Assembly (NCBI GenBank): GCA_905234745.1
Contig: CAJOJD010000007.1
Coordinates: forward strand, 50,361 to 114,360
Length of the DNA: 64,000 nucleotides
Source of the DNA: an uncultured Bacteroidaceae bacterium
GTDB lineage: Bacteria; Bacteroidota; Bacteroidia; Bacteroidales; Bacteroidaceae
Reading direction: 5' to 3'
Below, in pieces: positions 1 through 64,000 of this stretch (positions are counted from its first letter, which is position 1; each line of letters starts with the position of its first letter). The position numbers and the translations under genes were made by a program. Below the pieces are notes generated by a model. The model was not told the DNA's origin. It made no database searches and was given only the letters and a program-made list of their open reading frames with translations.

Positions 1-234
1 TCCAAACCCTTCCAGCCTGACGTACTTACCACCTATGACCGCACCCGGTTCAAACGCGAGAAACAGGTATGGGGCTGGCACGCCACGCTGCTCACCCTCC
101 AGTCGCTTAAGTTCGGCTGCTATTACCACACACCTGACAAAGCAGGCAACCAGCGTATGAAACAGAAAGAAATAGACGTGCGTCTTAAGTATTTCATAAA
201 AGAGCGTTTAGCTCTCGCTAAACTCGCTGATTAA
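1..234 (+). CDS. Hypothetical protein, 3' end only (5' end outside window)
   Basis: Open frame from base 1: SKPFQPDVLTTYDRTRFKREKQVWGWHATLLTLQSLKFGCYYHTPDKAGNQRMKQKEIDVRLKYFIKERLALAKLAD*; convergent to the portal gene. Confidence 0.6.
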   Translation, partial: SKPFQPDVLTTYDRTRFKREKQVWGWHATLLTLQSLKFGCYYHTPDKAGNQRMKQKEIDVRLKYFIKERLALAKLAD

Positions 235-237
235 ACA

Positions 238-269
238 GTGTGGGCCGCGTATCACTACGCAGCCCACAC
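238..269. terminator. Bidirectional terminator-like hairpin between convergent genes
   Basis: GTGTGGGC-C-GCGTA-TCAC-TACGC-A-GCCCACAC inverted repeat between the ORF ending at 234 and the gene ending at 320. Confidence 0.7.
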
Positions 270-319
270 CACTGAAAAATACAAAAACAAATTATTATGT
301 ATCAAAAGTATGGTTCACT

Positions 320-2233
320 TTATTGAGCCGCAGCAGCCTCCTGCTGTCGTGCTTCACGGTACTGCTTGAGTTTTTGCATCCACGGCCGTTTACTTATCAG
401 AGCGTACTCATCAAACGTAATCAAGCCGTTATTCATCATTTCCTTTGCATCCTGCTCTGCAATCTCACGGAACGCCGGAGTCTCGGCACTCTCCTGTATC
501 GTCAGGTCGCAGTGTATGTAACGCAAATCATCCAGGTTCAGCGTATCTAAGTCAAACTCACCATCCAGCTGGCCCACAATCATCTCCCAGCGTCTGCGGT
601 CATAGAAATACAGCAGGTTCTGCATCTTCTTGGTATGCTGCAGCTCCAGGAACTTATGGAACTTAAGAAGGAACGCAGCCACCGTAGTGGTAGAGTTGCT
701 TGCCATCTGCGCGTAAAGCGTGCCGCTGGCACCTGCAAACGGAGTCTTACCCTGCAGCGCATCAGTAATGGCCGATGATTTGTCACCCATGTGCTCAAAT
801 GTCTGCAAGAAACGGCTCAGATCAAAGTTCACCGCACTACTATGGAATGACTGCGGCATCAGTTTCTCCTGTCCTGGCTTCATATCCACAAACACCAGTC
901 CGCCTATCTCCGTCCAGCTCTTTGCAAACTCTTTTGGATCCACACCACCCAGTATAGTCTTAGGTACCACCGTCACACCCTTAACCTGAGCGCGCAGCAG
1001 CCAGTCATGCAGCACGATGGCACGGTTCTCTATGATGTTATGGTCAATGACAGGATACAAGTAACCCTGAATCTTACCGTCAATCATCGGTATGGTACGT
1101 ACTATAAACGGCTGGTTACGTCCAGGCAGCGTGCTCTCACCCTCCCACAGAATCGTGCCGTCAGGAGCCAGGAAACGGCAGTACCAGAACTCATCAATAA
1201 AGAATCCGTCCTCGCCGTATCCGTCACCGGTTATATATGGTATCTCATCCTCGCTCCATACCTCGGCGGCATTCTCCGCAATCGCACGGCGGCGCTGGTT
1301 CTCCTGCTTGATACGTCTGCGCTCAGCAGTGTCATCAGCGTCAATGATAAACTCCGTGCCCTCGTTCCAGTCATGCAGCCTTATACGCGGCTTGGTCTCC
1401 TTGGTCCATGCCTCCAGCACCACACATACTGACGGATCCTCGTCCTTCATCCATTCCAGCAGGCCGTCCTTATACCGGTCCATCAGCGTATTGAAACGCG
1501 CTTTGGTCTTAAGCGGCTCATACTGCTCAGGATATATGGAACGCAGTATAGCATAGTCCTCTGCGTTACGTGCAAACGTAGCCGCCAACTTGCCGAAGTC
1601 GCATTTAATCATACGGCCAAACATGGTAGCATCCCACATACGGCTGTCGCTCATCATGCAATCCATCACAAACAAGTTCGGGTTCACGTAACTGGACCAG
1701 CTGTCAAACGTGCCGTCCGGACCGCTGGTGCTGTCCCATGTCTCATAACCCACCATCAGACCACCCAGACACAACTCACGGCCCCAGTCCAGATAAAGCT
1801 CGGACATAGAGTTTTTCTTGCAGTTCACCTGCAAGCCCTTACTCACAATCTCACCAAACGCCTGCTCATCGGCATCTACGGCAGTAGCTTGGGGCTCCAA
1901 CATCTCACGTGTAATCACGCCGATCATGGTCTCCACCTTCTCCTGCACCTGGTTACTCTGAACCACTATGTTACCGGTAGTCTGCAGGTACTGGCGCATG
2001 GTCATAATCTTGCCGTCATACTCCATCAGGTCACCCCACTGGTCATCATACGCAAAACGGAACGCCCTGGCTCGCTGCTCACGGTAACTCTGCATGTTAA
2101 GCCATAAGTCACGGAACTGCTCCAGCAGCGCCATGTCACGTTTACTACGCTCAATGGCTTTCTTCCGCACGCGCACGCTATCCATCTCGCTTACGGATTT
2201 CACTCTGCGGTATAGTCTGTCAGGCTTCTGCAT
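320..2233 (-). CDS. Phage portal protein (podovirus-like)
   Basis: 637 aa; general resemblance to large podovirus portal/head-tail connector proteins, in a structural gene context. Confidence 0.7.
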   Translation of the reverse strand: MQKPDRLYRRVKSVSEMDSVRVRKKAIERSKRDMALLEQFRDLWLNMQSYREQRARAFRFAYDDQWGDLMEYDGKIMTMRQYLQTTGNIVVQSNQVQEKVETMIGVITREMLEPQATAVDADEQAFGEIVSKGLQVNCKKNSMSELYLDWGRELCLGGLMVGYETWDSTSGPDGTFDSWSSYVNPNLFVMDCMMSDSRMWDATMFGRMIKCDFGKLAATFARNAEDYAILRSIYPEQYEPLKTKARFNTLMDRYKDGLLEWMKDEDPSVCVVLEAWTKETKPRIRLHDWNEGTEFIIDADDTAERRRIKQENQRRRAIAENAAEVWSEDEIPYITGDGYGEDGFFIDEFWYCRFLAPDGTILWEGESTLPGRNQPFIVRTIPMIDGKIQGYLYPVIDHNIIENRAIVLHDWLLRAQVKGVTVVPKTILGGVDPKEFAKSWTEIGGLVFVDMKPGQEKLMPQSFHSSAVNFDLSRFLQTFEHMGDKSSAITDALQGKTPFAGASGTLYAQMASNSTTTVAAFLLKFHKFLELQHTKKMQNLLYFYDRRRWEMIVGQLDGEFDLDTLNLDDLRYIHCDLTIQESAETPAFREIAEQDAKEMMNNGLITFDEYALISKRPWMQKLKQYREARQQEAAAAQ

Positions 2234-2382
2234 ATATATTGTATTTGCTTTTTATACTTTCAAAGGCTGGATGCTGTCACAGCCGCCAGCCTTCCACCTT
2301 TCCATTTCGTTTACTTACGTTCTGATTACTAACCTAATTCTAACCAAATGAGAAAAGCCCTTGTAATATCCTCTATGTCAAA

Positions 2383-2751
2383 TCATCCGTACCAAATCAC
2401 ATTAGGCGTCAATCCCTGCATATCACCCATATCAAGATGGATCCAGCTTTTGTACACACCAATGCGGTTAACCTTGCACTTTATTGCAGCAGCGATAATC
2501 TTATATCTGTTGCTGTCGCTGTTGCAGCGTATATCCACGGCCATACCCAGCGTATGAGCACCCGTACCTGAACGGCCCTGTTTGCGGTCCCATTCCGGAC
2601 TACGGTAAGCTGAGTTCAGAACCAGCGGAATGCCAGCCTCTTTACGTACCATATCCAGCAGGAACAGAAAATCATCATTCATATCCTCAATGGAACATGG
2701 AGGCGTGCACTTGCGGAATTCCGCATCCTTAAAGTATCTGGCCGTCTTCAT
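2383..2751 (-). CDS. Peptidase M15 family endolysin-like protein
   Basis: 122 aa with SAYRSPEWDRKQGRSGTGAHTLGMAVDI...WIHLDMG, typical M15_3 zinc-ligand pattern. Confidence 0.85.
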   Translation of the reverse strand: MKTARYFKDAEFRKCTPPCSIEDMNDDFLFLLDMVRKEAGIPLVLNSAYRSPEWDRKQGRSGTGAHTLGMAVDIRCNSDSNRYKIIAAAIKCKVNRIGVYKSWIHLDMGDMQGLTPNVIWYG

Positions 2752-3090
2752 TTAATTCTTCTCCTCGTTATTGTCACTGTTATACCCACAGCGCAGGCAC
2801 CGTTTCTCCAGACGCTCGTTGTTGGCCTCATCCACAGGGCAGTGTATGTTAGGATCCTTGAACCTATGCTCACACTGGCCTGATTTCATGATAACCGCGC
2901 TTTTCTCGGCGCTATCCAACTTCTCACGTTCAAAATCAGCGTTACGCTCCTGGTAAAATCGCTTCTGCTCCTGCAGCATCTCCAGCACCATAGTGTAGGG
3001 TGTCTTACGCTTGTCAATAATCTTGCCAAGCACACCGCCCACACCCACACTGATAAGCGATGTAATAATCAATGTCCAATCCATCTCCAT
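2752..3090 (-). CDS. Small membrane protein, possible holin/spanin-like
   Basis: N-terminal TM segment (LIITSLISVGVGGVLGKII), charged coil, C-terminal Cys/His cluster; adjacent to the lysin. Confidence 0.5.
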   Translation of the reverse strand: MEMDWTLIITSLISVGVGGVLGKIIDKRKTPYTMVLEMLQEQKRFYQERNADFEREKLDSAEKSAVIMKSGQCEHRFKDPNIHCPVDEANNERLEKRCLRCGYNSDNNEEKN

Positions 3091-3096
3091 TGCTGG

Positions 3097-3681
3097 TTAC
3101 GCTTGGGTAGGAGTGAATGTAAATGTCTCAACCTCGCTGTCCACCATACCACTCTTGATAGCGATAGCCTTGTAAGTGGTCTCCTCGGCAGGCTGGTCAA
3201 TACCGGCAGAGTAGGCGGTTGATGCCGATGACGGAGTGCTGCCGTCAGTGGGGTAGTAGATACTTGCACCCTCGGTCTCGCTGCTCATTTCAATCTTGCT
3301 GGTCTCCTCGTTGACACCCACAACCGGCATAGCCACAATCGTGAACTCCTTACTTGCCACCTCGCTGTCATTGCAGTCCAGTTTCATGGCAATGGCCTTG
3401 ATGGTAGTAGGACTGGCCTCAATGCTCAACGGCTCGCTGTAAACAGGTGACTCGGCTGTCGGCTTAGTTCCGTCAACAGTGTAATGTATCACCGCAGCGC
3501 TTGTAGCGCAGGTAATGGCAGCCTTGTTGCTTGACAAAGCAATAACCGGAGTAGCCACGGTAGGCAGCTGGTTATGTGCAATAACCTTCAGCGTCCCTTT
3601 AATGTCAGCCATTGTCTTGTTCAGCTCATTAAGCCTGTTGGCAATCTTGCGGCTGGAATCGTTATCTTTATTTGCTCCCAT
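3097..3681 (-). CDS. Protein with two chitobiase/beta-hexosaminidase C-terminal-like repeats
   Basis: Repeats IHYTVDGTKPTAESPVYSEPLSI.. and IYYPTDGSTPSSASTAYSAGI.. match the CHB_HEX_C pattern. Confidence 0.7.
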   Translation of the reverse strand: MGANKDNDSSRKIANRLNELNKTMADIKGTLKVIAHNQLPTVATPVIALSSNKAAITCATSAAVIHYTVDGTKPTAESPVYSEPLSIEASPTTIKAIAMKLDCNDSEVASKEFTIVAMPVVGVNEETSKIEMSSETEGASIYYPTDGSTPSSASTAYSAGIDQPAEETTYKAIAIKSGMVDSEVETFTFTPTQA

Positions 3682-3691
3682 AGTAAGTATA

Positions 3692-3742
3692 TATTAAGCA
3701 AAACAAAAATGGGGACAAATACCTGTCCCCAAAGTCTATCTT
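3692..3742. repeat. 51-bp direct repeat, copy 1 (contains hairpin GGGGACAggtattTGTCCCC)
   Basis: String tattaagcaaaacaaaaatggggacaaatacctgtccccaaagtctatctt, identical to 3921..3971. Confidence 0.95.
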
Positions 3743-3761
3743 AGCCCCTATACAATCAGCA

Positions 3762-3911
3762 TCATAATGCCATACGGCGGCTGTTAAAGTCGTTGTTGAA
3801 ATCTATGTTAAAGTCTTCGGGCTTACTTATGGTATGCAGGCAGTCCTTGATCTGCTCCGCCTCCTCCGCAATACCCGCTATCCGGTTGTATATCTTCTCC
3901 TCGTCTGTCAT
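3762..3911 (-). CDS. Small hypothetical phage protein
   Basis: MTDEEKIYNRIAGIAEEAEQIKDCLHTISKPEDFNIDFNNDFNSRRMAL; the start at 3911 avoids the repeat. Confidence 0.6.
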   Translation of the reverse strand: MTDEEKIYNRIAGIAEEAEQIKDCLHTISKPEDFNIDFNNDFNSRRMAL

Positions 3912-3920
3912 AATATCACC

Positions 3921-3971
3921 TATTAAGCAAAACAAAAATGGGGACAAATACCTGTCCCCAAAGTCTATCTT
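3921..3971. repeat. 51-bp direct repeat, copy 2
   Basis: Identical to 3692..3742. Confidence 0.95.
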
Positions 3972-3980
3972 GGCCTGCGC

Positions 3981-6803
3981 CTATCTCAGCCGGCTGGCAT
4001 AACGGCTCTCATACTCAGCCTCCAGGTAACTAATACGCTCCGTCTCGTTCAGAGCACACAGCAGCACCAGCCTGAACAGCTTATATGAGCCGCCACGCAG
4101 CGAGCGTAACCGCTGCCATGTCTGGCCGTCCATGCTACCCATCACAATAATCTTAACATGCTCTTTGTCATACTGCCCACGCACAAACAGGCGGTTCAGC
4201 ACCTTACGCACATCGTCCTCGTCCATGTTGAAAGGACGTGTCACAATCATACCTGGATTCCTTGTTACGGTGTCCTGACCACGTGCGTTAGAGAAACTCA
4301 GTATAGCAGGAGCGTGCAGAGCCTCATGGATAAGGAAGTCATCATTAAAGTCATCATTGAAATCTCCCATACCCTTTTCCATCGCAACATACGTCTCAGG
4401 ATAGCTGTTAAGCACGTTCTTGAACCTATATCGTGCCGGCATCACAATCTTATGCCAGCTGTCCGTCTCCAGCATGTATGTGTAGATGTACGGATATAGC
4501 GGCTTCTCCGTGCTGGCATTAAAGAACAGCAGGCGCCTACCCACATAATCATACGCGGTCCTGGCATTTCTCATAAACTCCATGAACGGCTTATCCTCAT
4601 GCGCAATCACCGCCATATCCTGCCAGTCACCATAATAACGCATCAGCAGGTTATATATGCTGTCATCCAGCTTGTAATGCCGTCCGTGCATCTTATCCGA
4701 TATGCAGCGCAAGTCACTACCCGTAAGCAGCATCACTCCCTTCTTGGTAGTGAATACCACCGCCTGATCCAGCTGGCATACCGTACCTGGCAGCGCCACA
4801 TCCTGCGATACCGCATCCGGCTTACCCATGCTGCCGTCTTTATTTACGGAAATAGCCCACAAACCCTCAGTAGAGAATACATATAGGCTTGAATAACCAA
4901 ACTGGCCTGTTGACAAGGCTTTGGTAACGACAGCAAGATCTATCAACTCTCCATAAGGGAAAGACTGCTCTAAACTTGTTGAAAATAGATTGGGAAATTC
5001 ATACTGATAAAGCACATTACTCCTCTCCTCAAGATTGTTTAGCGTATCTGTAGGATATGACACCTCGTTACCATGCCCTATTAGTGTCTCATTGTCAAAA
5101 GAAGTCAAGCAGTAAGCGCCGTTCAGATATGGATGTTCCTTCATCTCAAACTCTTCATAGTAAGATGAGCTATTGTCACCCTGCTCTGTTATCTTTACAA
5201 GACATTTATAGCATCTGTTATCAGGATAAAATAACCAGTTTCCAAGTCTGCGTGAATGATATTCTCCATAAGCTCTTTCAACAATCATATCTTTACCGCT
5301 TACCGAACGGATATAATATCTCAAAGTAAGAACATAAAACAAAGAACCTGAATCAACAGTTAAACTGGGAATATTAAAATATCCATTGTAATGCTTAATT
5401 TGTGCTCCAACAGCCAATAATCGTTCATTATAAACTCTGATATTATTTGGTACCAAATAATTGTTAGATTGCTTAGTGTCATCAGACAGCCTATTTTTTG
5501 TAGCCAACATGTCTGGTCTGAAATCTTCCAAGTCCACAGATGAGTATTCTTCAGCAGGATTATGTGATATAAGCTCATCAAAGTCTATCTGCAGAAACCT
5601 ATAAAAGTTACTCTTGCTGAGTATCTCATCGTTCATCTCTCTTTCAGTATATACGTGAGCATGATATACTACACCCTTATAGTCTGAGGTTTCCCATCCA
5701 TCAGTCAACATGCCCACTTTGGGTGAAATGGGATTTATTTCATTGGATATAAAGACATCAACACCAGCTACAATATCCTTCCAGTCGGCAAAAGTTGTTG
5801 CTATTGTGTTATGCAGATATAGCTTTATGAAATAGGGCCATAACAGCCAGTCAAACGCTACGCCTGGATCATCCGGATCAGAGTTTTTACGGCGGCGCAC
5901 ATACATATATCTTTTACCCGATGATAACGTAACCTTGTCATAGTAAAAATTAAAAGCTAATTCCTGCAAATCCGCGCCACGTACTAATACAGGAGCGCTA
6001 TGTCTCACGTAACTGCCGTCAAACAACCTGACTGCATAACGTACAAACACCGGCCAGTTAAAATAACCGCGCTCCAGGTTATGGTTCATATCCTGATTCG
6101 GATTACTTAACGCAAACGTGAAAACGCTCTGAACAAATTGCGCATAATCCTCGTCAGTGTGCCAATTATCATCATGTTCACTGACATTAGGTGGCAGCCA
6201 TATACCAGGGCCTGAGCTGTGGTATTCAACTTCTCCGTATATTGCACTGAATTGGCCATGCTCCACTTCATCCGCTCCTTGTTCGCCGTATCCAGGTGTC
6301 AGTTCACTCTCTATGTAAATCCTCGGTTCAGGTATCTGTGAACCAAGAGAAACGTATTCACCGTTCTTAAACAGCACATACTCCATGCGCTTGGACTGGC
6401 CGTTTGCATCGGCAATCAAGATAATCAGTGTATTGCCAACACTCTTTATCTCTTTTATGCTTTCGTTAAGAGCATATTCAAAGATAGAAATAAACTCCGG
6501 AGTTGATGAAAACCACCCCACGTATTTATGATGTACTTCTTGCTCATCAACGATAGTCATCTCATCCCAAGTGCCGATATAATGAGTATAGCTGTTGGTC
6601 TTATGGATATACAAAACATCGTAACTGCCGTCAGTGTAATCGTCTGAGATTGTTTCTTGTGTGACGTCCACGGCCGGTACTGATGTAGCCAGCTCGTTCA
6701 TGTCCATCTCCAAACCTATTGACTCGGCCAGCCCACCGTCAGCGCTCATGCGGTCTGACGGCGTGCGGCTAATACCTCTCAGCAATATCTTTTTTATCGG
6801 CAT
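3981..6803 (-). CDS. Phage structural protein, tail/stabilization-like
   Basis: 940 aa; resembles large beta-rich podovirus tail/stabilization proteins; lies between the giant virion-type gene and the lysis genes. Confidence 0.5.
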   Translation of the reverse strand: MPIKKILLRGISRTPSDRMSADGGLAESIGLEMDMNELATSVPAVDVTQETISDDYTDGSYDVLYIHKTNSYTHYIGTWDEMTIVDEQEVHHKYVGWFSSTPEFISIFEYALNESIKEIKSVGNTLIILIADANGQSKRMEYVLFKNGEYVSLGSQIPEPRIYIESELTPGYGEQGADEVEHGQFSAIYGEVEYHSSGPGIWLPPNVSEHDDNWHTDEDYAQFVQSVFTFALSNPNQDMNHNLERGYFNWPVFVRYAVRLFDGSYVRHSAPVLVRGADLQELAFNFYYDKVTLSSGKRYMYVRRRKNSDPDDPGVAFDWLLWPYFIKLYLHNTIATTFADWKDIVAGVDVFISNEINPISPKVGMLTDGWETSDYKGVVYHAHVYTEREMNDEILSKSNFYRFLQIDFDELISHNPAEEYSSVDLEDFRPDMLATKNRLSDDTKQSNNYLVPNNIRVYNERLLAVGAQIKHYNGYFNIPSLTVDSGSLFYVLTLRYYIRSVSGKDMIVERAYGEYHSRRLGNWLFYPDNRCYKCLVKITEQGDNSSSYYEEFEMKEHPYLNGAYCLTSFDNETLIGHGNEVSYPTDTLNNLEERSNVLYQYEFPNLFSTSLEQSFPYGELIDLAVVTKALSTGQFGYSSLYVFSTEGLWAISVNKDGSMGKPDAVSQDVALPGTVCQLDQAVVFTTKKGVMLLTGSDLRCISDKMHGRHYKLDDSIYNLLMRYYGDWQDMAVIAHEDKPFMEFMRNARTAYDYVGRRLLFFNASTEKPLYPYIYTYMLETDSWHKIVMPARYRFKNVLNSYPETYVAMEKGMGDFNDDFNDDFLIHEALHAPAILSFSNARGQDTVTRNPGMIVTRPFNMDEDDVRKVLNRLFVRGQYDKEHVKIIVMGSMDGQTWQRLRSLRGGSYKLFRLVLLCALNETERISYLEAEYESRYASRLR

Positions 6804-6860
6804 AGTCCTTGTATTTGCGGTTAATAAACTTTCAGGCCCTAAACTTAGACACCCATATCA

Positions 6861-9800
6861 TCACTTCAGGTCTGAAATGTCCCTAATCATACGTGCTCTC
6901 AGAGCGTCATGTTCACGTGTTATCTGCTTGCGCTGCTTGCGGTCTTTAACGTCAATCAGGCGCAGATACTTGTCATAAGCATCCATCTCCTTCTCATAGC
7001 GTTTCCACACCTCCAGCACCTTGTAGTCGTAACTACCGGTTACTTTCTTATACTGCTTCTCATCACCGGCTTTCATGGCCTCCTTGAGCCTGCGCTCGGT
7101 ATCCTGTGCAACCTCGCGGTAGTAGTAATACAAGTCTGTCACATGAGCGTTACGATATCGGTCATCGTTCCATGTCATCAGACGGCGCAGGAACGGAGTA
7201 TCACTTATCTTCACCTCACCGCCCAGCGCGTTCTCCATGAACTTAAGGCCCTTACCTACGGTAGTGCCCAGACCACCGGTGTAACCCTCAACGATATGCT
7301 CCATGATATTGGGGTTCCAGTTCACGGCACCGGCCTCATACTCGTTACCACCGCTTATCCAGTTCAGTGCCTCTGACAGCGCCAGATATACCTTGCTGGT
7401 GTTTTTAAGCGGATCGCGGTATGCTGGTATATGTTTCTTCTCCTCATCACTCAGGAACCGGTTATCATTATATACCCTTGCGCCCTTGTAGTCTTCATTC
7501 TGTATTACCTCCACAACAGGAGTGGTGATACTGGGCAGCACGGCAGCCAGGCCCGATGTCGCATCCAGCGGAGCAATCTCACCAATCATGCTTGCCACCT
7601 CACCCACGATGTTACGGTGCGGCTCACGTCCTAGCGAGTGGTTTACAATCATATCGCCCATGCCGTAGAACACACGTGCCTCCTGCGGCAGTGCCCATTT
7701 CAGGTACACGCCCTTAAGGCCCAGCAGCATATTGTTACGGCGTTCATAATCGGGTACATCCAGATACTGGTCATCATCGTCACCGTCACCATCCAGCATA
7801 GCATGCAGCACAGCGTTCATGGCACCCAGCATCAGGTAACCGCCCACCCACAAGCCCAGCTTGCTCTTATCTTTCTGAGCCAGCTGGTACATGGCGTTAA
7901 GACCCTGGACCGATGCGTTAAAGAACATGATCGCGTGACGGCCATAAACTGACAGCATGCTGGCCGATACGGCAAACAGACGTTCTATGTCATTGAGCTT
8001 ACGACCCTCTCTTGTGCGCAGGAACTCACTTTCTTTCCAGGTGATACCCTTTCCGCTACCTTTGCGGTTGAAATTTACCGTAAGCTCCTTGGCATCGGCC
8101 ACGCTCTCCACCACGCTCTTACCCTGCTCGCGGCTGGTAAGGTATGCGGCAAAACGTGTCATCTGCTCAAAGCTCTCGCCAAACTCCTGTACGGCATCCA
8201 GCGCAGCGCCTGCACGCTCAATGGCAGTACGTGTGTCACCTGTGTATTTCTTTATCTCAGCCTCCCACACGTCAGTGCCTCGCACCGATGTGTAACCGGT
8301 CACACCGCCGTTCTCTACGAATGAGCGGTAATTTTGCTCCAGCTCTCCTGTTCCCAGCTTGCCGTTCTGCAGGTCACGTTTCATACGTACCACTTTCAGA
8401 GCCTGTTTGAGGTTCTTACGGAAAGCCTCGTTGTACGCCTTATCTTCTTTGATGTTCACTGACATGAGTGCAAACAGCGTATCACGCTGCAGGTTACTCA
8501 GCCAGAACTCAGGGTTAAGTGATGTGTTGAGTGATGCAAACGCACGCAGGAACTTAAGCGTAGCCTTGGTAAACTCATTCTTGCTGGCATCCACATTCAA
8601 CTCGCCGTTGATCGCCTGAGCTGCACGCGGATTGCCGTTTATGAACATGAACATGTCACGGCCACCCAGCTTGAACGCTATGATATGTGACTTAACCTGT
8701 TGCTTGCTGGTGTTCACCACGTAGTTCAGGCGCTGCTTGTCAAGCTCACGCACGCCACGGAAAGCACGGTGTTCACGTGCCAGCTGCTTCATCTCATTCT
8801 CCCACTGCTCATACTCGGCCTTAGCCTGGTCGGTAGACAGTGCCTCGGTAAACGGCGGATACTGCGGCTCAAATATGGTGCGTCCCTCATCATCCAGCAG
8901 TGCATCGCCGTTCTCATCCACCTGCTTCACATACCACACGTCACTGACCAGCACCAGGTCATTGTCCTTGTGGCGGTTGCTTACAAAGTAATACAGGGCC
9001 AGCTTGCTCTCGTTCTTTATGTCAGCAGCGATAGCTGAACTTGCCATGGCACCGATATATGCCAGCGGTGACTCAGCTCTTGTCTTACGGCCCTTAGCCT
9101 GCTTGAGCGGAGCCACAAACGTAGCGTCAGCGTTACTGGTATAGTAAGAGTACATATCCTCCGGAGTGGTCTCGGCAAATCCGCGTAGCGGCACGTAATA
9201 CTTGAACATATCACGCACATGCTCATACTGGCCGCGGCTCATCATGTTAGCGTCATACTGGTGTTTCAGTACCGCCTTGGTAGCGCCGTTAATCTGATTC
9301 CACAGCTCCGTCATCAGGTCGCTGCCCATACGCTTCTCAAAGTCTGCAATTTCGGCATCCGCAGCCAGCTCCATGTCTGTCATATTGTCAAACATAGGCT
9401 TACGTGCAGCCAGCAGCCGTTTCTCATACTCCTCCTGCGTCTCGGTAGTAGGATCATACGGATTGATGTTCTCATACTTAGAGTAGAGACCGGTCAGACC
9501 GCCGTAATCCTTCTCACGCAGTTCCTTATACTTGCTGTCAGTACCGGACTCAATAGCTACAAAATGACGGTCCAGTATATCATCCTCACGTGATATACGT
9601 TTCTTTATCTCCTCGTCCGATACGTCAGGATGCTGCTTGGCAAACTCCTGTATAGAGGTTACTTTGGCGTCATGGATAGCCTGATAGAAAGCGCGTGCAT
9701 CGCGCTTTGCAAACACATCGTTACGCTCCACACCATGCTTAAGCATCAGGTAACGCTCCACCTCGTCATAACTCAGCCCACGCTCGTCAATGATAGCCTG

Positions 9801-12800
9801 CACAGCCTTCATCATCTTATCCCAATGCTCGCGCTCCCATTTCTGCATGGCGGCCAGGCCCTTTGAACTCTGCTGGTTAAGAGACTTGCGTATATCCTCA
9901 AATCCCTGTGCTTTCTTGCCCGATGCTTTCTCCAGCGCATCCACAAGAGTATTCACGCTCTGGAACTGGTCGCGGTATGTCTCATCCATACGAGACCACA
10001 TACGGCTCACCACGCGGTTATAAAGGTTGGCGGCGCTTTCAACTGTACGCTCCTGTGCCTGCTGCACCCTTGCAGCCTGAGCGCCATCGGTTCGTATCTC
10101 GTTGTCAGCGACACTCAGCCCTTGGTTATGAGCCAGTGCAGCGCCACGTGCAATAGTAGCGATAGACTTATCGCCCTGATGTGCGTTCTGGAACAGGATA
10201 TAACGTAAAGCTCTGCCCTCAACCCATTTCCAGCCCATCGGTGCCTTATCCAGCACCTTGTCAAGCATATCATTGAACGCGGTCTCTATCGTGCTCCAGG
10301 TGTCTTGTGACTCAGCATCATCAGTAGTGCTCTCAGCCATAGAACCCAAATACTCCATCATAGCGCGTGCGGTATCCCAGCCGTAACTCTGCTGCGCAAT
10401 CTCCACCACCTTCTGACGGAACTCCGGCAGTTCGCGGTATAGCTGCTGTGCGAACTCACGTACCGCATCCCCGCCCAGTATATCACTAAGCGGCATTTCA
10501 CGGCTCATAGCCATGAGTGCTGCCTCCAGCGGTGAGTCTCCGTTCAGCGAGCCAATGTTGATAGTCAGCTTGCCGTCCTGATAAGAACTCTTAAAGCTGT
10601 TCTTAGGCTCGTTGATAACCTCGACACCTACACCCAGGTTAGCGCCCACAGCCTTGCTGCGCTCAGTCATATCAGCTGCGCTATCCTCATAATCGGTAGG
10701 CTCAACGGTCTGATACCTGATTTCATCGGCAGAACCGCCATATTCTATGTCAGGTTCCGAAAGTCTGCCATGGTCCTTGTAGCTGTAATAATTATACAGA
10801 CCACCGTCATTGGCAGTCTCACCGCCAACCATATCCAGCAGTATGGTACCGTTTGCGTTCAAAAATGTCTTGATTATACGGCCGGCCACAGTATCAAGCT
10901 GGTTAGTTGTTCTTGGATCAACACCGCTGCCATATACTACCACAGCGGGTGCGTTGGTGATACCTGCGTAATAAGCGCAGTCAACGGCAATCTTGTTGAT
11001 GGTTTTGACATCATCCAGTCCTGTATATGGCAGGAAGAAGTTGCCTACTACAATATTGTTACGGTTTATGCACAGGACACTTATCTTGTCACGTTCACCC
11101 AGTCGGTGTGATGACACGTAAGCAGCCACATCACGGCTGGTGAGTATTCTCTCACCTCTCACGGGATCGTAATCCTTACTGAACACAATCTCGTCAAACC
11201 GATAAGTAGGAATCTTTACATCACCCTCACGTCCGGTAAAGTTTTCTGGCATACTTGAATCAAATTCATCCATGTATGTACCATATACGCCACGTGTGGT
11301 GTCTATGATAATGCCGGGTTCCAGTTTCTTACCCAGTATCTTCTGCATCTCAGCCCACAGCTTGCGGTCATTGGTAGAGCTTATGATATTACCGCTGGGG
11401 TGATTATGTACAAAGTAAACCTTGTCAGGCTTAATCTCCTTCATCATCACTGTCAGCGGACTCAGGTCCACATTGACAGCATCAATATGTCCCATTCCCA
11501 CATGCAGAACCGTAGGCTTGCCGTCCTTGACAAACACGATAAAGCTGTTCTCTACAGCCTTGGTCTCCAGCTTGCGGAAAATGTATGCCACATCCTCCAG
11601 GCTCTCTATCCTGTCACGGCCTATGAAACTGAAATCTCCGGCTTCGCTCAGCTTACGCTCCACAAGACAGGTCTCACCAGGCTCCAGCTTACGGAGCGGC
11701 TTTACAATATCGTCTGTTGATTGTTCGCTTGGAACGCCGGTCTGGGAATCTCCCGACCTCCGTACTGCATCGGCTCTCCGTCCAGCATCGCTGTCGGCTG
11801 TTCTACCGGTCTGCCGTTGTATGTCAACTGTTCCTCGCTCATTAGTGCGGTTATTTGATGCAAATATAGCGTTTTCTGCCGACAATCCATCACCTTCATC
11901 ATTCAAAGTGCGTATTTCATCCTCGTTCATGCCAGTCACGTATGACAGCATCTTAACCTGATTGTCGGTCAACACCTTCTTGGCACCACGCACGTTACCT
12001 GACGGCTGGCCGCTAATCTTCACGCCCAGCTGCTCCTGCTCCTGCTCTGCAATCTCACGCAGCAACGGCAGCAGCTCAAACTCCACAAGGTCCTGCATCT
12101 CACCGCCTGTAAGGTCACGGCGGCCCTCCTCACGGTCTATGGCATCCAGCCTGCGGTACTCATCAACCAGGTCACGTACGCGCTCATCGTCCATGAGCAC
12201 GTTACTCATCTCCACGGCCGATACCAGACCTTCCTCACTCATGTAAGAGTAAATGCCGTCCGGATTTTCGTAGTAATCCAGTATCTGAGTAGCGTTGCCG
12301 GTCACGGTCTGATAGGATGGGGTGCTGTCATCATCGCTGTTTATGTCCTCATCAGCCAGCTCAGTATGCAGCACAAATGATGACGGGTTCTTTTTCAGCT
12401 CCTCGGCGTACTTGGCCTCCTTGGCGGCCAGCTCCACTTTCATCTTCTCAGTCAAGTCCTCCACCAGCTTGGTCTGCTCTTTCAGCTTATCCTCATCGGT
12501 AAACGGCTTGCCCTTACGTGCCAGCATCAGCTCATTATCCTTTTTAAGGCGGTCAATATGCTCTGACAGCAGTTCCAGGTTATGCCTCATACGGCTGCCG
12601 TTAGCCACGTTCAGCTTAAAGTATTCAACAATATCCTTAGCGGCAGTGTAACCGCCAGGCATGTCAACCGGCTCGGTGAATCCGCACTCGTCACATACAA
12701 ACTGCAGCTGTGATGAAACCTTGGTGTTGAACTCACCCTTGTTAAAGTCATAGCCGTAGGTGCTTACCATGTTCACAATCACATTTGCCTTGACACCATC

Positions 12801-15800
12801 AAACGTCATGGTATATGTGTGCTTCTCCTCATGGCGTTCATCATGCAGGCGGCGCAGGTCGGCTATGATTGCGCTTATAGGTTCCTGTATCTTGGCCTTT
12901 ACGGCAGCGGCCACAGCCTTGTCATCCTTGCATTTCACACCCTCTACGGCAATCTCCTTGACTATGCCATCGGGGAACGCTTTGATTGTGTTGTCAAGAG
13001 CCTGCTGATACTTGGCCTGGTTGCTTTCGGCCAATCCCAGCTGGGTGTTGTTTTTCTTCAGCTTGTTCTCAATGTATATCTGGTCCTGACGGTGCTGCTC
13101 TTTCTTGCTCTGCAGTTTACGCAGCTCACGTTCAGCCTGTGTCTTGAGCAGTGCATACTCACTACCTGACAGGATAGCTACAGGATTGTCAAACTCGCCT
13201 TCTTCCTCCTCCTCAAGCACGCGGTCCTCCATTCCGTTCTGCAGCAGGTGTTTGCTGTCCATCACGGAGTTTATGAACTTGCTCTTGGTTGACAGACGCT
13301 GGTATGCGGTCACGTCAAGTGAATCCTCCACACCAAACCTTATCACACGTACCGGTATGCCCCATTCCTTATGCAGGTTACCCTGACGCAGTATGCGGCC
13401 CATACGCTGTGTATAATCCATCGGTCTGTCAGGTGCATCCAGGTGAGCCTCAAAGAACAGACGCTCCTGTATGTTGACACCGGTACCCAGCGTAGCGGTG
13501 GTTCCCATGATCACACGTATCTCACCGTTATTGACCTTGGCAAATATCTTCTCCTTGGCTGCTGTTGACATGCCTGACTCCATGATGATAATCTGGTCGG
13601 CAGGAACGCCCCTGGCTATCAGCTTACGTTTTATTTCGTCAAACAAGTTAAAACGCGTAACCTTGCGGCCGCCCTCAAAATCCTTACGCTGGTAAATATC
13701 ACAGAACAGCGCACATGTACCCTTGTAACGCTTGCTGTCCTCCAGCGCTTTCAGCGTCTCCTCAACGACACTGTTGGTCTTGCTCTGCGGCTCGTCAGGA
13801 GAGTCGGTCGATACCAGACGTGTGTCAATAGCCGCTTTTTTTGCTATTGTAAACATGTTAAGCGGTAGAGTCCTGTTCTCCTGCTTCTCCTTGCCTGACA
13901 TGTTCTCAAAACGCTCCAGCTCGGCCCTGACAGCAGCCATGATGGTTGTGAGTGATGCAGACTGAGGCAGGTATATGTCACGTACCTGGTTCTCATGTTT
14001 CTCACCCTTTTCATCGGTCCAGTCCTCCATACGCGGCACCTTGTCATTCAGAGTCTCGCCGCCACCGGCCACAGCCTCCTTGGTCAGTACCACGTCAGCT
14101 ATCGTCATCCATATACGTACCAGCTCGGGCAGGTTGCTATAAGCGGCAAAACGCGTAGTCTCCTTGAACTTACCGCTTATGGTAAACTCAAGGTTCTGCT
14201 GTATGGAGCCAAAGTTGCGGACAAAATCATCAAAGTAGTAGATATGGTTCTTCCACATGAAATCATCCGGCAGCAGATACTTCATAAACGTCCATATCTC
14301 GGCAGCCGTGTTGCTTATGGGAGTACCGGTAGCAAACACCACGTTCTTCCAGCCCACGCGGTCAAATATGGAACGTGTCTTAAGGAATACACCTGCGGAA
14401 CGTTTGCTGCTCTTAACGTCCACACCCTTTACGCCACGCTGCATGGCAGTGGCAAATCCCAGGTGCTTGTATGCGTGCGCCTCGTCAATCAGCAGCGCGT
14501 CAATACCCATCTCGTCAAAGTTGGATACATCATCGGTACGTCTATCCAGCTGGCGCTGTGCCTTTACCTTGGTGTTGTTGATTGACTCGGCCTGACGTTT
14601 GGAGTCTTTCTTCTTGTTCTTGGTGGGTTTTTCACCGGTCTCATACTCATACTTAAGGTCGGCAATCTCCTGCTGCAAACTGCGGCGTACGTTCTGGTCA
14701 CCGCTCTGCTCGACTTGTGACAGGATATACTCCTTCTCCTCAATCTTACTTTGTATGAAAGCCCTGCGTCTCTCCTCGCTGTCAGGCATCATCTCAAAGA
14801 CAGACTGCGGCACTATGATAAGGTCCCAGTCATTATAACGTATCTTGGCATAGAAAGCGCCACGGCCCTCTGCTGTGTGGTCTTGCTCTGATAAGGTAAG
14901 TATCCTGGCGCTGGGATAAAGCTCCTTGGCGCTTGACACAAACTGGCCCAGCGTAGCGTTCTGCACCACAATCATAGGTTTCTTGGCGGTACCAAGACGG
15001 CGCATCTCCATGGCAGCGGTTATAAGCGTGAAGGTCTTACCTGTACCCACTTCATGAGCCAGTATCACCGGCTCGGTGGTGGAACGTATCACGGCACGTG
15101 CCTGGTGCGGACGCAGTGACAGCGGCTTGCCGTTGGCAAGTACGTTGGCCATTCCGTTGAAATGCTCAGGTACGTATATATCCCTTATCTGCTTGGGGAC
15201 CATGGCATTGAACAGGTCATTGTATATCTTTGACACATGAGCGGCCAGCTCCTCATCGCCCTGCATCTTCTGACGTGCCCACTCCTTAAAGTCGTCACGC
15301 AGCTCGTTCATCTTGGTGGTAGCGGCAGCCGTAGCCTCCTTATCACGCCTTGTCTCTTTCTCATCGCCCACGGTCTCGGTCTTTTTAAACTCAACCGTCT
15401 TGTTGTTCATGGCGGCGATCATAAGCTCATGACCATATACGGTCATGTTAAGCGCGTTACTGGTGACACCTGCGCTGCGGTTCTGCTCGTTCCTGCCGTC
15501 TATGTAGTATATGCTATCCTCTTTGAGTTGCCATGAGCCACCCACCTTTACAGGCTGGAAGCGGTCATTGACACCGAATTTTTCACGTGCATAGTCCACA
15601 TACAACGAAACAGGCAGCCAGTCACTACCCAGCGAGAACTCAATCAGGTGTGCCGGTATATCTGCCGGTATCACGTTCTGCAGAGCCTTGATGTTGTTGT
15701 CATAACGTCCGTCTGTGTTATGCTCGTTGGCATACTCCAGTTTCTCACGCACGTTACCTGACAGGTACTCATACTCAATAACCACCTCACCGCTCGCAGG

Positions 15801-18800
15801 TTCCTCAAAGCCCACGCCTGCAGCAAGTATATCTTCCCTTACCTTATCCTCACTCAGGTTCATGGCCTGTGCTATGAACGGGATATTGATACGGCCAAAC
15901 TGGTTCATTGAAACAATGACACCATCCTGTACCGTCTCAGGGGTAGGGGTGACGGGAGCGTTAAGCTGACGTACATAGAACAGCTGTGCCTTCTTGACAT
16001 CGGCTGTCACCTTGCCGTCCATGTCTTTCTTCTCCTTGTATATCTCCACCTGCTCGGTAGCGCTGTACTCAACGTCATTCTTCAGGAATGATATTGATGC
16101 GTTACGTGTCAGGTATCCGTACTTCTTCACAAAATCGTCATAGACGCGGTTCAGCTTTTTCAAGAGCGGCTGTAATCCCTCGTCCGACTCATTCTTCAGC
16201 TGGTAGTCCAAAGTCTCTTTTATGGCCGCTTTCAGCGCGTCATAATCGGCCAGCACCTGTGCTTTGGTGTACTTGCCCTTTACCTTGTTGCTGTTTATTC
16301 CAGGTACCGGCACAGCCTTACCTCTGCGTGACTGGCAAATCTCGCCCTTGCTGTTTACAATCAGCTGGCCCTCCTTAACGCCCTGCGTATCTTCAAGCGC
16401 TGCTGTCGTCATGGCAGCAGGAGTAACCTCCATAGGCTCGTACTCCTTCATCTGTGACACCCATTTCTTAAGGCGCTTAGCCTGGTCAATCTTATCTGAC
16501 GGATAGAGTGCCGCACTGCCTGCACGATAGGTGTTGCCTTTCTCAAAGCCAAACGCCATCTCACCGCCCATATATTCGGGATGCTGCGTAAAGTAGGTGT
16601 TCATCTCCATGGTAGCACGGCCTATTATAGGTTCAAAGCGGTGCTCCTTACGGTTATACTCTGTCTCACCGGTCTCATACTCCTCAGAGCGTACCACCTC
16701 GGTACCAGTCACGTCAATAGCGTCAGGTGACACCTGATTGTTCACGCGCTTACGCACCACAATGATGTCAGCCGTTGCACCGGTACCAACAAACGTCTCG
16801 TTATTAAGACGGAAAGCGCCAATCACGTCACAGCCGCCCTCATTCACAATCCACTGACGCAGCTTACGGCTGGAGCTATCCAGCGTGCCACGTGACGATA
16901 TGAATATGCCTACACCGCCAGGACGCAGTTTACGTATGTTCTTGGCTATGCAGAAATCATGAATCTTACTGCCAAACAGGCGTGTCAGGTCTTTCTCCTT
17001 GGCGTCATATATCTTAAGGTTCTCACCAAACGGAACATTGGTGATTGCAAGGTCCACCGATGCGTTGTCAATATCCACGGTCTCAAATCCACGGATATAC
17101 ACCTGAGCATCGGGGTACAGCTGTTCCAGTATTCCACCTGTAATGTTGTCCAGCTCAACGGCGGTAATCTGGCTTGCCTCGTTCATACCCTTGGGTATGG
17201 ATGCAAGTATGTTACCTATGCCGGCCGAACCCTCCAGTATCTTTCCACCCTGGAAACCCAGCTTTGCTGCCACATCCCACAAAGTATCTATAATCTCGGT
17301 GGGAGTGTAATAGGCCGTGTTGATTGACAGCTGTGCAGCGTCAAACTCATCACCGGTGAGCAGCGAACGCAACTCACGGTTTTCTTCCGAATAAGAGTTA
17401 TTGAAATATCCACCCAGACCGCCCCAGCCTGTAAACTGGCGCAATACTGCCATCTGCTCCTTAGTTGCCTGCTTACCTTCGGTCTGCAGCTCTTTCAGCA
17501 GACGGATAGCGGCAATGTTAGCCTTAAAGCGTGCCGCCGGTGTCTTAGGATAAACAGCCTCGCCCTTTGAGACGTGGTTGTTACGTTTGTTCTGTCCGCT
17601 CAGTCGCGGTATGCGTCGCACGGATCCTCCAGGCTGCTCACCTGACTGGCCTCCGCTTTCTCCTGCTCGGTCAGCTCCTCCAGCTTCTTGCCTGTCCGTT
17701 TCAGGTACGCTTGCAGCGCTGCCTCCTTCTCCTTCTGCAGGTCGAGTATTGTCGGCTGGCAGTCCTTGGGTGCGTACTGCATCATTTCCTTCAAGTCCAT
17801 TATCTATCGGTTTAATGTTATCCCACTCAACAAGCTCATACATGACAGGCGCAAAGCCGCTATCCAGTACCGGACGTCCGCCGTCAAACTCATATATGGT
17901 AGCCTCCTGTGTCTTTCCGGTATAATCAGTGTACAGCACCCTGTCACCAATCTTGTAACCGTTCAGTTCGGTCACAACCTCCTTGGCAGGTGCGTTAACT
18001 GCTGCATCCTGCGGTGCCGGCTCATTCTCCTCCTGCTCATCCTCCATATGATAGATGTCCGCAAACAGGTCACCCATCAAGCCATCACCGCTACTCTGCG
18101 AATTTACCTCTTTTTTCTTGGATTTACCAGTTTTTGAGGGTTTTTCTGCCTTTTCATCAACACTTTGCGCAGTCGCTGCTGCCGGTGTCTCAACTTGCTC
18201 GGGCAAAAACTCACGCGCTACTCTGCGTATGCCGCTCAGCAGGTCCTGATATGTCACGTTATACGGAGCAAAGTTGTTGCTGCCGTAACGCTCAAATCCG
18301 CCTACACCATTGGTATTCTCCACACGGTACAAAATGGCGGTATTCTTACCCATCGGGCCTACGCCTACTGCAAGATCATCACCGTAACCAGGAAGATAGT
18401 CCTCACCTCTCATGTAGGAGTTATACTCAGCCACGGTGGTAGGAGTCACCTCAATGTTCACATATAGCTCGCGGCCTTCTTTCAAGGGCAGACGGAACGT
18501 GACGTCACCGCCTGCAGGTGCCACGTTGGTTTTGGCTATACGTTTTTTATCTACCTCAATGCCAAGGTCGGCCGCCAGCTTACGTGCCAGCTTCTCCGCA
18601 TCCTTACGTGCTTTCTCCTCGGCAGATTTCATGTAACCGTAGCTCTCATGGAACTTGCTGCGGTCTGATGTGTCGGCTGTGTAATAGCCCAGCAATGCCA
18701 GCTGGCCGTCTATCTTATCCAGCTGCTCATCAATGGCCGTTATTGTTTCGGCTGCTCGCTCTGGCTCGGCTGGCTCCTCAGTTTGTGCAATAGATTGCGC

Positions 18801-21800
18801 TTGCTCTGCAACAGATGCTGCTTGGCTGACAATAGCTGCTGTATCTGTTGCTGTTTGCTCATCTGTCTGTTCTGTTTCATATTCTAAGTTGTTGAATTTG
18901 GTTGCATCCTCTACGTTATCAAACAGGAAACCCTTGGCACCGCCGTATGATGAGTAATAGCCACCCAGCTCTTTGGCACGTGCTTTCAGTTCCTTAAACT
19001 CATCAGCACTCAGGCGGTCACCTGTCAGACGTACAATAGACATCTCTCGGCCGGTCTTGGTATGTGTGTACGTGCCAATCTCACCTACGGTCTTGCCGGC
19101 AGTCTGCTCGGCTGCTGGCGCACTCTCTTGCGGCTGCTGTGCCTCCACCTCCCTGCGCTGCTCTGATATATCCTCTCTGTGATGACGTACAAACGGAATG
19201 AAATCATCCGCATCCACGTTCATCATGGTAACAGGCAGGAATCCTGTCGGGTTGTATTCCAGGTTATATGTGCCGTCAGTATTACGGCCCACCACCTTCA
19301 ACGCGCCGTCAAAGCCCTGCGGTTTCTTCTTCAACACCACAAGGTCACCTTCATGTACGTCCAGCTCGTCCTCGGCCTGCTGCTCAGGCTCGGTCTCCGT
19401 CTCAGTCTCGGTTTCTTCCTCCTCGGTCACCTCCTCCTGAGTTTCCTCTACCGTCTCGGCAGCCTGCTCATCCAGTGTAATAGCGTTCACGTCAATGGCA
19501 TCAACATCGGCTGCGCTATCCATATCGTCACGGTACGGCTCCATGCCTGGCAGGTCACGCGCACCGTTGTATATGGATTTCAGATAGGGACGTATAGCGT
19601 CACCCAGGTCCTCAATCATGCGCTTTGCAAAATCCACGAACTTACGTGCGCCAGCCTCCACATGGAAAGCCGCCATCTGGGCACCGATAAAGAACACCTC
19701 CGGATCAAAGCCTACATTAAGGTTACTGAGCTTCTCACGCATCTTGCGTTTCAGCTCCTCATACTTATCGGCTGTAATGATGGTATTCTGTGAGCCGTAG
19801 GCAGGAGCGGTCGGTTCAGCGGACTGTATCTGTGTCAGGTTTACCTGCTCTACAAATCTGTCAATGCCGGTATGGCCTATGCCTGTGCCGCCAGCTATGT
19901 TCTTTGCGTACCACTGCGCATAGTTCAAGGCATGACGTATTGCATCCTCACGTGTATTATACGGATAGTTGCTGGGGTTGGCTGGACCACCAGACATATT
20001 GCCGTTATCTGCATGGACCTCAACCTTGGACTCCCATTTGCCGCCCTGCTCATACAGGTAAATGCGGTTCTCGCTGTCAGGGAATGATATGGTCTCGGTA
20101 GGTTCTACCTTACGGCCGTTGGTTTCCTCGGTCTCATCCTCACCCTCATCGGTCTGTACGACCTTCTTGGGTGCGGCTTTCTTGGCGGCAGGCTTCTTGG
20201 TTTCCTTCTTTGTCTTGGCCTTGCCTTTCTTGGGCTGCTTGTCAGCTCTGTTGTCAAAGGTAAACAACTCGCCCTGCACTGCCAGCGTATCAGGAACAAC
20301 GTCTATCTCGCCGTCCTCCTTCATAGCCAGCGGCAACACCTTGGTCTTGAGGTGTTCTATAAGGTTATCAACATCTTTAAGATTATAATGATTGCCCGGA
20401 TGCTCCTTACGGAAATTCTCCAGTGCTACAATAGCAGCACGCAGCGCGTCAGACTTGGTGTTGAACAGATGTCTGCTCATTGACAGCGAGCCGCCGCCCA
20501 TCTCATAGTCCGCGCTTCCGCTGATATCCCATAAGCCATCATCGTCACGAAAATACTGAATGTACGTAGAACTTGAGTATTGGGATTTCTTAACTGACGG
20601 CAGTCTGACAAACAAAGGATTGGAACAGCCGTTGTGTCCTCCTTCGGTCCAGAATCCATACTGGTTCTTTACGTATTTGGTCTCAGTAGCTCTGAACCTG
20701 TTTGCTTTCAGGTACTTTACAATATAATCCGCTGTGGCAGTAGCCTCAGAGCGGTCTTTGTATTCGCTCGTTTTCCAGCGCCATACTATCACTCTATGAT
20801 CGCCGTATATGGGGAAATGTGCGTCATCAATCATAACCGGTTCAAGAGTCTCACCGGTACGCTCGCTCTTGTAGGTTATGTAAATGCCGCCATATACAAA
20901 CTGCTCCCATTCATCCTGAGTGAACTTGGTAGCCTGTATCTCCTTCTCGCTGGCACCCTCCTCATACTTGGGTGCTTCCTCCAGCTTATCGGTTACTATC
21001 TCATCTTCGGGGTTTTCCTGTGTCTGCTCGATAAAGTCCTCCTCACTCAGGTTATACTTGGCCGTAAGGTTACGTACCATATCCTCTATGGGCTTAAACC
21101 TACGTACGACCAATGCCTGCTGAGTGTCAATCCTACGCTGTGCAGCTGTTTTTATGGCCTTATCGGTTGATTTCAGATCACCGTCCAGGTCAATATACAA
21201 CTGGCCCAGTTCATCATTGAACTGCTCCCAGTCTTCATACTCATCGGTAAACTCGGCTATCTCCTCATCACTCATCAACTCCGGCAGGCGCGCATCGGCA
21301 CCAGCCTCAATGAGTTTGACGGCAGCCCACTCGCGGTCAGTGGGAGTTACAGCTGTGCCATTCTGCGCATCACTGTCTCGTACTGGGCCTCCTTGCTCAG
21401 TCCCTTCAGTTCCTGTTTGGTTACCAGTCCTGTTTTCAGGGCTGCCTTCAAGTTGGCTTCGTTGGTCTGCTGTATTGCCGTTTTCAGCAGTTCTTCCTTG
21501 GATTTCATCGTTATATCTGTTTTGTATGTATGCTGTTATCTCCTTGATAGCGTCCTGAGCGGTACGGCCGCCAAACACATCCTCTATGCCTGCGCTGTCA
21601 GCGTAGGACCGGTTATATATGTCAAGCACCGCACGTACCTCCAGCGAGCCGCTGTTAAGGTAAATGGCAAACCACTTGGCAAGATACAAATAACTTTCGG
21701 TATTGTCGCTTTCAAAGAGGTTTCTTTGTCTCAGATAATCACCTACATTACCGCCAAATCCCTTATGGGCCTCATAGCAGATAGCGATAGCATCCTCCAT

Positions 21801-24800
21801 TATATCCTGGAGCGAGTATTCACCCAACGTGCGGTTGGCGGTCAGTGCGGCCAGTGAGCCAACGATGGAACGGCGCACGTTACCCATGCCGTCTGCCATC
21901 AGACGGCGCACGGTGGTGTCACGTCCGTTAAACAGGTAACCAATTATAAGAGACTCAATATACTCCTGTCCGGCACGTGACAATATGCCGTTATCCATAT
22001 ACTGCTCTACGTCCTGCTGGTTCAGTACACCGTCAGCCATAAGCACCTTCATAAGCTCGGCCGATGCCGTCTGGTCGCGGTACATATCGGCTGTGTTGTC
22101 AAATCGTGACACCACATCGGCCAACTTGGCAAAAGTAGTATCCTTGACAGCCTTACCGCTCTTAACCATCTGCTCGGTCTTGTTCTGTGTCTTACGCTCG
22201 CTCTGGTTGAACATAGCCATAGTCTCGGTGGTGTAGGGCATATCCTCATCCAGCACGAACACCAGTCGCGGATGCGCATACTGCTTAACCTGCTCATCGG
22301 TGAATCCATACATGGGTGCATCCTGCATCAGGCTCTCCACATACTGAGTGTCGGTACCCTTGTCAGCAGCTATCATACCGGCCATGGTGCGGTCATTACC
22401 TGACAGCACCACACCGTCACGGCTCACAATCACCGGCTCCTGATAAGCACGCTGGTCATAGATACCGGCTTTCTGACGTACAGACTGCTGTGCGGCCTCG
22501 TCATGCTCATAGTCGCGGTCGTTAATGGAGCTGCCGTTCTCGTTGGTGGGATAGCCCTCGGTCGGACGGAATGTCTCAGGGTTATGTGACGGAGTGACGG
22601 CACCGCTCTCCACCAGCTCAAAGTGTCCCTTGATCTTAAGTCCACCAGCCAGTGTACGTGTGGTAGCCATACCCTGCAAGCGCTTTCCTGCGTTAAATCG
22701 CTCGGTTATGCCAGGCAGTCCGGTAGTATCTGTGTTGATAACATCCTTACGGCGTGTCTCCTGCTCCTTGCTCTCTTTGTTCATCAGAGCCACGATGTCA
22801 TTCCAGAACATGTGTATCCTGGTATTCTCTTTCAGCTGGTCATTCACCGCTTTCAGCTCCTCAATAGTAGCAGGGTTGCGCTTCTCCAGACGTTTCTTCT
22901 CCTCACGCAGCTTATCGGACCTGTTCTTGGCAAACTGACGTATCAGCGAGTCCTCATAACCTGCCTCACGCAAACCGGCCAATGCCGTAGCTGCATCGGG
23001 AGCCGCCTCCCAGTTATATGTAGTGCTGCCCTTCTTATCGGTAGTGGTAGGTATGCGGTCCAGTACTGACTGCTGGCGCTCTCCGTTCTGCTGTATATAA
23101 CTGGTCATGCTGGCCTGCAGCAGTTCTCTCAAGTCATCAATGGTCAGGTCACCGCCCACGTTCAGTCTGTCCAGTATATCCTTGACAAACTCACACAAAC
23201 GCTGCCATAAAGTCTGTGACTCCTCGGTGCTCAGGTCCATATCCTGCGCCATATACGCAATAAACTCATCGGCAGCCATACGCTGTGTCTGCTGCTCGCT
23301 GAGTTTCCTGGACGCTGTACGTGTCACCAGCCCTGAATAATACTGGCGTGCCTTATCATCCATCAACTCGTTATATACGCGGTCCAGCAGCGTGTCATAA
23401 TTGCTGCCCAGCAGCTGGCGTAAGCCCTTATGTGCAATCACCTCATGCAAAACGGCGCTATCCACCATCTTGGCATCGGCAATGTTAGGCAGGAAGAAAT
23501 TCACCGAGTCACTCTTTGGATCATACCATGCAGTATGAACGCGTCCGCTCTGCATTTCCTTACGCACGCGCTCATCAGGAATCTCGTCAAGAGTAGAATA
23601 GGAGTTAATCTTCACGCCCAGCTTCTGCTGCCAGTCAGCGATACGCTGTGTCACGGCGTTGTTACCTGCCGTAGCAGGCTGGTTGTGTCTTTCCAACACA
23701 TCACGCAGAGAGCTAACCCGGCCTGCAATATCAGTCAGCTGCTTGTCAATGGCATTACGCTTGGTAAAGTCCAGCTCAGTCTTACGCTGCGCCATCAGTG
23801 CTTCCGCATCCTGCTGGAGCTTACCTATGGCCGCGTTGATATAATCGTTGCTGTCAGCACCATTGTCGTTGTTACGTTCATCGTTCCATCTGGCCCACGC
23901 CTCGGGATCATTGTTCCATAATGCGTTTTCATCTACGCTGCCGTCCTCTTTAAGCGGCAGCGGATTATTACGGAAATCATGGTATATGTCATGCGGTCCC
24001 TCCTCAACCTCTTTCTTGGTCGGTTCGGTCCGCTCCAGCACGCCAGCGGCCTCGTTGGTACCAATAAACTGCGCAACCTCATCAGTTGACAGCATCAATT
24101 GTTCGTTCTCGCCGGTGTTGCTGTTTCTTACAAACACTTTCAGCTGCGGCTCGCCCTGCTCGCTGTCCTGCCAGCCCAACACCGCAAACACGGAATAGTC
24201 CTGGCCGTCACGTGTCAGCCGGCCGCCAGCCTTGGCTATGTTATCGGCCTTGGCCTTAATGTCATTCATGTACTCCACGCGGTTCACCTCATCCTGCTCC
24301 AGCTCGGCATCCGTCTTGCTTGTGACAGGAGTACCCATGACAGCGGCCATATCCTCAAATGAACGCTGGTCGGTTGTGCTGTCCTCCAGCTGGAGGATAA
24401 CGCCGTCAGGCGTTAACTGAATGATAGTAGCCGTTACAGGAGCCTCGGCTGTTCCCACGTTTACCGTATTGCCAGGTACCAGACGGCTACGCACTTCATT
24501 AAGCTGTGTGTCACGCTCCGTCTGCATACGTGTCTGCTCGGTGGTCTGCTCCTTCTCCTTTATGTCAAGGTTCAGATAGTCATTCATGGCCATCTCACCG
24601 GTATCAGTCATGGTGCCGTCCTGCACACCCTGTTCCAGGTCTGATATATTGATATACCTGTTTGTGCCGTCAGGATAGACAACAGCCAGCGACTGCGCGT
24701 CACCACCCACAACATAAGCCTCGTTGCCCTCGGCATCAGTGATACGGCGTACCACCTGCTGCTTGTTATTTCCTTCACCGCGGTCCATCCAGAACTGACG

Positions 24801-26828
24801 GCCCTGCATCTTGTTATTCAGGTTCAGAAGGTCCTCGCTGCGTTTTATATCCTCCTGCTCATCCATGGCGCCCACCATGACCTTATAGCGTGATGCGTTA
24901 ATGGTATGACGCAGCACGGCCTCATAAGCCTCGGCAGGATTACCGCCGTTTTCAACCATCTGTTTATAAACCTGAGACATGTGCTGTCCCAGCTCCTGCG
25001 GAGTTTCCAGTTGGTCTATCATATTAAGCGCAGCATGCTTGTCATCATCGCTCATCTTGGTTTTATCCATGATGTCAAGCAGCTGTGCTTTGGTGTTACT
25101 CTGAGCCTTGGATGCTACACCATACTGGACTGCGGTAGTAGGCAGTGAGAACAAGGCCATTGGTGCAAACGAGCCGGCAGTGATTAACTGCTGATCCACG
25201 GTAGCAAAATCCTTTAGCGCATCCTTATCAACACCTGTAACCACACGCAGCGCGTTTCCGGTCCATTCCTCCACAATCTCCTCAAAGAAACCGTTGTAAC
25301 CAGCCTGTTTCATCGTGGCTGCCACAGGAGAGTTGCGTAATGCCTTGGCCCAGTTGGGGAATTTAACTTTGTTCAGCGGCAAACCAATAAGGTCCATCGG
25401 CTTGCTGCCCACGGTCTCTGACACGTTCTCTATCACAACATCACCGATAGCCTTGGCAATAGCCTTACCTGACAAATCAACACCGCCCTTATCATTGAAA
25501 CGGAGCATGTTATCCTGCAGCATGGCATAGGATGACGGCATTACAGGTGTCATGGCCATAGCCTTTATGGTACCGGACAGCGTTTCGGCTCCCAGTTTTT
25601 TCAGTGTGCCACGTGCTGCACCCTCAACAAGACGGCCTGCGGCCTTCTCTGCCACAGCCTCACCAAAACCTCCGTACATAAGGAAGTCGGCCATAAAGCC
25701 AAGTGACTGTGCTGTGCTCTGTCCTGCCTGATAACGGCGTGAAATACGACTGCGTGACTCATTGCCTATCTTCTCGCTCTGTGCGCCTTCAACCTCGGCT
25801 TTCTTGGCAAACGCCTTGACAAGCTCTTTCTCACCTACATTAAGGTAGTCCAGGTTATCAATGGCACCACTCTCAGCCATCTGCATTATGTTGGCCTGCT
25901 CACCGGCTTTATCCTGTATCTTCTTGATCGCGTCAATAAGGTGCATGTTAAGTCCCGCCTTTGTCAGCCTGGCAATAGAAACAGCGTCTGGTGCACCATC
26001 GGCCACGGCACGCCAAAAGCCGGTCTTGTCTGCGTATCGGGTAGGGGCACTGGCGGTTTTCTTGGCATCCTCCAGCATGAGCCTTGCAGCGACAAGGCTT
26101 TCCCTTGCGCTGTTATAGTCCTTATCACTCTTTCCAACATAAGGATTGACAGCACCGCTGCCCATACCATTACCTGTATATCGAGCATAGTTGTAATCAC
26201 GCTCTGCTTCGGGATTGTCGGCCTTAAGCTGTTTCAGCGCATCATCAATATGTGTGTAATCCTCATCCAGCGATGCGTTCACCGACTTCCAGTATTCCTT
26301 ATAGACAGGATTGTTCTCCTTCTCGGCATACAGCTGTTTAAGCTCATCCTTAATCTCACGCTTACGCTTACGCTCAGGTGAGTTGGCCTGCTCGTTCATG
26401 CGCTGTATGCTTGCCGCATCAGTAAGTCTGGGTGTCTTGGGTATATCCTTATCGGCTCCCAGTCCATTATACTCCTTGTTAAGGGCCTCAATGCGGTTAT
26501 ATGTATCTGTGAGTTTGTCACCCCAGTAGTTGACAGGCTGCACGCGGTTTATCTGAACGTCAGGATGGTCCTGCAGCAGCTGAGCGCTGTTACGTTTCAG
26601 CTTCTCGCCGGACCATAAACCTGAGCCAGCAGGCACACCGTTCAATGACAGCTGGAAACTATCAGTGTCATTGATGTCATCATCAGGGTTTACAGGTGAT
26701 ACGGTTGCTACCTTGGCATCAGGATGATCCTTGAATAACTCATCTTTGTTACGTTCATAACGCTCCTCATCCCAAGTCGCAATCTTGCTGCTGCCTGGAA
26801 TGGTTATGTAATACTGCTTGTCTGTCAT
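6861..26828 (-). CDS. Giant polyvalent phage protein (6,655 aa): zincin motif, DdrB/ParB-like, N6-adenine methylase, SNF2-like helicase, RadC/JAB-like, LPD38-like
   Basis: Single uninterrupted ORF. Motifs: HEVIAHKGL (about 23429-23448), VLSGNDRTMAG ParB-like (about 22.4 kb), methylase AITNVPFGENLK (about 17.03 kb), Walker A HEVGTGKT (about 15.04 kb), DEAH box LLIDEAHAYKH (about 14.48 kb), helicase-C TQRMGRILRQGN (about 13.4 kb), JAB/RadC HNHPSG (about 11.40 kb), LPD38-like C-terminal region (about 7.2-8.6 kb). Confidence 0.9.
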   Translation of the reverse strand: MTDKQYYITIPGSSKIATWDEERYERNKDELFKDHPDAKVATVSPVNPDDDINDTDSFQLSLNGVPAGSGLWSGEKLKRNSAQLLQDHPDVQINRVQPVNYWGDKLTDTYNRIEALNKEYNGLGADKDIPKTPRLTDAASIQRMNEQANSPERKRKREIKDELKQLYAEKENNPVYKEYWKSVNASLDEDYTHIDDALKQLKADNPEAERDYNYARYTGNGMGSGAVNPYVGKSDKDYNSARESLVAARLMLEDAKKTASAPTRYADKTGFWRAVADGAPDAVSIARLTKAGLNMHLIDAIKKIQDKAGEQANIMQMAESGAIDNLDYLNVGEKELVKAFAKKAEVEGAQSEKIGNESRSRISRRYQAGQSTAQSLGFMADFLMYGGFGEAVAEKAAGRLVEGAARGTLKKLGAETLSGTIKAMAMTPVMPSSYAMLQDNMLRFNDKGGVDLSGKAIAKAIGDVVIENVSETVGSKPMDLIGLPLNKVKFPNWAKALRNSPVAATMKQAGYNGFFEEIVEEWTGNALRVVTGVDKDALKDFATVDQQLITAGSFAPMALFSLPTTAVQYGVASKAQSNTKAQLLDIMDKTKMSDDDKHAALNMIDQLETPQELGQHMSQVYKQMVENGGNPAEAYEAVLRHTINASRYKVMVGAMDEQEDIKRSEDLLNLNNKMQGRQFWMDRGEGNNKQQVVRRITDAEGNEAYVVGGDAQSLAVVYPDGTNRYINISDLEQGVQDGTMTDTGEMAMNDYLNLDIKEKEQTTEQTRMQTERDTQLNEVRSRLVPGNTVNVGTAEAPVTATIIQLTPDGVILQLEDSTTDQRSFEDMAAVMGTPVTSKTDAELEQDEVNRVEYMNDIKAKADNIAKAGGRLTRDGQDYSVFAVLGWQDSEQGEPQLKVFVRNSNTGENEQLMLSTDEVAQFIGTNEAAGVLERTEPTKKEVEEGPHDIYHDFRNNPLPLKEDGSVDENALWNNDPEAWARWNDERNNDNGADSNDYINAAIGKLQQDAEALMAQRKTELDFTKRNAIDKQLTDIAGRVSSLRDVLERHNQPATAGNNAVTQRIADWQQKLGVKINSYSTLDEIPDERVRKEMQSGRVHTAWYDPKSDSVNFFLPNIADAKMVDSAVLHEVIAHKGLRQLLGSNYDTLLDRVYNELMDDKARQYYSGLVTRTASRKLSEQQTQRMAADEFIAYMAQDMDLSTEESQTLWQRLCEFVKDILDRLNVGGDLTIDDLRELLQASMTSYIQQNGERQQSVLDRIPTTTDKKGSTTYNWEAAPDAATALAGLREAGYEDSLIRQFAKNRSDKLREEKKRLEKRNPATIEELKAVNDQLKENTRIHMFWNDIVALMNKESKEQETRRKDVINTDTTGLPGITERFNAGKRLQGMATTRTLAGGLKIKGHFELVESGAVTPSHNPETFRPTEGYPTNENGSSINDRDYEHDEAAQQSVRQKAGIYDQRAYQEPVIVSRDGVVLSGNDRTMAGMIAADKGTDTQYVESLMQDAPMYGFTDEQVKQYAHPRLVFVLDEDMPYTTETMAMFNQSERKTQNKTEQMVKSGKAVKDTTFAKLADVVSRFDNTADMYRDQTASAELMKVLMADGVLNQQDVEQYMDNGILSRAGQEYIESLIIGYLFNGRDTTVRRLMADGMGNVRRSIVGSLAALTANRTLGEYSLQDIMEDAIAICYEAHKGFGGNVGDYLRQRNLFESDNTESYLYLAKWFAIYLNSGSLEVRAVLDIYNRSYADSAGIEDVFGGRTAQDAIKEITAYIQNRYNDEIQGRTAENGNTADQRSQLEGSPENRTGNQTGTEGTEQGGPVRDSDAQNGTAVTPTDREWAAVKLIEAGADARLPELMSDEEIAEFTDEYEDWEQFNDELGQLYIDLDGDLKSTDKAIKTAAQRRIDTQQALVVRRFKPIEDMVRNLTAKYNLSEEDFIEQTQENPEDEIVTDKLEEAPKYEEGASEKEIQATKFTQDEWEQFVYGGIYITYKSERTGETLEPVMIDDAHFPIYGDHRVIVWRWKTSEYKDRSEATATADYIVKYLKANRFRATETKYVKNQYGFWTEGGHNGCSNPLFVRLPSVKKSQYSSSTYIQYFRDDDGLWDISGSADYEMGGGSLSMSRHLFNTKSDALRAAIVALENFRKEHPGNHYNLKDVDNLIEHLKTKVLPLAMKEDGEIDVVPDTLAVQGELFTFDNRADKQPKKGKAKTKKETKKPAAKKAAPKKVVQTDEGEDETEETNGRKVEPTETISFPDSENRIYLYEQGGKWESKVEVHADNGNMSGGPANPSNYPYNTREDAIRHALNYAQWYAKNIAGGTGIGHTGIDRFVEQVNLTQIQSAEPTAPAYGSQNTIITADKYEELKRKMREKLSNLNVGFDPEVFFIGAQMAAFHVEAGARKFVDFAKRMIEDLGDAIRPYLKSIYNGARDLPGMEPYRDDMDSAADVDAIDVNAITLDEQAAETVEETQEEVTEEEETETETETEPEQQAEDELDVHEGDLVVLKKKPQGFDGALKVVGRNTDGTYNLEYNPTGFLPVTMMNVDADDFIPFVRHHREDISEQRREVEAQQPQESAPAAEQTAGKTVGEIGTYTHTKTGREMSIVRLTGDRLSADEFKELKARAKELGGYYSSYGGAKGFLFDNVEDATKFNNLEYETEQTDEQTATDTAAIVSQAASVAEQAQSIAQTEEPAEPERAAETITAIDEQLDKIDGQLALLGYYTADTSDRSKFHESYGYMKSAEEKARKDAEKLARKLAADLGIEVDKKRIAKTNVAPAGGDVTFRLPLKEGRELYVNIEVTPTTVAEYNSYMRGEDYLPGYGDDLAVGVGPMGKNTAILYRVENTNGVGGFERYGSNNFAPYNVTYQDLLSGIRRVAREFLPEQVETPAAATAQSVDEKAEKPSKTGKSKKKEVNSQSSGDGLMGDLFADIYHMEDEQEENEPAPQDAAVNAPAKEVVTELNGYKIGDRVLYTDYTGKTQEATIYEFDGGRPVLDSGFAPVMYELVEWDNIKPIDNGLEGNDAVRTQGLPADNTRPAEGEGGSAASVPETDRQEAGGADRAGESGGQSGEQPGGSVRRIPRLSGQNKRNNHVSKGEAVYPKTPAARFKANIAAIRLLKELQTEGKQATKEQMAVLRQFTGWGGLGGYFNNSYSEENRELRSLLTGDEFDAAQLSINTAYYTPTEIIDTLWDVAAKLGFQGGKILEGSAGIGNILASIPKGMNEASQITAVELDNITGGILEQLYPDAQVYIRGFETVDIDNASVDLAITNVPFGENLKIYDAKEKDLTRLFGSKIHDFCIAKNIRKLRPGGVGIFISSRGTLDSSSRKLRQWIVNEGGCDVIGAFRLNNETFVGTGATADIIVVRKRVNNQVSPDAIDVTGTEVVRSEEYETGETEYNRKEHRFEPIIGRATMEMNTYFTQHPEYMGGEMAFGFEKGNTYRAGSAALYPSDKIDQAKRLKKWVSQMKEYEPMEVTPAAMTTAALEDTQGVKEGQLIVNSKGEICQSRRGKAVPVPGINSNKVKGKYTKAQVLADYDALKAAIKETLDYQLKNESDEGLQPLLKKLNRVYDDFVKKYGYLTRNASISFLKNDVEYSATEQVEIYKEKKDMDGKVTADVKKAQLFYVRQLNAPVTPTPETVQDGVIVSMNQFGRINIPFIAQAMNLSEDKVREDILAAGVGFEEPASGEVVIEYEYLSGNVREKLEYANEHNTDGRYDNNIKALQNVIPADIPAHLIEFSLGSDWLPVSLYVDYAREKFGVNDRFQPVKVGGSWQLKEDSIYYIDGRNEQNRSAGVTSNALNMTVYGHELMIAAMNNKTVEFKKTETVGDEKETRRDKEATAAATTKMNELRDDFKEWARQKMQGDEELAAHVSKIYNDLFNAMVPKQIRDIYVPEHFNGMANVLANGKPLSLRPHQARAVIRSTTEPVILAHEVGTGKTFTLITAAMEMRRLGTAKKPMIVVQNATLGQFVSSAKELYPSARILTLSEQDHTAEGRGAFYAKIRYNDWDLIIVPQSVFEMMPDSEERRRAFIQSKIEEKEYILSQVEQSGDQNVRRSLQQEIADLKYEYETGEKPTKNKKKDSKRQAESINNTKVKAQRQLDRRTDDVSNFDEMGIDALLIDEAHAYKHLGFATAMQRGVKGVDVKSSKRSAGVFLKTRSIFDRVGWKNVVFATGTPISNTAAEIWTFMKYLLPDDFMWKNHIYYFDDFVRNFGSIQQNLEFTISGKFKETTRFAAYSNLPELVRIWMTIADVVLTKEAVAGGGETLNDKVPRMEDWTDEKGEKHENQVRDIYLPQSASLTTIMAAVRAELERFENMSGKEKQENRTLPLNMFTIAKKAAIDTRLVSTDSPDEPQSKTNSVVEETLKALEDSKRYKGTCALFCDIYQRKDFEGGRKVTRFNLFDEIKRKLIARGVPADQIIIMESGMSTAAKEKIFAKVNNGEIRVIMGTTATLGTGVNIQERLFFEAHLDAPDRPMDYTQRMGRILRQGNLHKEWGIPVRVIRFGVEDSLDVTAYQRLSTKSKFINSVMDSKHLLQNGMEDRVLEEEEEGEFDNPVAILSGSEYALLKTQAERELRKLQSKKEQHRQDQIYIENKLKKNNTQLGLAESNQAKYQQALDNTIKAFPDGIVKEIAVEGVKCKDDKAVAAAVKAKIQEPISAIIADLRRLHDERHEEKHTYTMTFDGVKANVIVNMVSTYGYDFNKGEFNTKVSSQLQFVCDECGFTEPVDMPGGYTAAKDIVEYFKLNVANGSRMRHNLELLSEHIDRLKKDNELMLARKGKPFTDEDKLKEQTKLVEDLTEKMKVELAAKEAKYAEELKKNPSSFVLHTELADEDINSDDDSTPSYQTVTGNATQILDYYENPDGIYSYMSEEGLVSAVEMSNVLMDDERVRDLVDEYRRLDAIDREEGRRDLTGGEMQDLVEFELLPLLREIAEQEQEQLGVKISGQPSGNVRGAKKVLTDNQVKMLSYVTGMNEDEIRTLNDEGDGLSAENAIFASNNRTNERGTVDIQRQTGRTADSDAGRRADAVRRSGDSQTGVPSEQSTDDIVKPLRKLEPGETCLVERKLSEAGDFSFIGRDRIESLEDVAYIFRKLETKAVENSFIVFVKDGKPTVLHVGMGHIDAVNVDLSPLTVMMKEIKPDKVYFVHNHPSGNIISSTNDRKLWAEMQKILGKKLEPGIIIDTTRGVYGTYMDEFDSSMPENFTGREGDVKIPTYRFDEIVFSKDYDPVRGERILTSRDVAAYVSSHRLGERDKISVLCINRNNIVVGNFFLPYTGLDDVKTINKIAVDCAYYAGITNAPAVVVYGSGVDPRTTNQLDTVAGRIIKTFLNANGTILLDMVGGETANDGGLYNYYSYKDHGRLSEPDIEYGGSADEIRYQTVEPTDYEDSAADMTERSKAVGANLGVGVEVINEPKNSFKSSYQDGKLTINIGSLNGDSPLEAALMAMSREMPLSDILGGDAVREFAQQLYRELPEFRQKVVEIAQQSYGWDTARAMMEYLGSMAESTTDDAESQDTWSTIETAFNDMLDKVLDKAPMGWKWVEGRALRYILFQNAHQGDKSIATIARGAALAHNQGLSVADNEIRTDGAQAARVQQAQERTVESAANLYNRVVSRMWSRMDETYRDQFQSVNTLVDALEKASGKKAQGFEDIRKSLNQQSSKGLAAMQKWEREHWDKMMKAVQAIIDERGLSYDEVERYLMLKHGVERNDVFAKRDARAFYQAIHDAKVTSIQEFAKQHPDVSDEEIKKRISREDDILDRHFVAIESGTDSKYKELREKDYGGLTGLYSKYENINPYDPTTETQEEYEKRLLAARKPMFDNMTDMELAADAEIADFEKRMGSDLMTELWNQINGATKAVLKHQYDANMMSRGQYEHVRDMFKYYVPLRGFAETTPEDMYSYYTSNADATFVAPLKQAKGRKTRAESPLAYIGAMASSAIAADIKNESKLALYYFVSNRHKDNDLVLVSDVWYVKQVDENGDALLDDEGRTIFEPQYPPFTEALSTDQAKAEYEQWENEMKQLAREHRAFRGVRELDKQRLNYVVNTSKQQVKSHIIAFKLGGRDMFMFINGNPRAAQAINGELNVDASKNEFTKATLKFLRAFASLNTSLNPEFWLSNLQRDTLFALMSVNIKEDKAYNEAFRKNLKQALKVVRMKRDLQNGKLGTGELEQNYRSFVENGGVTGYTSVRGTDVWEAEIKKYTGDTRTAIERAGAALDAVQEFGESFEQMTRFAAYLTSREQGKSVVESVADAKELTVNFNRKGSGKGITWKESEFLRTREGRKLNDIERLFAVSASMLSVYGRHAIMFFNASVQGLNAMYQLAQKDKSKLGLWVGGYLMLGAMNAVLHAMLDGDGDDDDQYLDVPDYERRNNMLLGLKGVYLKWALPQEARVFYGMGDMIVNHSLGREPHRNIVGEVASMIGEIAPLDATSGLAAVLPSITTPVVEVIQNEDYKGARVYNDNRFLSDEEKKHIPAYRDPLKNTSKVYLALSEALNWISGGNEYEAGAVNWNPNIMEHIVEGYTGGLGTTVGKGLKFMENALGGEVKISDTPFLRRLMTWNDDRYRNAHVTDLYYYYREVAQDTERRLKEAMKAGDEKQYKKVTGSYDYKVLEVWKRYEKEMDAYDKYLRLIDVKDRKQRKQITREHDALRARMIRDISDLK
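11702..11842 (-). CDS. Nested +1-frame ORF inside the giant gene (46 aa), candidate overlapping gene
   Basis: MSEEQLTYNGRPVEQPTAMLDGEPMQYGGREIPRPAFQANNQQTIL*; TATATTTG (-7-like) about 20 nt upstream of the ATG; coincides with an R/D/G/T-rich linker in the main frame. Confidence 0.35.
   Translation of the reverse strand: MSEEQLTYNGRPVEQPTAMLDGEPMQYGGREIPRPAFQANNQQTIL
17600..17800 (-). CDS. Nested +1-frame ORF inside the giant gene (66 aa), candidate overlapping gene
   Basis: MDLKEMMQYAPKDCQPTILDLQKEKEAALQAYLKRTGKKLEELTEQEKAEASQVSSLEDPCDAYRD*; ordinary codons (AAG, GAG, CTG), while the main frame there is a GGA/CGA-rich low-complexity linker. Confidence 0.55.
   Translation of the reverse strand: MDLKEMMQYAPKDCQPTILDLQKEKEAALQAYLKRTGKKLEELTEQEKAEASQVSSLEDPCDAYRD
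18740..18880 (-). CDS. Nested +1-frame ORF inside the giant gene (46 aa), weaker candidate
   Basis: MKQNRQMSKQQQIQQLLSAKQHLLQSKRNLLHKLRSQPSQSEQPKQ*; same +1 frame and linker position, but Q-rich. Confidence 0.25.
   Translation of the reverse strand: MKQNRQMSKQQQIQQLLSAKQHLLQSKRNLLHKLRSQPSQSEQPKQ
21347..21508 (-). CDS. Nested +1-frame ORF inside the giant gene (53 aa), candidate overlapping gene
   Basis: MKSKEELLKTAIQQTNEANLKAALKTGLVTKQELKGLSKEAQYETVMRRMAQL*; below the 60-aa track cutoff; main frame here is EIQGRTAENGNTADQRSQLEGSPENRTGNQTGTEGTEQGGPVRDSDAQNGTAVT. Confidence 0.5.
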   Translation of the reverse strand: MKSKEELLKTAIQQTNEANLKAALKTGLVTKQELKGLSKEAQYETVMRRMAQL

Positions 26829-26843
26829 ATCGTCAAGAGTGAA

Positions 26844-28319
26844 TTATTTGTATTTCTTGTCCCAGTCTGTGTCACCAGTCTGCTGGGGTGCCGGCGCTGG
26901 TGCGCCAGTAGGATATTGTGTTGTCGGACGCTGGAACATCGGTGTATAACCGTCACCAGCCCACGCAGGCTGTTGCTGCGGCTGCTCCTGAACAGGCTGT
27001 TCACCCACGTCATAAGCGTTTATGGAAACTCTGCGCAAGGCATCAACAAGAGTGGGGGAGTACATGATAGCTGTCTGTATCTGAGTACCCAGGTCGGTAC
27101 CTGTCAGCTTACCTTCTGCAAACAGGTCGCCTTTAGAACCTTTTAACTGGTTAACGATAGCATCCAGGTCAAATCCTCCAGCCTTTAATTCCTTCTTTAC
27201 CTTTGCATCCTTGGCATAAGACAGAAGGGTGTTTTTAAGGCTGTTGGGGTGTATATACATCACCACTGCGTTGCGGTCACCATAAGCAGGTATTTCAAGG
27301 GCCTGCGCGCCCATTTTCTTGGCTGCCGTGGCTGGATCATAACTGAACCCTCCATTACCGTCAGGGACAAGGCCCTGCTTTAGCATTTCTATCTGGAACC
27401 TGGTCTCATTAGCACGGTCACGCTGCGCTATACCTGCCAACTCAACATCCTGTCCGCGCAGCTGAGCCTCAATCCTTTTGGCCGCCAGCTCGTCAGCAAC
27501 ACCATTACGACCGCGCTCATACGCCTCATCTTCCTCAGCTTTCTGCTGCTGTGCCAAAGCAATGGCATTGGAGCCTTTAGACTGGAGCAGTTTCAGCTGC
27601 TCGGCAATCTGCTCCTTGGTAAACTGGTATTTGGCGTTTTCACCGGCCATTTGCTGCTGGCGCAGTTTCTCACGCATACGGTCCAGCCGTTCACGCTCCT
27701 GCAGTCGGTGCTGGTCTGCCTCACGCATCCAGTCCTGAGTAAATGTCTTGGGCTGCTGGTTGACGGCACCGCGGCTGGTACCTATAAGGTTAACCAGCGA
27801 ACTGGCAAACTCCGTCACACCTGCAAACACACTCTTATTGGTGTCAATCTGCTTTTGCAGTTCAGCCTCTTTCTTGGCCTCTCTGAGGTCATTCTGATAA
27901 CCTTCCACTATCCGGCCCAGAAAGTTCTGATAGTTGGTGTCATTCTCCTTGTTGGCATTAAAAGCATCCTCGGCAGCCCTCTCCATATTTGCGTTCTGCT
28001 GCTGCATAGCAGTAGATACGGTCCTCTTCACCTCAACACCTCCGTCACCGGTGCCTTCATCCGCATCGGTATCAGCGTCAGGTGTATTTGTTGGCTGAGT
28101 AGTGGCAGGTGCTCCGTTAGGGTTCTCGGGTGCAGTAGGAGCACCCGGTATAGAACCAGCGGCCTGCTGCTGTTGTAGCTGTTCGGCCTGCTGTCTCTCC
28201 AGTTCCGCTTGTGCTGCGGCCTGAGCGACCAGCCGTTCCTGCTCCTCGCGCCTTATGCGCTCCTGCTCCTCCAGCTCGTTCTGGAGTTCCATTGTCTGCT
28301 GTGAATTTGTTGACGGCAT
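26844..28319 (-). CDS. Internal-virion-like coiled-coil protein
   Basis: 491 aa, Q/E/A-rich helical protein directly upstream of the giant gene. Confidence 0.5.
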   Translation of the reverse strand: MPSTNSQQTMELQNELEEQERIRREEQERLVAQAAAQAELERQQAEQLQQQQAAGSIPGAPTAPENPNGAPATTQPTNTPDADTDADEGTGDGGVEVKRTVSTAMQQQNANMERAAEDAFNANKENDTNYQNFLGRIVEGYQNDLREAKKEAELQKQIDTNKSVFAGVTEFASSLVNLIGTSRGAVNQQPKTFTQDWMREADQHRLQERERLDRMREKLRQQQMAGENAKYQFTKEQIAEQLKLLQSKGSNAIALAQQQKAEEDEAYERGRNGVADELAAKRIEAQLRGQDVELAGIAQRDRANETRFQIEMLKQGLVPDGNGGFSYDPATAAKKMGAQALEIPAYGDRNAVVMYIHPNSLKNTLLSYAKDAKVKKELKAGGFDLDAIVNQLKGSKGDLFAEGKLTGTDLGTQIQTAIMYSPTLVDALRRVSINAYDVGEQPVQEQPQQQPAWAGDGYTPMFQRPTTQYPTGAPAPAPQQTGDTDWDKKYK

Positions 28320-28336
28320 GATGCGTGAGTGTTAGG

Positions 28337-28930
28337 TTAATTCTTCTTTTTGAATATATCAGACCATTCCTTGTCTTTCAGCGCATCCACAAGAGAGCCA
28401 CCCATCTGTACGGCAGCAGCCGAAGCCTGGCTGCCAGCCTGTGCTGTCTGCTGTGCCTGCTGCATATTCTGCTGGTATCCGGCATTAGCTATGTTCTGAG
28501 ACATGCCGTTGTCCATACCCAGATACATCTGGTCAATCTTATCCTGATTAGCGGCACCTGCAGCAGCAATATCGGCAATGGTTTCACCCATAGCCCTGTT
28601 AGCCGCCTCCTTTTCGGCGGCCAGCGCAGCCTCACTGCCACCAGCCACTATGTTAGTGGCGCGTGACTGATTGTAACGCTCGTTAATCAGCTCGCGCTGT
28701 TTGGTAAGCGCAGCCTGCACATCGGCACGTCTTGTATAGTCCTGATTGCTGCGTATGTTATACCAGTTCTCAATCTTACGGCGTTGAGCCTCGGTCTCCT
28801 GGTTATAGGCTTGGCGTGCTGCATCAGCCTGTTGTTTGGATTTTCTTGCTGCGATGCCGGTACTGGCCAGACTCGACACGCCACTTATGATAGCCGCTAC
28901 TATAGCAGGCGCTATTGCCATTGTAAGCAT
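28337..28930 (-). CDS. Internal-virion/DNA-transfer-like protein
   Basis: N-terminal hydrophobic segment (AIAPAIVAAIISGVSSLASTGIAA) plus Ala/Gln-rich helices; structural block. Confidence 0.5.
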   Translation of the reverse strand: MLTMAIAPAIVAAIISGVSSLASTGIAARKSKQQADAARQAYNQETEAQRRKIENWYNIRSNQDYTRRADVQAALTKQRELINERYNQSRATNIVAGGSEAALAAEKEAANRAMGETIADIAAAGAANQDKIDQMYLGMDNGMSQNIANAGYQQNMQQAQQTAQAGSQASAAAVQMGGSLVDALKDKEWSDIFKKKN

Positions 28931-28966
28931 TGTAATGTAATTTGAGTTTATAAACCACCCCAAAAT

Positions 28967-28990
28967 AAAAAAAGACCACTCCTAAGAGCA
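28967..28990 (-). terminator. Rho-independent terminator-like hairpin
   Basis: Minus strand AGACTGCTCTTAGGAGTGGTCTTTTTTT. Confidence 0.65.
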
Positions 28991-29041
28991 GTCTATTTTA
29001 GCCCACACCAGCGGCAAACTACATTAAACTATTATAGTATC

Positions 29042-29359
29042 TCAACCTATTTCCTCACGCATCTCCTCCAGCTCCTCGCGGTACGTCTGAACAGGTATAG
29101 CGTCCTTATGCTCTATGGCACTCAGTTTAGGTATCACATAAGGTATCAGGTCCTTCATTATCTTAGCTCGGTCCGCTGGATCTTTTATTGCATCCAGGTC
29201 ATCGGCCAGTTTGGCTTTCTGCTTGCCGATACCCTCGCCGCTGACGTATGCCATGACAATAGGAGCCAGCGCGTTCTTAACCTCGCTGGTGACCTTATTA
29301 GGCGTACCCTTTACGCGCCCACCTAATCGGCCTTTGCCGTCATTCTTTGGTCGTGCCAT
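29042..29359 (-). CDS. Small phage DNA-binding-like protein (terminase small subunit-like context)
   Basis: RLGGRVKGTPNKVTSEVKNALAPIV...IMKDLIPYVIPKL. Confidence 0.45.
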   Translation of the reverse strand: MARPKNDGKGRLGGRVKGTPNKVTSEVKNALAPIVMAYVSGEGIGKQKAKLADDLDAIKDPADRAKIMKDLIPYVIPKLSAIEHKDAIPVQTYREELEEMREEIG

Positions 29360-29360
29360 A

Positions 29361-29897
29361 TCAACGCGGATTTCTTGGTCTGCCCCACGGATTTAGCGGA
29401 GGAATAATGATAGTGTCTGGAATCATGGTGTTGTTAATTTCTGCCTCCAGCGTGTCCAGCTCGGCGGCATACACCGCGCTCTGATTACTGCCCATACCGG
29501 CGGCATACCAGTCATACAAGGCACCATACACCAGGTATCGGTGGATATAAGTAACCACGGATTTAAGCAGCTCATCCTTAAGGATTGCAGGGACAATCAG
29601 GTGATACTCTATGTAATCATTAGCCTGCAGCTCATCATCGGCAATAACCGTCACCTCCTCGGCCTTAATAAAACGCCTGAGCATCTTACGCACCTGTGCC
29701 TCACGAAACTCCACGTTACGCGCCATAAGGTGGCCGTCAAGGCTTTCCTTGGCGTCACTGCTCATTGCATCACGCTGCTGCGGACTGGGCACACTCGATA
29801 CCTCAGCATACTTGTATGTCAGAGAGTCAATATCATTATAGATACCCTGTTTGCGTATCTTGATGGTACGCTCTTTATTCTCCTCCTGCTGGCTCAT
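29361..29897 (-). CDS. Phage structural/connector-like hypothetical protein
   Basis: 178 aa; tightly packed in the late block. Confidence 0.5.
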   Translation of the reverse strand: MSQQEENKERTIKIRKQGIYNDIDSLTYKYAEVSSVPSPQQRDAMSSDAKESLDGHLMARNVEFREAQVRKMLRRFIKAEEVTVIADDELQANDYIEYHLIVPAILKDELLKSVVTYIHRYLVYGALYDWYAAGMGSNQSAVYAAELDTLEAEINNTMIPDTIIIPPLNPWGRPRNPR

Positions 29898-30351
29898 ATT
29901 TAGGTGGTGTTTTGCTGTATAACAGACCTTCTATCTCCCTGGCTGCATCGGCTGTCTGCAAGCTGTGCGTATTACTCAGCTCACCGGCATTAACAGACTT
30001 GTAATAACGTGCCAGCGTATAATGCACCATATAATCATGGCAAGCGTCAGTAAGCGGCTGCGCCTTATTGCTGGCACGGCGCTCGCTCATGTCAAGTTCC
30101 CATTCAAGCTGGGAGCCCACGCGCCCGTCAAGAGTGTTATCAGCTTCCTGTGAATCACTATCCACCAGGTGCCGCTTCAGCATACGTGTCAGCGCCGAGC
30201 TCACAATCACAATCTCGCGTTTAAGCTGCTCGTTCTTATCGCTGCCGGCCTCCGTGCGGTACTGAACGTCAGGCTCCATACCCTGCACGTCCAAGTGGCT
30301 GCGCTCACGTATATCCTTAAGCAGCTCCTCTATAATGATAGTAATGGTCAT
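29875..30351 (-). CDS. Phage structural/connector-like hypothetical protein
   Basis: 158 aa; overlaps neighbours. Confidence 0.5.
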   Translation of the reverse strand: MTITIIIEELLKDIRERSHLDVQGMEPDVQYRTEAGSDKNEQLKREIVIVSSALTRMLKRHLVDSDSQEADNTLDGRVGSQLEWELDMSERRASNKAQPLTDACHDYMVHYTLARYYKSVNAGELSNTHSLQTADAAREIEGLLYSKTPPKYEPAGGE

Positions 30352-30806
30352 AGTCCTATCCTGTCGCTTACAGGTTTCCTGATCTTAAGATGTTCAATAG
30401 TCTCATCCAGCACCGCGTTGGCATGAGCCACATACTCCTCAGCACGCTTATACTGCTTTTCAATCAGCCATTGAGCTGTGATATGCTGCACCATATACCG
30501 CTTGACATCGGCCTCAACCATATCCATAAGGCCGTCACTAAAGTCAGGCAGGTAATACTCCAGCACACGCACGGTATCTGATGTCTTTGTGTACTGGTTC
30601 AGAATATCCCTGCTGCGTTCCGTCAAGTGCGACAGAGCATCATCAAACAGACGCTCCAACGTGCTCTCATCACGCTCATACACCATGATAGCATCATACA
30701 GCGACTGCCCCTCACCATCATAGGCCGATGCAGCCACCCTGGAGACCTCCTCCCTGACGCCCTCCAGTACATTGTCCCTGTTTATTGTAATGACAACCAT
30801 TGACAT
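30348..30806 (-). CDS. Phage structural/connector-like hypothetical protein
   Basis: 152 aa; overlaps the downstream gene by 4 nt. Confidence 0.5.
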   Translation of the reverse strand: MSMVVITINRDNVLEGVREEVSRVAASAYDGEGQSLYDAIMVYERDESTLERLFDDALSHLTERSRDILNQYTKTSDTVRVLEYYLPDFSDGLMDMVEADVKRYMVQHITAQWLIEKQYKRAEEYVAHANAVLDETIEHLKIRKPVSDRIGL

Positions 30807-30860
30807 ATCACCTTCAATCTACGCAAATAAACAAGCCCACGCCCACACCAGCTGTCTATC

Positions 30861-31190
30861 TTAGCCCACACCACTAATCTTTTGGGGTTCCTCCATACCC
30901 AATAAACCACGCAGATAGGTACAGGATTTATAGTTCTCTCCGTACCATTCCTCCCGCGTCTTGCCAGTCTGTTTTATAAGCTGTTCATACGAACCATCCA
31001 CCTGGCAGTATATTGGACGCTCTTCATAAATGGAGCAAAGGTTATCAGACGTCAGGTAACGGCAAGCATCACCACCTTCTTGTGCCAGCGCCTTGATCTC
31101 AGGTATAACACTAAGCCCAACCAGCTTGCAACACGCTCCGCATCGTTGGCACTTAAATTGAGGTGCGTTATCCGAAACTTTTTCTTGCAT
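30861..31190 (-). CDS. YkgJ-like cysteine-cluster protein
   Basis: FKCQRCGACCKLVGLSVIPEIKAL...CRYLTSDNLCSIYEERPIYC. Confidence 0.75.
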   Translation of the reverse strand: MQEKVSDNAPQFKCQRCGACCKLVGLSVIPEIKALAQEGGDACRYLTSDNLCSIYEERPIYCQVDGSYEQLIKQTGKTREEWYGENYKSCTYLRGLLGMEEPQKISGVG

Positions 31191-31416
31191 CGTAATAATT
31201 GTCAAACAACTCACATCCCCACAATCTTGCTCGTCCATCATCAATAGTAAGTCTTCCATACATACGTTCAACATCAGAAACCTCCGCTAACGCATTATAC
31301 CATCTTCGTACGGCTGCAACAAATGTTTCTGCTTCTACACCACAAGCAAGTAAATGTGCCTTACTACTGCTACCTTGTGCTTGATGCCCTGCTGTCCATA
31401 TATCATACTTTGCCAT
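31168..31416 (-). CDS. Hypothetical protein
   Basis: 82 aa; ends overlapping the YkgJ-like start. Confidence 0.55.
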   Translation of the reverse strand: MAKYDIWTAGHQAQGSSSKAHLLACGVEAETFVAAVRRWYNALAEVSDVERMYGRLTIDDGRARLWGCELFDNYYDARKSFG

Positions 31417-31435
31417 ATTTCTATCCGTTATTGTA

Positions 31436-32038
31436 TCAAGTGTATCTTTCTTTGAGGGTTCTGAGCCAACTATTAAAATTTTCTAAGGTTTCTACAACAT
31501 CTTTATTTGGCATATCGCCTACCTTATGCTCATAATATAGATTCCAAAACTTAAGCATTTCTTCATCGCTTTCACTCCAAGCAGATTTCTTCCTAAAAAT
31601 GGCCTTGGATGCTACATTGTAACCATCTGGCGTTTTTACTATCCAAGCACCTACAGGAATCTCATAATGACTTCCATCTGCATTGAATAACTTAAAGATG
31701 CCATTATGCTTTTGCACATATTGCTCATATTCTTCAAAAGACTTAAACCACTTATCAAAGTTTCTGTCTTTACCTGTAAAGTCAATAACCTCTTTTAAGT
31801 TGTCACCTTTCCACTGAATCATAGATTTTTGACGTTGGCTTTCTACCAAATGTTGCGTGTATCTATGATCAAATAACTCATCCTTATCAGCAGGGTTCTG
31901 CTCATCCTTGCTTGCAGGCTCTTCTCGTAAAGCGTTTATGGCTATGCCAATAGCCTCTATACGCTGTTCATCAAGCCAGCAGTGACCACCATTAGGGTAA
32001 AGCTGCTGAAGATATTTTATTGCTTCTTCTTTTGTCAT
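31436..32038 (-). CDS. Hypothetical accessory protein
   Basis: 200 aa ORF in a co-directional run. Confidence 0.6.
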   Translation of the reverse strand: MTKEEAIKYLQQLYPNGGHCWLDEQRIEAIGIAINALREEPASKDEQNPADKDELFDHRYTQHLVESQRQKSMIQWKGDNLKEVIDFTGKDRNFDKWFKSFEEYEQYVQKHNGIFKLFNADGSHYEIPVGAWIVKTPDGYNVASKAIFRKKSAWSESDEEMLKFWNLYYEHKVGDMPNKDVVETLENFNSWLRTLKERYT

Positions 32039-32041
32039 ATC

Positions 32042-32458
32042 TCACTCCTTAATGATTATTAGTTTGCACTTGTCTCCAAAACCGAGTCCGGTTTGAGACC
32101 AAGCAAATCCACCAAGACTAAGGTGGTTCCATTCCATATTAACATGGGCATTAATAGCATTTTTCATCATCTGCTCTTTCTGCCATTGTGCGCCAAGTTG
32201 TGCATACTTACTTGCAATATCGTCTATACCTCTGCGAACGAAATCATCCACATCGCCATCTGTCTCCATCTGTTCAACAACACATTTCTCCAAGTCCTCG
32301 CTTGCAGGTTCTTTCTTGCAATAGTCATGAATGATAAACTGGTGATACTCTTCCATAGCCTTGCGTAGTCTCGAAGCATCAGTAGTCATATTCTGCGCTG
32401 CATAGTACATTGCATCAGCAAGTTTGACTACTTTTTCTAATTTTTCTTTGTCACTCAT
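32042..32458 (-). CDS. Hypothetical accessory protein (paralog of 34501..35067 in its C-terminal module)
   Basis: Shares QWQKEQMMKNAINA and flanking DNA with 34501..35067. Confidence 0.65.
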   Translation of the reverse strand: MSDKEKLEKVVKLADAMYYAAQNMTTDASRLRKAMEEYHQFIIHDYCKKEPASEDLEKCVVEQMETDGDVDDFVRRGIDDIASKYAQLGAQWQKEQMMKNAINAHVNMEWNHLSLGGFAWSQTGLGFGDKCKLIIIKE

Positions 32459-32461
32459 ATT

Positions 32462-32692
32462 TCACTCCTTGTTATTTTCAAGTTCATCAATGTAGTTATC
32501 CAACTGCTCAAAGAAATGTGCATTGTCAATACTTGTATTGAGCATATACAACAACCTATCTCTTGTTTCCTTCCTTGCCAACTCAACTGCTGCAAGGGCG
32601 TTCTCAGTTGTCAGCCATTCGTGATAACCGCCATGAACCAACTCGTTGCTACAACCTCTTGTGTAGGCTTTGATATATTCTTCGGGTGTCAT
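32462..32692 (-). CDS. Hypothetical protein
   Basis: 76 aa. Confidence 0.5.
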   Translation of the reverse strand: MTPEEYIKAYTRGCSNELVHGGYHEWLTTENALAAVELARKETRDRLLYMLNTSIDNAHFFEQLDNYIDELENNKE

Positions 32693-32697
32693 ACCAA

Positions 32698-32910
32698 CTA
32701 TTCTTTTCCGTAGGTAATATAGTTGTTATCATCCCAACTTCTTACATATCTCGGCTCAATAGCCTTACCTTCCAATGTCTGTGTTCGGTGGTAATGCTTG
32801 CATACAGGAACAATAACAAGTTTGCTGAAAAACATTCTCTTACCCCACCAATAGCCTATTCCATAGTCAATGCTATGAATCCTGATAGGCAAATACTTTT
32901 TAATTTCCAT
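32698..32910 (-). CDS. Hypothetical protein
   Basis: 70 aa. Confidence 0.5.
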   Translation of the reverse strand: MEIKKYLPIRIHSIDYGIGYWWGKRMFFSKLVIVPVCKHYHRTQTLEGKAIEPRYVRSWDDNNYITYGKE

Positions 32911-33037
32911 TTCTTGTTATTTTGGTTAATTTAATGCTGTCAAAACGCTTATATCCGCCAATGATGATTGCACATAACTTATCATCCGGAATATCGTATA
33001 ATGCGTCATCAACTTCAAATGTTAGCACTACTTTCAT
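32900..33037 (-). CDS. Hypothetical small protein (45 aa, not in track)
   Basis: MKVVLTFEVDDALYDIPDDKLCAIIIGGYKRFDSIKLTKITRNGN*. Confidence 0.5.
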   Translation of the reverse strand: MKVVLTFEVDDALYDIPDDKLCAIIIGGYKRFDSIKLTKITRNGN

Positions 33038-33038
33038 A

Positions 33039-33263
33039 TCAATTCTCTGCTATAAATAATTCAAAATCACACCACCATAGTTGCAATTTCTGGGATGGTA
33101 TGTATTCCGTAAACCATTGCTTTGCCTTCTCCATTAAGTCTTTCTCGGCTCGGTTGTAACCTTTAATAAAGCCCTTACGTTCCCTGAGATTTTCGTCATA
33201 GCCTTCTCTCGCAGCAATCTTTATCGGATAAGCCTTCAACGCCTGTTCTTCTGCTCTGGTCAT
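33039..33263 (-). CDS. Hypothetical protein
   Basis: 74 aa; 4-nt overlap with the upstream ORF. Confidence 0.55.
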   Translation of the reverse strand: MTRAEEQALKAYPIKIAAREGYDENLRERKGFIKGYNRAEKDLMEKAKQWFTEYIPSQKLQLWWCDFELFIAEN

Positions 33264-33454
33264 ATTGTTTTACATTTAGGACAATAGTGCTTGCCATCTT
33301 TCTCAATCCACCCCTCTTCTAATGCACATTCTTCAATCTCTGAACCATCGGTATCATAGGGTATGCACATACCGCCTTCACCATCGTCAAAATACTCTCC
33401 GCACTTATCGCATTTGAGTTTAGTGCTTGGTATAATTACTTTCTCTTTACTCAT
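33260..33454 (-). CDS. Zinc-ribbon-like small protein
   Basis: LKCDKCGEYFDD...HYCPKCKTI, two CxxC motifs. Confidence 0.6.
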   Translation of the reverse strand: MSKEKVIIPSTKLKCDKCGEYFDDGEGGMCIPYDTDGSEIEECALEEGWIEKDGKHYCPKCKTI

Positions 33455-33576
33455 AAATTCCAAGTTTTCATTGTTTCCTCAACCTCGCTGATGTCTATGT
33501 CAAGAGCCTTTGCTATCTGCTCTTTGTTGTAGCCATTAGCATATAGGTTTTGTATGTACGTTTTATATTTGCTCAT
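33451..33576 (-). CDS. Small HTH-like protein (41 aa, not in track)
   Basis: MSKYKTYIQNLYANGYNKEQIAKALDIDISEVEETMKTWNL*; ATGA overlap with the downstream ORF. Confidence 0.55.
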   Translation of the reverse strand: MSKYKTYIQNLYANGYNKEQIAKALDIDISEVEETMKTWNL

Positions 33577-34010
33577 ATTATCTCAATAGTTTTATCAATT
33601 CCGCACAATCTTAATGCGTGTTGGAGTTCGTGAACATATAAGTCCTTTTTGTCAAAGCCGAAGTGATTTGCATATATAGTCCACCCTTCATCGTTTCTCC
33701 GACACACTACGTTCAATTTATACACTTCTGAACAATACTCTATTCCTAAATCGATTAATGGTGTTGCAATAAACCCATTTTTATTCAATATCTCTGCGGT
33801 AAGAGGAATAGGATCAAGGAATGCGACCCACACACCACCGTTATTAATACAGTCGGTAATATCAACACAACCAGCACTACCTTCTAACCCTTTTTCTGGG
33901 AATTTATTAGTCGTATCAACAGAGACAACTCTTACTATGGTTCCCTTCTTGATACAGACGTCTTTGTTTACGCGGAATAAATCTCCCGGCATTATGTCTT
34001 TCGCTTTCAT
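33573..34010 (-). CDS. Hypothetical protein
   Basis: 145 aa, overlap-coupled. Confidence 0.6.
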   Translation of the reverse strand: MKAKDIMPGDLFRVNKDVCIKKGTIVRVVSVDTTNKFPEKGLEGSAGCVDITDCINNGGVWVAFLDPIPLTAEILNKNGFIATPLIDLGIEYCSEVYKLNVVCRRNDEGWTIYANHFGFDKKDLYVHELQHALRLCGIDKTIEII

Positions 34011-34013
34011 AGC

Positions 34014-34421
34014 TCACTTCTTTAAGAGTTCTGGATTGTCTATAATGTTTCCGATAACCTCAACTTTATTTTTTCTGACAAATGCGTCAAGGTATATAAA
34101 GTCATCAATATCGTGCTTTACAACAAAGGCCCCATCGTGAAAGACAATCTCGGATGCAACCCCGTCCCCGTTTTTACCTTCCACAAGAACACGGAATATC
34201 GGGTCGATATAAGGATGCTTCACAATGTCACCCTCATAGATGTCTTTTCCATTCTTGTCTTTGAGTCCCGTAAACTGACCGATGGTATCTTTATCCTCAA
34301 TGAAGTAAAGTTTACCATTCGGCTCTTTTATATAGCACTGTCCTTTCTTGTCAACAAACAATGAGCCAAATAACCACTCATTGCTATCCATGCGCTTGGC
34401 GCGAAACTTAATTTGTCTCAT
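34014..34421 (-). CDS. YopX-like phage protein
   Basis: MRQIKFRAKRMDSNEWLFGSL...IGQFTGLKDKNGKDIYEGDIVK. Confidence 0.85.
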   Translation of the reverse strand: MRQIKFRAKRMDSNEWLFGSLFVDKKGQCYIKEPNGKLYFIEDKDTIGQFTGLKDKNGKDIYEGDIVKHPYIDPIFRVLVEGKNGDGVASEIVFHDGAFVVKHDIDDFIYLDAFVRKNKVEVIGNIIDNPELLKK

Positions 34422-34423
34422 AT

Positions 34424-34517
34424 CTCACTCCTTAATGATTATTAGTTTGCACTTGTCTCCAAAACCGAGTCCGGTTTGAGACCAAGCAAATCCACCAAGA
34501 CTAAGGTGGTTCCATTG
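34424..34517. repeat. Duplicated 3'-terminal segment also present at about 32042..32135
   Basis: ctcactccttaatgattattagtttgcacttgtctccaaaaccgagtccggtttgagaccaagcaaatccaccaagactaaggtggttccatt is present at both loci. Confidence 0.9.
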
Positions 34518-35067
34518 CATTAATAGCATTTTTCATCATCTGCTCTTTCTGCCATTGTGCGAAATGACGGGCAATATCCTTAATGTCTTCAAGTCCGGCA
34601 CAATAGCAATCTGGTTTAACGGCACTACCGTATTCATCATCTTCACTCCATCCTGCAAGAAATGCATTTATTTCTTTCTCCAGTTCCTCGTTTACAGGTT
34701 CTTGTAAATCCTTGCTACTTTTTGCAGAATTAGCAAGAACTTGGCCATTAGTCTTGGTCACTGAGTGACTAAGATGGTCGGATTGGAGGGAATTTATAGG
34801 AGTAAAATTCGTAACCATAAGATATATGAATAATGCATCAATGGGTTTTATCGCATCGTTCTTTAATCGTTCTATAAGGTTTTCTTTAATTGCGTTGTAT
34901 ATTGCACCACTATTATTATAGGCAAAATCGGAGAAATCTTTTATATCTTTCTCTGTTGCCTTCTTGATTTCCTCAACCGTCATGCCTTTCGCTATTAATT
35001 TACCTGACAGTTCTCTTAGTTCCCTTTCCATAGAGAAGAATCTTTCTACAATCTCTGTCTGTGTCAT
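34501..35067 (-). CDS. Hypothetical accessory protein with truncated C-terminal module
   Basis: 188 aa ending QWQKEQMMKNAINAMEPP* after a 14-bp deletion relative to the 32.1 kb copy. Confidence 0.6.
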   Translation of the reverse strand: MTQTEIVERFFSMERELRELSGKLIAKGMTVEEIKKATEKDIKDFSDFAYNNSGAIYNAIKENLIERLKNDAIKPIDALFIYLMVTNFTPINSLQSDHLSHSVTKTNGQVLANSAKSSKDLQEPVNEELEKEINAFLAGWSEDDEYGSAVKPDCYCAGLEDIKDIARHFAQWQKEQMMKNAINAMEPP

Positions 35068-35080
35068 AACTTACCACTGC

Positions 35081-35839
35081 TTATTTTTCCCATACATAAA
35101 TCCGCGCATGCTCCGGATTGCCGCGTGTAACCAGCCAGTCAAACTTAAGCCTCTGATGAGGACGTTTCATGATTGGATCACCGTAATGCACGTCATCGTT
35201 CCCTATATGATAGAATCGACGGCAGTTATTAACCAGCCAGGGAGCATCAACACCAAAAGAACTGCCTTGCTTCAGAGAGCCCAGCCCATATAGCCTTGTC
35301 ACATAAGAGCCAATCACAAACTCCGGAGCATACTTTTTGACAGCACTTACAGCATCAAGACACTCTACATCATCGGGATATTGTATCGGTACCGCACGAT
35401 TGGCCAGATAGCTGCTGCGCACATCATCGCGTTCCTGGATACGGCTGTCTGTTATAGGAATCCCAAGCCCACGGCCAATCCACCCCATACCGGCACAAAT
35501 CTCAATAGCCGTATGCGGTTCCAGCTCTGGGTCATCATCAATCTCACCCTTAAGAAAGTCAATAAGCTCCACCACAGGAAATGTATATAAAGCCGAATAC
35601 TGCAGAACCAGATTAAGCGTATCAACTGTATCATTTGCAATGACACTAAATGGCATCGGCTTGACAATACCATTATGCTCAGGGCACAATAAGTCTGCAA
35701 TCTCCAGCGCCCTGTCCAAGTCAACCTTGTCAATGTCAATCTCAGTAGTCTTGCAATTCTTAATGGTGTCAGCCAGCGCTTCACCGGTTAACGGCTGCCG
35801 CCTGAACTCCGCATTGCCCTTCATTATTTTCCTGTTCAT
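35081..35839 (-). CDS. SAM-dependent methyltransferase-like protein
   Basis: AIEICAGMGWIGRGLGIPITDSRIQ resembles SAM-binding motif I. Confidence 0.5.
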   Translation of the reverse strand: MNRKIMKGNAEFRRQPLTGEALADTIKNCKTTEIDIDKVDLDRALEIADLLCPEHNGIVKPMPFSVIANDTVDTLNLVLQYSALYTFPVVELIDFLKGEIDDDPELEPHTAIEICAGMGWIGRGLGIPITDSRIQERDDVRSSYLANRAVPIQYPDDVECLDAVSAVKKYAPEFVIGSYVTRLYGLGSLKQGSSFGVDAPWLVNNCRRFYHIGNDDVHYGDPIMKRPHQRLKFDWLVTRGNPEHARIYVWEK

Positions 35840-35915
35840 AGTTTCTTCATTGCCTTTATAATAGTTTTACTTGGTTTTTCTCAAACCTGCCCTCAACAGA
35901 AACTCTCCTTCTTTT

Positions 35916-36503
35916 TTAGTTTTTTTCCTTGAACTCCTTCAAGGCATCATTTTTAAGATTCTCCATACTGAATCTCTTCTGATAAAAGCTCGCCGGAATA
36001 CGTATAGGCAGCCCAGCCTCATTCCAAGCCAGCAAAGCAGCATCCCTGCACTCCTGGTTCATCTTCTTGGGTAGTCCAGGAATAAACTGCATAATCTCCT
36101 CCTGAGTAATCTTGCCGTCACGGCCCATCCATTCCTTTTTAAGTGGCTTGGTTAATTTTACATCAAAACCAAGATTTATGGCCCACTCTTGGATATGGCG
36201 TTGGGTCGCATGACATAAGCCTACATTATGACCAATAGCTGCAGCAGCGCGAGTATTTACTCCTGCAGGTAAATGCCAGTTTGTAGTATCGTCAGAGTCC
36301 TCAATGACAATTTGCACACCAGAAACCTTCGGTTGGCCAAATTCTAATCTATTATCAATATAGATGCGGTTAAGCATCAATATCAAATCTGGAAAAGACA
36401 ATGCCTCAACCTGAACTATTTCTTTTGCATTGACATCGAGCACCGCAAATCCGCTTTTCTTAACGTCAGGATCAATGCCGATAATAAACTTCGGTTTATT
36501 CAT
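35916..36503 (-). CDS. RuvC-like Holliday junction resolvase
   Basis: KFIIGIDPDVKKSGFAVLD... and VVIEDSD acidic motifs. Confidence 0.65.
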   Translation of the reverse strand: MNKPKFIIGIDPDVKKSGFAVLDVNAKEIVQVEALSFPDLILMLNRIYIDNRLEFGQPKVSGVQIVIEDSDDTTNWHLPAGVNTRAAAAIGHNVGLCHATQRHIQEWAINLGFDVKLTKPLKKEWMGRDGKITQEEIMQFIPGLPKKMNQECRDAALLAWNEAGLPIRIPASFYQKRFSMENLKNDALKEFKEKN

Positions 36504-36511
36504 AATCTTGT

Positions 36512-36853
36512 TTATTTGCGTTTTACCGGTGCATACCACTGTATGTCATGATAGTGTACGTCAAGGCCGCAGCTTGTGGCAATGTCGTGCTCCAGCTTGC
36601 AACCGTGAGACCACTGCCAGTCTGTACACATATATATTGCATCACACTCCAGGAGCATCTGTATGTCAACTTTCATGTGTTTACTCCAGTGCACGTCATA
36701 ATCCAGTTTGTTATCCAGTGGATTGACAACTTCATACCAGGGCATGGTATGCGCTATAAAGTCAATTATCTCGGCAGCGTAGGCGCGTCTCTCCTCTGCC
36801 TCACGTCCGGTAATAGGCAAACTCAGGTATAATTTCTGTTTCTTCTCTCCCAT
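36512..36853 (-). CDS. DUF4406-like protein (nucleoside deoxyribosyltransferase-like)
   Basis: KLYLSLPITGREAEERR...ECDAIYMCTDWQWSHGCKLEHDIA. Confidence 0.8.
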   Translation of the reverse strand: MGEKKQKLYLSLPITGREAEERRAYAAEIIDFIAHTMPWYEVVNPLDNKLDYDVHWSKHMKVDIQMLLECDAIYMCTDWQWSHGCKLEHDIATSCGLDVHYHDIQWYAPVKRK

Positions 36854-36857
36854 ATCG

Positions 36858-37226
36858 CTATTTGTTTTTTATCGCATAATAAAACTTATCCTTGTTCACA
36901 TCATAATACTGCCTTGTGGCGCTAATCTGATACGTCCCGTAGCCGCCCAGCAGCTCACACAAACGACAGCTCAGCTCTACAGAACATATCCGTCCGGTGC
37001 GCTTGCTCTTGTTCGTGATCCTGTAGTCGGCAACATTATCGGTACCGCATATCCACGCCTGTCGGTCAGGCTCCTCCGACACGGTAATCTCAGCATATCG
37101 CCTGCGTCCGCCGCCCACGCCAAGCAGCCGCATAGCCGCAGCGTTCAGTGTGCAGTAGTTTTTATAGACACGCAGCAGCGGAGCTGTACGTGGCACCTGG
37201 TCCGATATGCGCTGCATCGTAATCAT
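36858..37226 (-). CDS. Hypothetical protein
   Basis: 122 aa. Confidence 0.5.
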   Translation of the reverse strand: MITMQRISDQVPRTAPLLRVYKNYCTLNAAAMRLLGVGGGRRRYAEITVSEEPDRQAWICGTDNVADYRITNKSKRTGRICSVELSCRLCELLGGYGTYQISATRQYYDVNKDKFYYAIKNK

Positions 37227-37714
37227 CTTGCCACCCCAATCCTGTTACGTTTAACCCTGTTCTGCGGCCTGTCCTTTTTAAGCTCCAGACTGATATGGTC
37301 CAACTTATTGCTGATAGCGTTACGCTTACCCTGCGGCAGGTCGCTTGTCAGTTTCCGTATCTCATTCATAAAACCTCTAATACGCTTCTCTCTGTTCGGT
37401 ACCATAATAAGGCTGTGAAAGTTTTCGTTAATAACATGCTCCACCTGATAGCCACGTGAGTTACCATCAATAATCTCATGATACTTCTTAATCCCAGTCA
37501 GGACCGATGCATGATCGCGGTTCAGCGCACGTCCAATCTTAGGCGTGCTCCAATGGTAATCCTCATACAGCACGGCAAATAACATATACCTGACAAACGG
37601 CAGCGGCTCATGCCGTGAACTGCTCTTAATCTGCTCAATTGTAAAACCGCTGGCCGCAACGGCAGCATAAAACAGCGGAGGCAGGGTAATGTCTGTTTCT
37701 TCCAGATAGTCCAT
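37223..37714 (-). CDS. DnaA C-terminal-like DNA-binding protein
   Basis: RYMLFAVLYEDYHWSTPKIGRALNRDHASVLTGIKKYHEI resembles the Bac_DnaA_C signature; start at 37714 overlaps the upstream stop. Confidence 0.75.
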   Translation of the reverse strand: MDYLEETDITLPPLFYAAVAASGFTIEQIKSSSRHEPLPFVRYMLFAVLYEDYHWSTPKIGRALNRDHASVLTGIKKYHEIIDGNSRGYQVEHVINENFHSLIMVPNREKRIRGFMNEIRKLTSDLPQGKRNAISNKLDHISLELKKDRPQNRVKRNRIGVAR

Positions 37715-37715
37715 A

Positions 37716-38804
37716 TCACTCACCTTTAACGCTATAACACAAATTCTTGCATTGCTTATCCCTGAGCAAAGCCCTTGCATCATCAATAATATCATCCAGG
37801 TTACGCTCCATCCACTCATGGATACCCTTAGTAGTAGGCAGCACATAAGCCTTCTTATCCTCCTCATCAATCCAGCCGGCCGTGCAGTAATCATCCAGCA
37901 GCTCATACATCAGACCGTATTCCTGCTTGGCGGCCAGCTTTACATACAAAGCCTCAACAAACGTAGCCCACACCGTATCATCCCAGCGCGCGTCAGGTTG
38001 CTGGTTCTTACTGCTGGATTGCCACATACGCGCAGCAGCAAACCATTGTTCTGCGTTCCAGCCGGCCGCCGCTGCGTTGTGTATCTGGTTATATGCAATC
38101 AGCCTGTCCGTCTCGGCCGCTGCATGCTGCATGTGTAACTGAAAAGCCGCATACGTAGCAACCTCCAGCGTCCAATCCGGTTTGCCGTCAGGCTGTCTCT
38201 TGAATGGAATTTCAAGCTCTGTGTCGTGTAGTGTAAACACCACACAACTTTTCTTTTCTTTATTTTTAATTTCTTTTCTCTTTACTTTTATTTTATTTAA
38301 TGCCATAGGCAAACTATCGCTTTTGCTATCATTTTGCCATTCTTTGCCATTTTGAGCAGGGTTTTTGTCAGCGTCATTTTTCATATTTTCATCATTTTTG
38401 CCATCACTTTTTTTACTTTCTCTTTTCAATTTCTTTTCTTTTTTGCCATCATCGGAAAGAAAAGAACCCCACCGGCCCGAAGCACCCTTACGTCCAGCCA
38501 GGGACCTAATCTCACGCAGCTCCATACGCTCTATAAAACCCTTAGAGCTAAACTGGCTCCCGTCATGGCTAATCTCAAACAATCCAAAATCCTCCACCAC
38601 GGCACGAATCAGATCCTTATCCTCACGCAGATCATACGCAATCATGTCATAGTCCCTGTCACTTGTATAACCTCCCTCCTCGCGTAATCTCTCCAGCAGC
38701 ATGAAATACACGCCGTAACCGGCAGCGCCGTAAGCCTGACGCAGCCGCAGCAGTTTCTTGCTGTTACGTGCATTACTATCGTGACTGAAATATGATGATG
38801 CCAT
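37716..38804 (-). CDS. DUF4373 / Lin1244-like phage replication protein
   Basis: YFSHDSNARNSKKLLRLRQAYGAAGYGVYFMLLERLREEGGY. Confidence 0.75.
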   Translation of the reverse strand: MASSYFSHDSNARNSKKLLRLRQAYGAAGYGVYFMLLERLREEGGYTSDRDYDMIAYDLREDKDLIRAVVEDFGLFEISHDGSQFSSKGFIERMELREIRSLAGRKGASGRWGSFLSDDGKKEKKLKRESKKSDGKNDENMKNDADKNPAQNGKEWQNDSKSDSLPMALNKIKVKRKEIKNKEKKSCVVFTLHDTELEIPFKRQPDGKPDWTLEVATYAAFQLHMQHAAAETDRLIAYNQIHNAAAAGWNAEQWFAAARMWQSSSKNQQPDARWDDTVWATFVEALYVKLAAKQEYGLMYELLDDYCTAGWIDEEDKKAYVLPTTKGIHEWMERNLDDIIDDARALLRDKQCKNLCYSVKGE

Positions 38805-38809
38805 ATATG

Positions 38810-39049
38810 TTACTTAATTGCTATCACGTTATGTTTTACTTTCAGCTGCCACGCCTCAATATCCTCCTTCTTGAACCAAATACCATGGCCGTTCCTGTAA
38901 TGCGGAATCTCATCCACCATGTTGCGCACCGTCTTAGGCTTATAGCCCAGCAGCAGCGCCACATCATTCACGTTGAGCACATTCTTTGCGCCCAGCAGCG
39001 TCAGCTTCTTAATCTCCTCCAGTTCGGTCTTTATATCGTTCAGGTCCAT
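38810..39049 (-). CDS. HTH/excisionase-like DNA-binding protein
   Basis: LNVNDVALLLGYKPKTVRNMVDEIPHYRNGHGIWFKKEDIEAWQ. Confidence 0.7.
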   Translation of the reverse strand: MDLNDIKTELEEIKKLTLLGAKNVLNVNDVALLLGYKPKTVRNMVDEIPHYRNGHGIWFKKEDIEAWQLKVKHNVIAIK

Positions 39050-39053
39050 AATG

Positions 39054-40733
39054 TTACATTGCAACTCTTGTCTTGTTTAACCCTTGGTACAGAGCCTCGC
39101 AAAGCGCACGGCTCATGCCCACCTCAACAGCGTTGCCAATAAACTTTTTCTGCTCCGCCTGGCTCCCCACAAGAACGTAATCAGTAGGAAAGCCCTGTAT
39201 CCGTTTCAGTTCGTCAATCTTGAGCATCCGCATCTTAATATCCACAATACCGTATGCCGCCATAAACTCCTTTATCTTGCGTGTCATAGGGCTGTCCGTA
39301 TCATATACTACAATGGCCAAATCTCCGCTTTCTGCACTCATCAGATACGGCGGCATCTTATCCATCCTGGCAATCAATGTAAAGCACGGCTTGTCAATAG
39401 AACCTCCTGCCGATGCAAACTGCGGATTCATCAGATAGTGCCACTTTCGGTTAGCGGTGATGACCGGCATCGGCTCATCAATACTCTTTGCGGTATTGTT
39501 GAAACTGGTATCCATGATCCACGGCTTAACTGTGACAAGCTGCTGCTTAGGCGTAGTGGAGATAGTAGTTCCCGGGCTTTCTATGCTCGAGGGAGTGCCG
39601 TTTCCATACTGGTTATCAATGAACCTGCTGGTAATAAGCTCCACGCGGTCCTTACATGTAAGTGTCGGAGCTGGTTCACTTATACTTCTGTTATAGCCGT
39701 TGCCATAATGAACCGACACAAAAGAATGATGGTCCTGTGTCGTAATAGTAGCACTCGGTCCTTCAACAGATATGTTATGTTCCTTTCCTCCGTAATAAAG
39801 AGACAGAAAATGACACTTGACAACACCCAGCCTGTTTTGACACGCCACGGTAGGGCAGGGCTCGTCAATTGAAGGTGCATTATGGTGTCCTTGCTTGTTG
39901 GTGCTGTTGTATTTCAGCAGCCATGTGCTATATTGTGCCTTACCTCCAGCCACGAACTTTACCAGCCCTGCAAAAATGCGTTCAAGCGTCTTTTCGCATA
40001 AAGGTTTCTTGCGGCCAAATATGCTCTCACCCTCATCATCCAGGTCCAACACCTCACGTACCGGTTTCCATTTGCGGTACTGCTGGAACAGCCCACCCTC
40101 ATCACCATTCTTGGCGTAGGTCTGATGCGGAAACGCTATAGGTAGTCCATGCTTGGCAAACAAACCAAAGTATCGTCTGCGGCTTGTATATGCACCAAAA
40201 TCAGCCGCATTAAGCAGACGATACTCAAAGTCATAGCCGTATTTCTTGACATCCTTTATCCACTTTAGGTAGCAGCGGCCCCTGTCTTTGCTTACAGGAC
40301 GGCCCTTGCTGTCCAGGTCACCCCAGCACATAAACTCCTCCACGTTCTCTATCTGGATAAAATCAGGCTTGATAGCCTCAATGTAGCGGAACAGATGCTC
40401 AGCCAGCGTCCGGCTGTCAGCGTCACGTGGCTGCCCTCCCTTTGCACGGCTAAAGTTGGTACATTCCAGCGAAGCCCACAGCACTATATAATCATGCGGA
40501 TGAGCCTTACGTACTTTACGGCACAGCTTGTCCAGCGGAGCTACATCAAGCGTCCGTATATCTTCCGTAAAGTGTTTGGCGTGCGGATGGTTTGCCAAGT
40601 GACTTGCTATAGCGTGCGGATCATGATTGACACACGCAATCACATCGGCACACTTGATGTTATCAAAGTGCGCCTGTTCAACACCTGTGGTGGTGCCACC
40701 GGCACCGCAGAATAAGTCAATGTAATGTAGCAT
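39054..40733 (-). CDS. DNA (cytosine-5-)methyltransferase
   Basis: MLHYIDLFCGAGGTTTGVEQA; LECTNFSRAKGGQ; FIQIENVEEF. Start set at 40733 because the longer ORF runs into the tRNA. Confidence 0.85.
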   Translation of the reverse strand: MLHYIDLFCGAGGTTTGVEQAHFDNIKCADVIACVNHDPHAIASHLANHPHAKHFTEDIRTLDVAPLDKLCRKVRKAHPHDYIVLWASLECTNFSRAKGGQPRDADSRTLAEHLFRYIEAIKPDFIQIENVEEFMCWGDLDSKGRPVSKDRGRCYLKWIKDVKKYGYDFEYRLLNAADFGAYTSRRRYFGLFAKHGLPIAFPHQTYAKNGDEGGLFQQYRKWKPVREVLDLDDEGESIFGRKKPLCEKTLERIFAGLVKFVAGGKAQYSTWLLKYNSTNKQGHHNAPSIDEPCPTVACQNRLGVVKCHFLSLYYGGKEHNISVEGPSATITTQDHHSFVSVHYGNGYNRSISEPAPTLTCKDRVELITSRFIDNQYGNGTPSSIESPGTTISTTPKQQLVTVKPWIMDTSFNNTAKSIDEPMPVITANRKWHYLMNPQFASAGGSIDKPCFTLIARMDKMPPYLMSAESGDLAIVVYDTDSPMTRKIKEFMAAYGIVDIKMRMLKIDELKRIQGFPTDYVLVGSQAEQKKFIGNAVEVGMSRALCEALYQGLNKTRVAM

Positions 40734-40749
40734 ATATTTGTTCTTTTGC

Positions 40750-40838
40750 GGAAGGTGAGGGATTCGAACCCCCGATACGCTCATCGCGTATGCCACGTTA
40801 GCGGTGTGGTGCTTTCAACCAGGCTCAGCCAACCTTCC
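40750..40838 (-). tRNA. tRNA-Ser(GCU), long variable arm, no encoded CCA
   Basis: GGAAGGTTGGCTGAGCCTGGTTGAAAGCACCACACCGCTAACGTGGCATACGCGATGAGCGTATCGGGGGTTCGAATCCCTCACCTTCC; 7-bp acceptor stem, GCT anticodon, TTCGAAT T-loop. Confidence 0.9.
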
Positions 40839-40927
40839 AAGGGGAGCCTTTGCGTGCTTCACAGCAGACAAAGGCTGGTGGTTAAATTCATAAAAAGGAC
40901 ATGATTAGGTATCCTTCAAACAAGTAT

Positions 40928-41975
<1,048 letters not shown>

Positions 41976-41976
<1 letters not shown>

Positions 41977-42137
41977 TATTGCTTATTGTTGGTTAATTGA
42001 ATTTGATTATCTTCTTCACAAGGCGGAGTAGTCTCATACTGAACATATCGTTTTAGCTTATGACAATACACGCCGTTGATACAATAGGAGCTGTTCACAC
42101 ATACCTGACACTCCTCGCAAGCCCCAGTCTTACCCAT
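41976..42137 (-). CDS. Cys-rich small protein (53 aa, not in track)
   Basis: MGKTGACEECQVCVNSSYCINGVYCHKLKRYVQYETTPPCEEDNQIQLTNNKQ*; TAATG overlap with the next gene. Confidence 0.6.
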
Positions 42138-42195
42138 AGTCAATGCGCCAATGCTTTAACAATATGGAGCTCGCTTGCAGGCACCTGACAAAGTC

Positions 42196-42444
42196 TCAGT
42201 TTGTGCCATACAATACGGCCTCCATTTTTCTACCAACTTGCGTATTTCCTGCATGTTGCTTGTCAGCCAAGAAAGAATAAAGGTTGGCATACTCTCTTTT
42301 GCCCTCTTTATCCACAGCGGTGTGAACAAACGCGGCCAGCGCGTTACACTCATATATACCGATGGTGAAATCGATAAATTTTTCACCCTGCTTCTGTGTG
42401 ATGGACACCTCGCCCATCTGATGCTTGTAATTAACGTCCAACAT
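42196..42444 (-). CDS. Hypothetical protein
   Basis: 82 aa. Confidence 0.5.
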   Translation of the reverse strand: MLDVNYKHQMGEVSITQKQGEKFIDFTIGIYECNALAAFVHTAVDKEGKREYANLYSFLADKQHAGNTQVGRKMEAVLYGTN

Positions 42445-42458
42445 AAGCCCACTCCTGA

Positions 42459-42665
42459 TTACATATAGTCCTTAAGTTTCATGGCTACACCAATACCCAC
42501 AGGTAGGCATACGGCCATGTAAAACACATTGTAAACCTTGTTGGATGCCATGTTAAGATGCCATGAGCCAGTAAAGATTGCCACGGCTCCAATAATAAGC
42601 GCCATGATGATAAGCGCCAGCGCAATAAGCGCAAATGTCCTTCGTCCGAATTTAGTCAGTTTCAT
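42459..42665 (-). CDS. Small membrane protein
   Basis: Two hydrophobic segments; start MKLTKFGRRTF at 42665. Confidence 0.5.
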   Translation of the reverse strand: MKLTKFGRRTFALIALALIIMALIIGAVAIFTGSWHLNMASNKVYNVFYMAVCLPVGIGVAMKLKDYM

Positions 42666-42678
42666 AATCGTAAGTATT

Positions 42679-42939
42679 TTATGGAAATAAAGTGTAAGCG
42701 TGAGTGTGTATGCCGGCAACTTTTTCAAGGGATTTTACGATCGTGCGCTTAACCTCCATGTGTTGAGGCTTGTGCGAACCCTTAACCCAGTAGTAAAATG
42801 TATTGGCAGCTATATTGAGCCGCTTTATCAAATCATCGCGGAAATCAATACGCACAGGTTCCGAGAGAGTTTCCCAGATTTCGGGCAAACTTCTTGTGTC
42901 TATGTTGTCCTTTGTGTATCTTTGCAGGTCAGTATTCAT
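42679..42939 (-). CDS. HTH regulator (Cro-like position)
   Basis: DLIKRLNIAANTFYYWVKGSHKP...VKRTIVKSLEKVAG; divergent from the repressor. Confidence 0.55.
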   Translation of the reverse strand: MNTDLQRYTKDNIDTRSLPEIWETLSEPVRIDFRDDLIKRLNIAANTFYYWVKGSHKPQHMEVKRTIVKSLEKVAGIHTHAYTLFP

Positions 42940-42940
42940 A

Positions 42941-42955
42941 GTTCAAACTTTGAAC
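42941..42955. promoter_or_regulatory. Candidate operator palindrome GTTCAAA-C-TTTGAAC
   Basis: Perfect 7-bp arms in the divergent intergenic region. Confidence 0.5.
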
Positions 42956-42997
42956 GGATATTGAACTTTAGGTTAGTCTGTCGCAAATATAATTCTA

Positions 42998-43040
42998 TTT
43001 GAATAATTAGTAATTCGCAACGAAAGATAAATTATTCAAA
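42998..43040. promoter_or_regulatory. Candidate operator inverted repeat TTTGAATAATT...AATTATTCAAA
   Basis: 11-bp perfect arms (42998-43008 and 43030-43040) in the same switch. Confidence 0.45.
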
Positions 43041-43102
43041 AAGATGCTTATTTGTACAAAATCTAAATAGTCCGACACGTATAAAAACAAGTATCAAAAG
43101 TA

Positions 43103-43486
43103 ATGGAATCGGCTGTCTGCAACCGTATAAAGCAGTTTTTGAAAGAAAACAGATACACAGTCCGCACGCTGGCTGGCATGCTGAACGTAAATGAAGGCAC
43201 GCTGTCAAACAAGCTGAATGGCCAACGTGGCATAGACGTAGAGACTATTTGCGCCCTGCTTAACTTATTTCCTGAGCTGTCGGCCGATTGGCTATTGCTT
43301 GGGCACGGTACTATGGTCCGGCATTATGAAATGGGAGCCCACATTCTTCAAGTCAATGATGAGGGGGACAACATACAGAAATACCAGTTAGGCGGCGGTA
43401 CTGCCGATTGTCGTCAGCTTGTCGATATGTTGCAGGAGAAAGATCGTCAGATAGCCGAACTTATAGATATAATAAAAAGGAAATAA
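43103..43486 (+). CDS. Phage repressor-like HTH protein
   Basis: RTLAGMLNVNEGTLSNKLNGQRGIDVETICALLNLFPELSADWLLLG plus C-terminal coil. Confidence 0.8.
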   Translation: MESAVCNRIKQFLKENRYTVRTLAGMLNVNEGTLSNKLNGQRGIDVETICALLNLFPELSADWLLLGHGTMVRHYEMGAHILQVNDEGDNIQKYQLGGGTADCRQLVDMLQEKDRQIAELIDIIKRK

Positions 43487-43992
43487 TGGATAGAGACAAT
43501 GAATTGTTCAGATGGCTGTCAAAACCTGAGCGCCCTGGCTGCCTGGCATATCCGCTTTGGCTGCTTTTTATAGTGGGTCCTTTATTGCCAATCATACCCA
43601 TAACCAGCATAGAACATGACGGCATTAAAGAGCCGTCCACATTCTACGTAATAAGCGCCATGTCGCTGCCGGTAATACTGCCTATTATGTTGGGGGCCAC
43701 CAACAGGCAAGTCACATTCTCACGCGCATACCTGTATAGCTTTGCGCTTATGTCTATACTATCCGTGGTATATCTCGGTTGTAAATTCTATGCCCACACC
43801 CATTATTACGGTTATATGGGCTATGACCTTATAAAAGCAGTGATTATAACCCCTTTATATATGGCTGCCGTCTCTTTGCTGTTCTTTATTATAGAGACCA
43901 TCGTTAATCGTGCGGCCTGCCGTAAAAGAGAGCGTCATCAGCGATTGCGGCCCTTCTGCGGCCCTCGCAACACCGACCAAGAAAGAAAGTAA
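43486..43992 (+). CDS. Membrane protein downstream of the repressor
   Basis: Several hydrophobic segments; TAATG overlap with the repressor stop. Confidence 0.65.
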   Translation: MDRDNELFRWLSKPERPGCLAYPLWLLFIVGPLLPIIPITSIEHDGIKEPSTFYVISAMSLPVILPIMLGATNRQVTFSRAYLYSFALMSILSVVYLGCKFYAHTHYYGYMGYDLIKAVIITPLYMAAVSLLFFIIETIVNRAACRKRERHQRLRPFCGPRNTDQERK

Positions 43993-44022
43993 CTGATAAT
44001 TAACAACATAAAAGATAGTACA

Positions 44023-45687
44023 ATGTTTAAGGGACAACCAAAAGGCCTGTTTGCCCTGGCTCTTGCCAACACAGGCGAAAGGTTCGGCTACTACACAATG
44101 TTAGCCATTTTCCTGCTTTATCTGCAGGCTAAGTTCGGATTCTCGGCAAGTACAGCCGGACAGTTGTATGCAACTTTCCTTGCCGTTGTTTATTTCATGC
44201 CCGTAGTCGGTGGTATCCTGGCCGATAAGATCGGTTTCGGAAAGTGCGTGGTTACCGGTGTAAGCGTAATGTTCATCGGATATCTGTGCCTTGCAATACC
44301 CACTCCGGCAACGACATTCGGCCTTATCCTTATGATTCTGGCCCTTGTGCTCATCGCATCGGGAACAGGACTCTTCAAGGGTAACCTGCAGGTGCTTGTG
44401 GGCAACCTCTATGATGACCCCAAGTACTCGGCCAAGAGAGACTCCGCATTCAGCCTGTTCTATATGGCTATCAACGTAGGCGCCATGTTCGCTCCTACCG
44501 CAGCCACCGCACTGACTAACTGGAAACTCGGTTCAGCCGGTCTTTTCTATAAGTCCGATGCCCCCGCAATCGCCAACCAGATCCTGGGCGGTGACATGTC
44601 AAACCTGCAGATCATGCAGAGTTATGCCGATTCAATGAGCGGTGGTGCCGGCAAGAGTATCACGGAATTCTGCCAGTACTACATCGACAACCTGTCGGTT
44701 GCCTACAATCTGGGATTCGGCGTTGCCTGCGTATCACTGATATTCTCAATTGCAATCTACCTGGGTTGCCGTTCATGGTTCAAGCATGCCGATGTCAAGG
44801 CCGGTCAGGCATCATCATCCGATGCTGCCGCAGCAGTCGAGCTTACCCCCAAGCAGACCAGAGACCGCATCATCGCCCTTGTCCTGGTATTCGCAGTGGT
44901 TATATTCTTCTGGATGGCATTCCATCAGAACGGTTCTTCACTGACATATTTTGCACGTGACTACACACAGCCGTTCGTAACAGGTCCGCTCAAGGTCGGT
45001 TTCAACATCTGGGCTCTTGCACTGATTGCAGCATCAATCTACACTCTGTTCGGTGCTTTCCAGTCAGAGACATCCAAAGCCAAGACCATTTGCGCCGTAG
45101 TTACACTTGCCCTTTGGTGCGGTGCATATCTGCTCTACAGAGGCATGGAAGATCCCCGTTCCATCCTGCCTCAGGAGTTCCAGCAGTTCAACCCGTTCTT
45201 TGTAGTTGCCCTGACTCCGGTTTCAATGGCATTGTTCGGTGCCTTGGCCAAGAAGGGCAAGGAGCCATCGGCCCCCAAGAAGATAGGTCTGGGTATGTTT
45301 GTTGCAGCTGTGGGATATGCAGTCATGTTGCTTGCATCGGCCGGACAGCCTACACCTTCAAGTCTTAACGGAGCCGTATCACCGGATCCCGTTGTACCCA
45401 CATACCTTATCAGCACCTATCTGGTATTGACATTCGCCGAGTTGCTGCTTTCACCTATGGGTATATCATTCGTGAGCAAGGTGGCTCCTCCCAAGTACAA
45501 GGGTCTTATGATGGGTTGCTGGTTCGCCGCTACCGCCATAGGTAACTACCTGAGCTCAATCCCGTCAATGCTGTGGGACAATGTTCCTCTCTGGCTGAAC
45601 TGGACAATCCTTATGGCACTCTGCATAATTGCAGCAGTCATAATGTTTGCCATGCTCAAGAAGATTGAGGCTGCCACACAAGACTGA
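44023..45687 (+). CDS. POT/PTR family peptide MFS transporter
   Basis: GLFALALANTGERFGYYTMLAIFLLYLQ...GTGLFKGNLQVLVGNLY. Confidence 0.92.
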   Translation: MFKGQPKGLFALALANTGERFGYYTMLAIFLLYLQAKFGFSASTAGQLYATFLAVVYFMPVVGGILADKIGFGKCVVTGVSVMFIGYLCLAIPTPATTFGLILMILALVLIASGTGLFKGNLQVLVGNLYDDPKYSAKRDSAFSLFYMAINVGAMFAPTAATALTNWKLGSAGLFYKSDAPAIANQILGGDMSNLQIMQSYADSMSGGAGKSITEFCQYYIDNLSVAYNLGFGVACVSLIFSIAIYLGCRSWFKHADVKAGQASSSDAAAAVELTPKQTRDRIIALVLVFAVVIFFWMAFHQNGSSLTYFARDYTQPFVTGPLKVGFNIWALALIAASIYTLFGAFQSETSKAKTICAVVTLALWCGAYLLYRGMEDPRSILPQEFQQFNPFFVVALTPVSMALFGALAKKGKEPSAPKKIGLGMFVAAVGYAVMLLASAGQPTPSSLNGAVSPDPVVPTYLISTYLVLTFAELLLSPMGISFVSKVAPPKYKGLMMGCWFAATAIGNYLSSIPSMLWDNVPLWLNWTILMALCIIAAVIMFAMLKKIEAATQD

Positions 45688-45711
45688 CAACAACCTAAGT
45701 TCAACACATAA

Positions 45712-45740
45712 AACCCCTCTGCATTACCTGCGGAGGGGCT
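45712..45740 (+). terminator. Terminator-like hairpin after the POT gene
   Basis: ACCCCTCtgcattacctgcgGAGGGGCT. Confidence 0.5.
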
Positions 45741-45753
45741 TCAGATAATAACT

Positions 45754-46587
45754 ATGTTTGGATTCAGACCCGACGGTAAGAAGGTCAGGGACATAGATCC
45801 CATTCAGCGTATCATTCCGCATATAATGCGGCACCGTCATGACTCACAGAATTTTACCGGCATTGATCTGCCGTGCGAGCCGATGGACAGTTTCATAAAG
45901 GACGAATTGGCTCAGGGTAACGGTACTTATAACTACATGCATATCATCATAGCCGGTATTGTGCGTATAATTGCACGTTATCCCCGCCTTAACCGTTTCA
46001 TCATGAACGGACGCATTTACTCACGTAATGCCATCAATGTGTCATTCGTGGTAAAGAAAGGCATGACGGCCGATGCTGCCGAAACTACGGTAAAACTGGA
46101 TTTTACCGGACAGGAAACGATATCACAGGTACGCGACAAGGTCAATGCCGCAATTTCATCCAACAATAATCTGGAGGCAGAGAACGGTACCGATAAACTG
46201 GCCAGGCTGATTACCTTCACGCCCAACATGGTTATAGCCTTTCTTATATGGCTGATAAAGACCCTGGACAAGCATGGCATTCTGCCCATGTCCGTCATAA
46301 ATGTAAGTCCGTTCCATACATCGGCCTTTGTGACGAATCTCAAGTCCATAAAGGGACCTTCAATTTTCCATCATCTGTATGATTTCGGTAATACCGGTCT
46401 GTTCTTTGCTATGGGAAAGGAAGCGATGGTTCCGGTTGTGGAAGACGGCCAGGTGACCATTGGCAAACGTATGCCATTCCAGATAGTGACCGATGAACGT
46501 TTCTGTGACGGTTTCTATTTTGTAAGCGCGCTCAGACTGCTCAAGGAATTCTATACGAATCCGGCCATGCTGAAAGAGCCTTTATGA
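45754..46587 (+). CDS. 2-oxoacid dehydrogenase acyltransferase / CAT-fold-like protein
   Basis: 277 aa with TYNYMHIIIAGIVRIIARYPRLNRFI...NVSFVVKKG. Confidence 0.55.
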   Translation: MFGFRPDGKKVRDIDPIQRIIPHIMRHRHDSQNFTGIDLPCEPMDSFIKDELAQGNGTYNYMHIIIAGIVRIIARYPRLNRFIMNGRIYSRNAINVSFVVKKGMTADAAETTVKLDFTGQETISQVRDKVNAAISSNNNLEAENGTDKLARLITFTPNMVIAFLIWLIKTLDKHGILPMSVINVSPFHTSAFVTNLKSIKGPSIFHHLYDFGNTGLFFAMGKEAMVPVVEDGQVTIGKRMPFQIVTDERFCDGFYFVSALRLLKEFYTNPAMLKEPL

Positions 46588-46615
46588 CACAAAGGGGTCT
46601 GACCCTATTGTGTCA
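46585..46615. repeat. REP-like palindrome copy 1
   Basis: TGACACAAAGGGGTCTGACCCTATTGTGTCA. Confidence 0.8.
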
Positions 46616-47963
46616 TGCTGAGCATGATCACGATGATGATCAGCGGAGCGACCCAACGTACCATGAAATAGACGAAACTGAATATCCAGCGTGGGGTGCT
46701 TGATGTGTCGTGGCCGGTAAGTTCGTCCAGGAAATCGGCCTTTTTTATGTGCCAGCCGGCAAATAGCACCATGATGAGACTGCCCACGGTTATAAGTACA
46801 TCGGACGAAATCACATCAAAGAAATCAAATATGTTGTTGCCGAACAGTTTGATTCCGGCGAGTGTGCCTTGTGACAGGGAGCAGATGCAGCCAAGCACTA
46901 TTACCAGAATCATGCTGGTTACCACGGCGGCATTCCGGCTCTGTTTCCACTCCTCAATGAAATAGCGTACAATCACCTCAAGCATCGATATGGCCGATGT
47001 CACTGCTGCCAGCAGCAGCGACAGGAAGAACAATATGGCTATTATGCTTCCGCCCGGCATTGAGGCGAATACTCCCGGCAGGGTGATGAACACAAGTCCC
47101 GGACCTGCGTTCACGGCCGGAGCGGTGCCGTTCATGAAGGCAATGGCATATACCGCAGGGATTATGGCCAGACCTGCAATGATGGCAAACAGGGTATCAA
47201 TCAGACCGGTTGTTATGGCAGTCATTGCTACGTCCTCTTTCGTCTTGACGTATGAGCCGTAGGTAAGCAGGATGCCAATGCCGATGCTCAGTGACATGAA
47301 TGCCTGTCCCAATGCCGTAATGAGCACCTTGCCGTCAATCTTGCTGAAATCCGGTATGAGCAGATACTTGGTACCCTCCGATGCCCCCGGCAGTGTGAGT
47401 GAGCGGATTGCCACCAGTATGATTGTGACTGACAGCACAGTCATCATGGGCTTGGAGAATCTCTCGATACCGTTCTTTACGCCACCGAAATTGGCTGCAG
47501 CCGTTATGACCAGGAATATGATGGTATATACCAGCGGCTCCCATGTGGAACTGATGAACCCTCCGAAAGCACCTGAATAATCGGCGCCGGGATCAGAGAA
47601 ACTGAACGTGCACGCCTGAACCAGATACTTTACCGACCAGCCGCCCACCACTGTGTAGAAAGCCATAATTACGATGGGGGTGAGCAAAGTGATGAAACCA
47701 GCCCAGCGCCAGCGGGGAGCGCCCAGGTTGTCGTATACGCGGGTCACGTTGGTGCGGCATTTGCGCCCCAGCGTGATTTCTGTCATCAGTACGGGAATAC
47801 AGATGGTCAGAAGCAGGATCAGATAGACAAATATGAATGCTCCGCCGCCGTTCTGTGCGGCCAGGAACGGGAAACGCCACAGGTTACCCAAACCTACGGC
47901 CGAACCGGCCATTGCCAGGATCATCCCGACGTGGCTGTCAAATCTCTCCCTTTTCTTCTCCAT
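46605..47963 (-). CDS. Neurotransmitter:sodium symporter (NSS) family transporter
   Basis: HVGMILAMAGSAVGLGNLWRFPFLAAQNGGGAFIFVYL. Confidence 0.93.
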   Translation of the reverse strand: MEKKRERFDSHVGMILAMAGSAVGLGNLWRFPFLAAQNGGGAFIFVYLILLLTICIPVLMTEITLGRKCRTNVTRVYDNLGAPRWRWAGFITLLTPIVIMAFYTVVGGWSVKYLVQACTFSFSDPGADYSGAFGGFISSTWEPLVYTIIFLVITAAANFGGVKNGIERFSKPMMTVLSVTIILVAIRSLTLPGASEGTKYLLIPDFSKIDGKVLITALGQAFMSLSIGIGILLTYGSYVKTKEDVAMTAITTGLIDTLFAIIAGLAIIPAVYAIAFMNGTAPAVNAGPGLVFITLPGVFASMPGGSIIAILFFLSLLLAAVTSAISMLEVIVRYFIEEWKQSRNAAVVTSMILVIVLGCICSLSQGTLAGIKLFGNNIFDFFDVISSDVLITVGSLIMVLFAGWHIKKADFLDELTGHDTSSTPRWIFSFVYFMVRWVAPLIIIVIMLSMTQ

Positions 47964-47975
47964 CCGGGATGGTCG

Positions 47976-49349
47976 TTATGCTTTGATGTTGGGCTCCTCC
48001 AGTCCGTAACCCTCCTTCTTGTCAACTGCCTTGAGGCGCATTGCAAGCAGCAGTGCCACAATACCGAACAGGGCGAAAATGATCATGGGAAGAGTGTAGT
48101 TGTACTGTGTAACCTCAGCTCCGTTTACCAGACGTGTACCTGCTTTGCAGTACTTGTCAAGGATGCCGCCGATGAGCAGCGGAACGAATCCAAGGCCGAT
48201 GTTCTGAACCCAGAAAATCAGGGCGTAGGCAGAACCTACCAGTTTCTGCGGGATGATCTTGGGAACGCTGGGCCACATGGCTGACGGAACGAGTGAGAAT
48301 GCCACACCCAGGATAATCATGATGAAGGCTGCGAACCACCAGTAGTTGAGCAGAGGCAGTGCAAACAGCACGTGTACCAGAATGAGCAGCAGTGAACCTA
48401 TGATCATGATGGTTGCACCCTTGCCTTTCTTATCGTAGATACCGCCGAAGAGCGGGGTCATGATAAGGTTGCCGAAAGGAATCAGACTGGGTATGATACC
48501 TGCCAGTGTGGTGCTTACGCCGTATTTGTTCTCCATAAGTGAGGCGGCGTATTTCATGAACGGGAATACTGCCGAGTAGAACATGAGGCAAAGCAGTGCA
48601 ATGAGCCAGAACCCGCGGTTGGTGATGATAAGCTTCAGGTCTTTTACCTTAAATACGTCATCGGGCTCGGTCTGTGCCTGTGCAACCTCGGCGTCAAACT
48701 TCTTGTCCATGCGGCAGAATACCAGATATGCCAGGAAGCCTATGCACAGCAGGATTGCAGAGAACAGCAACGGGGCTGAAAGAGAGAAGTGCTTAACGAT
48801 CATGGGGCTGAATACCAGAGCGGCGGCAGTACCCAGACGGGCAACGGCTACCTGTACACCCATTGCAAGGGCAAGTTCCTTACCTGCAAACCATTTTGTT
48901 ATTACCTTGGAAACGGTGATACCGCAGTTCTCGGTACCAACGGCGAATATTGCATAACCAAGGCAGGCTACGAACACCTGTGTGCGCATACCGAAAACGG
49001 TTCCGGCCTCGGCACCGGGAGATATGTAATTGACTGCGTAATATTTGATGAGAGCACCGGCAAACATCAGTATGCAGGTTACGATACCCGTAAACCTGAC
49101 ACCCATCTTGTCCAGTATGATGCCGCCGAATATGAGCATGAACAGGAATACGTTGAACCAGCAGTAGGCCCAGTTGAACTGTCCGAACTCAAGGCTGGTC
49201 CAGCCCATCTGCTCCTCGAGCATGGTCATGAGGGGTGAAAGGGCATCGGTAAGGAAGTAGCCCCACATCATGGTAAATGAAACTATAATAAGGGCTGCCC
49301 AACGTGCTCCCTTGCTCTCACTGATTTTCTTGGTTACGGTCTGTGACAT
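47976..49349 (-). CDS. MFS transporter, OFA (oxalate/formate antiporter)-like
   Basis: 12-TM pattern; WGYFLTDALSPLMTMLEEQMGW, GTENCGITVSKVITKWF. Confidence 0.8.
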   Translation of the reverse strand: MSQTVTKKISESKGARWAALIIVSFTMMWGYFLTDALSPLMTMLEEQMGWTSLEFGQFNWAYCWFNVFLFMLIFGGIILDKMGVRFTGIVTCILMFAGALIKYYAVNYISPGAEAGTVFGMRTQVFVACLGYAIFAVGTENCGITVSKVITKWFAGKELALAMGVQVAVARLGTAAALVFSPMIVKHFSLSAPLLFSAILLCIGFLAYLVFCRMDKKFDAEVAQAQTEPDDVFKVKDLKLIITNRGFWLIALLCLMFYSAVFPFMKYAASLMENKYGVSTTLAGIIPSLIPFGNLIMTPLFGGIYDKKGKGATIMIIGSLLLILVHVLFALPLLNYWWFAAFIMIILGVAFSLVPSAMWPSVPKIIPQKLVGSAYALIFWVQNIGLGFVPLLIGGILDKYCKAGTRLVNGAEVTQYNYTLPMIIFALFGIVALLLAMRLKAVDKKEGYGLEEPNIKA

Positions 49350-49485
49350 ATTTTTATTATATTTATGACTGTTTTGAGATGCAAAATTATGAATTTCTTA
49401 CTAATTTTGCAGCGCTGCTGAGAAGCAGATTGAGTGATACCCAAAAATAATTTGAAAGAGGATTAATTAGAAGTTTGTATTTAAA

Positions 49486-50832
49486 GTGAATTTAGACGTA
49501 CTAACCGCCGTGTCACCGATAGATGGACGTTACCACGGCAAAACACAGGAACTTGCATCGTACTTTTCCGAGTTTGCCCTTATAAAGTACAGAGTAAGGG
49601 TTGAGATCGAGTACTTTACTGCACTTTGTGAATTCCGGCTCCCGCAGCTGGCAGGTGTTTCACGCGCATCCCTGGACGGACTCCGCCAGATCTGGCAGAA
49701 CTTCAATGAGGAGGACGCCGCTCACATCAAGGAAATAGAGAAAGTTACCAACCATGACGTAAAGGCCGTCGAATACTTCCTCAAGGAGAAGTTTGACCTC
49801 GTGCCTGAGTTGGTTCCATATAAGGAGTTCATACATTTCGGACTTACATCACAGGATATAAACAACACTTCAGTACCCCTGTCAATCAAGGAGGCTCTGG
49901 AGAACGTGTATTACCCCGCAATCCAGTCACTCATTGACAAACTGGAGGAGTATGCACAGCGTTGGAAGGATGTTCCCATGCTGGCCCGTACCCACGGACA
50001 GCCCGCTTCACCCACACGTCTGGGCAAGGAGATCGAGGTATTCGCCTACCGTATGCGCGAGCAGCTCAAGCAGCTCAAGGCAGTTCCCCTGTCAGCAAAG
50101 TTCGGCGGTGCCACCGGTAACTTCAACGCTCATCATGTAGCTTATCCCGACATTGACTGGAAGGCATTCGGCGCGGGGTTCCTGGCCGATAAGCTCGGAC
50201 TGGTCCGTGAGGAATATACCACACAGATCTCCAACTATGACAATCTGGCTGCCCTGTTCGATGCAATGAAGCGTATGAACACCATCCAGATAGATATGAA
50301 CCGCGACTTCTGGCAGTACATATCTATGGAGTACTTCAAGCAGCAGATCAAGGCCGGTGAGGTTGGCTCAAGCGCAATGCCTCACAAGGTCAATCCCATA
50401 GACTTTGAGAATGCCGAGGGAAACCTGGGTATGGCAAACGCCATTCTGGAGCATCTGGCACGCAAGTTGCCGGTATCACGTTTGCAGCGTGACCTGACAG
50501 ACTCTACCGTTATCCGTAACGTGGGTGTTCCTTTCGGCCATCAGATGATTGCAATAGCAAGTTCACTCAAGGGACTTGGCAAACTGCTCATTAACGAGCA
50601 TAAGATTGCTGCCGATCTGGACGGATGCTGGAGCGTAGTTGCCGAGGCCATCCAGACAATCCTGCGCCGTGAGGGCTATCCTCATCCTTATGAGGCACTC
50701 AAGGCCCTGACCCGTACCAACAGTCAGGTGACTCAGCAGTCCATTAGCGAATTTATTGACGGACTTAACGTTAACGATAATATTAAAAATGAACTTAAAG
50801 CCATAACGCCTGGCAACTATTTCGGCGTGTGA
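49486..50832 (+). CDS. purB: Adenylosuccinate lyase (GTG start)
   Basis: LTAVSPIDGRYHGKTQELA...GEVGSSAMPHKVNPIDFENAEGN. Confidence 0.95.
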   Translation: MNLDVLTAVSPIDGRYHGKTQELASYFSEFALIKYRVRVEIEYFTALCEFRLPQLAGVSRASLDGLRQIWQNFNEEDAAHIKEIEKVTNHDVKAVEYFLKEKFDLVPELVPYKEFIHFGLTSQDINNTSVPLSIKEALENVYYPAIQSLIDKLEEYAQRWKDVPMLARTHGQPASPTRLGKEIEVFAYRMREQLKQLKAVPLSAKFGGATGNFNAHHVAYPDIDWKAFGAGFLADKLGLVREEYTTQISNYDNLAALFDAMKRMNTIQIDMNRDFWQYISMEYFKQQIKAGEVGSSAMPHKVNPIDFENAEGNLGMANAILEHLARKLPVSRLQRDLTDSTVIRNVGVPFGHQMIAIASSLKGLGKLLINEHKIAADLDGCWSVVAEAIQTILRREGYPHPYEALKALTRTNSQVTQQSISEFIDGLNVNDNIKNELKAITPGNYFGV

Positions 50833-50899
50833 TAATTATTTCAGAAATCTAAATCATTGACGAAGCCGTGATGGCTTCACCCTAACAACAATTACAATT

Positions 50900-52264
50900 A
50901 TGATGGAAACAGAAAATGGAAACAGATTCTACGACGAGAGCGGGAATCAGGAAGAACAGGAGAACAGCTTCAACAGATTTAACGGTAATTCGGATGACAA
51001 CAACCAGAATGCTAACCGTCGCGAAGGTCGCCCCCGTTTTGTGAGGGTTGAGTACAACAACAATCGTCCCCAATATTCAAGAGTTGAGCGTCCTCAGCGC
51101 CAGGATGGTGAACAGGGCTACAATCAGGATCGTCCCCGCCAGCAGTATGGTCAGCGTCAGCAGTATGGCGGCTACCAGAACCGTGGTTACAACAATAATC
51201 GTCCGCAGTACGGACAGCAGCGTTACGGACAGAACCGTCCGTATAACAATAACGGCGAGGAGGGCCAGCCCCGTTTCTACAGGGAGCGCGTCCAGGGCCA
51301 GAACGGTGAGGTAAATGACGGCGGCGGTTACCAGCGTCAGGGCGGCTATCAGCGCCAGGGTGGCTACGGCCAGCGTCAGGGCGGATATCAGCAGCGTCAG
51401 GGCGGTTATGGCCAGCGCCAGGGTGGTTACGGTCAGCGCCAGGGTGGTTACGGCCAGCAGGGAGGTTTTCGCAAGCCCATGCAGAAGCGTCAGGACAACC
51501 GCAAGCGCATAGAGTATCAGGATGTCATTCACGATCCCGAGGAGGAGATACGTTTGAACAAGTACCTGGCAAATGCCGGTGTATGCTCACGTCGTGAGGC
51601 CGATGAATTCATCCAGGCTGGTGTAGTTAAGGTTAACGGCCAGACCGTTACCGAGCTGGGTACCAAGGTACATCGCGGAGACAACGTGCTGTTCCACGAC
51701 CAGCTGGTAAGCATAGAGCGCAAGATCTACATTCTGCTCAACAAGCCAAAGGATTGCGTTACCACAGTTGATGATCCCCAGGAGCGCAAGACAGTTATGG
51801 ATTATATCAAGGGTGCCTGCAAGGAGCGTGTATATCCCGTAGGCCGTCTTGACCGCAATACGACAGGTGTTCTGCTTCTTACCAATGACGGTGAGATGGC
51901 AAGCCGCCTGACACACCCCAAGTTCCTCAAGAAGAAGATCTATCATGCACGTCTGGACCGCGCTGTCAGCGCCGAGGATCTGCAGAAGCTTCTTGACGGT
52001 GTCAACATCGGCGAGGAAGAGGGCGATATCGTACGTGCCGATGAGGTAAGCTACGTAAACGATGACAAGACCCAGGTAGGTATTGAGATCCACTCAGGCC
52101 GCAACCGCGTGGTTCGTCGTATGTTCGATGCTCTGGGTTACCGCGTAACCAAGCTTGACCGCGTTCAGTTTGCCGGTCTTACCAAGAAGCGTCTGCGTCG
52201 CGGCGATTGGCGTTTCCTCACCGAGAAGGAGGTCAACATGCTCCGTATGGGTGCTTACGAATAA
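50900..52264 (+). CDS. RluB/RsuA-family pseudouridine synthase with disordered N/Q/G/R/Y-rich N-terminus
   Basis: IRLNKYLANAGVCSRREADEFI (S4), VGRLDRNTTGVLLLTNDGEMASRLTHP catalytic motif. Confidence 0.92.
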   Translation: MMETENGNRFYDESGNQEEQENSFNRFNGNSDDNNQNANRREGRPRFVRVEYNNNRPQYSRVERPQRQDGEQGYNQDRPRQQYGQRQQYGGYQNRGYNNNRPQYGQQRYGQNRPYNNNGEEGQPRFYRERVQGQNGEVNDGGGYQRQGGYQRQGGYGQRQGGYQQRQGGYGQRQGGYGQRQGGYGQQGGFRKPMQKRQDNRKRIEYQDVIHDPEEEIRLNKYLANAGVCSRREADEFIQAGVVKVNGQTVTELGTKVHRGDNVLFHDQLVSIERKIYILLNKPKDCVTTVDDPQERKTVMDYIKGACKERVYPVGRLDRNTTGVLLLTNDGEMASRLTHPKFLKKKIYHARLDRAVSAEDLQKLLDGVNIGEEEGDIVRADEVSYVNDDKTQVGIEIHSGRNRVVRRMFDALGYRVTKLDRVQFAGLTKKRLRRGDWRFLTEKEVNMLRMGAYE

Positions 52265-52289
52265 TTAATCACGAATTAAATCTGAAACA

Positions 52290-53735
52290 ATGGATACAAA
52301 GAGAACAAGGATTGTCGACCTCCTTAAGCGTACCGATTTCGGTCAGGAGGTGCTCGTCAAGGGTTGGGTGAGAACAAAGCGTGGAAGCAAGAGCGTAAAC
52401 TTCATTGCCCTCAATGACGGCTCGACAATCAAGAATGTTCAGATTGTGGCTGACCTTGAAAAGTTCAGCGACGAGCTGATGAAGCAAATCACCACCGGTG
52501 CCTGCCTGAGCGTAAAGGGTACCATGGTCGAGAGCATCGGCTCCGGTCAGGCCGTCGAGGTCCAGGCCAAGGAGATTGAGGTCCTGGGTCTGTGCGGTGA
52601 TGACTATCCCATGCAGAAAAAGGGTCAGACATTCGAGTACATGCGTCAGCACGCTCATATGCGTCTGCGCACCAACACTTTCGGTGCCGTGATGCGTATC
52701 CGTCACAACATGGCCATGGCCATCCATACCTACTTCCACGAGCATGGATTCTTCTATTTCCATACTCCGCTTATCACTGCAAGTGACTGCGAGGGTGCAG
52801 GTAACATGTTCCAGGTAACCACCAAGAACCTCTACGACCTCAAGAAGGATGACCAGGGCAAGATTATTTACGATGATGATTTCTTTGGTCAGCAGACTTC
52901 ACTTACCGTAAGCGGTCAGCTGGAGGGTGAGCTTGGTGCAACCGCTCTTGGAGCCATCTATACTTTCGGTCCTACCTTCCGTGCCGAGAACTCCAATACT
53001 CCGCGCCACCTTGCCGAGTTCTGGATGATTGAGCCCGAGATTGCTTTCCTGGATCAGGAGGAGCTGATGGACCTTGAGGAGGATTTTATCAAGTACTGCG
53101 TACGCTGGGCACTTGACCACTGCCAGGATGACCTGGAGTTCCTGAACAACATGATTGACAAGACTCTGCTGGAGCGTCTGCAGAGCGTACTCAAAGAGAG
53201 CTTTGTACGTCTTACATATACTGAGGGTATCAATATCCTTCAGGATGCAATCAAGAATGGCAGGAAGTTTGAGTTCCCCTGCAACTGGGGCGATGACCTG
53301 GCCAGTGAGCACGAGCGCTACCTGGTTGAGGAGCACTTCCGCAAGCCCGTTATCATGACTGACTATCCTACAGCCATCAAGTCATTCTACATGAAGCAGA
53401 ATGAAGCTACTCCTGATGGCGGTTCAATAGGTTATCATGGCGTTAAGGCACCCGCATCAACCATGCAGGGTACCGATGTCCTCTTCCCGCAGATTGGTGA
53501 GATCATCGGCGGTTCAGTACGTGAGGCAGACTATGACAGACTGATGGGTGAGATCAACCGCCGTAAGATGGATATGACACATCTGTGGTGGTATCTTGAT
53601 ACCCGCCGCTGGGGTTCATGCCCGCACGCCGGTTTCGGCCTTGGCTTTGAGCGTCTGATACTCTTCGTAACAGGAATGCAGAATATCAGGGATGTAATAC
53701 CCTTTCCTAGAACTCCACGTTCCGCGGAGTTCTAA
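52290..53735 (+). CDS. asnS: Asparaginyl-tRNA synthetase
   Basis: [23 protein letters not shown]...[25 protein letters not shown]. Confidence 0.95.
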
Positions 53736-53812
53736 AAAACGGTATTACAGGGCCTTGTCTATACCCCCTAAATCCCCGGAGGGGACTTGGTCGCTTCGCT
53801 CCGATTTATTTA

Positions 53813-53850
53813 AAAACGCTCTGACCACATGGTTGGAGCGTTCTTTTTTT
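53813..53850 (+). terminator. Rho-independent terminator after asnS
   Basis: AACGCTCtgaccacatggttgGAGCGTTCTTTTTTT. Confidence 0.8.
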
Positions 53851-53860
53851 GCCACCTTCG

Positions 53861-54080
53861 ACCTTAGGGAACTTTAGCTCGCGTAAACCCATTTTGCTCC
53901 CTAAGGTGAGGGGGGAGCCCCTGATTTTGCATATTTCCTGCTCACCTTAGGGAAGAAATCGCTTCCACCTGCGTTCTAACTCCCTAAGGTGAGGGGGTAG
54001 CCCGCGGGAAAGCGTATTTAGCGGTGACGTTAGGGATGAAAATGGCTCTACGTGCGATATGGCTCCCTAAGGTCGGGGAA
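53861..54080. repeat. Three palindrome-bounded repeat units (CTTAGGGA ... TCCCTAAGG)
   Basis: Units at about 53861-53915, 53942-53998 and 54025-54079. Confidence 0.85.
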
Positions 54081-54088
54081 GCGGTGTG

Positions 54089-55021
54089 TTAGCGGGAGGT
54101 GAGGCGGAAATAGAGGCGGAGGGACCAGACCAGGAGAGTGACCATTGCCCAGCGGAACAGGAGCATCCAGTACCACTGGCCTCCCATGGCTGCAAAGAGC
54201 ATCAGGTCCTCAAGATTGCTGTGCGATATGCCAATGTGGGTGTTGAGTTCCATGATGCTGCGGTCCGAAATCTTGCCGCGCTCCATCTCATCCATGATTG
54301 CGGCCGATCCGTAAGACAATCCTACCACGTTTGCCACGATCCAAAGGAATGATGTTTCCTTGGGAAGGCCGAAAAGAGTGAGCAGCGGACTGAAGAACTT
54401 TGATATGTATGTCATGATGCCATACTCATAGAACACGCGCTGAATGATGTTGAGCAGCGTGATGAGTACGGTCATCCATAGGGCGAGTTTGAGCAGTCCC
54501 TTGAACCAGACCACGAACATGGGCCAGAACTCCTCCTTTATATTAAAGAAGGGTATGTCTGAAAGATTGACTGCGGTTGAGTCAAATACAGGCTTGCCAG
54601 GCAGCAGTTGGTTCATGATGATACCCAATGCGATGGAGCCCAGCGTACGCAGTATAACTGTATACGTGATGTTAGTACCGGTCTTTTTCTGTACCGCACA
54701 CTCTACGACCATAGCATGCGCAGCCAGCGTCATTGTACCCAGAATGGTGATTTGGCGGACAGTAAGGTCCAGGGTGGATACTACGGCAATGCACGAATAG
54801 ACGTTGATGAAGTAACCGCTGACGTACGCCAGTGAAGCGTCACCGGGCAGTCCGAATATCTGGAATACGGGACTTACTGCGGCGGCAATCCAAGTCAGTA
54901 TGCCGGTATATTTGAGCAGCAGCATTACGAAAGATACGATGGCGGTAATCTTGAATATCCACCAAATCGTCTTCATTGCCCTTGGTACAGCCTGTTTTAC
55001 AACCTTTTTGAACCTTTCCAT
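54089..55021 (-). CDS. Nucleoside-recognition/Gate-domain membrane protein (spore-maturation-protein-like)
   Basis: Two similar membrane halves; SYGSAAIMDEMERGKISDRSIMELNTHIGISHSNLEDL. Confidence 0.65.
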   Translation of the reverse strand: MERFKKVVKQAVPRAMKTIWWIFKITAIVSFVMLLLKYTGILTWIAAAVSPVFQIFGLPGDASLAYVSGYFINVYSCIAVVSTLDLTVRQITILGTMTLAAHAMVVECAVQKKTGTNITYTVILRTLGSIALGIIMNQLLPGKPVFDSTAVNLSDIPFFNIKEEFWPMFVVWFKGLLKLALWMTVLITLLNIIQRVFYEYGIMTYISKFFSPLLTLFGLPKETSFLWIVANVVGLSYGSAAIMDEMERGKISDRSIMELNTHIGISHSNLEDLMLFAAMGGQWYWMLLFRWAMVTLLVWSLRLYFRLTSR

Positions 55022-55131
55022 TAGTGCCTTGTCCTAAAACGGCTGCAAAGATAATCTTTTATTCGCGCAGTAACCCAACGGATTCTTTTCAAAGATTTTT
55101 ATCTTTGCAGTTACTACAAAACAATTGCTAT

Positions 55132-56031
55132 ATGAGAACTTATAAGTTTCTGGCAGCTTTGATGGCTGTCGTGATATCAGGTGCTGCAAGTGCGCAGACA
55201 GTACAGGGCTCAGTTGATGATGGCTTTACCATCAAAGCCGGTAATGTGACAATGACCGTCAGTGCCAAGGAGGGCGGTAAAATCATGTCATATAAGTATG
55301 ATGACAAGGAGATGCTTTCCCAGTTAAGGATGGCCAACCAGTATGGCAGTACGTTCTGGACCAGCCCCCAGAAGGAGTGGAACTGGCCGCCCGTAACGGA
55401 GTTTGACAGAGGCGCCTATACCGATGAGACCGATGCTTCCAAGAGTTCAAAGTCACTGCTGCTGACCAGCCAGGTTGCACGCAAACTGCCGTTCCAGATT
55501 CAGAAACAATATACTCCTGACCCAAAAGGAAAGTACATCAGGGTGTCATATACCATAGTAAATAAAGGTGATGCTGAACGCCAGGTGGCTCCATGGGAGA
55601 TCTCACGTGTCGTGGCCGATGAAAGCGGACTGATATTCTTTGACGCTCCCGTTGAGGGTATTACCCCCGCCGGACTGATTCCGTTCAAGGGTGAGGCAGG
55701 TGCATCATGGTATTCGTTCGAGCAGGCAAACCAGAACCGTAAGATAAACGCTGACGGTAAAGGTTGGCTGGCCTATGCCGCCGACGGTCTGCTGATGATC
55801 AAGAAGTTTGATGACATTACACCGTCACAGCCGGCTCCCGATGAGGCCGAGATTCAGGTCTATGTGAATCAGGGCAAGACCTACATTGAGCTGGAGAGTC
55901 AGGGCGAGTACAGGAAACTCGCTCCGGGCGAGAGCCTTACATGGACAGTTGACTGGTATCTGATTCCTCTCAAGGATGAGCCGGTTCCTTCAAAGAAACT
56001 GCTTGATCTTGTCCGCAAGACTATCAAATAA
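55132..56031 (+). CDS. Secreted DUF4380-like protein
   Basis: Signal peptide MRTYKFLAALMAVVISGAASA; TFWTSPQKEWNWPP; promoter-like TATCTTTG upstream. Confidence 0.65.
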   Translation: MRTYKFLAALMAVVISGAASAQTVQGSVDDGFTIKAGNVTMTVSAKEGGKIMSYKYDDKEMLSQLRMANQYGSTFWTSPQKEWNWPPVTEFDRGAYTDETDASKSSKSLLLTSQVARKLPFQIQKQYTPDPKGKYIRVSYTIVNKGDAERQVAPWEISRVVADESGLIFFDAPVEGITPAGLIPFKGEAGASWYSFEQANQNRKINADGKGWLAYAADGLLMIKKFDDITPSQPAPDEAEIQVYVNQGKTYIELESQGEYRKLAPGESLTWTVDWYLIPLKDEPVPSKKLLDLVRKTIK

Positions 56032-56051
56032 CAACTGATTTATCCTGTTTG

Positions 56052-56987
56052 ATGAAAAGAATCCCCGTCATTGGTCTTATGATGGTGTTTGCCGTCTGTG
56101 TCCAGGCGGCAAATGAGAACTGGATGACGGGGCTGCCCGACACGGTACGGGTCTGCAGGGTCTCAATTCCCGGCACGCATGATTCCGGGACTGCGGGCGT
56201 ATGGTTCCCGATGCGTCATTACGCACGAACCCAATCAATGGATCTGGCGGAGCAGTGGGATGCCGGAATACGTTTCTTTGACCTGCGCCCCAAGTTGGAT
56301 GGTGACAGACTCAGGATATATCACGGACCGGCCAGTTGTCACATAACGTTTGACGAATCCCTGTTGATCCTGAAACATAAGATTGAAGAAAACCCCACGG
56401 AATTCTGTATCGTGATGACCAACAGCGCCGGCGGAGGCCGGAAGGCGGTGGATATGACAATGGAGCAGATCCGCAAATCCATCCCCGACAATATGCTCGC
56501 TGTTTTCAAACCCGACATGACTGTGGCCGATATACGCGGACGCATACTCTTTATCCACAGGAACGAACCGTCGGCAGGAACCGCAGTTCCCGGGTGCGTT
56601 ACGCGTGGCTGGCCGGGAAACGGGATGTTCCAAGGGGCACAGTTGGTATCTGCGGGCAGTGAAACCGCAACGTTATGGGCTCAGGACTGTTATACGTCCG
56701 GAAACAGTGACAGTGACGCCTATCTTGATGTCAAGTGGAGAATGATGGAGCATCTGCTGGGGATTTTTACCAAGACCGATGAAACCGTCTGGTGCATAAA
56801 TCATGCATCGGGATATACGGGTACCGGCGTCAGCACCAACATAAAGAAGAACGCCCGGACCACCAATGCCCGACTGCTGGAATATCTGGATACCCACAAG
56901 GCCCCCGTTGGTATTGTTCCCATGGATTTTCCGCAGCAGGAACTGATAGATGCCATCATATTTTTGAATACTTTTGCAGCAGAATAA
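56052..56987 (+). CDS. Phosphatidylinositol-specific phospholipase C X-domain-like secreted protein
   Basis: VSIPGTHDSGTAGV...WDAGIRFFDLRPKLDGDRLRIYHG. Confidence 0.88.
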   Translation: MKRIPVIGLMMVFAVCVQAANENWMTGLPDTVRVCRVSIPGTHDSGTAGVWFPMRHYARTQSMDLAEQWDAGIRFFDLRPKLDGDRLRIYHGPASCHITFDESLLILKHKIEENPTEFCIVMTNSAGGGRKAVDMTMEQIRKSIPDNMLAVFKPDMTVADIRGRILFIHRNEPSAGTAVPGCVTRGWPGNGMFQGAQLVSAGSETATLWAQDCYTSGNSDSDAYLDVKWRMMEHLLGIFTKTDETVWCINHASGYTGTGVSTNIKKNARTTNARLLEYLDTHKAPVGIVPMDFPQQELIDAIIFLNTFAAE

Positions 56988-56998
56988 CACCTTACAAC

Positions 56999-57412
56999 AT
57001 GACACTTAAAGACTTTCTGAATGAGGGCGACAAGTTCGCCAAGTACATAGGCATTGATCTTGTCGAAGTCAAGCCCGGAACGGCAAAGGCTACCATGACT
57101 GTTACCGAGCACCATATGAATGCCGGAAACATCTGCCAGGGCGGAGCGCTGTTCACTCTTGCGGACCTGGTATTCGCAGCACTTGTGAATCAGGGCGAGA
57201 ACATGGCGTTTGCCATCAACTCCACCATATATTATCACGTATCGGCCAAACTGGGCGATGTCCTTACGGCCGAGGGCCATTTTACCAGCCGCCATCCCAA
57301 GATTCCGGCAGCCCAGGTTCAGGTTAAGGATCAGAACGGAACGATAATTGCAACATTCCACGCACAGGGGTATACAAAGCGTATGCCGTCACCTTTTTGC
57401 GGATTGGAATAA
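56999..57412 (+). CDS. PaaI-family hotdog thioesterase
   Basis: MNAGNICQGGALFTLADLVFAALVN. Confidence 0.85.
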   Translation: MTLKDFLNEGDKFAKYIGIDLVEVKPGTAKATMTVTEHHMNAGNICQGGALFTLADLVFAALVNQGENMAFAINSTIYYHVSAKLGDVLTAEGHFTSRHPKIPAAQVQVKDQNGTIIATFHAQGYTKRMPSPFCGLE

Positions 57413-57521
57413 AAATTTTTCAGATTTTAACACTTATTTCCATTTGTTTTCATATCTTTGTCCTTGAAGCATCGCCTATAGTGCTGAAAAGGACAATAAA
57501 ACGTGAAAACAATATTTATAT

Positions 57522-57662
57522 ATGAAGGACTGGAAAAATACTACGGCTTCCAATTTGCAGGAAGTTCAAGAAGACACAACTGAAACATCAAAGTGGACGG
57601 GAGGGTTCCCAAGTCTGAACTTGAGTTCGCTGTCTCCATTATCTGCTTCGGTAGGAGAGTAG
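57522..57662 (+). CDS. Short ORF, 46 aa, candidate GG-leader-like peptide
   Basis: MKDWKNTTASNLQEVQEDTTETSKWTGGFPSLNLSSLSPLSASVGE*; promoter-like TATCTTTG upstream; not in track. Confidence 0.45.
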   Translation: MKDWKNTTASNLQEVQEDTTETSKWTGGFPSLNLSSLSPLSASVGE

Positions 57663-57674
57663 TTGTTTTAAAAC

Positions 57675-57712
57675 AATTTGGTTATCTTCGCAGTCAGCAA
57701 GATAACCAAATT
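57675..57712. promoter_or_regulatory. Perfect 14-bp inverted repeat AATTTGGTTATCTT/AAGATAACCAAATT
   Basis: Arms 57675-57688 and 57699-57712 with 10-nt loop, just upstream of 57722. Confidence 0.7.
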
Positions 57713-57721
57713 TGTTTTTAT

Positions 57722-58291
57722 ATGAAGATCAGAATCATCCTTTTGACAGTATTGGCTGTCATCATTGCCATGCCTGCAACGGCTCAGCGTTCCAGGAAAG
57801 CCGGTTCAGTAGAACTCTCATTCAACTATCAGAAACAGTCAGGAGCAGGCTCCAACCAGTGGGCTGTCTGGGTTGAGAACTCAGAGGGCCAGGTTGTCCG
57901 CACCCTTACCGTAACTTCATTTACATCAAAGGGCCGTGGCGGCCGCCGCGGTTACACCTTCCGTCCCACCTGCACTCCCACATGGGTCAAGAACGCCAAG
58001 GCTGAGGAGATGACCGACGAGCAGATTGATGCCGTAACCGGTGCAACACCCTCACAGAGCGGAATCCAGACTTACACTTGGGATTTCAAGGATGCCGACG
58101 GCAAGGAGGTTCCTGCAGGTGATTACAAGATATATCTGGAGGCCACTCTCTACTTTAACAGCATAGTTCTTTACAGCGGCTCATTCTCAACCAAGGACAA
58201 AGCCGGTGAGATTGTTCTCACCTCAACCCTGACCGAGGAGGATGAGGCTCACAAGAACATGATCACTGAGGTCAAGGCAGCCCTCAAGTAA
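57722..58291 (+). CDS. Secreted DUF2271-like protein
   Basis: Signal peptide MKIRIILLTVLAVIIAMPATAQ; NQWAVWVENSEGQVVRTLTVTSFTSKG. Confidence 0.75.
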   Translation: MKIRIILLTVLAVIIAMPATAQRSRKAGSVELSFNYQKQSGAGSNQWAVWVENSEGQVVRTLTVTSFTSKGRGGRRGYTFRPTCTPTWVKNAKAEEMTDEQIDAVTGATPSQSGIQTYTWDFKDADGKEVPAGDYKIYLEATLYFNSIVLYSGSFSTKDKAGEIVLTSTLTEEDEAHKNMITEVKAALK

Positions 58292-60574
58292 TTAGAAAGT
58301 TATAGATCCCTTTAGTGCGGCGGCCGACGAACAGTCAGTCGCCGTTACTGTTACCTTACCGGTGGCCGATGTATGGCGGATGTATGCAGTCATGCGTCCC
58401 TGATATGTGCTGAATACCGCACTCTTATGACTGGTTTCATGTGCCAGGACATCGGCATTATCGACCCCTATCAGTTCCGCACCTTCCACTTTCAGTTCAA
58501 TGCTGCAGTCGCTGTTGGGACATATGGTACCGTTACTGTCGGTAATCTGAACGGATAGTATCTCCACATCGTCAAAGCCTGTTCCGGCACGGCTTCCTGC
58601 CGGTTCAATGTTGATACGTGTGGGCTCATCGGCCGTAACGGATGTGTATCGGGCCATCTCAGTTCCGTCGTTGTATCCTACGGCCTCAATCCTGCCGGGA
58701 TTGAAGTTGATGTTGAACAGGGCAGGGCGGGCATTGTCGGGCATGGCCTTGCGACCCTGTGACTCGCCGTTGACAAAGAGCTCCACCTCCTGACAGTTGG
58801 AATAGACCTCAATGGCCGCCTGGTCATAAGTATCCATATCGGCCGGTGTCCAGTCCGATATCAGTGCACCCGCGCCGTTGTTGTCGGCGTGGCGGGCAAA
58901 AGCCACCATCGGCTCTTTCATCCACCAGCTGCCGCGCTGCAGGCCGGTAGGTTTGACTGCTCCCGTCACATCCAGCAGGGCGGTACTCCACATAACCTGG
59001 GGCCAGGCGGCCTCGCCAAGATAGTCGATGCCGGCCCAGAGGAACTGGCCGCACAGTGAAGGATCGTCACGCAGCATCAGCCACGACTGTACGTCATGAG
59101 TATTCTCGGTGCCTATGATTGCTTTCTCGGGGTGTGCCTCATGATAGGCCTTGAGTTCATCCACACGGTAGTTCTGGCCTACCACATCCATCATCTCGGC
59201 AAATCCGTTGCGGTATACTCCCGATGAGTTGGGGCGGAACAGGGCCATGGTTACCGGACGGGTATTGTCCAAGGAGTGAACCAGATCCTGCTGCTTGCGG
59301 TACTTGTCAAAACCCTGCTCATTGTTCAGGTTGTCACGGATCTCATTGCCTATGCTGTAAATCACAACGCAGGGATGGTTGCGCGCCTGCTCTACCATGG
59401 CTCGGGTATCACGCTCCCACCATTCGCCAAAATAGAGGTTGTAACCCTTTTCGGCGTGGTTCTTGGGTGAGTTCCAGGTGTCGAATGATTCGGCCATGAA
59501 CAGGAATCCTATGCGGTCGCAAAGATCCATGAATGCCGGATCGGCCGGGTTGTGGGCCATCCTTATGGCGTTCACTCCAAGTTTGCGTAACTGCTGCAGA
59601 CGGTACTCCCAAACCGATGCCGGTACGGCGGTTCCCAATGCCCCTGCATCGGAATGCAGGCATACGCCGTACATCTTTATATTCTGTCCGTTCAGGAAAA
59701 AGCCTTTTTCATTGTCAAAGCGTATGGTGCGCAGACCGGTAGTCACGGTCTCTTTATCCAGTTCCTTGCGGCCATCCATGACCGATACCTCAAGCGTATA
59801 CAGATAGGGGTCATCTATTGACCAGAGATGAGGATTCTTTATATCTATGCTTCCGCTAATCTCTGTCTGTAAGCCGGCTCCTATCTGGACTGCAGAACTG
59901 TTACCTCGGGTTACTGTCTTGCCGTCAGCACCCTTAAGGATATATTGAAGGCTTACCTTTATATCTTTATTGTATGTGTTCGATATGTTGGTCTTTATGT
60001 AAATCTTACCGTCATTATATGATGCAAACGCTCCGTTTGCGGTTATGTGGCAGACATTTTTGCTTACCAAGCGTACGTGGCGGTTTATTCCGCTGCCCGT
60101 GTACCAGCGTGATGCAGGTTGGACTGAATTGTCCACACGCACGGCAATTGTGGCCTCCTTACCAGGAGTAACAAGATCAGTGATATCATATGTAAATCCC
60201 ACATATCCGTTGGGCCGGTATCCCGCCAACTGGCCGTCCACATATACGCTGCTGCATGCCATCACACCGTCAAACTCAAGGAACAAACGCTCATCGGCCC
60301 CGATATCAGCCTTTATGGTCTTGCGGTACCAGCCTATACCAGTAGGAAGATATGCACCGCCCTGTCCGCTGGGATTACTCCTGTCAAACTCCCCCTCAAT
60401 GCTCCGGTCATGCGGCACATCCACCGTGCGCCATCCCTCCACACCGGCCAGTTGATCAACAGTAGCCTCACTCAGCACAAACTCCCAACCGGCGTCTAAA
60501 CTCCGGCTCTCCCGCGCCGTCATAGCATAAGAAATCAGAAAACTCAGCAGAAATATGTATTTCCTCATGTCCAA
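58292..60574 (-). CDS. Glycoside hydrolase family 2 (beta-galactosidase-like)
   Basis: GWEFVLSEA..VDVPHDRSIEGEF; NAIRMAHNPADPAFMDLCDRIGFLFMAESFDTW; HPCVVIYSIGNEI. Confidence 0.93.
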   Translation of the reverse strand: MDMRKYIFLLSFLISYAMTARESRSLDAGWEFVLSEATVDQLAGVEGWRTVDVPHDRSIEGEFDRSNPSGQGGAYLPTGIGWYRKTIKADIGADERLFLEFDGVMACSSVYVDGQLAGYRPNGYVGFTYDITDLVTPGKEATIAVRVDNSVQPASRWYTGSGINRHVRLVSKNVCHITANGAFASYNDGKIYIKTNISNTYNKDIKVSLQYILKGADGKTVTRGNSSAVQIGAGLQTEISGSIDIKNPHLWSIDDPYLYTLEVSVMDGRKELDKETVTTGLRTIRFDNEKGFFLNGQNIKMYGVCLHSDAGALGTAVPASVWEYRLQQLRKLGVNAIRMAHNPADPAFMDLCDRIGFLFMAESFDTWNSPKNHAEKGYNLYFGEWWERDTRAMVEQARNHPCVVIYSIGNEIRDNLNNEQGFDKYRKQQDLVHSLDNTRPVTMALFRPNSSGVYRNGFAEMMDVVGQNYRVDELKAYHEAHPEKAIIGTENTHDVQSWLMLRDDPSLCGQFLWAGIDYLGEAAWPQVMWSTALLDVTGAVKPTGLQRGSWWMKEPMVAFARHADNNGAGALISDWTPADMDTYDQAAIEVYSNCQEVELFVNGESQGRKAMPDNARPALFNINFNPGRIEAVGYNDGTEMARYTSVTADEPTRINIEPAGSRAGTGFDDVEILSVQITDSNGTICPNSDCSIELKVEGAELIGVDNADVLAHETSHKSAVFSTYQGRMTAYIRHTSATGKVTVTATDCSSAAALKGSITF

Positions 60575-60625
60575 CCATTTTTAATTGCAGTTACAAACTT
60601 AAGCAGAATCTTACAGCTCTGTATA

Positions 60626-60765
60626 TGTTAGGGAGGAAAAAGGCTGTACCTGCGTTGTGCTTCCCTAAGGTGGGTGGGTGTTCCGCGTTCTTTCGTATTT
60701 GTGGCGCACCTTAGGGAGAGAAATGGCCGTACCTGCGTTCTGTTTCCCTAAGGTTGGTGGGTGCG
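60626..60765. repeat. Two further units of the CTTAGGGA...TCCCTAAGG repeat family
   Basis: Units at about 60626-60680 and 60707-60765. Confidence 0.85.
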
Positions 60766-60830
60766 GAGCGTTATGAGGTTGAAAAACGAAAAAAACTCAA
60801 ACGTTTTGTGCGCTATTTCATTGAAAAAGT

Positions 60831-61020
60831 GTAATTTTGCGAGCCGATTATTATCAACCCTTGCATAAAGGGTTAGTTATTAGCGTGTTAAACCCCCGAG
60901 TACGGGTTCTGCGGTATAGCGTAACTGCTGAATTCAAGCGTTTAGGGAGTTTCCATGACGTCGGGAGACGGAGAGGTTGCGTAGAGTAATGAATGTTTAA
61001 TTATTGATTTAAAGTTTAGA
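60831..61020 (+). promoter_or_regulatory. Long structured 5' UTR of rplM-rpsI (candidate ribosomal-protein leader)
   Basis: TAATTTTG -7-like box near 60832; about 180 nt leader with small hairpins (AACCCttgcataaaGGGTT, ACCCccgagtacGGGT). Confidence 0.45.
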
Positions 61021-61482
61021 ATGGATACTTTAAGTTACAAGACTGTTTCGGCCAACAAGGCTACCGTAAATAAGGAATGGGTCGTGGTTGACGCCAAGGA
61101 CCAGGTCCTGGGCCGCTTCGCCGTGAAGGTTGCCAAGCTGCTCCGCGGTAAGTATAAGACTAATTTCACTCCGCACGTAGACTGCGGCGACAATGTCATC
61201 GTTCTCAATGCCGATAAGGTTGTCCTGACCGGTAAGAAATGGACTGACAGGGTTTATCTGCGTTACACCGGTTATCCCGGTGGTCAGCGTGAGACCACAC
61301 CTGCACAGTTGATGGCTAAGCCCAACGGTGCTGAGAGACTTATGAAGAAAGTTGTTAAGGGTATGCTTCCCAAGACAAAGCTTGGTGACAAGCTCATTGA
61401 CAACCTCTATGTTTATGCAGGTACAGAGCACAAGCATGAGGCACAGCAGCCCAAGGCAATCGATATCAATTCACTTAGTTAA
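61021..61482 (+). CDS. rplM: 50S ribosomal protein L13
   Basis: WVVVDAKDQVLGRFAVKVAKLLRGKYKTNFTPHVDCGDNVIVLNADKV. Confidence 0.97.
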   Translation: MDTLSYKTVSANKATVNKEWVVVDAKDQVLGRFAVKVAKLLRGKYKTNFTPHVDCGDNVIVLNADKVVLTGKKWTDRVYLRYTGYPGGQRETTPAQLMAKPNGAERLMKKVVKGMLPKTKLGDKLIDNLYVYAGTEHKHEAQQPKAIDINSLS

Positions 61483-61493
61483 TTTGAAAGAGA

Positions 61494-61880
61494 ATGGAAG
61501 TAATCAATGCAATAGGCCGTCGTAAAAGCGCCGTGGCACGTGTCTTCGTTTCAGAAGGTACAGGTAAGATTACCATCAACAAGAGAGATCTCGCAGTATA
61601 CTTCCCGTCATCACTGCTTCAGTACGTAGTTCTCCAGCCCCTCAAGAAACTTGATGTTGCTGAGAAGTATGATATCAAGGTGAACCTGGACGGTGGCGGT
61701 TACAATGGCCAGGCCAATGCCCTGCGTCTTGCAATTGCCCGCGCTCTTGTTAAGATCAATCCTGATGACAAGAAGGCTCTTCGTTCAGAAGGCTTCCTGA
61801 CCCGTGATGCCCGCTCTGTTGAGCGTAAGAAGCCCGGTCAGCCCAAGGCACGTCGCAGATTCCAGTTCAGTAAGCGTTAA
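61494..61880 (+). CDS. rpsI: 30S ribosomal protein S9
   Basis: AIGRRKSAVARVFVSEGTGKITINKRD...KKPGQPKARRRFQFSKR. Confidence 0.97.
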   Translation: MEVINAIGRRKSAVARVFVSEGTGKITINKRDLAVYFPSSLLQYVVLQPLKKLDVAEKYDIKVNLDGGGYNGQANALRLAIARALVKINPDDKKALRSEGFLTRDARSVERKKPGQPKARRRFQFSKR

Positions 61881-61985
61881 TACGCCGAATCTGTGTTTAG
61901 TATCTAAACTGTCGGGATCTGCCGCTTAAGGGACAGCTACCCGATGGTTGTTAAAAAAGAATGTAAACAAACTAACAAACTATTT

Positions 61986-62927
61986 ATGTCAAGAACAAAT
62001 TTTGAACAGCTTCTCGAAGCTGGTTGCCACTTCGGCCACCTGCGCCGCAAATGGAATCCCGCTATGGCTCCTTATATCTTCATGGAGCGCAATGGCATTC
62101 ATATCATCGATCTTAACCAGACTGTAGCCGCTATCGATCAGGCTGCTGAGGTTCTCAAGCGCATGGCTCGCGACGGAAAGAAGATCCTCTTCGTTGGTAC
62201 CAAGAAACAGCTCAAGGAGCTTGTTGCACAGAAGGTATCAACCGTTGGTATGCCTTACGTTATTGAGCGCTGGCCCGGTGGTATGCTCACAAACTTCCCC
62301 ACAATCCGCAAGGCTGTGAAGAAGATGGCCACTATCGACAAGCTGACTCAGGACGGTACATATTCAAACCTTTCAAAGCGTGAGATCCTCCAGATCACAC
62401 GTCAGCGCGCCAAGCTGGAGAAGAACCTTGGTTCTATCGCCGACCTGTCACGTCTGCCGGCTGCTCTGTTCGTAATTGACGTTCTCAAGGAGAACATCGC
62501 CGTACGTGAGGCCAACCGTCTGGGTATCCCCGTATTCGCTATCGTTGATACCAATAGTGATCCTTCAAATATTGACTACGTCATTCCTGCAAACGATGAC
62601 GCTACCAAGTCAGTTGACGCTATCCTGACCGCTTGCTGCGATGCTATCGCTGAGGGTCTTGCTGAGCGTAAGGCTGAGAAGGGTGACGAGGCCGCTGATG
62701 AAGAGGCTGGTGAGAAGGCTGAGAAGCCCCGTCGCGAGCGTATCCGCAAGGTAGCCAAGAAGGAAGAGACTCTTGATGAGGCTCCCGCCGCTGAGGCTGC
62801 TGCCGAGGAAGCTCCCGCTGCTGCTGAGGCTCCTGCCGAGGCTCCCGCCGAGGAGGCTCCCGCAAAGCCCAAGCGCACCCGCAAGGCTGCTGCTCCCAAG
62901 GATGACAAGAAGGAGGCTGAAGCTTAA
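61986..62927 (+). CDS. rpsB: 30S ribosomal protein S2, Ala/Glu-rich C-terminal tail
   Basis: FEQLLEAGCHFGHLRRKWNPAMAPYIFMERNGIHIIDLNQT; start at 61986. Confidence 0.97.
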   Translation: MSRTNFEQLLEAGCHFGHLRRKWNPAMAPYIFMERNGIHIIDLNQTVAAIDQAAEVLKRMARDGKKILFVGTKKQLKELVAQKVSTVGMPYVIERWPGGMLTNFPTIRKAVKKMATIDKLTQDGTYSNLSKREILQITRQRAKLEKNLGSIADLSRLPAALFVIDVLKENIAVREANRLGIPVFAIVDTNSDPSNIDYVIPANDDATKSVDAILTACCDAIAEGLAERKAEKGDEAADEEAGEKAEKPRRERIRKVAKKEETLDEAPAAEAAAEEAPAAAEAPAEAPAEEAPAKPKRTRKAAAPKDDKKEAEA

Positions 62928-62953
62928 TTTTTAACGCTAAAAACTAAAGAAAA

Positions 62954-63775
62954 ATGGCTGTAACACTTGATGATATTAAAGCCCTGCGCACCAAGACCGG
63001 TGCCGGTATGTCAGATTGCAAGAAGGCTCTCACCGAGGCTGAAGGCGATTTTGAGAAGGCTATTGAGATAATCCGCAAGAAGGGTCTGGCAGTTGCTGCA
63101 AAGCGTTCTGACCGTGAGGCTTCCGAGGGTTGCGTACTGGTAAAGGTTGACGGTAACTTCGGCGCTATCATAGCTCTTAAGTGCGAGACCGACTTTGTTG
63201 CCAACAACAAGGATTTCATTGCTCTGACTCAGAGCATCCTGGATGCCGCTGTTGCCGCTAAGGCCAAGTCTCTTGACGAGGTTAAGGCTCTGCCTATGGA
63301 TGGCAAGACCGTAGCTGATATCGTTCTGGAGCGCACAGGTATCGTAGGTGAGAAGCTCGAGCTTGATGGTTACAACTACCTTGAGGCTCCCGAGATCGCT
63401 TCTTACAACCACCAGGGTAAGAACTTCCTCTGCTGCCTGGTTGCCTTCAACAAGGAGGTATCAGACAAGGAGTACGTTCACGAGATCGCTCTGCAGGCTC
63501 AGAATCCTATCGCTGTAAAGCCCGAGGAGGTTCCCGCCGACATCGTAGCCCGCGAGAAGGAAATCGCTGCCGACAAGGCACGCGAGGAGGGCAAGCCCGA
63601 GAACATGATTGAGCGTATTGCTGAGGGTCGTATGAAGAAGTTCTACGATGAGAGCTGCCTTTTGAACCAGAAGTACATCGTTGACGAGAAGAAGACCGTT
63701 GCCGAGTACCTGAAGGCTCTGGATAAGGACCTCACCGTAACTGCTTTCCGCAGATTCACTCTGAAATCAGAATAA
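62954..63775 (+). CDS. tsf: Elongation factor Ts
   Basis: IKALRTKTGAGMSDCKKALTEAEGDFEKAIEIIRKKG. Confidence 0.97.
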   Translation: MAVTLDDIKALRTKTGAGMSDCKKALTEAEGDFEKAIEIIRKKGLAVAAKRSDREASEGCVLVKVDGNFGAIIALKCETDFVANNKDFIALTQSILDAAVAAKAKSLDEVKALPMDGKTVADIVLERTGIVGEKLELDGYNYLEAPEIASYNHQGKNFLCCLVAFNKEVSDKEYVHEIALQAQNPIAVKPEEVPADIVAREKEIAADKAREEGKPENMIERIAEGRMKKFYDESCLLNQKYIVDEKKTVAEYLKALDKDLTVTAFRRFTLKSE

Positions 63776-63776
63776 T

Positions 63777-64000
63777 TCATTCAAGATTTCTCCATAACAC
63801 AGAAGGGTCAGACCCCTTTGTGTCATCTTGAAATGATTTTGTCTGGGTATATCCCAGAGAGAGCAGTTTGGCCTTGAGTTTCTCGCGGAAATCGCCCTGG
63901 ATTATTATCTCGCCGTCCTTGGCCGATCCTCCGCAACCGCAGAATGTCTTGAGGGTGCGGGCCAGTGTCTCCATATCGGCCTGCGGGCCCTGGAATCCGC
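63777..64000 (-). CDS. Translation initiation factor SUI1/YciH-like (5' end outside window)
   Basis: FQGPQADMETLARTLKTFCGCGGSAKDGEIIIQGDFREKLKAKLLSLGYTQTK... Confidence 0.9.
   Translation of the reverse strand, partial: GFQGPQADMETLARTLKTFCGCGGSAKDGEIIIQGDFREKLKAKLLSLGYTQTKSFQDDTKGSDPSVLWRNLE
63795..63824. repeat. REP-like palindrome copy 2 (minus orientation)
   Basis: Minus: TGACACAAAGGGGTCTGACCCTTCTGTGTTA. Confidence 0.75.

What the first reader, a model, noticed from the sequence alone, without database searches (positions are those of the whole stretch)
17600..17800. Nested 66-aa +1-frame gene inside the linker before the methylase domain
Within the giant ORF, frame +1 on the same strand encodes MDLKEMMQYAPKDCQPTILDLQKEKEAALQAYLKRTGKKLEELTEQEKAEASQVSSLEDPCDAYRD*, with well-formed amphipathic composition and ordinary codons. 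The giant frame there reads NGLEGNDAVRTQGLPADNTRPAEGEGGSAASVPETDRQEAGGADRAGESGGQSGEQPGG, a low-complexity linker with GGA/CGA-heavy codons. The nested ORF spans the linker almost exactly. This suggests the nested frame is the older coding frame and the linker is overprinted on a swallowed gene.
Basis: partly seen in the sequence, partly recalled or inferred. Interest (0 to 1): 0.85.

Follow-up and report, generated by a model that had tools for sequence, protein, structure and literature searches.

The report
Hidden gene inside phage mega-gene linker
A small protein gene is written in a second reading frame inside a flexible linker of a giant phage anti-restriction gene, and nearly all giant phage genes of this kind examined carry such an unannotated gene at the same spot and in the same frame.

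Summary
Confirmed, and larger than reported. Window 17600-17800(-) holds a 66-codon ATG ORF in frame +1 of a 6655-codon DarB-like polyvalent gene, across the linker before the methylase domain. It is a live gene. Over 48 relative pairs the nested frame has omega 0.24; the same DNA in the giant frame 1.64; the giant frame just downstream 0.15. The giant frame stays open (0 stops, about 406 expected), so both frames are kept. Of 76 methylase-anchored viral loci, 72 pass a screen for a protein-like +1 ORF there (three more by hand); none in +2. In Proteobacteria-type phages 49 of 52 nested starts have a Shine-Dalgarno (19.6% in controls). That clan resembles TnpV, has stand-alone relatives, and links weakly to DUF1896, a separate gene overlapping the start of the unfused methylase-helicase in Bacteroidales conjugative elements. 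This supports the swallowed-gene reading. The window's own nested family has no shown homology to that clan, so its common descent is positional inference. Nested types swap between close methylases. Two further nested genes are likely in this giant gene (N1, N3), a third possible (N4). Function is inferred: a small acidic partner of the methylase-helicase. No prior description was found.

The parts
6861..26828 (-). Giant ORF, 6655 aa, DarB-like polyvalent protein (DNA methylase-SNF2 helicase plus other domains)
   Evidence: nearest named relative Bacteroides phage BKO1-TP3 'DarB-like antirestriction', 57% over the methylase domain; phage portal protein at 323-2233
17600..17800 (-). N2: nested gene, 66 codons, frame +1 of the giant ORF (the finding)
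17600..17801 (-). Same DNA in the giant frame: Gly/Glu/Arg/Ser-rich linker, fast evolving but kept open
   Evidence: giant-frame omega 1.64 over 48 pairs; 0 stops against about 406 expected over 104 loci
16746..17546 (-). N-6 adenine methylase domain following the linker (query used to find relatives)
21347..21508 (-). N1: second nested +1 ORF, 53 codons, MKSKEELLKTAIQQTNEANLKAALKTGLVTKQELKGLSKEAQYETVMRRMAQL
   Evidence: phase-shifted substitutions vs G101, chi2 p=1.4e-4
11702..11842 (-). N3: third nested +1 ORF, 46 codons from MSEEQ, in the linker near giant aa 5000
   Evidence: phase-shifted substitutions vs G101, chi2 p=2e-3
18740..18880 (-). N4: probable nested +1 ORF, 46 codons, MKQNRQMSKQQQIQQLLSAKQHLLQSKRNLLHKLRSQPSQSEQPKQ
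   Evidence: motif recurs in +1 in L136, L141, L145, L146, L154, L163, L183; phase shift in pairs L137/L138, L145/L146, L171/L173, L177/L183; weak in the window pair, p=0.019

Best explanation
Window 17600-17800(-) is a live, separately initiated small gene nested in frame +1 inside the disordered linker of a giant DarB-like polyvalent gene. SHOWN BY SEQUENCE: the nested frame is under purifying selection, the linker frame is free to change but kept stop-free, and such a gene sits at the same place and frame in nearly all phage relatives examined. INFERRED: small genes next to the methylase-helicase were engulfed when the ORFs on either side fused through them; phase +1 suits this because host-frame stops (T|AA, T|AG, T|GA) can always be avoided by synonymous choice at the nested third base, while phase +2 can meet unavoidable stops (ATG|A). 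INFERRED FUNCTION: a small acidic protein made together with the methylase-helicase effector, which it binds as a dedicated chaperone or mask before the effector is packaged and delivered.
For: Per-frame omega 0.24 nested, 1.64 giant frame, 0.15 giant flank, 48 pairs sharing no locus. Host frame 0 stops vs about 406 expected; third frame 632 stops. +1 ORF at 72/76 loci by screen, 0/76 in +2, 1/76 and 0/76 at two control places. Shine-Dalgarno match of at least 4 nt at 49/52 nested starts vs 19.6% of 4550 control starts, Fisher p=7e-31. In ten phages 21 invariant columns in the nested frame vs 3 in the giant frame. All 21 annotated phage records matched by the PEp14 nested protein have it at methylase frame +1, none annotated as its own small gene. 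Stand-alone relatives. Unfused operon: a DUF1896 gene overlaps the methylase start by 11-14 nt in 7 of 19 DUF1896 loci. hhalign A7 vs A8 E=1.9e-6, prob 90%; A8 vs DUF1896 E=1.7e-4, prob 50%, reversed control 0.24. AlphaFold model of the A7 family pLDDT 91-96 over residues 1-70, helical; its top but weak PDB match 2APL (E=0.53) is a DUF1896 protein. Median pI 4.7-4.9.
Against: No expression data. The window nested family has no detectable homology to the TnpV-like or DUF1896 families, and its own model is low confidence, pLDDT 64.6. DUF1896 lies in methylase frame +2 in the case worked out (L223), not +1, so that operon is not the direct precursor. Chaperone or mask is analogy only. Loci called nested by profile were required to have an open giant frame, which biases part of the openness count. 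Some of the 48 pairs are near-duplicates of each other.
Confidence: 0.85

Rival explanations
1. Chance or compositional ORF: a GA-rich linker codes for Lys/Glu/Leu/Ala-like text in frame +1 without being translated.
For: The giant linker is Gly/Glu/Arg rich, and GA-rich codons shifted by one do read as Lys/Glu.
Against: Nested omega 0.24 with giant-frame omega 1.64 in the same DNA; Shine-Dalgarno enrichment at the nested start; conserved start and 21 invariant residues; stand-alone relatives; control places and frame +2 give almost none.
Confidence: 0.02
2. Programmed +1 frameshift: ribosomes on the giant frame slip into +1 at the linker, giving an upstream-half protein that ends with the nested sequence as C-terminal tail.
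For: Phase is always +1; in Sinorhizobium phage PBC5 the upstream ORF is in frame with the nested sequence.
Against: Homology begins at a start codon, with a Shine-Dalgarno at 49 of 52; +1 stops lie one to five codons before the start in many loci, including the window; L114, L118, L128 and L131 are stand-alone genes. PBC5 is a single old sequence and a frameshift error cannot be excluded.
Confidence: 0.06
3. De novo overprinting the other way: the linker came first and the nested genes arose inside it in frame +1; stand-alone copies are escapees.
For: Within Bacteroidales several unrelated nested types occupy the site, and the window family has no stand-alone homolog; extra nested ORFs N1, N3 and N4 sit in other linkers.
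Against: The Proteobacteria-type clan links to TnpV (24 of 48 members match PF14198 and nothing else) and more weakly to DUF1896, both stand-alone families; DUF1896 occupies the equivalent place as a separate gene beside unfused methylase-helicases. The linker evolves fast while the nested frame is constrained.
Confidence: 0.25
4. Function: the nested protein is itself an anti-restriction factor (an acidic DNA mimic or type I restriction-modification antagonist) acting beside DarB, rather than a chaperone or mask of it.
For: Acidic, median pI 4.7-4.9; non-giant contexts L128, L131 and L135 lie near genes that look like type I HsdM/HsdS, judged by eye from the sequences; Iyer et al. 2017 (PMC5512222) report DarB protects against type I restriction.
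Against: Defence-island neighbours are common; no fold match to known DNA mimics.
Confidence: 0.25

Closest known systems
Embedded phage genes such as lambda Rz1 inside Rz (from own knowledge, not tested here)
   Same: A small gene wholly inside another phage gene on the same strand in another frame
   Different: Here the host is a virion-type giant polyvalent gene, the overlap falls in interdomain linkers, several nested ORFs occur in one gene, and the nested type is swapped between close host genes
TnpV (Pfam PF14198)
   Same: 24 of 48 members of the Proteobacteria-type nested clan match it at E<=0.01, one Firmicutes-type member above the curated cutoff; similar size
   Different: Most matches are below cutoff; TnpV is known as a stand-alone gene of mobile elements; the window's own nested protein does not match
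DUF1896 (Pfam PF08989; PG0816, PDB 2APL)
   Same: Small gene immediately upstream of a DarB-like methylase-helicase gene; weak profile and fold resemblance to nested proteins
   Different: A separate gene, longer (about 147-151 aa), overlapping only 11-14 nt; homology not established
Polyvalent proteins and the DarB-type methylase-helicase dyad (Iyer et al. 2017, PMC5512222)
   Same: The giant host gene belongs to this class
   Different: That paper's text holds no mention of overlapping genes, frameshift or TnpV

Membership tests
Overlapping (nested) protein-coding gene | Purifying selection in the nested frame beyond what the host frame imposes | tested here: met
   omega 0.24 vs 1.64
Overlapping (nested) protein-coding gene | Host frame also maintained | tested here: met
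   0 stops vs about 406 expected
Overlapping (nested) protein-coding gene | Own translation start | tested here: met
   Shine-Dalgarno at 49/52 starts in Proteobacteria-type loci; not testable this way for Bacteroidales, including the window
Overlapping (nested) protein-coding gene | Product detected in cells | not testable with these tools
   no Ribo-seq or proteomics available
TnpV (PF14198), window N2 | Match above the curated cutoff | tested here: not met
   no TnpV match for window N2 even at E<=10
TnpV (PF14198), other nested clan | Match above the curated cutoff | tested here: inconclusive
   L204 28.6 bits vs cutoff 27; most others below
DUF1896 (PF08989) | Sequence match of nested proteins | tested here: inconclusive
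   hhalign E=1.7e-4, prob 50% for A8; not significant for A6 or A7
DarB-like polyvalent protein (giant ORF) | Methylase domain of the DarB type in a large multidomain phage protein | tested here: met
   tblastn to proteins annotated DarB-like antirestriction

The most novel reading that the evidence does not exclude
Giant phage polyvalent genes are two-layer genes: frame 0 codes the chain of effector domains, while the interdomain linkers are used as sites for exchangeable small genes in frame +1, several per giant gene, whose products are partners of the neighbouring domains.
Probability: 0.5. Interest if true: 0.9.

Novelty: new variant of a known kind. Interest (0 to 1): 0.82.

Why it matters
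If true, a family of small phage genes has been missed because annotation keeps only the giant ORF: in all 21 phage records matched, none has the nested gene annotated as its own small gene. It gives a natural set of many independent overlapping genes in one phase, useful for testing why phase +1 is used and how disordered linkers allow overprinting. It also points to unstudied protein partners of phage-delivered anti-restriction effectors.

Tried and rejected
Family searches with the window peptide alone gave only below-cutoff noise, and tblastn of it in phages and plasmids found nothing. AlphaFold of window N2 was low confidence and not used for fold search. hhalign of the window family against the TnpV-like clan was not significant. 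A first hhalign run used a wrong mode and unoriented loci and was redone. Nested gene absent in P1 darB and in the conjugative or Firmicutes-type relatives looked at (L217, L219, L022, L024, L029, L032), so it is not a property of all DarB-like methylases. The TnpV-like protein L204 found nothing in plasmids or phages. Frameshift and chance readings were considered and rejected (see rivals).

Full report
ORF 17600..17800(-), ATG, 66 aa, lies in frame +1 of the 6655-aa giant ORF 6861..26828(-). The giant frame there is a Gly/Glu/Arg/Ser-rich linker that ends where the conserved methylase region begins. The giant protein is DarB-like: its methylase domain is 57% identical to Bacteroides phage BKO1-TP3's 'DarB-like antirestriction', and a phage portal gene lies in the window.

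Window against its IMG/VR relative: 10 differences in the ORF, 7 at nested position 3, which is giant position 1; flanks differ mainly at giant position 3. Scanning all 6274 aligned codons of the giant gene, only three zones have more position-1 than position-3 differences, and each is a +1 ORF in a linker: N1, N2 (the finding) and N3 (chi2 p 1.4e-4, 1.9e-4, 2e-3). A fourth, N4, is weak in this pair (p=0.019) but recurs in relatives.

Relatives. BKO1-TP3 has a +1 ATG ORF at the same place. Erwinia phage PEp14 too, and its product finds 21 phage records, all at methylase frame +1, none annotated as its own small gene. A profile found 70 viral and 22 genome loci; 84 of 92 are nested in an open giant frame and 8 are not. 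A methylase profile found 80 viral loci. Of 76 with enough upstream sequence, 72 pass a composition and length screen for a +1 ORF at the site, 0 pass in +2, and 1 and 0 at two control places; L195, L207 and L209 carry TnpV-like +1 ORFs by eye or at a longer distance, leaving L203 as the exception.

Selection. In 48 pairs that share no locus, omega is 0.24 in the nested frame, 1.64 in the giant frame over the same DNA, and 0.15 in the giant frame downstream. Resampling synonymous codons of nested genes predicts about 406 giant-frame stops over 104 loci; none is seen. In phase +1 a host stop needs T at a nested third base before AA, AG or GA, always avoidable synonymously; this argument is mine. 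Start: 49 of 52 non-redundant nested loci have a Shine-Dalgarno match against 19.6% of controls. Bacteroidales loci, including the window, were not tested this way.

What it is. The Proteobacteria-type clan matches only TnpV in Pfam (24 of 48 members; one Firmicutes-type member above cutoff). Its model is confident and helical over residues 1-70; the best PDB match, 2APL, is weak (E=0.53) and is a DUF1896 protein. DUF1896 genes overlap the start of a separate methylase-helicase gene by 11-14 nt in 7 of 19 loci (family confirmed). Profile comparison links A7 to A8 (E=1.9e-6) and A8 to DUF1896 (E=1.7e-4, prob 50%), reversed controls being far weaker. The window's family (A6) is linked to none of these; its similarity is in place, frame, size and acidity.

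Turnover. On a methylase tree of 59 rows, five nested types need 14 changes (least possible 4), with BKO1-TP3 inside a clade of another type at 99/96, so nested types are replaced between close methylases.

Limits. There is no expression evidence. Some pairs are near-duplicates. Function is inferred from size, acidity and position. The paper search covers an open-access library only; the main polyvalent-protein paper (PMC5512222) has no mention of overlapping genes, frameshift or TnpV.

Noticed in passing
window 21347-21508(-), 18740-18880(-), 11702-11842(-): Further +1 nested ORFs (N1, N4, N3) in other linkers of the same giant gene; N1 and N3 show phase-shifted substitutions, N4 recurs in relatives.
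   Followed up: partly
L144, L147, L149 (+1 ORF MNELRxK...) and L143, L148 (+1 ORF MSKLKEQ...): Additional protein-like +1 ORFs upstream of N2 in other linkers of Bacteroidales-type giant genes.
   Followed up: partly
L128, L131, L135: Stand-alone or half-fused TnpV-like genes lie near genes that look like type I restriction-modification HsdM/HsdS, judged from sequence by eye.
   Followed up: no
L128 4974-5762(+): TnpV-like domain joined to a hydrophobic, probably membrane-spanning C-terminal part, 262 aa, in Pseudidiomarina.
   Followed up: no
L041/L043 (Sinorhizobium phage PBC5): Giant ORF is split so that the upstream half is in frame with the nested sequence; real variant or sequencing error not resolved.
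   Followed up: partly
L052 3992-4327(+): Nested gene intact beside what looks like a decayed remnant of the giant gene.
   Followed up: no
L037 (Pseudomonas phage Itty13, MW460249): The record annotates opposite-strand hypothetical proteins over a giant frame that is open on the other strand; possible misannotation.
   Followed up: no
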